Source: a virus. Taken from it: DNA of 24,997 bases. Positions 1 through 24,997 of this stretch are shown piece by piece (the stretch's first letter is position 1; each line of letters starts with the position of its first letter). The notes beneath the pieces were generated by a model, which did not search any database, was not told where the DNA came from, and saw only the letters and a list, made by a program, of their open reading frames with translations. Position numbers and translations under genes: made by a program. The DNA lies in the IMG/VR virus record IMGVR_UViG_3300027749_000458, positions 1-24,997 of that record. One strand, 5' to 3'.

Positions 1-396
1 ATTGTAGTCTATCACTTTGCATTTTAGCTCTTTAGCTCGATCTTGAATCTGTTGGTAAACCCTGCACGCAAGCGCCGACACGATGGCTTTAGGCGAGTTC
101 ATGAGATGCACCAACCTAGCTTCATGGTTTCCCAAAAGATAAACCTGTGGTTGTAGTTGCGACAAGAACGCTAGGCCGTCGTTGAGGTCGCCCTCAGGAT
201 CGCAAGCCTCGTCTGAGGTGCCTTGGCTGCCGGACCTAAGGCAGGCTAAGTCCAGCGCATCCCCTAAATGGATCGTGAGCTGCGGTTTAAATCGCTCCTT
301 AAATGCCAGTACCTGACGCAATAGCGCCTGGTCCGCGAGATGCCCGTGCGAGCACCCTACAGCCATCCAGCGCCGCCATTTGCGGGTAATGTTCAT
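1..396 (-). CDS. Metallophosphoesterase, calcineurin-like (partial, C-terminus off left edge)
   Basis: The first 132 codons are visible; the gene runs off the left edge. Seen: GCSHGHL at residues 14-20, HLGDALD at 43-49 and LLGNHEAR at 87-94. These correspond to the metal-binding motifs I (DxH), II (GDxxD) and III (GNHE) of calcineurin-like phosphoesterases, which hydrolyse phosphomonoesters or diesters with two metal ions. In motif I the usual Asp is a Cys (C15-S-H17). The stretch between motifs II and III is acidic (DEACDPEGDLND) and leads into GLAFLSQLQP. The start is ATG at 396; its ATGA overlaps the stop of the lysozyme gene upstream, which supports the choice and suggests coupled translation. 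The substrate cannot be told from sequence; phage relatives are usually annotated as protein phosphatases or nucleases. Confidence 0.85.
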   Translation of the reverse strand, partial: MNITRKWRRWMAVGCSHGHLADQALLRQVLAFKERFKPQLTIHLGDALDLACLRSGSQGTSDEACDPEGDLNDGLAFLSQLQPQVYLLGNHEARLVHLMNSPKAIVSALACRVYQQIQDRAKELKCKVIDYN

Positions 397-977
397 GCAG
401 TTTCAAACAATTCCGCCTCTCGATCTCGGCGAAGTCGAAGTCCTAATGTATTAGGCCACAATCGTTTCATTTCACGAAATAATTCTGGCACCTTGTCGAG
501 ATTACCTTTTGCAAGCGCCTCTTTAATTTCAACCATTTCCTTGCGGCGATCACCGTTAAGTGAGTTACCACGGTTAAACACAAGTGACAGAAGCGCAGCG
601 GTTTGTTCTGGCTCAAGTTCATCAGCCTGCGGATAGATGCGCAACATATGCAAGTAGAACTTGGGGACAGTTGCCTCCTTGAACACATCAAGTGCTGCGC
701 TCCATTGAATGGTTATGTCCTTGAGAAAAGGCAACTTGGCATGTGCGTCTTGACCTTTCAGGCCGGACACCGCAACAAATCTCGCCAGATCAATGCGATC
801 AAAGTGCTCGCTCCAGTCGCGACTGATACTTGCAGGATCATTGTAGCCCAGATCATAGCCGATTCCGATGGTGATCCCAGATGCTTCGCCTGGCCATTCG
901 GGGTGACGATTGTACTCGTTCTCCCCTCCGGTTTCTTGGTCGATGATGAATTGTAAGCCTTTGTTGTTTAGGTTCAT
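393..977 (-). CDS. Endolysin, pesticin/T4-lysozyme-type muramidase (194 aa)
   Basis: Predicted cell-wall hydrolase that cleaves the glycan backbone of peptidoglycan at lysis. Seen: a catalytic Glu in IIDQETGGENEY (E15), then GITIGIGYDLGY with T36 and D42. The E-T-D order, and the six-residue T-to-D spacing, match the pesticin/T4 lysozyme catalytic triad as I recall it. Further along, LSLVFNRGNSL and a basic C-terminus (LRLRRDREAE) look like the helical C-lobe. There is no signal peptide, so export through the holin pore is expected. At 194 aa it is a single-domain endolysin with no obvious wall-binding module. The ATG at 977 has no Shine-Dalgarno sequence but an A-rich leader. It follows the small Dps-like gene by 30 nt and overlaps the phosphoesterase start by 4 nt. 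Confidence 0.88.
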   Translation of the reverse strand: MNLNNKGLQFIIDQETGGENEYNRHPEWPGEASGITIGIGYDLGYNDPASISRDWSEHFDRIDLARFVAVSGLKGQDAHAKLPFLKDITIQWSAALDVFKEATVPKFYLHMLRIYPQADELEPEQTAALLSLVFNRGNSLNGDRRKEMVEIKEALAKGNLDKVPELFREMKRLWPNTLGLRLRRDREAELFETA

Positions 978-985
978 GTTGTTTT

Positions 986-1020
986 TTATTGTGGAAAAAA
1001 TAGCCCCTTAAACAAGGCTT
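986..1020 (-). terminator. Possible weak intrinsic terminator
   Basis: On the minus strand the end of the Dps-like gene reads AGCC, a loop, then GGCT, followed by TATTTTTTCC. The stem is short (4 bp plus possible G-U pairs) and overlaps the stop codon at 1008. The U-tract is good but the stem is weak, so this could be only an A/T-rich leader for the lysozyme gene. Confidence 0.3.
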
Positions 1021-1364
1021 AAGCGGTAGACAAGATGGTTTACCTCTCCAAGCATGTCGTCGCGCAGAGCAAGTAGATCGGTGGCTCCCTTGAGATCCTT
1101 GTCCATGCCAGCCAGATAGTTCCTCATGCCAGTCAGGATCGTGATAATGGTAGAATCCTCCACGGAAGCCTTTAAGCCAAGATTCACATCCTTGAGAGCC
1201 TCGCGCCCATAACGACCAAAAAAGACTTCAATAAACTCGTCAATCTGCTCACTAAGAGCCTCGTAAGCATCTCCAAACGCCTCATGCTGGGCGAATGATT
1301 TGGTCATCCAATGCCACAATTTGAGCTGGGATTGAAACTGAAGAAGGGGTTGAACTGCGTTCAT
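1008..1364 (-). CDS. Small Dps/ferritin-like helical protein (DUF5856-like)
   Basis: A 118-aa, almost entirely helical, soluble protein. Seen: LKLWHWMTKSFAQHEAF at residues 14-30, then EQIDEFIEVFFGRYG. H27, D42 and E46 have the spacing (15 and 4 residues) of the H, D and E ferroxidase ligands of Dps proteins, and H18 sits where the first Dps His would be, though three residues closer. A related phage family is known to me as DUF5856, of unknown function. At 118 aa it is shorter than bacterial Dps (about 165 aa), so only part of the four-helix bundle can be present. It lies between the membrane proteins and the endolysin. Iron binding is an inference; it could equally be a structural relic of the fold. 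Confidence 0.6.
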   Translation of the reverse strand: MNAVQPLLQFQSQLKLWHWMTKSFAQHEAFGDAYEALSEQIDEFIEVFFGRYGREALKDVNLGLKASVEDSTIITILTGMRNYLAGMDKDLKGATDLLALRDDMLGEVNHLVYRLSLV

Positions 1365-1390
1365 TGTAATTTTGCTGGATTGGGCGATTT

Positions 1391-1723
1391 TTAGGTCGCT
1401 TGCCTTTTGCGTTGCATTGTCTTTTGCGGATTTGGTTTGCTTGATTTTTTTGGAATTTGAAAAAGCAGTGCTACCGATACAAAATTAGCCGCCACTGCAA
1501 ACGACATAAGAGTCTCACTGGGAAGCGGATCTTGCGCCGTGATAATATTACCAACTGCCGAACAAATCGTTATGCATAACCCAGCTTTGCGAATAAAGCA
1601 AAGCGTTGGATTGTCGTGAATCTTTTGGCTTTTATCTAACCAGATGCGCCAGAGCAAGAAATAAACGGCGCTAGCTGTGCAAATGTTAGCGGCGGCGTTG
1701 AGGAGGATGTTGGGCGTCCACAT
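1391..1723 (-). CDS. Small membrane protein, three predicted TM helices
   Basis: From ATG 1723 this encodes 110 aa. Predicted membrane segments are at about residues 5-26 (ending AVYFLLWRIW), 42-60 (AGLCITICSAVGN) and 70-88 (SFAVAANFVSVALLFQI). A lysine/arginine-rich tail (KKSSKPNPQKTMQRKRQAT) is presumably cytoplasmic. A longer reading from a TTG at 1768 adds 15 residues but overlaps the upstream gene further; I prefer the ATG, although neither has a Shine-Dalgarno sequence. It overlaps the upstream 3TM gene by 38 nt. Its place in a run of membrane genes just before the endolysin makes a holin, antiholin or lysis-accessory role plausible. I do not recognise the family. Confidence 0.65.
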   Translation of the reverse strand: MWTPNILLNAAANICTASAVYFLLWRIWLDKSQKIHDNPTLCFIRKAGLCITICSAVGNIITAQDPLPSETLMSFAVAANFVSVALLFQIPKKSSKPNPQKTMQRKRQAT

Positions 1724-1988
1724 ATTTTGAAACGATGCGCTCGACAACTCGAAGACCAGATACCCCAATTAAAAATGCGGTGGCATACTGAAACTCAGAT
1801 CCGTTTTCCACATTCATCCACCGCAAAACCAGTGGCGTTAAATAATTAGCAGATGCTGCCCCCCCAAGAATGGAAATAGCCGACTGCCAAATTGTTTGTT
1901 TTTCGGCTCGCGCTGAGGTCGTTAGCAACGCTCCAAAAAGGCCAGCAATTGCTAATCCTGCGTCAATGCCGGCATCTTTTAGATTCAT
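1686..1988 (-). CDS. Small membrane protein, holin-like
   Basis: A 100-aa protein with three hydrophobic segments: about residues 9-25 (AGLAIAGLFGALLTT), 36-55 (SAISILGGAASANYLTPLVL) and 67-87 (YATAFLIGVSGLRVVERIV). It ends in a charged tail (QHPPQRRR). Size and topology fit small phage holins. The start is secure: ATG at 1988 overlaps the previous stop as ATGA and is preceded by AAGGAG, one of the few good Shine-Dalgarno sequences in the window. With three neighbouring membrane genes it forms a lysis block. Which of the four makes the lethal pore, and whether one is an antiholin, cannot be told from sequence. Confidence 0.7.
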   Translation of the reverse strand: MNLKDAGIDAGLAIAGLFGALLTTSARAEKQTIWQSAISILGGAASANYLTPLVLRWMNVENGSEFQYATAFLIGVSGLRVVERIVSKYVDAQHPPQRRR

Positions 1989-2461
1989 GGTCTCGTCTCC
2001 TTATGGCTAGCCCCGTAATAGTAGGCAGTCACCGCAGTCACAGCCCCGGTAAGCTGGCCCAGCAGCATGGTGAGGGTTTGATTATCCCACAGCTTCATGT
2101 CTCCCGTAAGGAGGCAACAGATGATTGTCAAAAAAGTTCCCACCAACGTAAGGGCCAAAATTGCAGGCACTCGCGAATTGGTTGCAACCTGCATGGCGCG
2201 GGCATCAGCTCGGTCTTGTACCGCCAGTTTCTCAGCCTCAATGCCCAGTTCTGCTAGCCTTTGCTTAAGCGCGGTGTCAGCGGCCTGCAAGGAGGCAATC
2301 TGCTCCGGCGTTAGGCTGTTGCTGGCTAGCGCCTTCTCTACGCTAGCTTTTGTCTTGTCGCTTAAACCAAGAGCGGAGCCCACGGCCTCAACGGCGACTC
2401 CACCGAGCGGCCCCCCGAGGCAGGTAGCGATTGTTGGTATTATTTTGCCTAGCCAATCCAT
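1985..2461 (-). CDS. Holin, GTA-holin 3TM-like (158 aa)
   Basis: Resembles the GTA_holin_3TM family (PF11351), the membrane protein that releases endolysin in many phages and gene transfer agents. Seen from ATG 2461: an N-terminal amphipathic/hydrophobic stretch (WLGKIIPTIATCLGGPLGG), a charged helix (LKQRLAELGIEAEKLAVQDR), the family-typical DRADARAMQVATNSR, then two membrane helices (VPAILALTLVGTFLTIICCL and LTMLLGQLTGAVTAVTAYYY) ending YYGASHKE. The frame stays open upstream, but the extra residues overlap the preceding gene and look unlike protein, so MDWLGK is taken as the start. It overlaps the upstream gene by 13 nt and the downstream start by 4 nt. Confidence 0.78.
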   Translation of the reverse strand: MDWLGKIIPTIATCLGGPLGGVAVEAVGSALGLSDKTKASVEKALASNSLTPEQIASLQAADTALKQRLAELGIEAEKLAVQDRADARAMQVATNSRVPAILALTLVGTFLTIICCLLTGDMKLWDNQTLTMLLGQLTGAVTAVTAYYYGASHKETRP

Positions 2462-2739
2462 GATTTCAAGAGTGCTACAGCAACCACAGCAATGGAAGGC
2501 AGAATGAAGTCTAGCAACCCCTTCAGTGTCCACGCCCGCGACTCGAGTCCGCCGAAGTACGGCATGTTCCGGCGATAGCCGTTGTAGTTCTGCTCGATGT
2601 TGCGGTATTCCGCTTGGGCGTACTCACGACCGATGAAGTAGAAGCTACCAGCAGCGGCACCAACCCACCAGTCACCGGAGACAAGGCCGATGACGGCTTG
2701 CAGGACGAGGGCGATGACTGGGTGGGCGAGATGGTTCAC
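2449..2739 (-). CDS. Small membrane protein of phage lysis region
   Basis: A 96-aa protein with GTG start at 2739, which overlaps the previous stop as GTGA. It has a hydrophobic N-terminal segment (HPVIALVLQAVIGLVSG, then WWVGAAAGSFYFIGREYAQ). A polar, Tyr/Asn-rich middle follows (YRNIEQNYNGYRRNMPYFGG), then a second membrane segment near the C-terminus (DFILPSIAVVAVALLKSW). The pattern of GRE, AEYR, MPYFGG and a terminal membrane helix is familiar from other podovirus lysis regions, but I know no function for it. It might be a second holin or an inner-membrane lysis factor. Confidence 0.7.
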   Translation of the reverse strand: MNHLAHPVIALVLQAVIGLVSGDWWVGAAAGSFYFIGREYAQAEYRNIEQNYNGYRRNMPYFGGLESRAWTLKGLLDFILPSIAVVAVALLKSWIG

Positions 2740-2942
2740 AGGTTGTTTGGTGAGTCGTCAGTGATAGGCAGGTTGTGGTTGCTGCCCGCAGGAGTGTCGT
2801 CGTCTTCACGTTGGAACTGCCGTTGAATTTGGCTGTTAATGCTGGCTATCAACGGAGCAGCAACTCTGTACGGAACTTCACCAAGAGCGGCATTGAGTAC
2901 TTGGAGTTGTTCTTGGGTAAATGTGAGTGAAACAGTTTTCAT
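2736..2942 (-). CDS. Small soluble phage protein, unknown function
   Basis: A 68-aa protein from ATG 2942; the start overlaps the stop of the spike gene by one base (TAATG), which favours it over a longer reading upstream. Seen: a helical N-terminal half (TFTQEQLQVLNAALGEVPY, RVAAPLIASINSQIQRQF) and an acidic/polar disordered tail (REDDDTPAGSNHNL). Similar short proteins with EQ..VL..AL.E.PY and IN.QI occur near lysis genes of podoviruses, with no known function to my knowledge. It sits at the junction between the tailspike and the lysis genes. Confidence 0.65.
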   Translation of the reverse strand: MKTVSLTFTQEQLQVLNAALGEVPYRVAAPLIASINSQIQRQFQREDDDTPAGSNHNLPITDDSPNNL

Positions 2943-4036
2943 TACGGAACAATATTTAGCACAGATCCATTTATCCAAATATCTCCAGAAACAAGTCCGG
3001 CAGAAGATGTTGGCAATCCAGACATATTTGCTTTACCAGTAAGCAAAAGTTTACCAAAAGCAGTTCCTGTATCTATTTTTAGATTCCCAGAAGAGTCTCC
3101 AAAAATTCGTGGTGAACTATATATAAAATCATTTCCAAAGAAAATTGCGTTTTTGATCCCAGTTGAAAGCCTTATCACAGTATCAGTGTAAGTCCCTCCA
3201 GTTGCATTTATGAGGCTTGCCATTGTTGCCCCAGATTGAGCTGCAAGTCCGGCTCCAGAAATTCCATCTATTACAATCCCATTACCCCAACTTCCTCCAC
3301 CAACACCTCCAATTTGCATTGCTGGTGCTGATGTTGGTATTGTGAATATATTTAATACCAGCCCAATTGAGTTGCCGCTAATTGTTGTTCCAGATGCTGG
3401 GGCTATATCAATCTCTAATCCAACAAGTTTTGCGTTGTTTGCACCGGAGGCGTTTCTAGCAATAAAATTAGCAGCAAACACTGTGTCGTCAGTTGTTCTA
3501 GAAACACAATCAGATATTATTCCAACAACATCAGTATTTGTATTTTTGTTATTTGCAAATACAAACAAAGCAGTAGCAGGAGCTGAAGTTGTGGAATTAT
3601 ATCCAGAATCAAATGTTTTGCTGATTCCTTGAAATGTAAAAGATTTTCCGGTCCAGATTCCAGCTTCTCCCTTCAATGAGTATTCGGATTCTTCAACAAT
3701 TCCCTCTATGCCCATAACTGATCCAGCAACTGCCGCTGCTTGGGATCGTGTTGCGGCTCCAGACCCAGATTGACGAAAAATGGTTCCTCCAGAAATAGAG
3801 CCAGTGCCAGAAGTGTATGCTCCAGACTCAAAAACAACACTAACGCTGCTCGTTAAAGTGATTGAAGAAGTAATTTTGTAGTTACCTGAAGGCAACACAA
3901 CATACACAGCACCACTTGTAACTGCCGCCTGAATTGCCGCAGTATCATCAGCCACCCCGTCCCCCACCGCCCCGAACTGGAGTACTGAGACGATGCCGTT
4001 TAGCTTTGATGCGTTTTGAAAAGATTTGCTGCTCAT
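2942..4036 (-). CDS. Tailspike, pectate-lyase-type beta-helix (364 aa)
   Basis: Receptor-binding or polysaccharide-degrading spike. Seen: residues 15-45 contain VLQFGAVGDGVADDTAAIQ, the classic start of pectate-lyase-3 type right-handed beta-helices. It is followed by repeating short strands (VVLPSGNYKITSSITL) and a Gly/Ser/Ala-rich body. The C-terminus (GLPTSSAGLVSGDIWINGSV) resembles the end module of many phage spikes. There is no P22-type head-binding domain in this protein; that domain is the core of the next gene upstream, 8 nt away, so the two probably assemble as adapter and spike. The gene is visibly richer in A and T than its neighbours, as expected for an exchanged host-range gene. 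Catalytic residues cannot be assigned. Confidence 0.82.
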   Translation of the reverse strand: MSSKSFQNASKLNGIVSVLQFGAVGDGVADDTAAIQAAVTSGAVYVVLPSGNYKITSSITLTSSVSVVFESGAYTSGTGSISGGTIFRQSGSGAATRSQAAAVAGSVMGIEGIVEESEYSLKGEAGIWTGKSFTFQGISKTFDSGYNSTTSAPATALFVFANNKNTNTDVVGIISDCVSRTTDDTVFAANFIARNASGANNAKLVGLEIDIAPASGTTISGNSIGLVLNIFTIPTSAPAMQIGGVGGGSWGNGIVIDGISGAGLAAQSGATMASLINATGGTYTDTVIRLSTGIKNAIFFGNDFIYSSPRIFGDSSGNLKIDTGTAFGKLLLTGKANMSGLPTSSAGLVSGDIWINGSVLNIVP

Positions 4037-4044
4037 AGTGTTAG

Positions 4045-4815
4045 TTATGCGTTTTTGACCGTCAAAAATAGAAGCTGATCACCTAGTGCTGCTCCTGTTG
4101 TTAATGTGATTCGTGTTGGAGTGCTTTCAGTAAAATCTGTGCCAGATAATAGCGCCATCCCGTTTCTGAACACAATCAGCGCGCCTGTCCCGTTAGGATA
4201 CGTCATCGTTGTGAGGTTAAAAACAGTCTGACCAGCGGTGGCAGTAAGTACTTGGCTTAGGAACGATGCGCTAGTTTGGTTTGGTGCTATAGCAATTACA
4301 GCGGCGACAAATAGAAATTGATCTCCAGCAGCTCCTGGAGCATCAAGCACAATTTGAGTTGCACTTGTTTCGGAATAATCGCTAGACAGCAATAATAGCC
4401 CATTCCTATACACCTGAATTGAGTTTGTGTTTGGAATGTAGTTAATTGCAGACAGGTTAAATGTTGTCTGCCCTGAAGTAGCTGTCTGAAGTTCTACCCT
4501 GCTTGATGTTGGAGTGCCGGCAGCCGTTTCAACTTGAGACGAGAATACCAAAGCGTGGTTTCTGTTCCTGATCGTAATCGAGTAAAAGGCGCCTTGGATA
4601 AAGAACCTGCTAGGCGTCCCTTGTCTGCTTGGGTATCCACTAATAGTCCTCACCGGGTTGGCCGCAGGAATGGTCAATGCAGCGTCCCAGAAGATGTTTA
4701 CAGGGGCTGTCTCTGGATTCAGGTTAGACTGGCCGATAAAGATGTAACCGCCCTCTAGCGGGGCTCCTGTCGTGTCAGTGAAGAATGGGAATGGAGATAC
4801 GATGGAAGAGGACAT
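4045..4815 (-). CDS. Tailspike adapter with P22-type head-binding domain and two repeated beta-domains
   Basis: 256 aa. Residues about 7-95 (PFPFFTDTTGAPLEGGYIF, then IGQSNLNPETAPVNIFWD and YSITIRNRNHALVF) match the head-binding domain of P22 tailspike gp9, which docks on the gp4/gp10 tail hub. Two tandem domains of about 67 residues follow, at 107-173 and 187-253. Each starts TATSGQTTFNL or TATAGQTVFNL, passes through IQVYRNG or LIVFRNG and a DYSE or DFTE motif, and ends GDQFLF or GDQLLF. There is no enzyme domain. The start ATG overlaps the upstream stop (TAATG) and is preceded by AGGAG. Role inferred: links the tail hub to the beta-helix spike encoded next, or to fibres. Confidence 0.85.
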   Translation of the reverse strand: MSSSIVSPFPFFTDTTGAPLEGGYIFIGQSNLNPETAPVNIFWDAALTIPAANPVRTISGYPSRQGTPSRFFIQGAFYSITIRNRNHALVFSSQVETAAGTPTSSRVELQTATSGQTTFNLSAINYIPNTNSIQVYRNGLLLLSSDYSETSATQIVLDAPGAAGDQFLFVAAVIAIAPNQTSASFLSQVLTATAGQTVFNLTTMTYPNGTGALIVFRNGMALLSGTDFTESTPTRITLTTGAALGDQLLFLTVKNA

Positions 4816-7157
4816 TACTTGGACTCCTGTTTGGGTTCGACAGTTGATGAGAAAAATGTGGCGCGAGCTGCCTGCGGGATGTTAGCGGCATCTGCAAACT
4901 TACGAAAGGCAGAACTTTTTAAGACTTCAGCCTCAGCCTTGGGTGCGCCTGCCGGATATTTTACTGCCATTTCTTTGATCAACTTTTGGAATCCAGGAGA
5001 CATTAAAAGCTCGTCAGCGGCCTGAAGTGGGGCAGTCTTTTTCGCCATCAATGCAGTGGTCACAGCCGTTGTTACAGCATATCCAATTCCATGTCCTCCC
5101 AGTCCAATTTGGCTTGCAAGAGCTTCTGCTGGAGTCCCAATGGCAACGCCAGTAGCTACATTTTTTGCAGCTTGAATAACCTTTTCCATTGGGCGTTCTA
5201 CTATTTTCATCCCTTCAGCAATCCTTCCAGTGGAAATCTTTTCTGAAAGTCTAGCAGTGATGTATGTCGATAAATCTGCAAGTGACTGTAAGTTCCGCCG
5301 AGACTCAGCAGGAAGATTGCTCATAACCAGTGCTTTTGCTCTTGGATTTCGTTCAATCCCACGCCACCAGTTTGCAAAAGAATCAAAGTTTAATTCACCT
5401 TTTGCTTGTGTAAACTTTCCGAATGCCTGACTCAATCCAGTAGCCACAATGTCTTTTCTAAGTTCTTTTGGTGCAGTGTTTAATATTTTTACAAGCTGAT
5501 CAACATCGCCTGCTGCAAGCACATTGGTGGCAGTCTGAAGCTTTCCAGAAAGGCTCTTATCGAGTTGATCTCCAAAAAGAGTCGTCAACCGATCTTCAAG
5601 CTGCTTCCGTTGAACCGTAAAAGCTTTGGCCTGCTGGCTCAACTCGCCCGCACCAACTGCTTCAGCAACGCGCCCAGCATCTTCAGATAAAAGAGCGTAG
5701 TATTTTTTGGCTAAACCAATTCCAGCATCAGAAAAAGGCCCCATACCGCGAGCTGCATCTCCAACTTCTTGGCGTCTACGTTCAAGAAGCGCGTATGTTG
5801 GCATTTTTACTCCAATAATTTTACCATCGGCATCATATATTCTTTTTGGTCGAAGATCATCCCGAATGGCTTGCTCCATTTTCCCGAGTTTATCAACTCC
5901 ACCAAACTCAGATGCAGCCTTGTTGATTTCGGCCATCGTTGATGTGCTGGGAGCTGAAGTTTTTGCTGGAATAGTTTCTCTTAGTTTATTCCACAAAGCA
6001 TCCTCAGAAGTTTTAAGAGCTTCGTGAGTGCCCTGCATTGTAGATTTCACTTTTTCGCTTAATCCTGCAAAATCTCTACTTCCACCAAGTTCTTCAAGAA
6101 GTTTATTTGCGCGATCTCCAAGGGCATAAAGTTGCTCTTTCTGTTGCACTCCAAGACGAGAATTTGGCGCAGAAGCTATTGCTTGCGCCAATTGTGCATA
6201 CTGTGGATCTTTTGCTAAAAGTTCTGGAGACAACTCAAGACCAAGATCCGATGCGGCTTTCTGCATTTTTGGATCAGCAATAGCTTTTGCAGCAAACTCT
6301 TCCATTGCCGCCTTGTTGCCGCGAGCTGCTTTGATTGCGATCTCCGCTATTGGTATTGCTTCTTTTTGAGCCTGATACTCAGCTTGAAATGCCGGGGTTC
6401 CGATACCCACTCCCATGCCTCCAGCCATGCCTCCAGCCAGACCTGCTCCAAACTGAGCAGCAGGCCCAAGGCCAGCTTCTTTGGCTGCCTGTGTGCCCAA
6501 TGCCGCTCCACCACCTATTGCCATCTGGGTAGCAGGTTGAGTTGATATGGCTTCTCCCACAATAGCGGGCACCGAAGATAAAGTTGGAGCTGCTGCCATT
6601 AATGCTCTTCCAATTCCGACACCAGATGCCGCTTCTGCTATGCCTTTTGTAGTGGCCTGTACAAGCCGTGCTGCCTCCGTGTCAGCTTGTGGAACCCCTA
6701 AATAAGTCAAAAAATGCTGCATAGCCTCATCGGGCCTGCTGTAGTTTGTTCCAAATGTCTTGTTGATTTTGTCTACGGCTGCGCCTGCCATTTCAGACTG
6801 AGCAATTCCCATTGCTCCAGCGCCTGCAAAAAATCCAGGGATAGCTCCAATGCCAGCAATCGGAGCGCCTAATGCTGCACCAATTGCTCCTCCGGCAGCA
6901 ATCGGACCAGCGCCACGAACAGCGCCGCCAGCTATCTGCGCGGCTTGGGATGGCTGCGGCTCAATATTGCCGATAGGTTTTTCAAGCATTCCTGCATGCT
7001 CTATGGGAGCATTCGATGCCTTTTGTTGGTTATACAACGCCATCAACTCAGCATCAGACAGCTTTGACAGATCCTGAGGCTGCGCCTGTACTGGCTGCTG
7101 TTGCTGCTTATACAGAGCCATCAACTCTGCATCTGAAAGTGTAGACAGATCAGCCAT
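4815..7157 (-). CDS. DNA-ejection/internal virion protein (P22 gp16 position, 780 aa)
   Basis: Largest of three consecutive genes in the place of P22 gp7-gp20-gp16, the proteins injected with the DNA. Seen: two copies of DLSxLSDAELMALYxQQ at residues 3-20 and 29-46. A long Gly/Ala-rich hydrophobic segment at about 77-120 (AGGAVRGAGPIAAGGAIGAALGAPIAGIG in pieces) could insert in a membrane. A long helical, Lys/Glu-rich body (about 265-650) follows, with a second Ala/Gly-rich hydrophobic patch near 680-710. No lytic transglycosylase motif is evident. The short DLSxLSDxEL motif recurs in ejection proteins of other phages. It overlaps the tailspike adapter by one base and follows the gp20-position gene by one base. 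Confidence 0.75.
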   Translation of the reverse strand: MADLSTLSDAELMALYKQQQQPVQAQPQDLSKLSDAELMALYNQQKASNAPIEHAGMLEKPIGNIEPQPSQAAQIAGGAVRGAGPIAAGGAIGAALGAPIAGIGAIPGFFAGAGAMGIAQSEMAGAAVDKINKTFGTNYSRPDEAMQHFLTYLGVPQADTEAARLVQATTKGIAEAASGVGIGRALMAAAPTLSSVPAIVGEAISTQPATQMAIGGGAALGTQAAKEAGLGPAAQFGAGLAGGMAGGMGVGIGTPAFQAEYQAQKEAIPIAEIAIKAARGNKAAMEEFAAKAIADPKMQKAASDLGLELSPELLAKDPQYAQLAQAIASAPNSRLGVQQKEQLYALGDRANKLLEELGGSRDFAGLSEKVKSTMQGTHEALKTSEDALWNKLRETIPAKTSAPSTSTMAEINKAASEFGGVDKLGKMEQAIRDDLRPKRIYDADGKIIGVKMPTYALLERRRQEVGDAARGMGPFSDAGIGLAKKYYALLSEDAGRVAEAVGAGELSQQAKAFTVQRKQLEDRLTTLFGDQLDKSLSGKLQTATNVLAAGDVDQLVKILNTAPKELRKDIVATGLSQAFGKFTQAKGELNFDSFANWWRGIERNPRAKALVMSNLPAESRRNLQSLADLSTYITARLSEKISTGRIAEGMKIVERPMEKVIQAAKNVATGVAIGTPAEALASQIGLGGHGIGYAVTTAVTTALMAKKTAPLQAADELLMSPGFQKLIKEMAVKYPAGAPKAEAEVLKSSAFRKFADAANIPQAARATFFSSTVEPKQESK
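7031..7151 (-). repeat. Direct repeat encoding the DLSxLSDAELMALY motif
   Basis: Two similar copies of about 43 bp, at 7031-7073 and 7109-7151, lie 78 bp apart within the start of the ejection-protein gene. Both encode the peptide DLSxLSDAELMALYxQQ, and the DNA copies differ at several third positions. This points to an old in-frame duplication kept by selection rather than a recent one. Confidence 0.85.
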
Positions 7158-7158
7158 A

Positions 7159-8631
7159 TTACTTCAAAAGTCCGCGTCTGCGAAGTTCAGCTTCAAGTGG
7201 ATTTGCACCAGCAGGAGGTGCAGGATTCCCCGGCTCATTCGCGCCACCAAACACCTTGACGGCACCAAGCTCCTTTTTGCGCTGCGCAAGAAAGTCGTTC
7301 AGAGTGGTGCCTTTGCTGACTGGAATACCTGATACTTCGCCATCTTTTGTGGCTTTTCCGTTCGTGTTAAATGTTGAAACAAAATTCGCTTTATCGGACT
7401 CAAGCTGAGTCTGCCTATCAAAAGCAGAAACCAAAGCATCAAGATACTCAGCTTTTCTTTGAGGACTGTCGTATTTTCCAGGAACCGTTCCGCCTACTGT
7501 TTTTAGTTCCTGCACATTCATGTTTCCACGAGTGCTGTCTCTTAGTGATTTAAAAAGATTACTCGTCACAAGTTGATCAAACCCAGTAAGAAAATTAGAA
7601 ACTTCATCTTGCGCTCCAGTTACAGATTTCCAAGCTTCTTTACCCATTAAAGTAAATTTTCCAGAATCCATTTTTGATCTCAAGGATTCTAGTTCACTTC
7701 TTAATGACTGTGCAGTTTCGGATATCTTTCCATAAGATTGAGAAGCGGTTGTTGCTGCATCTACAATATTGGTCACGGGACGGCTCATAGGCTTTCCGTT
7801 CTCGATTTCTTGAGACATCTTAACTGCCGCCCATTGTTCTTTCATGGCCTTGGCTTGCGTCTCTTTAATGTCTGCTTGAGTCTTAGAAATATCGCTCGCC
7901 CCCTTTAAGGCTTTTGTCGTCAAATCCCATTTTGCGGGATCTGTATTGAACAAAAAGTTTGAAGCTTGAAGTGCTGCAGATGCTCCGGTCGGATCATTGT
8001 CCAAAGTGGACTTGGCTCCATTTAAAAATGTCAAAGAAGCCTGAGCAGCTTGATCTGCTGGGTTTTTATCAACCGCTGCTTGTGCTCCCGCAATGTAGTT
8101 ATCCAAAGAAGACTTGGCTATATCGGGCTTTCCAGCGTTGACAGAAAGCATTACTTCCGAGGCTGCATTGCTTAATGTGTTTGCGGTTTGAGGCAAATGC
8201 TGGAACAGACTGTTCATTGCAGAAAAAGACTGTGGGTCTATTGCTGCTGCTTTCATCGAAAGGCTTTTCAGTTTATTGGCATCCCAAGATGTGGGATCTT
8301 CGGCAAGTTTTAAGGCTTCATTCTGATAAGCCGCAATATCTTGATTCTTGCGTTGAGCTTCTGCTGTCTGAATTCCTAAAAGATTGGTTGCCGCACCAGA
8401 ATGAGCAGCCGCTGCTTGTTGTGCAGCAATGCTGGCTTGAATTTGCTGAAGCTCAAGAGGCTGTTTCTGCTGCGCGAACTGCGCCTGCTGCGCCTGAATG
8501 CCAGCCTGCTGCTGCGCTATCTCACCCTGCTGCTGTAGCCCCTTGAGCTGCTGGATGCCCAGCAGGCTCTGCAGGAAGTTCTGCGCCGGAGGCTGCGGGA
8601 TGTTGATGCTGTAGTCGTATTGTCCAGGCAT
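7159..8631 (-). CDS. DNA-ejection/internal virion protein (P22 gp20 position, 490 aa)
   Basis: A helical protein with a very Gln/Ala-rich N-terminal third, e.g. LKGLQQQGEIAQQQAG and QQAQFAQQKQPLELQQIQ, predicted as a long coiled coil. A charged helical region follows (KETQAKAMKEQWAAVKMSQE, then SLRSELESLRSKMDSGKF). The C-terminal part holds short modules such as GTTLNDFLAQRKKELGAV and LEAELRRRGLLK. Composition, length (P22 gp20 is about 470 aa) and position between the gp7-like and the large ejection protein point to the second ejection protein, which helps form the trans-envelope DNA conduit. Sequence similarity to P22 gp20 itself is not obvious by eye; the call rests on context. Confidence 0.7.
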   Translation of the reverse strand: MPGQYDYSINIPQPPAQNFLQSLLGIQQLKGLQQQGEIAQQQAGIQAQQAQFAQQKQPLELQQIQASIAAQQAAAAHSGAATNLLGIQTAEAQRKNQDIAAYQNEALKLAEDPTSWDANKLKSLSMKAAAIDPQSFSAMNSLFQHLPQTANTLSNAASEVMLSVNAGKPDIAKSSLDNYIAGAQAAVDKNPADQAAQASLTFLNGAKSTLDNDPTGASAALQASNFLFNTDPAKWDLTTKALKGASDISKTQADIKETQAKAMKEQWAAVKMSQEIENGKPMSRPVTNIVDAATTASQSYGKISETAQSLRSELESLRSKMDSGKFTLMGKEAWKSVTGAQDEVSNFLTGFDQLVTSNLFKSLRDSTRGNMNVQELKTVGGTVPGKYDSPQRKAEYLDALVSAFDRQTQLESDKANFVSTFNTNGKATKDGEVSGIPVSKGTTLNDFLAQRKKELGAVKVFGGANEPGNPAPPAGANPLEAELRRRGLLK

Positions 8632-8632
8632 A

Positions 8633-9478
8633 TTATTGTCCTGCTAAATCTGCTAATTGTGCTGTAGTCCATCCAGCGCCAGCAGTGTTGCCTCCGCCAA
8701 AAAGACTTCCAAGACCAAAACTTCCTGCGCCTGTTGTTCCACCTTTTCCAAGAATGCTAAGAAGCGAAGCATTTTGGAATCCACCGGTCAATGCGTTCGA
8801 GATGGCACCCATGCCTTGCGCTTGAGCATTGGCTGCGCCAATAGTTCCAGCGGCCTGTGCGGCGCCTTGGCCCACCATCAGATTGCCGATGTTCTGTGCT
8901 GATTGCTGTCCTGCTGCCGCTGTGCCTGCCGCCGAGGCTTGTCCAACGCCAAGCAGATTCTGAGCAGAGGTCGATCCAAGGCTTGTAAGCCCTGCAAGCT
9001 TGCCATACTGAGACTCAATGAGCTGATTCAAGAGCGCAGGACGGAACTGCCCTAATGCCGCTTGCACGTTGCCGCCGCGAAGTCCTCCGGTTGCTGATGC
9101 GTTCTGGAGAATGCCTTGTTCGCCTTGCTTTGCGAGTTCTTGAAACTGGGCGGACTGTTTGATCTGTTCAATTGCTGCTTGCTGCTCTGCATTGCCTCGA
9201 AGTCCAGCAAGCCCCTGCATCCCTTGAAGAGCACCGGGTCCAGCTTGGATGTACGGCTGTGTTAGATCAGGTTTACCTGCCTCAACATACGGCTTCAAAA
9301 GAGCTTGGATGGCATCAAACTGCCGGCGTTGCTCTTCGATTGCTTGCCCCTGTGCTGCTGCCTGTGTGTTTGCGGCAGAAGTTGCAGCAGCGGCAGATTT
9401 ATCACCAGAACTTTTGCCAATTAAAGCACTTCCAATTCCGGCCACTGCTCCAATTGTTGCTGTTATTGGGTCTGGCAT
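8633..9478 (-). CDS. DNA transfer/ejection protein, P22 gp7-like (281 aa)
   Basis: Belongs to the phage DNA-transfer protein family (gp7 type). Seen: a hydrophobic Gly/Ala N-terminus (ITATIGAVAGIGSALIGK). The family-typical QRRQFDAIQALLKPYVEAGK follows, then GLAGLRGNAEQQAAIEQIK, FQELAKQGEQGILQNASA, TGGLRGGNVQAALGQFRP and LLNQLIESQYGKLAGL. The C-terminal half is an Ala/Gln/Gly-rich low-complexity region ending in a Gly-rich stretch. In P22 such proteins are packed in the head and ejected ahead of the DNA. The ATG at 9478 is preceded by AAGGA at a sensible distance. The upstream gene overlaps it by 16 nt. Confidence 0.83.
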   Translation of the reverse strand: MPDPITATIGAVAGIGSALIGKSSGDKSAAAATSAANTQAAAQGQAIEEQRRQFDAIQALLKPYVEAGKPDLTQPYIQAGPGALQGMQGLAGLRGNAEQQAAIEQIKQSAQFQELAKQGEQGILQNASATGGLRGGNVQAALGQFRPALLNQLIESQYGKLAGLTSLGSTSAQNLLGVGQASAAGTAAAGQQSAQNIGNLMVGQGAAQAAGTIGAANAQAQGMGAISNALTGGFQNASLLSILGKGGTTGAGSFGLGSLFGGGNTAGAGWTTAQLADLAGQ

Positions 9479-9921
9479 ACAAATTCCTTTCGATATGACT
9501 CAAAATCTTCTCCGTAGAGTTTCATAACATCAGATGATAACTCGATGGCTTTATCTGTTCCATGACAAAGCTGCACTGCAATCATGCAAAGATCGTAGAA
9601 CCCAGCGCGCCACGCAAACGACATAGCTCCAGCATTCCAGCTTCGTTCAGCAAGATCACTTGCCTGCCACTTGAGGATATTCACCGCCACAATCGGCAGA
9701 AGCGTAGCCGCATTTGCCGAGAAGAAGTGGTTCAGCGGCATAGCCACAAGCGTGTTCCAAATGCACTTATCGAGATCCTTGCGCTGCACACCGTCGCCGT
9801 CTGCAATATCGTCGAAGACCTGAATGGCATCAAACATCATCATCAGCCACTCCACGGCAGAAGCAGGCAACTGGAAGTGTTCTTCCAGATTCTTTCTTAG
9901 CCATATCGTGTCATCTGCCAT
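9463..9921 (-). CDS. Helical protein at the P22 gp14 position, unknown function (152 aa)
   Basis: All-helical protein with several Trp and hydrophobic helices: VEWLMMMFDAIQVFDDI, WNTLVAMPLNHFFSANAATL, VNILKWQASDLAERSWNAG, SFAWRAGFYDLCMIAVQL. Proteins like this occur just upstream of gp7-like genes in other P22-like phages. Position and length (P22 gp14 is about 150 aa, from memory) suggest a gp14-type assembly factor for the ejection proteins. Residues 37-44 read DDIADGDG, which looks like the DDxxD metal motif of class I isoprenoid synthases, but the rest does not clearly match that fold. The start is well supported: GGGAGG upstream and a preferred ATG. Its stop lies 16 nt inside the next gene. 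Confidence 0.6.
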   Translation of the reverse strand: MADDTIWLRKNLEEHFQLPASAVEWLMMMFDAIQVFDDIADGDGVQRKDLDKCIWNTLVAMPLNHFFSANAATLLPIVAVNILKWQASDLAERSWNAGAMSFAWRAGFYDLCMIAVQLCHGTDKAIELSSDVMKLYGEDFESYRKEFVCQTQ

Positions 9922-10256
9922 TATGTCACTTCCCTCCCGGAGGCTGCGATTGTGAGCGAGGTGGCCGTACCGGCCAGCGTCGAGATGAAACCACCGGACT
10001 CAAGAACTTGCCCTACCAGCTCGGGGCACAGATAAGTTTCCCCAGGGACAATGGAGCGAGTCTTCACAATCAAGTTTGCCGTACCAGCAGAGCCAGCCAA
10101 AGCCACTAGGTTCACGCTAAAGGTCACGTTCATTGTGTTGGTATTCGTGACCGTGAATTTGTCGATGATGGCCTTGCAGTTCGTAGCCGTGTACTGCGTA
10201 GTCTGCGCGGCTTCGGCCTGCTTGGGCGGGATGATGTTTTTGACGGTGACTGCCAT
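9921..10256 (-). CDS. Small beta-rich virion-associated protein, unknown (111 aa)
   Basis: Predicted beta-sandwich: alternating hydrophobic/Thr strands (QYTATNCKAIIDKFTVTNT, MNVTFSVNLVALAGSAGTAN, LIVKTRSIVPGETYLCPELV, GFISTLAGTATSLTIAAS). No signal peptide, membrane segment or catalytic motif. Such proteins of 100-120 aa are common beside tail-hub genes of podoviruses and are generally minor structural or assembly proteins. It overlaps the following gene by one base (TAATG) and lies one base after the C1q-like gene, so it is probably translated in fixed ratio with them. Confidence 0.6.
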   Translation of the reverse strand: MAVTVKNIIPPKQAEAAQTTQYTATNCKAIIDKFTVTNTNTMNVTFSVNLVALAGSAGTANLIVKTRSIVPGETYLCPELVGQVLESGGFISTLAGTATSLTIAASGREVT

Positions 10257-10257
10257 A

Positions 10258-11043
10258 TTAAGAAATGTTGTCGGTAACAGTAAGAATCACAGAAGGGATC
10301 GAGGGGACCGGTGAGCTTGCTGCCGAGGCAAATATCTGGCAATCCGTGTCATCCGTGCTCCACATCAACTCAAAGTAATCTCCGGCGTTGATAGGCAGCA
10401 CAAAGTTCCACGCGGCAACCGTCTCTGCGTTGTTGCCTTGGATACGAATCTTAGTAGCAGAGTAAGGGATGTCAACTCCGTTCACACGGCACCAGATGTA
10501 AACGGCCCCCACGCCACCTGTGGTTTTTTCAAGCTGCGCCGAGAATTGAAAGTTGTAGTAGCCTTCCGTATCGATGTAGATGCGGCTTGTAGGTGTTCCG
10601 GTGTACACACCAAACGAAATGTCGGTCGCGTTCAGCGTCATTCCATACGCCGTGTTAATGACTGCCGCCGTCTGAGTGACCGTGCTGTGGAATGCGCCGT
10701 ACCGCTTGCGCCGAACCTCGTTGATAACCGGAGGCGTCACATCAAGCTGAGTAGCGACCGGTACGGTTGGCGGAGCAATATCAAATCCCTGAGCCACGCT
10801 TGAGTCTGGAGGCGCCAAAGCCAGTAATTCCACTGCATCAGCTAGTCTCGCTATAGCGGACACCGCTTGCTGTGCCCTAGAATCGGCATTCTGTGCGTTT
10901 ATAGAGGCTTCTTCAACCAAGGTAGTGTTTTGATTGACCTGAGACGGAACAACATCAAAAAGCTGCTCAAAAGCTCGGATCGCTCGCTGCGACGGCAGGA
11001 ACTTGGCAAGCTCAGATCGAAGTAATCTGTTTGGGCCGTCCAT
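10258..11043 (-). CDS. Tail-needle-position protein with C1q/TNF-like C-terminal domain (261 aa)
   Basis: From ATG 11043. Residues 1-30 (NRLLRSELAKFLPSQRAIRAFEQLF) form a basic helix seen at the N-terminus of many phage virion proteins. Residues about 35-85 are an Ala-rich helix (INAQNADSRAQQAVSAIARL), likely a trimeric coiled coil, followed by a Pro-rich linker. Residues about 117-261 form a jelly roll of C1q/TNF type: SRIYIDTEGYYNFQFSAQL, YIWCRVNGVDIP and LPINAGDYFELMWSTDD. It directly follows the gp10-like gene, where P22 encodes the tail needle gp26; the Sf6 needle also ends in a TNF-like knob. A TTG at 11055 lies inside gp10 and is less likely. Alternatives: a fibre or decoration protein. 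Confidence 0.65.
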   Translation of the reverse strand: MDGPNRLLRSELAKFLPSQRAIRAFEQLFDVVPSQVNQNTTLVEEASINAQNADSRAQQAVSAIARLADAVELLALAPPDSSVAQGFDIAPPTVPVATQLDVTPPVINEVRRKRYGAFHSTVTQTAAVINTAYGMTLNATDISFGVYTGTPTSRIYIDTEGYYNFQFSAQLEKTTGGVGAVYIWCRVNGVDIPYSATKIRIQGNNAETVAAWNFVLPINAGDYFELMWSTDDTDCQIFASAASSPVPSIPSVILTVTDNIS

Positions 11044-11044
11044 A

Positions 11045-12448
11045 TCAAACAGCAAGCGGTTCTACGCGGACCTCAAGTCGCGCCACAGCAAGTTGCGCGT
11101 CACTGGTTCCCCGGAATCGTTGTGAGCGCCATTGCCGCATACGACCCTGCTGAAGCCAAGACAGACGTTTACCGCGCTGCCCTGTCTTACCGGCCTTGCA
11201 AACACGTTCTTGGCTCCAAGTTACGCCGTCGGTGGTGTACGATGTCCAGATACTGGGATCGGCGCCAAAAGTGGCGTTCCCAGTCAGGGAAACCAGCTCC
11301 AGCTCGTGGAAAATCAAGCCATGGCTTTCATTGTACAGAATCATCGTCTCAAAATCCCAACCAACAACTTCGCCCCAATGAGAGGAAAGCGTGTCGGTGG
11401 CATTTCCAAAATTGACACTTTTTGTGTCTCCTACAATCCACTTGTTGTAAATCCAGATAAAGTTGCGTGCCCGGTACTGAGCTTTCCCCACCACACTGGT
11501 TGTCATCGTGTACCAGACTGGGGTGCCAGCCTTGGCTGAACCTGCCCCGTCAAACGCAAGCGTCTGATCCGGCAAGTGGATGTACATGTGCCGAAAATCT
11601 TTATCCACACGAGACTCCATATGCACCTGAGAAAGTTCCTCCTCGGTGTACTCAGCAAGAATCTGGTCCACTTCCCTGCTTGAAACCTTTGCAGCTATTC
11701 CACCATTAATCATCCAGACTGCCACGGATTCGTTTCTGCCACCGCCCAAGAAAGCGATGGTATCCATGAACAAACAGCAGGCATTAGTGCCCACGACTCC
11801 ACGCTGGATCTGGGCGCCTTCAACGCGCTGAAACGGAAACAAGCTGCCACCCACGTTGTTGAACACTTCAATGGTGTTTCGGTTGAGCGCATAGACCTCG
11901 TTCTTGACCTTCATAAGAGCCACGATTGGATCAGGGTCTGCTTCAGAAGAACCGTATTTTAGTGGGTTTACCGCAAACGGATTATCAAGATCGGTCACCA
12001 CCAAATAGGTGCCGTCAGTGGTCATAAAGTACCCGTCTACCCACACAAAATCAATCACTGTTCCAAGATCAACATCAGTAACCTGTTGAAGACCGGCATT
12101 TGGCTTGTACAGAAACAACTTTCCGCTGGAAGCCACTGCCAGATAATCAAACGAGTAGTCAAACGTGACTTGTCCCGTGCCGCCTACGTCTCCAATGACG
12201 GTAACGACGTTAGTGCTCGAGATCGACACCAATTTGGTGCCCATGACGCGGTAGAGCAGACCATTCCAACTGATCGCACCTCGATCTATGCCGGGGCCTG
12301 CCCCGAGAGCTACAAGCCCATCCCCAGGGCGGAAGTACCCATCAGAAATACCTTGCTTCTGGATAATCGGCACCATGTTGCGCGGGTACTCCACGCGGAA
12401 GTCACCGATCCCATTAGTGTAGATGCCGTTGAGGATGGGGATCTGCAT
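11045..12448 (-). CDS. Packaged-DNA stabilisation / tail hub protein, P22 gp10-like (467 aa)
   Basis: Member of the P22 gp10 family (Phage_stabilise, PF11134), which joins the gp4 ring and closes the portal vertex after packaging. Seen in order: EYPRNMVPIIQKQGISDGYF, RPGDGLVALGAGPGIDRGAI, LLYRVMGTKLVSI, DYLAVASSGKLFLY, DGYFMTTDGTYLVVTDLD, PFQRVEGAQIQRGVVGTN, EYTEEELSQVHMES, FRHMYIHLPDQTLAFDGA and a C-terminal WTSYTTDGVTWSQER followed by basic RGKRLSWLQQGRMRQWRSQR. These match the successive blocks of P22 gp10 (472 aa) in order and spacing. The fold is a beta-propeller-like hub. Its start overlaps the upstream stop by TAATG, and the next gene starts 1 nt after its stop. Unlike in P22, gp4 is not adjacent but about 5.4 kb upstream. 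Confidence 0.9.
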   Translation of the reverse strand: MQIPILNGIYTNGIGDFRVEYPRNMVPIIQKQGISDGYFRPGDGLVALGAGPGIDRGAISWNGLLYRVMGTKLVSISSTNVVTVIGDVGGTGQVTFDYSFDYLAVASSGKLFLYKPNAGLQQVTDVDLGTVIDFVWVDGYFMTTDGTYLVVTDLDNPFAVNPLKYGSSEADPDPIVALMKVKNEVYALNRNTIEVFNNVGGSLFPFQRVEGAQIQRGVVGTNACCLFMDTIAFLGGGRNESVAVWMINGGIAAKVSSREVDQILAEYTEEELSQVHMESRVDKDFRHMYIHLPDQTLAFDGAGSAKAGTPVWYTMTTSVVGKAQYRARNFIWIYNKWIVGDTKSVNFGNATDTLSSHWGEVVGWDFETMILYNESHGLIFHELELVSLTGNATFGADPSIWTSYTTDGVTWSQERVCKAGKTGQRGKRLSWLQQGRMRQWRSQRFRGTSDAQLAVARLEVRVEPLAV

Positions 12449-12864
12449 TATTGCGGATGAACTTGTTGTTCAAGAGCCGAAATTCTTTGAGCAAGCGCAT
12501 CAAGCTGGGCCGAAAGGCCGGTGACTTGTCCAATGCCGTGCGTGTGTGATGCAGCAGCAAAATCAGCCACATTTGAACCTAAAATATCTCCACATCCAAT
12601 AAAATCAAGTGGAGTGTGCTGGTGATCCACAATTGCAGCACCAATCGAGGCCGGGCTGATAGCATCTGCCTGACCAGCGGCGTGTGTGCCTGCGTGAGGC
12701 GCTGCGATGGCTAGGATCTTGCGGACAATACCAGTCTTCAGCTTGGTCCAAAGTGAACCGTTTGATGGGTCGATGGCAAGCTCTCTAACCGCTACGTCTG
12801 ACGGACTTGGGGCAGAGCCGTCGTTTACTTTATTGTTCAACAGAATAGTTGGCATGGATTTCAT
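12448..12864 (-). CDS. Short tail-fibre-like protein (138 aa)
   Basis: Carries modules typical of phage tail fibres. The N-terminal part (ILLNNKVNDGSAPSPSDVA, RELAIDPSNGSLWTKLKTG) resembles the trimeric N-terminal module of fibre proteins. The middle part has AAPHAGTHAAGQADAISPA and DHQHTPLDFIG, DFAAASHTHGIGQVTGL, where H-x-H pairs may bind iron as in known fibre tips. The C-terminus is a coiled coil (LSAQLDALAQRISALEQQV). ATG codons at 12864 and 12855 are both possible; the first is used. It is the first gene after the terminator at 12875-12915 and is overlapped by one base with gp10, so it needs read-through or a promoter I cannot see. Confidence 0.7.
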   Translation of the reverse strand: MKSMPTILLNNKVNDGSAPSPSDVAVRELAIDPSNGSLWTKLKTGIVRKILAIAAPHAGTHAAGQADAISPASIGAAIVDHQHTPLDFIGCGDILGSNVADFAAASHTHGIGQVTGLSAQLDALAQRISALEQQVHPQ

Positions 12865-12874
12865 TTAGCACTAA

Positions 12875-12915
12875 CCCAAAACAAATCAAGCCGCCGGATT
12901 GGACAGCGGCTTGAT
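12875..12915 (-). terminator. Strong intrinsic terminator
   Basis: On the minus strand ATCAAGCCGC and GCGGCTTGAT form a perfect 10-bp stem (plus-strand positions 12885-12894 and 12906-12915) with an 11-nt loop. It is followed by TTGTTTT. It sits 10 nt after the stop of the beta-helix-repeat gene. Confidence 0.85.
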
Positions 12916-12925
12916 AGTGACTTGG

Positions 12926-13900
12926 TTAAGTCCAGCCAAAGGCAGCGTTAACTTCTTCCGATGTATTATAGCCAGTAGTGCTCAACAGGATTCCTTGATC
13001 GTATCCATAATAAAGGCCGTCAGATTGCTTTGCTGATCCATTGAAATATGCATACATTGTGCCTCTATCAAAGAAATACCAGCGAGTTGTGCTGGGATCT
13101 TTGTATGTTGTGTAGTCCTCAGGAGATTCACTGACAACTTGTCCCAAGATATACAAGACACCACTGCGTCCTGCTGTTCCGTTTCCTAGGCCGTTAATGT
13201 TTTGATTTTGAGCAACTGCATCTGCTTGATACACATATGATGTTGCCAATGCTCCATTAAACCATTTTCCGCTTTGCGAGCCAAGTCCTGTGTACTGATT
13301 TACGCCAGTGTTTACAATAAGCCAGGCCTCAAAAACAGTCTGCGAATAAGCGTCAAAGTCTGCTCGCGCATCAGCTTCCGAGCCATACTCTGTTGAGTTG
13401 TATGCCCACTGTCCATAGTGGCTTGCCGCTGAATCAACTGCAATGCCATTAGACATCACAAACTGAGTTACACCAACATTGGTTGCAAGCCACCCCGCAT
13501 AGTTAAATTGGCTATCAATTGCGTCTCCCTGATTATTAAAGGGGCCATTGTGCATGTAAAACCACTTGTCGTAATTCACTCCAGCTTCAGTGTATTGCTG
13601 CACGGCCTGCATTCCATCTGGAAGGGTGCCATTTCTTGCGGCGATCCATGCTTCAAATGTGGAGTCGGTTACAGTTCCAGAAACGGTTCCGTTGTTCACT
13701 GCTGTGGAGGCAAACGAAGCATTTCCACTGACTGTTGCGCCTGCCTTGTTTTCGGCAGTGCCTTCAAACACAGCATTGCCAGTCACTGTCCCGCTGTTCG
13801 CGGACCCATCCTGAAATGTCACGTTTCCGGTGACAGTGCCAAAGTTTTCTGAGCCGGCGCCAAAAGTGGCGTCACATGCGATTGAGATAGATGGATTCAT
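12926..13900 (-). CDS. Virion/fibre-like protein with repeated short beta-turns (324 aa)
   Basis: The first about 77 residues are a run of 8-12 residue repeats (FGTVTGNVTFQDGSANSG, TVTGNAVFEGTAENKAG, ATVSGNASFASTAVNNG). They are typical of the short beta-solenoids found in many phage fibre proteins. The rest (about 80-324) holds at least three imperfect repeats, each beginning FEAWIAARNG, YAGWLATNVG or FEAWLIVNTG. Each later contains a KWF or QWAY motif and a Gly/Asn-rich turn. Aromatic, Tyr-rich, no Lys-rich patches, no signal peptide. Function unknown, probably adhesion. ATG 13900 gives MNPSISIAC; a longer frame from 13981 overlaps the preceding gene and crosses the terminator, so it was rejected. 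The gene stands alone between two terminators. Confidence 0.72.
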   Translation of the reverse strand: MNPSISIACDATFGAGSENFGTVTGNVTFQDGSANSGTVTGNAVFEGTAENKAGATVSGNASFASTAVNNGTVSGTVTDSTFEAWIAARNGTLPDGMQAVQQYTEAGVNYDKWFYMHNGPFNNQGDAIDSQFNYAGWLATNVGVTQFVMSNGIAVDSAASHYGQWAYNSTEYGSEADARADFDAYSQTVFEAWLIVNTGVNQYTGLGSQSGKWFNGALATSYVYQADAVAQNQNINGLGNGTAGRSGVLYILGQVVSESPEDYTTYKDPSTTRWYFFDRGTMYAYFNGSAKQSDGLYYGYDQGILLSTTGYNTSEEVNAAFGWT

Positions 13901-13904
13901 AATA

Positions 13905-13949
13905 GAAAGAAAAAAGAGCAGGGATGGCCGGTATTTAGCCAGCCACCCC
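13905..13949 (-). terminator. Intrinsic terminator with direction-specific G-U pairs
   Basis: The minus-strand RNA forms an 11-bp stem: GGGGUGGCUGG pairs with CCGGCCAUCCC (arms at 13939-13949 and 13921-13931), loop of 7. The U-rich run CUCUUUUUUCUUUC follows within 3 nt. Two pairs are G-U on the minus strand and would be A-C mismatches on the plus strand, so the hairpin is built for leftward transcripts. Only about 20 nt separate the stem from the next ATG at 13900. Confidence 0.82.
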
Positions 13950-13958
13950 GCAGTTGTG

Positions 13959-15296
13959 TTAGCGATTAAACGCCACGCCATTGAGCGTGACGATACCTGT
14001 TGTGCCGCTAACGGAACAGGTCAAGTTAGCCGAAGGATTTGCCACCGAGGTCAACGTCAGATCATTTGATCCAATATTGATGCTCTGCGGCTGCGTCCAA
14101 GTGTCTAGGTCGGCAGACCCAGAACTTAGTAGCGTTACGTCAGTGGTTCCGCTTGGAAGCTGCGTTGCCGCCTGAGTCCGGGCGCTGTCGCCAGACCAGT
14201 TAGCAAGCGTGCCCCAATCGTTACCAGAGCTGGCGTAGAAGTAGGCCCCGATCACGGGAGTGGTGTTGCCTCCACCACCCCCGCCATTAAAACCCGAGAA
14301 CGTGCCTCCGTCCAAAGTGCTGTTCTCAGTAAGAATCACACCTGAATCAGTAGGAACCGAACCTGCGCCAATACTGCCACCCGTGATGCTCACGTTGTTA
14401 GCATTCTGCGTAGACATCGTGCCCAAGCCAGCAATCGAGCTTTCTGCGCTGGAAAGACGAGAATCAAGATTCTGTCCTTCAATCGTGGAAACGCGAGTGC
14501 TTACTCCGTCGATTTCGCCCTGAAGCGTTGTCTGAGCAGAACTAACAGCGGAGCTGACTTTGGAGTCAACTTCAGCAGAAGAATCTACACCGAGGTTCGT
14601 ACGGGAAATTGCGGCATCAGCGAGATCGCTGAGGTTAGCGGACTTCTTCACCGAAGCGTCAGCGCCAGCCTGTGCTGTCGCAGCAGCCGAAACAGCAGAG
14701 TCCGCAGTGGACTGAGCAGTCGTGATGCGGCTGTCGAGGTTCTGGTTTTCCAGCGTGGTAACGCGGGAAGAAACTCCAGCGATGCTGGAAGCTAAAGCGG
14801 TAGCAACGTCCGAGCCAGCGGCCAGGGCGTCAGCAATTTCCTTTAGGGTATCGAGCGTCGAAGGACTCCCATTGATCAACGCGGCAATTGCTGCGTTGGT
14901 GTAGGCATCGGAGGCGCTTTTGGAGGTGCTGATTTTGCCGTCAACTTCAGCGGAGCTATCAACAGACAGGTTGCTGCGAGCCGAAGACACATTGGCAAGA
15001 TCACTCAGGTTTGAGGCGCTTTTAAGCGAAGCATCTGCTCCGGCCTGAGCCGCAGAGGCTGCGCTTGTTAGCGTATCAAGAGCGTCTTGGAGACCAGTAA
15101 CGTCAGAGATAACGTGGGAGTGTACCGCACGAGCAAACGCGCCAGCACTCTCAAAGGTAAGGATTGTTCCATCATTCTTTTTGATGAACAACTTACCATC
15201 AGCAGTGTTAAGCGCGATTTGCCGCAAGGGCAACTCGGCGGACGTAGGGACAACGCCAGATGTGGCGCTGTATTTAAGCAGGAATTGATTGGCCAT
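13959..15296 (-). CDS. Tail fibre protein with tandem fibre repeats (445 aa)
   Basis: N-terminus (LPLRQIALNTADGKLFIKK, NDGTILTF) is the fibre-anchor module common in phages. It is followed by the linker HSHVISDVTGLQDAL. Two long repeats follow: residues 83-122 and 208-247 share AQAGADAS, NLSDLA, SVDSSAEVD or GVDSSAEVD. Residues 175-196 and 265-286 share a heptad segment with QNLDSR. The module GSPSTLDTLKEIADALAAG is typical of fibre shafts. Then comes a six-Gly hinge (GFNGGGGGG) and a C-terminal beta domain with NDWGTLANWSGDSARTQAAT and LPSGTTDVTLLS. The last part may be the receptor-binding tip. It has no Shine-Dalgarno sequence but an A/T-only leader. A terminator follows 10 nt after the stop. 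Confidence 0.8.
   Translation of the reverse strand: MANQFLLKYSATSGVVPTSAELPLRQIALNTADGKLFIKKNDGTILTFESAGAFARAVHSHVISDVTGLQDALDTLTSAASAAQAGADASLKSASNLSDLANVSSARSNLSVDSSAEVDGKISTSKSASDAYTNAAIAALINGSPSTLDTLKEIADALAAGSDVATALASSIAGVSSRVTTLENQNLDSRITTAQSTADSAVSAAATAQAGADASVKKSANLSDLADAAISRTNLGVDSSAEVDSKVSSAVSSAQTTLQGEIDGVSTRVSTIEGQNLDSRLSSAESSIAGLGTMSTQNANNVSITGGSIGAGSVPTDSGVILTENSTLDGGTFSGFNGGGGGGNTTPVIGAYFYASSGNDWGTLANWSGDSARTQAATQLPSGTTDVTLLSSGSADLDTWTQPQSINIGSNDLTLTSVANPSANLTCSVSGTTGIVTLNGVAFNR
14556..15050 (-). repeat. Duplicated fibre-shaft segment
   Basis: Two segments of about 120 bp (14931-15050 and 14556-14675) encode nearly the same 40 residues of the fibre shaft. They differ at many synonymous sites, which indicates an old duplication. 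Confidence 0.75.
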
Positions 15297-15342
15297 ATTT
15301 TATTTTTTTACTGAGTTTGGGTGTTTACTTTTCTGAGGGAAA

Positions 15343-16893
15343 TTAGAATGTAGTCAAAAGCACTCGCTTCCAGACATTTGTAGCGGTGCACACATATAGC
15401 CAACTGCCCGCGTTATCCACAGCAATCTGGCCAACCTGTCCGCTTGAGGTTGCAGTGGCGGGAATAGCAACATGGTTTGTGTTAGTTGTGCGTACGCCTG
15501 CTGCGTTCGTCAAATACATCTGATCGTTAAACCACTCAACGTAATGCGCTACTGGAGTTGTTACCAGTGCAGCACCTGCCTGAAACTGAAACGGAACATT
15601 TGTTGTTGAGTTTGCAAGAAAGCTTTGCCGTCCTGTAAATTGATTGAACCCCGTAATTGCGTTTGCAGTCCTATAACTCACCCGAATCACTGTGATTTGA
15701 GATGTCCCAACAGTTATGTCTGCGTTTGCGGTGGTATTAAAAAATGCCATCACATAACCAGATTGGCTTGCGCCAAAACGAGTCATGTACATTCCATTTC
15801 GCGCCGTACCTGTAAACCAAGCTGGACGAGTAAAAACAGGTTGAACGCCTACCGCTCCAAGAGTTGTTGCCTCCCAAAAACCATTTTGTTTTGTGTCAGC
15901 TTGTAGGGTAAAAGCAATAATGTCGCCTAACGCAATTGTGTAAGAGTCCGCAGTGAACACTCCCGTTGAGGTCACGGTAAGAACATTACCTACCATTGTT
16001 GCCCCAATAACACCTGCTGTCTGCGCCTCAACCATCCGCATCCCAACTCCAAGGCTTGAGATGGCAGCTTGAGCCGTGGTTGATGCAGTGCCGCCGTTGG
16101 CAATTGCCACGGTTCCGGTGACATTAGATGCCGTTCCGGTCGTGTTCTGGTTCAGTGTTGGCACATCTCCGGCCTGAATTGCGGACATGGCCACATTAGT
16201 ACCGTTTCCACGCAAGAACTGCCCAGAAGTAGTTGCTCCAGCCAAGGCATTAATTGCAGCCTGCTGTGTACTTGCTCCCGTGCCTCCACGATTGACGGCA
16301 ACAGCAACTCCATTCCATGTTGCGTTTGTGATTGAGCCAGGGTAATCGAGCGTATTGGTGCTCCAAGTTACATTGGATGGAGCTTGTTCATGTCGCTCCC
16401 ATGATCCTGCTGCGATGGAGTTAGACAGCAGGGAGACTGCTGAGAATCCACCAGAAGGAATGGTAGCAATAAGCGTGTTAGAGTTGTTGTTGACGAGAAT
16501 TGATCCGCTGCTCTGATTGTTGTTGAACAAGTAGACAACGCCATTTTGAAGCGTAGTTGCATCAGGCAGCTTAATTGTCTGACCACCGGAACCCGTGACT
16601 AAATAACTTGGAGCAGAAGCAACAGTCAGCACAACTTGAGTGCCAGATGCCGTGATGTTGCTAAAGCCTTCAATAAGAGAGTTTGCCGTGATGTTCTGAT
16701 TTGAATCGCGAACAACTACATCACTTGACACTGAAAGTGTGCGGTTTGCGCTTAAGTCACCGCCACCAGTAAGACCAGTCCCAGCAGAGATCGTGGTAGT
16801 CGAACTAGGAACCCCAAGTGACGTTCTTGCAGCAGCCTTGTCTGCTGACTGCATGAAAGAATCAATATCCGTTGATACCGTTAGATTAGCCAT
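15343..16893 (-). CDS. Tail fibre protein (516 aa)
   Basis: Rich in Thr, Ser, Ala, Gly and Asn, with known fibre motifs. Near the N-terminus are TTISAGTGLTGGGDLSANR and TLSVSSDVVVRD. In the middle are AVNRGGTGASTQQAAINAL, GQFLRGNGTNVAMSAIQ, AGDVPTLNQNTTGTASNV and VTGTVAIANGGTASTTAQ. A folded region follows (about residues 290-410; ALGDIIAFTLQADTKQNGFW, PAWFTGTARNGMYMTRFG). The C-terminus is TSSGQVGQIAVDNAGSWLYV and CTATNVWKRVLL, a common terminal strand pair of fibres. No chaperone domain or enzyme motif was seen. It starts 6 nt after the stop of the small RPDG-repeat gene, and the next fibre gene begins 46 nt downstream. Likely a host-binding side fibre; its trimeric state is inferred. Confidence 0.8.
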   Translation of the reverse strand: MANLTVSTDIDSFMQSADKAAARTSLGVPSSTTTISAGTGLTGGGDLSANRTLSVSSDVVVRDSNQNITANSLIEGFSNITASGTQVVLTVASAPSYLVTGSGGQTIKLPDATTLQNGVVYLFNNNQSSGSILVNNNSNTLIATIPSGGFSAVSLLSNSIAAGSWERHEQAPSNVTWSTNTLDYPGSITNATWNGVAVAVNRGGTGASTQQAAINALAGATTSGQFLRGNGTNVAMSAIQAGDVPTLNQNTTGTASNVTGTVAIANGGTASTTAQAAISSLGVGMRMVEAQTAGVIGATMVGNVLTVTSTGVFTADSYTIALGDIIAFTLQADTKQNGFWEATTLGAVGVQPVFTRPAWFTGTARNGMYMTRFGASQSGYVMAFFNTTANADITVGTSQITVIRVSYRTANAITGFNQFTGRQSFLANSTTNVPFQFQAGAALVTTPVAHYVEWFNDQMYLTNAAGVRTTNTNHVAIPATATSSGQVGQIAVDNAGSWLYVCTATNVWKRVLLTTF

Positions 16894-16899
16894 ATCGCG

Positions 16900-17049
16900 T
16901 TAGGGTCTGATGTAAAATGAAGTTCCATCGGGCCGGTTGTAAAATGCAACTCCATCTGGACGATGATACGAGTTCGTCACTGGTGGGGGTGTTGCACCGC
17001 CCGCAGTGGCCGGAACCTTCGATCTGCGTCTGGAATAGAACCGTATCAT
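16900..17049 (-). CDS. 49-aa protein with RPDG-x-x-FY repeat, unknown
   Basis: A short gene that fits exactly between its neighbours. ATG 17049 directly follows the TAA of the upstream gene, and its TAA at 16900 lies 6 nt before the next start. The protein has a strongly basic N-terminus (MIRFYSRRRSK), a Pro/Thr/Gly linker (VPATAGGATPPPVTNSY) and a C-terminal tandem repeat (HRPDGVAFYN, RPDGTSFYIRP). The repeat looks like a paired beta-hairpin. Exact fit, lack of any other reading frame and clear repeat structure support it as real. I do not recognise the family. It may be a small connector or capping protein for fibres. Confidence 0.6.
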   Translation of the reverse strand: MIRFYSRRRSKVPATAGGATPPPVTNSYHRPDGVAFYNRPDGTSFYIRP

Positions 17050-17352
17050 TTAGAGTCCGCGTCCCAAGATGATATGCAGAGATCCGGTCCCACCCGGAGA
17101 GATATAAGCCACGACGTTGTCGTCGAGCGTCTTCCCAAGAGAAACCTGAGAACCGGCCACAACAGGGTAGTCTTTGGTGCTGGCTGTTATTGTATCAGCC
17201 GAAGATCCCACACGCACATACACCGTGGTTGTTCCAAGGTTTGTAAGCACTACAGACTCGGACGTATTCGGGCCAAAATTAGTAAATGCACTAGAAGCTC
17301 CAGGTGCTACTGTGACTCCGCCGTTGTAAGCTGGTTGAAAAGGGATTTGCAT
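17050..17352 (-). CDS. Small beta-rich phage protein (100 aa)
   Basis: Predicted compact beta-sandwich. Strands visible as VTVAPGASSAFTNFGPNTS, ESVVLTNLGTTTVYVRVGSS, KDYPVVAGSQVSLGKTLDD, NVVAYISPGGTGSLHIILG. Proteins of this size and pattern, resembling small decoration or neck proteins, are frequent between head-completion and tail genes. No membrane segment or catalytic motif. It follows the 154-aa gene by 11 nt and is directly joined to the RPDG-repeat gene. The role in the virion is inferred from location and composition. Confidence 0.62.
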   Translation of the reverse strand: MQIPFQPAYNGGVTVAPGASSAFTNFGPNTSESVVLTNLGTTTVYVRVGSSADTITASTKDYPVVAGSQVSLGKTLDDNVVAYISPGGTGSLHIILGRGL

Positions 17353-17363
17353 AAACGTAGTTA

Positions 17364-17828
17364 CTAGGCGACCCGATACCAGTTCTTGAGAATCGGTTCA
17401 AATTTAAGAGTAAAAAATCCGTTGGCAGCAAGCGAGCTAGGCGCCCCAATCACATTGCCGCCGTTGCCGTTGATTGTCAATGTTCCTACCGATTGAGTGC
17501 AATTTACAAGCACTTCTTGGCCTTCAAGAACATTAAACACCGGAGGCAACGTGATTGTGCCGGTGGCAAAGCCTGCTGTAGGCGTAATAATCAACCAGAC
17601 GCTGTTGCTTTCAGATTCAATCGGAACAGACCATCCGGTGGATGATGGAGCAAAATACTGCAGCGTTTTATAGGGATTTACCGTTCCGCCACCAAACTCA
17701 GGATTAGCATTGTTAATGTAATCCACCAGAGTCCCAACACTTGTACGGTAATCTTGAGCGTTGACATTCACCGCAAAGTAAGTCGATGCGGTAAGCTGAT
17801 CCAGCAGTGAAAAGCGTTCAATAGCCAT
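17364..17828 (-). CDS. Phage structural protein with short helical N-terminus and beta body (154 aa)
   Basis: Residues 1-40 (MAIERFSLLDQLTASTYFAV, NVNAQDYRTSVGTLVDYIN) resemble the N-terminal module of a widespread family of minor virion proteins. A Gly/Pro turn follows, then strands (SVWLIITPTAGFATGTITLP, GQEVLVNCTQSVGTLTING, NGFFTLKFEPILKNWYRV) characteristic of fibre-associated beta domains. It sits one base after the gp4-like gene, at the front of the receptor-binding region. I would expect a tail-associated or neck protein. No function is known to me. Confidence 0.62.
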   Translation of the reverse strand: MAIERFSLLDQLTASTYFAVNVNAQDYRTSVGTLVDYINNANPEFGGGTVNPYKTLQYFAPSSTGWSVPIESESNSVWLIITPTAGFATGTITLPPVFNVLEGQEVLVNCTQSVGTLTINGNGGNVIGAPSSLAANGFFTLKFEPILKNWYRVA

Positions 17829-17829
17829 A

Positions 17830-18315
17830 CTAAGGAGAGTTTCTGAATTGACCCTGGTCGTTTGGCAACAACTGGATCGGATTTTCGTTGGGAATATCTA
17901 CAAATACACGCTCTGTGCGCTTGTATCCAGCACCAAGTGGTAGCGTTCTTGGGTATTGCATCTCAAATGGCATCGCGGCCTGTACGAGAAGCTGGTCATA
18001 CAACTGTTTTGCTAAAGCTTTTGTCTCAGGAGCAACAACTTTGCCGTAAGAAGGCGCCAACCGAACCGCTAGATTGAGCACAAGAGCCTCATTTGCCTGC
18101 AAAGGAGTGTCAATCTGCTCCTCCATGTGGCTGTTATTGGGTGTCACAGGCAGCGGATACCCAATCTTGATGTTCTTGGCATACCAAGAGCTGACCATCA
18201 GATCCATACGGCGCACGGCACTCATAAGTTGATCAGGAGTTAGGTCGAAAATGTACGACGCAATCCCAATCTCCTCAAAAGCCTGCTCCAGAATCTGTTT
18301 TTTGGTCCAGCCCAT
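17830..18315 (-). CDS. Head-tail adaptor / tail accessory factor, P22 gp4-like (161 aa)
   Basis: Matches the P22 gp4 family, which forms the ring below the portal that starts tail assembly. Seen: KKQILEQAFEEIGIASYIFD, LTPDQLMSAVRRMDLMVSSW, YAKNIKIGYPLP, and ANEALVLNLAVRLAPSYGK with VVAPETKALAKQLYDQL. The sequence of helices and the GIAS, LDxMVxxW and IGYP blocks are the signatures; length is close to P22 gp4 (166 aa). The C-terminus (NPIQLLPNDQGQFRNSP) would contact gp10. P22 gp4 has muramidase activity in vitro; no catalytic residue can be assigned here. It lies one base after the HeH-domain gene. Confidence 0.85.
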   Translation of the reverse strand: MGWTKKQILEQAFEEIGIASYIFDLTPDQLMSAVRRMDLMVSSWYAKNIKIGYPLPVTPNNSHMEEQIDTPLQANEALVLNLAVRLAPSYGKVVAPETKALAKQLYDQLLVQAAMPFEMQYPRTLPLGAGYKRTERVFVDIPNENPIQLLPNDQGQFRNSP

Positions 18316-18316
18316 G

Positions 18317-18661
18317 TTATTTCAGTGCTTCTTCAATTAGTTGCGAAAGTCTTTTGTCAGAATAGCGACCATCAAACTTAATTCCAAGCTCAGTAGCCTT
18401 GGTTTCAAGTTCTTTTCGTGTAGGAGGAGCAGAATCGTCCAACACAGGCTCAGAAACAGGCTCCACGGGCTTGGAAACGAGTGTTTCCGCAAATGACTTT
18501 GACTTTGATGCCTCAATGGCTTCTCCATGATTTAAAAACCAGCCTTCTAAAAGTTTTTCGGACAACTCTTCAGCATTCTGAACCACCAAAAGATCAAAAG
18601 TCCCGCCATTGCCTTGATGCTTGCCTTTGCCTTTGTAAACGAAACAAGGAAATTCACTCAT
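18317..18661 (-). CDS. Small protein with C-terminal HeH/LEM-like domain (114 aa)
   Basis: N-terminal part (FPCFVYKGKGKHQGNGGTF, LLVVQNAEELSEKLLEGWF) is a small alpha/beta module often seen in head-region phage proteins. A Ser/Pro/Glu-rich linker follows (about residues 55-78). The C-terminal region 79-113 (PPTRKELETKATELGIKFD, GRYSDKRLSQLIEEAL) has the helix-extended-helix pattern of HeH/Rho-N-like domains, which bind nucleic acid. The combination is common next to coat or head-completion genes; its exact role is unknown. Its ATG overlaps the stop of the 49-aa gene by 4 nt. Confidence 0.7.
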   Translation of the reverse strand: MSEFPCFVYKGKGKHQGNGGTFDLLVVQNAEELSEKLLEGWFLNHGEAIEASKSKSFAETLVSKPVEPVSEPVLDDSAPPTRKELETKATELGIKFDGRYSDKRLSQLIEEALK

Positions 18662-18807
18662 TTCTTTGGCTTTTTAGCTTCAGCTTTGACCTTGCGTGCT
18701 GTGCTTAGAGCAATTGCAATTGCTTGCTTCTGAGGCTTTCCGGCGTGCATCTCTGTCGAGATGTTTTTGGAAATCGTCTTTGGTGAGTATCCCTTTTTTA
18801 GTGGCAT
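18658..18807 (-). CDS. 49-aa basic protein, DUF6496-like
   Basis: A very small Lys/Ala/Ser-rich protein: MPLKKGYSPKTISKNIS, TEMHAGKPQKQAIAIAL, STARKVKAEAKK. The core MPLKKG, TISKNI, TEM..GKPQKQA.AIAL is a well-known short phage sequence (DUF6496 type) of unknown function. Net charge is strongly positive, so nucleic-acid contact is plausible. ATG 18807 lies 20 nt after the coat-gene terminator, and its stop overlaps the next start as ATGA, which supports the reading. It is the first gene beyond that terminator. Confidence 0.82.
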   Translation of the reverse strand: MPLKKGYSPKTISKNISTEMHAGKPQKQAIAIALSTARKVKAEAKKPKK

Positions 18808-18814
18808 AAGGACT

Positions 18815-18853
18815 TGATACACAAAGGGGAGAGCGGAGTCAACCGCTCTCCCC
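18815..18853 (-). terminator. Strong intrinsic terminator after the coat gene
   Basis: On the minus strand GGGGAGAGCGG and CCGCTCTCCCC form a perfect 11-bp stem (arms at 18843-18853 and 18826-18836) around the loop TTGACT. TTTGTGTAT follows. It lies 15 nt after the coat stop codon. The U-tract is modest, so partial read-through is likely. Confidence 0.82.
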
Positions 18854-18868
18854 CAGTGAAGCCTAAGT

Positions 18869-20167
18869 TTAGGCAGACTGACCGAACAGGATGATCCCGC
18901 TCATTTCAGGCTGCTTGTTCACAACACCAAAGAGGGTATCGAGACGATACTTGATCTTCATCGTGTTGATGTCGTAGAACTTCTGCATGACCAGTTCGAT
19001 GCCTTGGTCGGTAGAAGCGCGGATGACATTGACGCCAGCGTCCGAAGGCACTGCGTAGCGACCGGGCAGGATCTCAATCGCATCTTTCTGCCAGAAACAG
19101 TTGATGAATCCAGCGGCTGTGTTGAGCCAAACGATTGCGCTGTTGGCCGCCTTCGTGTTGACAACGCAGTTCTGATACTCAGCCGAAGCGGGAGCGTCAA
19201 CTTGGTTGGAGATGATCGGAGGAGTGATCTGGAGGTGCGTGCCGTCAACCACCGCAACAACGCGGAAGGTCTTGAGCTGACCCGTGCTCTGCTTGGTGAT
19301 GTGATGCACAGCTTCAACAGCAGCGATGGTGAACGCATCACCGGGCTGCACGTAGGTCGTCTGAGACACAGTAATGGTCTGGAAGCGGTTATCAACGTTA
19401 AGACGCTCGCTTGTAGTAGGCGAGGTCGTAACGGCTTTAGGCACCCAGTAGTTACTAGCCGAGTCACGAGTATCAATCGTAATGGCACCACCGGAAGCAG
19501 CACCGATACGGTTGGCGTAATCCAACTTGTAGGTGCCAAAGCTAGCAACTTCACCAACAAACGACTTCTCGTAACCAGTCAAGGCTTTGCCGGCCAGCGT
19601 CTGACGGGAAGCCAGATTGCTTGCCATCCCGTTGTAGTCACGGGTGGAGAGAGCCAAGTAACGGTCTTCAAACTGCACACCCTGTTCGTTAAAGATGGCC
19701 TCACACTGAGCGACGTCATCGTAGCCGGTAGCCGCCGTGGTACGCTTGACAACAAGCGAGCCCAAGGAAGAAGCCACGTTCAACGTCTGCACGTTGATGT
19801 CAGAAGCGAGCTTCTGTTTGGCTGCATTGCCGAGGCGCTGCTCTTGGAGAGCGTCACGAAGTTCAGTAGCCGTCATGATCCAAGGCACAGAACGGTTGAA
19901 ACCGATCTGCGAAGGAACAGCAAGCTGCGTGTACTGGCTGAAGTTATCGGTCTGATCCGTACCTGCAAAGGAACGGCTAATGTAAGGCTGTGGCCTCCAG
20001 ATCGTGTTGTTGGTGCGCTCCATCATCGTCTGATCCGTATTGTAGATCGAGACGTTGCGGGACATGACAAGTGCGTCCTGGAACCCCTCAAGGAGGTTTT
20101 CAAACGCTACGCGCTCTTCCTTAGAAAAGCTGTTATAGCTGATTCCGGCTGGTGCGGGTGCGGGCAT
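18869..20167 (-). CDS. Major capsid protein, P22 coat (gp5)-like (432 aa)
   Basis: Coat protein of the P22 family (PF11651), an HK97-fold protein with an inserted I-domain. Seen: NNTIWRPQPYI at 53-63, aligning with NTIW in P22, and RDALQEQRLGNAAKQKLASD, matching the spine-helix region. VASSLGSLVV follows, then NVDNRFQTITVSQTTYVQPGD and VVAVVDGTHLQITP (about 257-316), which match VDNRFATVTLS and VVRVVDGTHVEITP of P22 gp5. The C-terminus LDTLFGVVNKQPEMSGIILF matches the P22 end block. Length 432 against 430 in P22. It follows the scaffold gene by 12 nt with no Shine-Dalgarno sequence, surprising for the most abundant virion protein; the leader is A/T-only. A strong terminator follows. Confidence 0.93.
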   Translation of the reverse strand: MPAPAPAGISYNSFSKEERVAFENLLEGFQDALVMSRNVSIYNTDQTMMERTNNTIWRPQPYISRSFAGTDQTDNFSQYTQLAVPSQIGFNRSVPWIMTATELRDALQEQRLGNAAKQKLASDINVQTLNVASSLGSLVVKRTTAATGYDDVAQCEAIFNEQGVQFEDRYLALSTRDYNGMASNLASRQTLAGKALTGYEKSFVGEVASFGTYKLDYANRIGAASGGAITIDTRDSASNYWVPKAVTTSPTTSERLNVDNRFQTITVSQTTYVQPGDAFTIAAVEAVHHITKQSTGQLKTFRVVAVVDGTHLQITPPIISNQVDAPASAEYQNCVVNTKAANSAIVWLNTAAGFINCFWQKDAIEILPGRYAVPSDAGVNVIRASTDQGIELVMQKFYDINTMKIKYRLDTLFGVVNKQPEMSGIILFGQSA

Positions 20168-20179
20168 ATATTATTAAGA

Positions 20180-21022
20180 TTAAGATTTTAACTGCTTTTT
20201 GAAAGCCATAACTTTAGTGTAATCCCCGGTACGTGCGGCTTCATCACGCAACCGTTCCAACTGAACGCTGGAAGAACCAGATCCACTATTGCTTACAATT
20301 CGTTTTTCGGGAGGCGGGAGTTGTTTGCGAGTCACACTCAGTTGAGTTTCGAGTTTCGCTACCGCGAACGCGAACTGAACTGGGTCAGTAATCTCTGCCA
20401 GTTCCTTGGCCTTCTTTGGGTTTTTGCCTAGGGCATAGACCATTACGGCGGGATTCTGGGCGCCTTGAAGAATAATGCCTTGCTGTGTTACGCTCAGACT
20501 TTCGAGTACAGCTTCCTCGGCATCTTGGAAATCAGATACTTTCAACCCAGTCTTAGACTGGTTGTAGCCTTCCAACTTCTTCTGCCAAGTCTCCTGCTCG
20601 GCTTGCTGTTTGGATCTTTGCTTGGCTTCAGCCTCATCGGCTTGACGCTTGCGCTCGAACCAGCCAGCAAGTTCGTTCTCAAACTTGTCTGAATCGTAAT
20701 CGCATGCTTCAAGTGTTGGTTTTTTACCGAGAACAACAGGATTATTCTCTGCTGCCGGCATTACCATCTTGAGCTTTTCCTCGAGTTCACGCTTCTCGCG
20801 TTGTAACTCTCGGTAGCTTTTCCTCAAGTTCTTCACCCATTCGGGTGCTTGCTTCTCTTCCTCTTCGGGAGGTGGCGATTCTCCTTTGATACTGATCACA
20901 ACTTCTTCCGCTGCTTCCTCCGTTTGCTGCTCAGGCTCCGCTTGCGCGGCCTCTGGCTGGTTTAGGAGTTCTTCAGTTTCCGCTGTTGCTATGGTATCTT
21001 CTGCCGGTTCGTTTGTATTCAT
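20180..21022 (-). CDS. Scaffolding protein, P22 gp8-like (280 aa)
   Basis: Directs procapsid assembly and exits before packaging. Seen: an acidic, disordered N-terminus (TATAETEELLNQPEAAQA, PPPEEEEKQAPEWVKNL). A charged coiled coil follows (KSYRELQREKRELEEKLKM and ERKRQADEAEAKQRSKQQ), then YALGKNPKKAKELAEITD. The basic C-terminal helices QLERLRDEAARTGDYTKVMA and FKKQLKS correspond to the coat-binding helix-turn-helix of P22 gp8 (ASKGDVETYRKLKAKLKG). Length is near P22's 303 aa. ATG 21022 is chosen over a TTG at 21046 that would start 3 nt after the portal stop. A small hairpin (GGGA/TCCC) lies just upstream of the ATG and could tune translation. Confidence 0.9.
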   Translation of the reverse strand: MNTNEPAEDTIATAETEELLNQPEAAQAEPEQQTEEAAEEVVISIKGESPPPEEEEKQAPEWVKNLRKSYRELQREKRELEEKLKMVMPAAENNPVVLGKKPTLEACDYDSDKFENELAGWFERKRQADEAEAKQRSKQQAEQETWQKKLEGYNQSKTGLKVSDFQDAEEAVLESLSVTQQGIILQGAQNPAVMVYALGKNPKKAKELAEITDPVQFAFAVAKLETQLSVTRKQLPPPEKRIVSNSGSGSSSVQLERLRDEAARTGDYTKVMAFKKQLKS

Positions 21023-21049
21023 GTGGGATTCGTGTCCCAAATGCAAGTC

Positions 21050-23065
21050 TTATTGCATCTGGGGTGCCGGCTGGGTAAGCCGGTCAGCCAGCGCGAAGAT
21101 CCGTTCTTGATCTGCCATGCTGACTTTTGAAAGTGTCTCGGTCGTCTTCGCCCGCGTCTCCTCGGCCTTGGCCACAGACAGAATACTGTCAGCCTGTGCC
21201 TTAGCGGCCTGTGCAATGGCCTGCTCAGAGGCTGCCTGCAAGTATTGCGCCTGCGGGTCAGGCTGGGCGTTCTGGGCTTCTTGAGCGAGTTGCTGGGCTT
21301 CTGCTTCAGTAGGCTTAAGCACACCCATCTTCAGTAGCTTATGCCGGAAGTAGTCGCGCACGTCGCTAATGCCTTCGCCTTCCATGTTCAGCATCGCCAT
21401 GGCCGAGAGCACCTGGGTCATCTCAGGGTCTTGGGTGAGCGTCATCATGTCCGTGAGCGCCCGTACCGTAGCCTGCCGCTTGGTTTGGCTAGAAGGGCCT
21501 ACAAGAACCTCCACGTCGTAATCCGCATCAGACAGATCGTTCTCGTACTCAATCTCGCCCTCGTCGTTGACCACCGGTTTCATTAGTTCCACCGGCTGCA
21601 TCTTGCCGCTGCCAGTCACTGACTTCATCTTACGGCCCTGCTCAACAAAGATGTCGCGTGCGATAGAAAGCCACACTTCCCCGCACCGCTTGATGGCCTT
21701 GCTCATGTTAGACATGTACACAAAGGTCTGCATGTCAAGCCGTTGCTGGATTAACTCAACCGTCTTACCGCTCAGATGGCTCACCATCTTGTCTCCCTGC
21801 TGAGGGGAGCCGAGAATTTCCTGCATGTCGGCCTCTGTAATCTGGAGCAGGGCCGCCATGGACGGCGGGATCGACGGAGGCTTCGTGTACGCCACAGGCC
21901 CACCGGGGGCGGGGTTGCCGTTGGCATCCGTAATCGGATTAATCAACAGGTACGGGTAATTCTTGAGGTTGTCCTCAGCCCACATAAGCTGATGACCGGC
22001 GACTTGTTCAGGCAAAAGGATAGGTTTCTCCATCGCGGAAAGAGCCGCAATCTCACCGAGTTTGGACAACTGCATGTTCTTAAGACGCTGTGCGTCTTTA
22101 GCAAGCCGCACATGTCCCATACACCGCTCTACATTGTCCACAAACCAACGCTTGCCGTACACTGGTATAATCGGGATGCACTTCCCAGCAATGTACCCGC
22201 AGTCTTCAAGGATCTTGGCCCCCGACATGATGTACTTGTGAACCTTCTTGGTCTTCACTTTCTTGCGACGCACTTCTTTCCAGCCAATTGCCAGCATCTC
22301 CTCTTCCTTCATCTCAACCTCATCTGGCCGCAGGCTCTCTTCCTTGCCGTCAATACTGCGGTAAGTACGGACTTGCTCCGTGACTTCCTCAATCTTGTAG
22401 TACTCGCAGACGTACACAACGCTGGGTGTATACCAGTCGAACTGGCTGCGCGTGATGGTCTTAGGCCACGTAGAAGGGTCGTCGTTCCACTCTTCTTTGT
22501 AAGCCGAGTACGTCATGCTCGTAAGCACAAAGCAGCGTTTAGCGTCTGCCTTGTCTTGGCGCTTTGCGCCTAAGTCAAAATACACGCTAGTATCTGCGTC
22601 AAAGATCGGCTCGATACAAACGTGCTGCCTGTCGTCATCGGGGTCTTCGTCGTTGGAGTACTCGGTGCGGAGCCTCCACGCGCCAAAACCGCCCATCACA
22701 GCTTCTTCAAAGGCGTTGTCATAAGCTTCTTCCGCCCCGGAGGACTGCTCATCCGCTCTGTACAAACCGGCACACGTCTCTGCCAGCTTATCTTCTTCCT
22801 CCCCCTCACGAGACACAAAGTTTACCCCGATCCGGTTGTTGCGGTACTCGTTGATGATCCGTTGCACCGCCATGTGCACCTTGTTCACCTCAAATCGCGG
22901 CTTGTTTTCAAACTGATTCCCAAGCGGTCCTTCCCACTGCGCCCCAGATAGCGAACAAAACCGTCGGTCCTGCATGCAGTTCATTCGCTCCTGATACAAA
23001 GCAGATTGAACTTGATCAAACTCGATTCGGGCTTGCTGGTGTACTTCGTAAAGGTCGTCTTTCAT
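21050..23065 (-). CDS. Portal protein, P22 gp1-like (671 aa)
   Basis: Twelve-subunit DNA channel at one capsid vertex. Seen: N-terminal clip/wing region with RRFCSLSGAQWEGPLGNQFE, KPRFEVNKVHMAVQRIINEY and RNNRIGVNFVSREGEEED. Next are EEAVMGGFGAWRLRTEYS and EPIFDADTSVYFDLGAKRQ (a signature of P22-type portals). After that come IPVYGKRWFVDNVERCMGH, EILGSPQQGDKMVSHLSGK and VELIQQRLDMQTFVYMSNMS. The last about 88 residues (584-671) are Ala/Gln-rich helices (AQYLQAASEQAIAQAAKAQ), equivalent to the P22 barrel, which senses head filling. Length 671 against 725 in P22. Its ATG overlaps the terminase stop by 4 nt, so the packaging pair is translationally coupled. Confidence 0.93.
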   Translation of the reverse strand: MKDDLYEVHQQARIEFDQVQSALYQERMNCMQDRRFCSLSGAQWEGPLGNQFENKPRFEVNKVHMAVQRIINEYRNNRIGVNFVSREGEEEDKLAETCAGLYRADEQSSGAEEAYDNAFEEAVMGGFGAWRLRTEYSNDEDPDDDRQHVCIEPIFDADTSVYFDLGAKRQDKADAKRCFVLTSMTYSAYKEEWNDDPSTWPKTITRSQFDWYTPSVVYVCEYYKIEEVTEQVRTYRSIDGKEESLRPDEVEMKEEEMLAIGWKEVRRKKVKTKKVHKYIMSGAKILEDCGYIAGKCIPIIPVYGKRWFVDNVERCMGHVRLAKDAQRLKNMQLSKLGEIAALSAMEKPILLPEQVAGHQLMWAEDNLKNYPYLLINPITDANGNPAPGGPVAYTKPPSIPPSMAALLQITEADMQEILGSPQQGDKMVSHLSGKTVELIQQRLDMQTFVYMSNMSKAIKRCGEVWLSIARDIFVEQGRKMKSVTGSGKMQPVELMKPVVNDEGEIEYENDLSDADYDVEVLVGPSSQTKRQATVRALTDMMTLTQDPEMTQVLSAMAMLNMEGEGISDVRDYFRHKLLKMGVLKPTEAEAQQLAQEAQNAQPDPQAQYLQAASEQAIAQAAKAQADSILSVAKAEETRAKTTETLSKVSMADQERIFALADRLTQPAPQMQ

Positions 23066-24510
23066 CGTTTAAAGAAATTGATAATCGGCATCGTAAGCAT
23101 ACTGCTTTTTTTGCCGGAATACTTGCCGGGAATCGCAGCCCTACCTAAACCACTTACCATCAAATACCGTGTCGCGTCCATCAAATGATCGTTATCTTTC
23201 ACAACACGGCCCTTCTCATCTCGCCGATAAAGCCGAAACTCATTCAACCAATTCTTCAAGCTTGGGAATACCCGCAGCTTTTCTGCGGACATTGCCTGCC
23301 ATACCGTGTACAGCCCACTCTCCACAGAGTTCTGGGCCGGTACAATGTCCAATCCATGCCGCCGATACATTCCCAGAAGCTGCTGCCCATCAGTCTGCGC
23401 TCTTCCCCTTGAGGCCGGATCAATCACCCCCGGCATCTCGCCACGGGCTTTGATCGCCTCTGCGTGCATAATCGGCTCCGCTTGCCCACGGTAGTACTCC
23501 GAGTACAGGTAGGTCACGTTGGAGTCCGGGTTGGTGGCGCCCCACACCACTGCCGTCCGGTTCCACCCCACGTCCATCCCATAACACCGCCGCCAGTGCT
23601 CAGGAATCGTGAACTCCTCACAGATAAGCTCGCTCTCTGGAACCGGATAGATTGCCCCCGCCCCAAGCTGGGGGACGCCTTTGGAGCGGGCATCCCGCTG
23701 AAACGGTGGGATCGACGCCCACAACTCGTCTTTCTGTTTCTGGGTGAGGTGCGGCACATCGTCCCACGTAGCCATCCCCACGTACTTGCTGCCAGCCGCT
23801 TGCTCCCGAATGTCGCCATTCGGCATGAACGACATAACCGTCTCGCTCATCCCCATCAGTGGCGTAAACGTCAGCATCGTCATGCCGTTGTTGGTCATCG
23901 TACGAAGTAGACACTCCGTGTACACGTCCAAAGGCGGCTCTTCATCCAGCCAAATCACATCCTGCTCGGAGCCTTGGAACGCTTCCCGCCGCTGGTCGTA
24001 GGATTTGAAAGTCAGGCGTGACTCCCCTCCAGAAACATGCCGCACACTCAGGGTCTCAATTGCCTCGGCTACACCAGCCTTGGCCGTGGTACGAATCAAG
24101 TCTACCTTGGGGATGAGGCCGGTTCCAAACTCTCCGGGTGGTCCCAGTAACTTCATCTGCAAAATGTCGCGCGTCGTCTTCCCCGTGTCCCCAGCCGCCC
24201 ATGCGCTAATCGCCGTGTCAAACCGTCGGCCATCCCACCACTCAGGATACCTGCCGGTCATGTGTAATACTACCTCGTAGCCGCCGATAGACTCGGTCTT
24301 GCCGATACGGTTCGCTGCCATCATCAGCCGCTCGCGGTACACTCTCCCAGCCGCAAAGTACGCAATGTGCTTGGGGTACAGCTCACGCCTTAAAGGGCCC
24401 TCATCAGGGAAGTACGACGCGATCTTGCGCTCGCGCTTCCGTCGCAACGTCTCCTCAAGCAGGAGCGTCAGCTCCAGCCGCTGGTCTATGCCGTCGAGTG
24501 GATCGGTCAT
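23062..24510 (-). CDS. terL: Terminase large subunit (ATPase/nuclease)
   Basis: DNA-packaging motor. ATPase domain: Walker A-like AANRIGKT at residues 65-72 and Walker B DVIWLDEE at 184-191 with the catalytic Glu. Coupling motif TFTP is at 214-217. RNase H-like nuclease domain: acidic residues in YGMDVGWN (D313), GVIDPASRG (D364) and KDNDHLMDATRY (D441/D445). Length 482 aa is typical. The C-terminus is basic (GKYSGKKSSML, INFFKR), probably for portal docking. By family, with a P22-like portal, headful packaging is expected; the cutting mode is not visible. ATG 24510 overlaps the stop of a 57-aa acidic gene, and its own stop overlaps the portal start. No frameshift. Confidence 0.95.
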   Translation of the reverse strand: MTDPLDGIDQRLELTLLLEETLRRKRERKIASYFPDEGPLRRELYPKHIAYFAAGRVYRERLMMAANRIGKTESIGGYEVVLHMTGRYPEWWDGRRFDTAISAWAAGDTGKTTRDILQMKLLGPPGEFGTGLIPKVDLIRTTAKAGVAEAIETLSVRHVSGGESRLTFKSYDQRREAFQGSEQDVIWLDEEPPLDVYTECLLRTMTNNGMTMLTFTPLMGMSETVMSFMPNGDIREQAAGSKYVGMATWDDVPHLTQKQKDELWASIPPFQRDARSKGVPQLGAGAIYPVPESELICEEFTIPEHWRRCYGMDVGWNRTAVVWGATNPDSNVTYLYSEYYRGQAEPIMHAEAIKARGEMPGVIDPASRGRAQTDGQQLLGMYRRHGLDIVPAQNSVESGLYTVWQAMSAEKLRVFPSLKNWLNEFRLYRRDEKGRVVKDNDHLMDATRYLMVSGLGRAAIPGKYSGKKSSMLTMPIINFFKR

Positions 24511-24680
24511 ACTTTCATCACGATTACTTTGTACTCAGTGCCGTCCTCAGGGCCGTCCTCTACCTCAAAGGTGAATTCCTCGTACTCCATGCCGCGCCGC
24601 ACGGCGCTCGTCACGAGCAGGTACGCCATATCGGTGACTTCTTCTGGGGGGTCTTGGGGTGATGCCGGGTCTAGGTCCAT
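24507..24680 (-). CDS. 57-aa acidic protein upstream of terminase, unknown
   Basis: A short gene ending with an ATGA overlap on the terminase start, which strongly supports it. The protein is acidic: an N-terminal Asp/Pro/Glu-rich part (MDLDPASPQDPPEEVTDMA), a short helix (AYLLVTSAVRRGMEYEEF) and a C-terminal strand pair (TFEVEDGPEDGTEYKVIVM). In this position phages usually encode the small terminase subunit, but 57 aa is far too short for the usual 100-180 aa and no helix-turn-helix is seen. It could be an accessory protein with the true small subunit elsewhere. No Shine-Dalgarno sequence. Confidence 0.65.
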   Translation of the reverse strand: MDLDPASPQDPPEEVTDMAYLLVTSAVRRGMEYEEFTFEVEDGPEDGTEYKVIVMKV

Positions 24681-24714
24681 GTGTCAATAGGTCTATCCGC
24701 CCCGGCGGAGGTCC

Positions 24715-24778
24715 GTCCAGAAAAAAGGAGGGGGTACCCCTTTGGGGTGATGGGGGCTTCAGGGTGTGGGGCACCCCC
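24715..24778 (-). terminator. Candidate intrinsic terminator ahead of the structural operon
   Basis: On the minus strand GGGGGT (24773-24778) can pair with ACCCCC (24730-24735). An inner ACCCC-AAA-GGGGT hairpin lies at 24736-24748. Three nucleotides later comes a run of six U (24721-24726). The loop between the outer arms is long, so other pairings of the G/C runs compete. If real, it ends transcription from upstream genes off the right edge. Confidence 0.45.
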
Positions 24779-24839
24779 AGCGCGACTGTGGAGGGACCTC
24801 GACTTCCACTTCTAGAGCGCCGAGGCTTGGGGTGATCAG

Positions 24840-24886
24840 GGTCGAACACTACAGGTTGTGGTATGCTGTCCAGTTCGACCACTACA
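24840..24886. repeat. Inverted and direct short repeats
   Basis: GGTCGAAC (24840-24847) and GTTCGACC (24873-24880) are perfect inverted copies. TCGAACACTACA and TCGACCACTACA (24842-24853 and 24875-24886) are direct copies with one mismatch, 33 bp apart. Three helical turns of spacing would suit binding of a regulator on one DNA face; this is inference. Confidence 0.5.
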
Positions 24887-24907
24887 TATGACTATTGTTG
24901 TATTGGG

Positions 24908-24997
24908 TTATGGGTTAAGTGGTTGATTATCAACGGTTGCGCTTTGCGCCTCCACTTCGATGATGGGACCGGATGGAGCCATCAGCCCCAACCGCTG
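24908..24997 (-). CDS. Possible C-terminal end of a gene entering from the right edge
   Basis: One minus-strand frame is open from the right edge to a TAA at 24908-24910, giving 29 residues (RLGLMAPSGPIIEVEAQSA, TVDNQPLNP). The composition is protein-like, but the stretch is too short to prove coding and it overlaps nested inverted repeats at 24917-24957. If coding, this would be the gene upstream of the terminase block, possibly a small terminase subunit or replication-region gene. Very uncertain. Confidence 0.3.
   Translation of the reverse strand, partial: QRLGLMAPSGPIIEVEAQSATVDNQPLNP
24917..24957. repeat. Nested inverted repeats forming a potential three-way junction
   Basis: Outer arms AAGTG(G) at 24917-24922 and CCACTT at 24952-24957 enclose two side-by-side hairpins. 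One is GTTGAT-T-ATCAAC at 24922-24934 and the other is GCGC-TTT-GCGC at 24939-24949. All stems are perfect but short. They could form in RNA of either strand or in single-stranded DNA. Confidence 0.55.

Follow-up and report, generated by a model that had tools for sequence, protein, structure and literature searches.

A probable fibre gene between conserved terminator-like hairpins, and a candidate dnaX-type frameshift site in the neighbouring fibre gene, in the late operon of a P22-like podovirus

The virus record analysed here (24,997 bases, possibly a fragment; hereafter the window) contains a repeat-rich gene, X, lying alone between two strong hairpins that both face leftward, which raises the question of whether X is an expression unit of its own within the late operon or a regular part of the fibre genes around it. 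A sequence-only reading of the same DNA had chosen the former and described a moron-type cassette; the structures that it described are real, and the unit that it derived from them is wrong. The account considered reasonably probable here, as judged from comparison of sequences, is that X is an optional fibre/adhesin gene swapped together with the C-terminal domain of the adjacent fibre gene F445, that the two hairpins (UP and DOWN) act as partial terminators, and that a −1 frameshift sets the tips of F445.

The minus strand of the window carries the late module of a P22-like podovirus, an assignment based on the joint presence of the P22-type coat protein (PF11651, 6.3e-85), gp4 (PF11650, 6.2e-11) and gp10 (PF11134, 1.6e-36) among the Pfam matches. 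Four fibre-type genes (F516, F445, X and D138) lie ahead of gp10, and the gene order coat-gp4-154-100-F516-F445-X-D138-gp10 is seen repeatedly among the relatives retrieved; the locus probably represents the host-recognition segment of the operon. The genes directly concerned are as follows.

13959..15296, minus strand: F445, fibre gene with an N part, a Gly-rich hinge and a swappable C-terminal domain
12926..13900, minus strand: X, 324 aa (ATG at 13900, stop at 12926), probable virion fibre/adhesin
12448..12864, minus strand: D138, short fibre-like gene that follows the cassette (open reading frame list and comparison with relatives)

Relatives were sampled by gp10 (the best 80 of 597 loci), by X (28 loci) and by the F445 N part (the best 80 of 505, overlapping the other sets), and further loci were obtained by the F445 C-domain (38) and by DNA pattern (42 + 37), with much overlap; all junction counts below refer to distinct sequences among the relatives retrieved, identical ones having been removed. 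Some DNA-pattern matches were set aside, L144, L147, L150 and L156 as they lie without fibre context and L174 as it encodes a different Gly-rich protein. Among phage records F445 has no match at E<=1e-5, and tblastn of X against 50,697 such records gave none at E<=0.001. Eight loci with gp10 relatives at 50-59% come from genomes of Pseudorhodoferax, Massilia and Acinetobacter and from MAGs of several phyla, and they do not settle the host of the window phage. X, D138 and F516 have no match at E<=0.001 in these eight loci, one of which (L252) starts within gp10 and is uninformative on upstream genes, and F445 gives a single 24-residue match, in L247.

As the earlier reading had noticed, X is rich in repeats. 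Its N-terminus (residues ~1-80) consists of GTVTGN-type repeats modelled with high confidence as a beta-solenoid, which is followed by W/Y-rich repeats of the type YxAWLAANxGVNQYxGxGxxNGQWAYNSTEY, their number varying between members; complete members of the family range from 211 to 363 aa, and residues 240-309 of the window's X are poorly modelled. A longer open reading frame for X begins at 13981, within the preceding gene, and the alignment with relatives starts at the 13900 ATG. The best structural matches of residues 1-111 are bactofilins, with Z scores of 9.2 and 9.0 (6rib: Z 9.2, rmsd 2.6, 83 residues aligned), and the bactofilin family PF04519 is matched by 7/22 X proteins at E<=0.01, the window's X falling below the cut-off (17.2 bits against a gathering score of 27.9). 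X shares with bactofilins the solenoid shape of its N-terminus, no cytoskeletal role being implied, and differs from bactofilins proper in this sub-threshold Pfam score. Beyond the solenoid no clear family or fold match was obtained; searches with X of PDB sequences (A1 profile, E<=0.1) and of PDB and viral structure libraries (E<=0.001) gave no match, and phrog_36934, to which no function is assigned, is matched by three of the 22 X proteins. At its end the X of the sister phage L004 (L004:6860-7492) has a Gly hinge and then a domain sharing 58% identity over 62 aa with the end of F445 in L051, a relative devoid of X; tips appear to pass from one fibre gene to another. With its variable repeats and, in L004, a Gly hinge and a domain of the F445 type, X behaves as a fibre/adhesin gene, and its product is provisionally identified as a probable virion fibre/adhesin protein.

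X is optional, being present in 26 of 36 distinct junctions before D138. In seven of the ten X-less junctions (L005, L040, L051, L158, L162, L177 and L196) F445 directly adjoins D138, while the other three are uninformative, L002 and L037 being cut off too close and L006 being rearranged. The F445 C-terminal domains after the Gly hinge differ among relatives, including those without X. The extent of the exchange can be read from L004, whose identity with the window is 97.4% over the 3,465 bases that lead from the coat gene up to the F516 start, 92.2% over the 2,522 bases spanning D138 through gp10, and 90.5-91.8% within F445; F516 is also partly exchanged in this pair. Blastn homology with L004 stops at 14289, inside F445, and restarts at 12855, near the D138 start, so the swapped unit comprises the F445 C-domain, UP, X and DOWN.

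12856..14288, minus strand: block without blastn homology to L004, containing the F445 C-domain, UP, X and DOWN (blastn)

The block exchange is thus evident at sequence level from the L004 comparison. Insertion junctions, for which the moron proposal had looked to relatives, are found not at the hairpins but inside F445 at 14289 and near 12855, the former being the final base of a GGGTTTT heptamer.

The hairpins flanking X, together with a third one in the same operon, are located as follows.

13918-13951, minus strand: UP, terminator-like hairpin between F445 and X, with a U-rich tract at 13901-13917 (fold, shuffles)
12885-12915, minus strand: DOWN, terminator-like hairpin before D138, with the loop UCCAAUC at 12897-12903 and a U tract at 12876-12884 (fold, shuffles)
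18825..18854, minus strand: intra-operon terminator-like hairpin after the major coat protein gene (hairpin scan, fold, relatives)

The bracketing of the single gene 12926-13900 by two strong leftward hairpins is confirmed, as the folds of the two gaps are far more stable than dinucleotide shuffles (UP z -5.17, DOWN z -4.75; 0/200 shuffles equal each). The stem before X, described earlier as 11 bp, has 11 pairs in a simple scan and extends in the fold to 13 with a one-base bulge, followed by UCUUUUUUCUUUCUAUU; the stem after X, taken for a perfect one of 10 bp, is indeed a strong hairpin, understated in length, with 12 pairs including one G-U, followed by UUGUUUUG. Both contain the G+C-rich stem and the subsequent U tract of intrinsic terminators, and each scores 13.9 by the d'Aubenton-Carafa formula, where values above 0 are regarded as a pass. 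The number of terminator-like sites in 5001-24997 shows no excess over chance (22, shuffle mean 22.0), and the case for the hairpins therefore rests on stem length, gap location and conservation: UP, DOWN and the post-coat hairpin have the three longest stems in the scan (11-12 pairs, separate others having at most 7), and all three are placed in intergenic gaps.

UP is present in 21/21 distinct readable junctions before X, with stems of -19 kcal/mol or better, and 17 of these pass the terminator score and four fail it; several unrelated stem sequences occupy the one location among relatives, and several, including those of L017 and L101, have poor U tracts. DOWN is present in 34/36 distinct junctions before D138, with or without X, seven X-less relatives among them, and 29 of the 36 junctions pass the score and seven fail; it is missing in L006 and in L105, where the D138 start is extrapolated from a 29% match. 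The post-coat hairpin occurs in 41/41 distinct junctions, 28 of which pass, and control windows inside gp10 never do (0/156, loci not de-duplicated). In 19 distinct DOWN sequences 96.9% of the cells are paired and 11 of the 12 pairs have changed on both sides, a level reached by 0/500 shuffles and nowhere near attained by slid controls. The sequence-only reading had stated that the same arrangement in distant relatives would speak against a moron, and such conservation is largely found, extending as far as L090 (58% identity in F445), where both hairpins occur and DOWN fails the score; L105 (47% identity in F445) has UP alone.

The heptaloop of DOWN is kept (UCCAAUC; UUCGAUC in L177:2220-2250) while the stem changes, and its sequence, close to UCCAAUC, resembles a tRNA T-loop. 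Hairpins with a TYCRAWY loop occur only at the DOWN location among the loci examined. A tRNA origin for this hairpin was considered and rejected, as a tRNA search of the window and an Rfam search of 12000-19000 (up to E=1) both gave no match. The post-coat hairpin is of different types at one position: near relatives have a UUGACU loop, and many distant relatives have a CUUCGG tetraloop.

Terminator-like hairpins are thus usual within this late operon, and UP and DOWN are probably conserved intra-operon, partial intrinsic terminators at which some transcripts would end. The argument that internal terminators are costly, and that those beside X mark it as special, fails to single out X, since such hairpins are usual in the operon, the post-coat hairpin being found in every junction, and the P22-like phage L has an internal terminator too. 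It lies in a late operon to which a single promoter is ascribed, and the authors call its role unknown and suggest partial termination among the options (PMC8022706). The present case differs from that of phage L in that two hairpins flank one fibre gene and that conservation and covariation are documented. UP travels with X, and DOWN stays before D138 with or without X; the hairpins that follow F445, X and the coat gene probably end part of the late transcripts crossing the fibre genes, by which they would step the transcript level down behind each fibre gene and protect mRNA 3' ends. These conserved, covarying hairpins would represent a concrete case for why P22-like late operons have internal terminators.

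Two other explanations of the cassette have to be weighed against partial termination around a fibre gene. If X were a moron, it would be a recent arrival with its own transcription unit and two shielding terminators, serving the lysogen or the infected cell and not the virion. The optional presence of X and the terminator-like hairpins on both sides agree with this, and P22-like phages do have a moron in the late operon (PMC2629481), so that X resembles lambdoid and P22-like morons as an optional late-operon gene beside terminators. However, no minus-strand sigma-70-like site was found in 13561-24997 (scan of sigma-70-type sites only), DOWN exists also where X is absent, the arrangement is conserved across relatives, and the L004 junctions lie inside F445 (14289) and near the D138 start (~12855) and not, as those of a clean insertion would, at the hairpins. 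X further departs from morons in its virion-like protein, which shares a domain with F445, and in being exchanged with part of this neighbouring gene. What stands of the cassette proposal are the leftward hairpins and the optional nature of X, and what falls is the independently expressed unit bounded by them; a moron is very improbable. The hairpins might otherwise be no terminators at all but RNA elements with a part in protecting or processing the 3' ends of mRNAs, or in setting the translation of X and D138. The weak U tracts of some UP hairpins, the conserved T-loop-like loop of DOWN and the starts of X and D138 without a Shine-Dalgarno site point in this direction, but the terminator score passed by 17/21 UP and 29/36 DOWN junctions and by 0/156 controls argues for termination, and the RNA-element explanation is considered doubtful.

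The exchange edge at 14289 lies in a hinge of F445 that contains the elements of a putative −1 frameshift site.

14289..14295, minus strand: slippery heptamer G_GGT_TTT in the F445 frame (sequence, relatives)
14287..14289, minus strand: TAA stop of the −1 frame right behind the heptamer, which would yield a 336-aa short F445
14256..14282, minus strand: stem-loop of 10 bp with a 7-nt loop, 6-nt spacer after the heptamer; proposed frameshift stimulator
13962..14252, minus strand: F445 C-terminal domain that the frameshift would omit

Codons 333-348 of F445, a block picked after inspecting the pairwise profile, show 2 synonymous changes against 42.4 expected among 24 distinct in-frame sequences (Poisson p 4e-16; 0/100,000 codon resamplings; lowest of 168 windows); the lowest window not overlapping them has about eleven times their rate, and both flanks vary. 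The heptamer is present in 22/27 distinct hinges, or in 21/26 when the locus fetched solely by the heptamer pattern is left out, where the 27 are those fitting the anchor used for the count; L206 is outside this set, its hinge TCT TTT AAT containing no canonical heptamer. The five hinges without the heptamer (L005, L040, L051, L177 and L196) bear other C-termini, and L158 and L162 keep it ahead of a different C-terminal domain, Laminin_G_3 (1.1e-17 and 5.2e-15). The sequence is GGG TTT TAA in 20/20 in-frame slippery hinges, so that the −1 frame stops immediately. The site therefore combines a heptamer of the X_XXY_YYZ form in the right frame, purifying selection on synonymous sites, a 3' stem in the window (6-nt spacer, 10 bp) and, as in dnaX, a −1 stop directly behind the slippery sequence, and a dnaX-like frameshift is likely to control the fibre tip. 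On mammalian ribosomes few heptamers are as prone to shifting as G_GGU_UUU (PMC5009743). Only 15/22 slippery hinges have a Shine-Dalgarno-like GGAGG placed 9 nt before the heptamer, and in 11 of 22 loci from more distant phages, all 11 distinct, the protein ends naturally at this point (...DGGSF stop). The model of the F445 C-domain gives weak structural matches only, the best being 8iqe (Z 3.5).

The window's stem, folded from the base after the heptamer, has a z of -4.0, or of -5.1 if pairing of the heptamer is included. Its pairing is kept by double changes at 2/10 pairs, in L158 and L162, which have the lectin domain behind it; with six hand-picked rows, 35/500 shuffles reach the pair count, 158/500 the pair types and 4/500 the score. 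The 3' structure is weak in L088 (z -1.52). In L004 and L105 the layout is reversed, as the 0 frame stops right behind the heptamer and the C-domain carries on in the −1 frame, where it is 46-50% identical to that of the window. As a protein this −1 frame domain is still conserved, 29 residues being invariant in 6 sequences, and no ATG, GTG or TTG occurs between the last stop and the domain. As to possible IMG/VR assembly errors, L004 and L105 are separate contigs whose sequences after the heptamer differ. In neither of these two, which would depend most on frameshifting, does a simple 3' structure fold better than shuffles (L004 z -0.46, L105 z 0.4), so a shift there, if real, needs another stimulator.

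The near-invariant hinge might instead be a recombination linker or another DNA or RNA site, L004 and L105 then being truncated fibres followed by dead sequence. The exact coincidence of the L004 exchange junction with the heptamer is what a linker would give, and variable fibre modules divided by Gly-rich motifs are known elsewhere (PMC7230728). On the other hand, the other swapped C-termini (L005, L040, L051, L177 and L196) are joined without the heptamer hinge, stem pairing is maintained by double changes when the domain changes, and the domain that L004 and L105 have in the −1 frame remains conserved as a protein; this explanation is regarded as unlikely.

Under the frameshift account, normal reading of F445 in the window phage would give the 445-aa fibre with its distal domain, and a fraction of the ribosomes may slip to the −1 frame at GGGTTTT and meet the TAA, giving a 336-aa tipless fibre; in L004 and L105 the roles would be reversed, the slip adding the tip. 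Translation would then set how many fibres carry a tip relative to those that lack it, and recombination in or beside the conserved hinge swaps the tip along with X, as the L004 comparison shows. It is somewhat probable, on the strength of these signals, that this P22-like family uses a dnaX-type −1 frameshift at a fibre hinge to place fibres bearing an exchangeable, lectin-like tip and fibres devoid of it on the same virion, the heptamer serving also as exchange edge and a one-base change flipping the layout. A real frameshift would let the phage tune by translation alone how many receptor-binding tips each virion bears, and swap tips by recombination at a point that preserves the switch; virion isoforms made by frameshifting, seen with capsid and tail proteins, would then include host-recognition fibres.

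F445 shares with bacterial dnaX (tau/gamma) a long form in the 0 frame, a short form from a −1 slip followed by a near-immediate stop, and a heptamer plus a 3' stem. It differs from dnaX in being a phage fibre gene known here from sequence, in its heptamer (GGGUUUU versus AAAAAAG) and in the presence of both layouts within one phage group; dnaX itself seems to occur with the long form either in frame or by shift (PMC5009743). T3/T7 gp10, Lactobacillus phage A2 and SPP1 gp17.1* produce, as proposed for F445, a virion protein with and without a C-terminal domain from one gene, and such frameshift-added virion domains are often Ig-like (PMC5009743, PMC9022992). Those are capsid or tail proteins extended by the shift, whereas F445 is a fibre gene that the shift would shorten in the window phage. 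The published frameshift cases found in the open-access literature, as far as covered by the sources cited, concern capsid proteins, tail proteins, tail chaperones and one lysin that is discussed, and include no tail-fibre gene (PMC4283147, PMC9022992, PMC7230728, PMC7260188, PMC12846349, PMC3931495, PMC9965538, PMC5009743).

Some further features of the operon may be mentioned. By eye, a Shine-Dalgarno sequence is not evident and leaders are A/T-rich at many late genes (e.g. those starting at 20167, 15296, 13900 and 12864), and a few late genes have one (e.g. starts 9921 and 1988); this scarcity in the window is possibly a hint to the host. A 49-aa open frame at 18658-18807, which lies past the coat hairpin and ahead of the following gene, encodes a small basic protein (MPLKKGYSPKTISKNI...), and its stop overlaps the start of that gene as ATGA. 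An additional 90-aa Lys-rich gene lies between D138 and gp10 in two relatives (L162:10302-10574 and L158:2189-2461) and is absent from the window, so that the D138/gp10 junction is another optional site.
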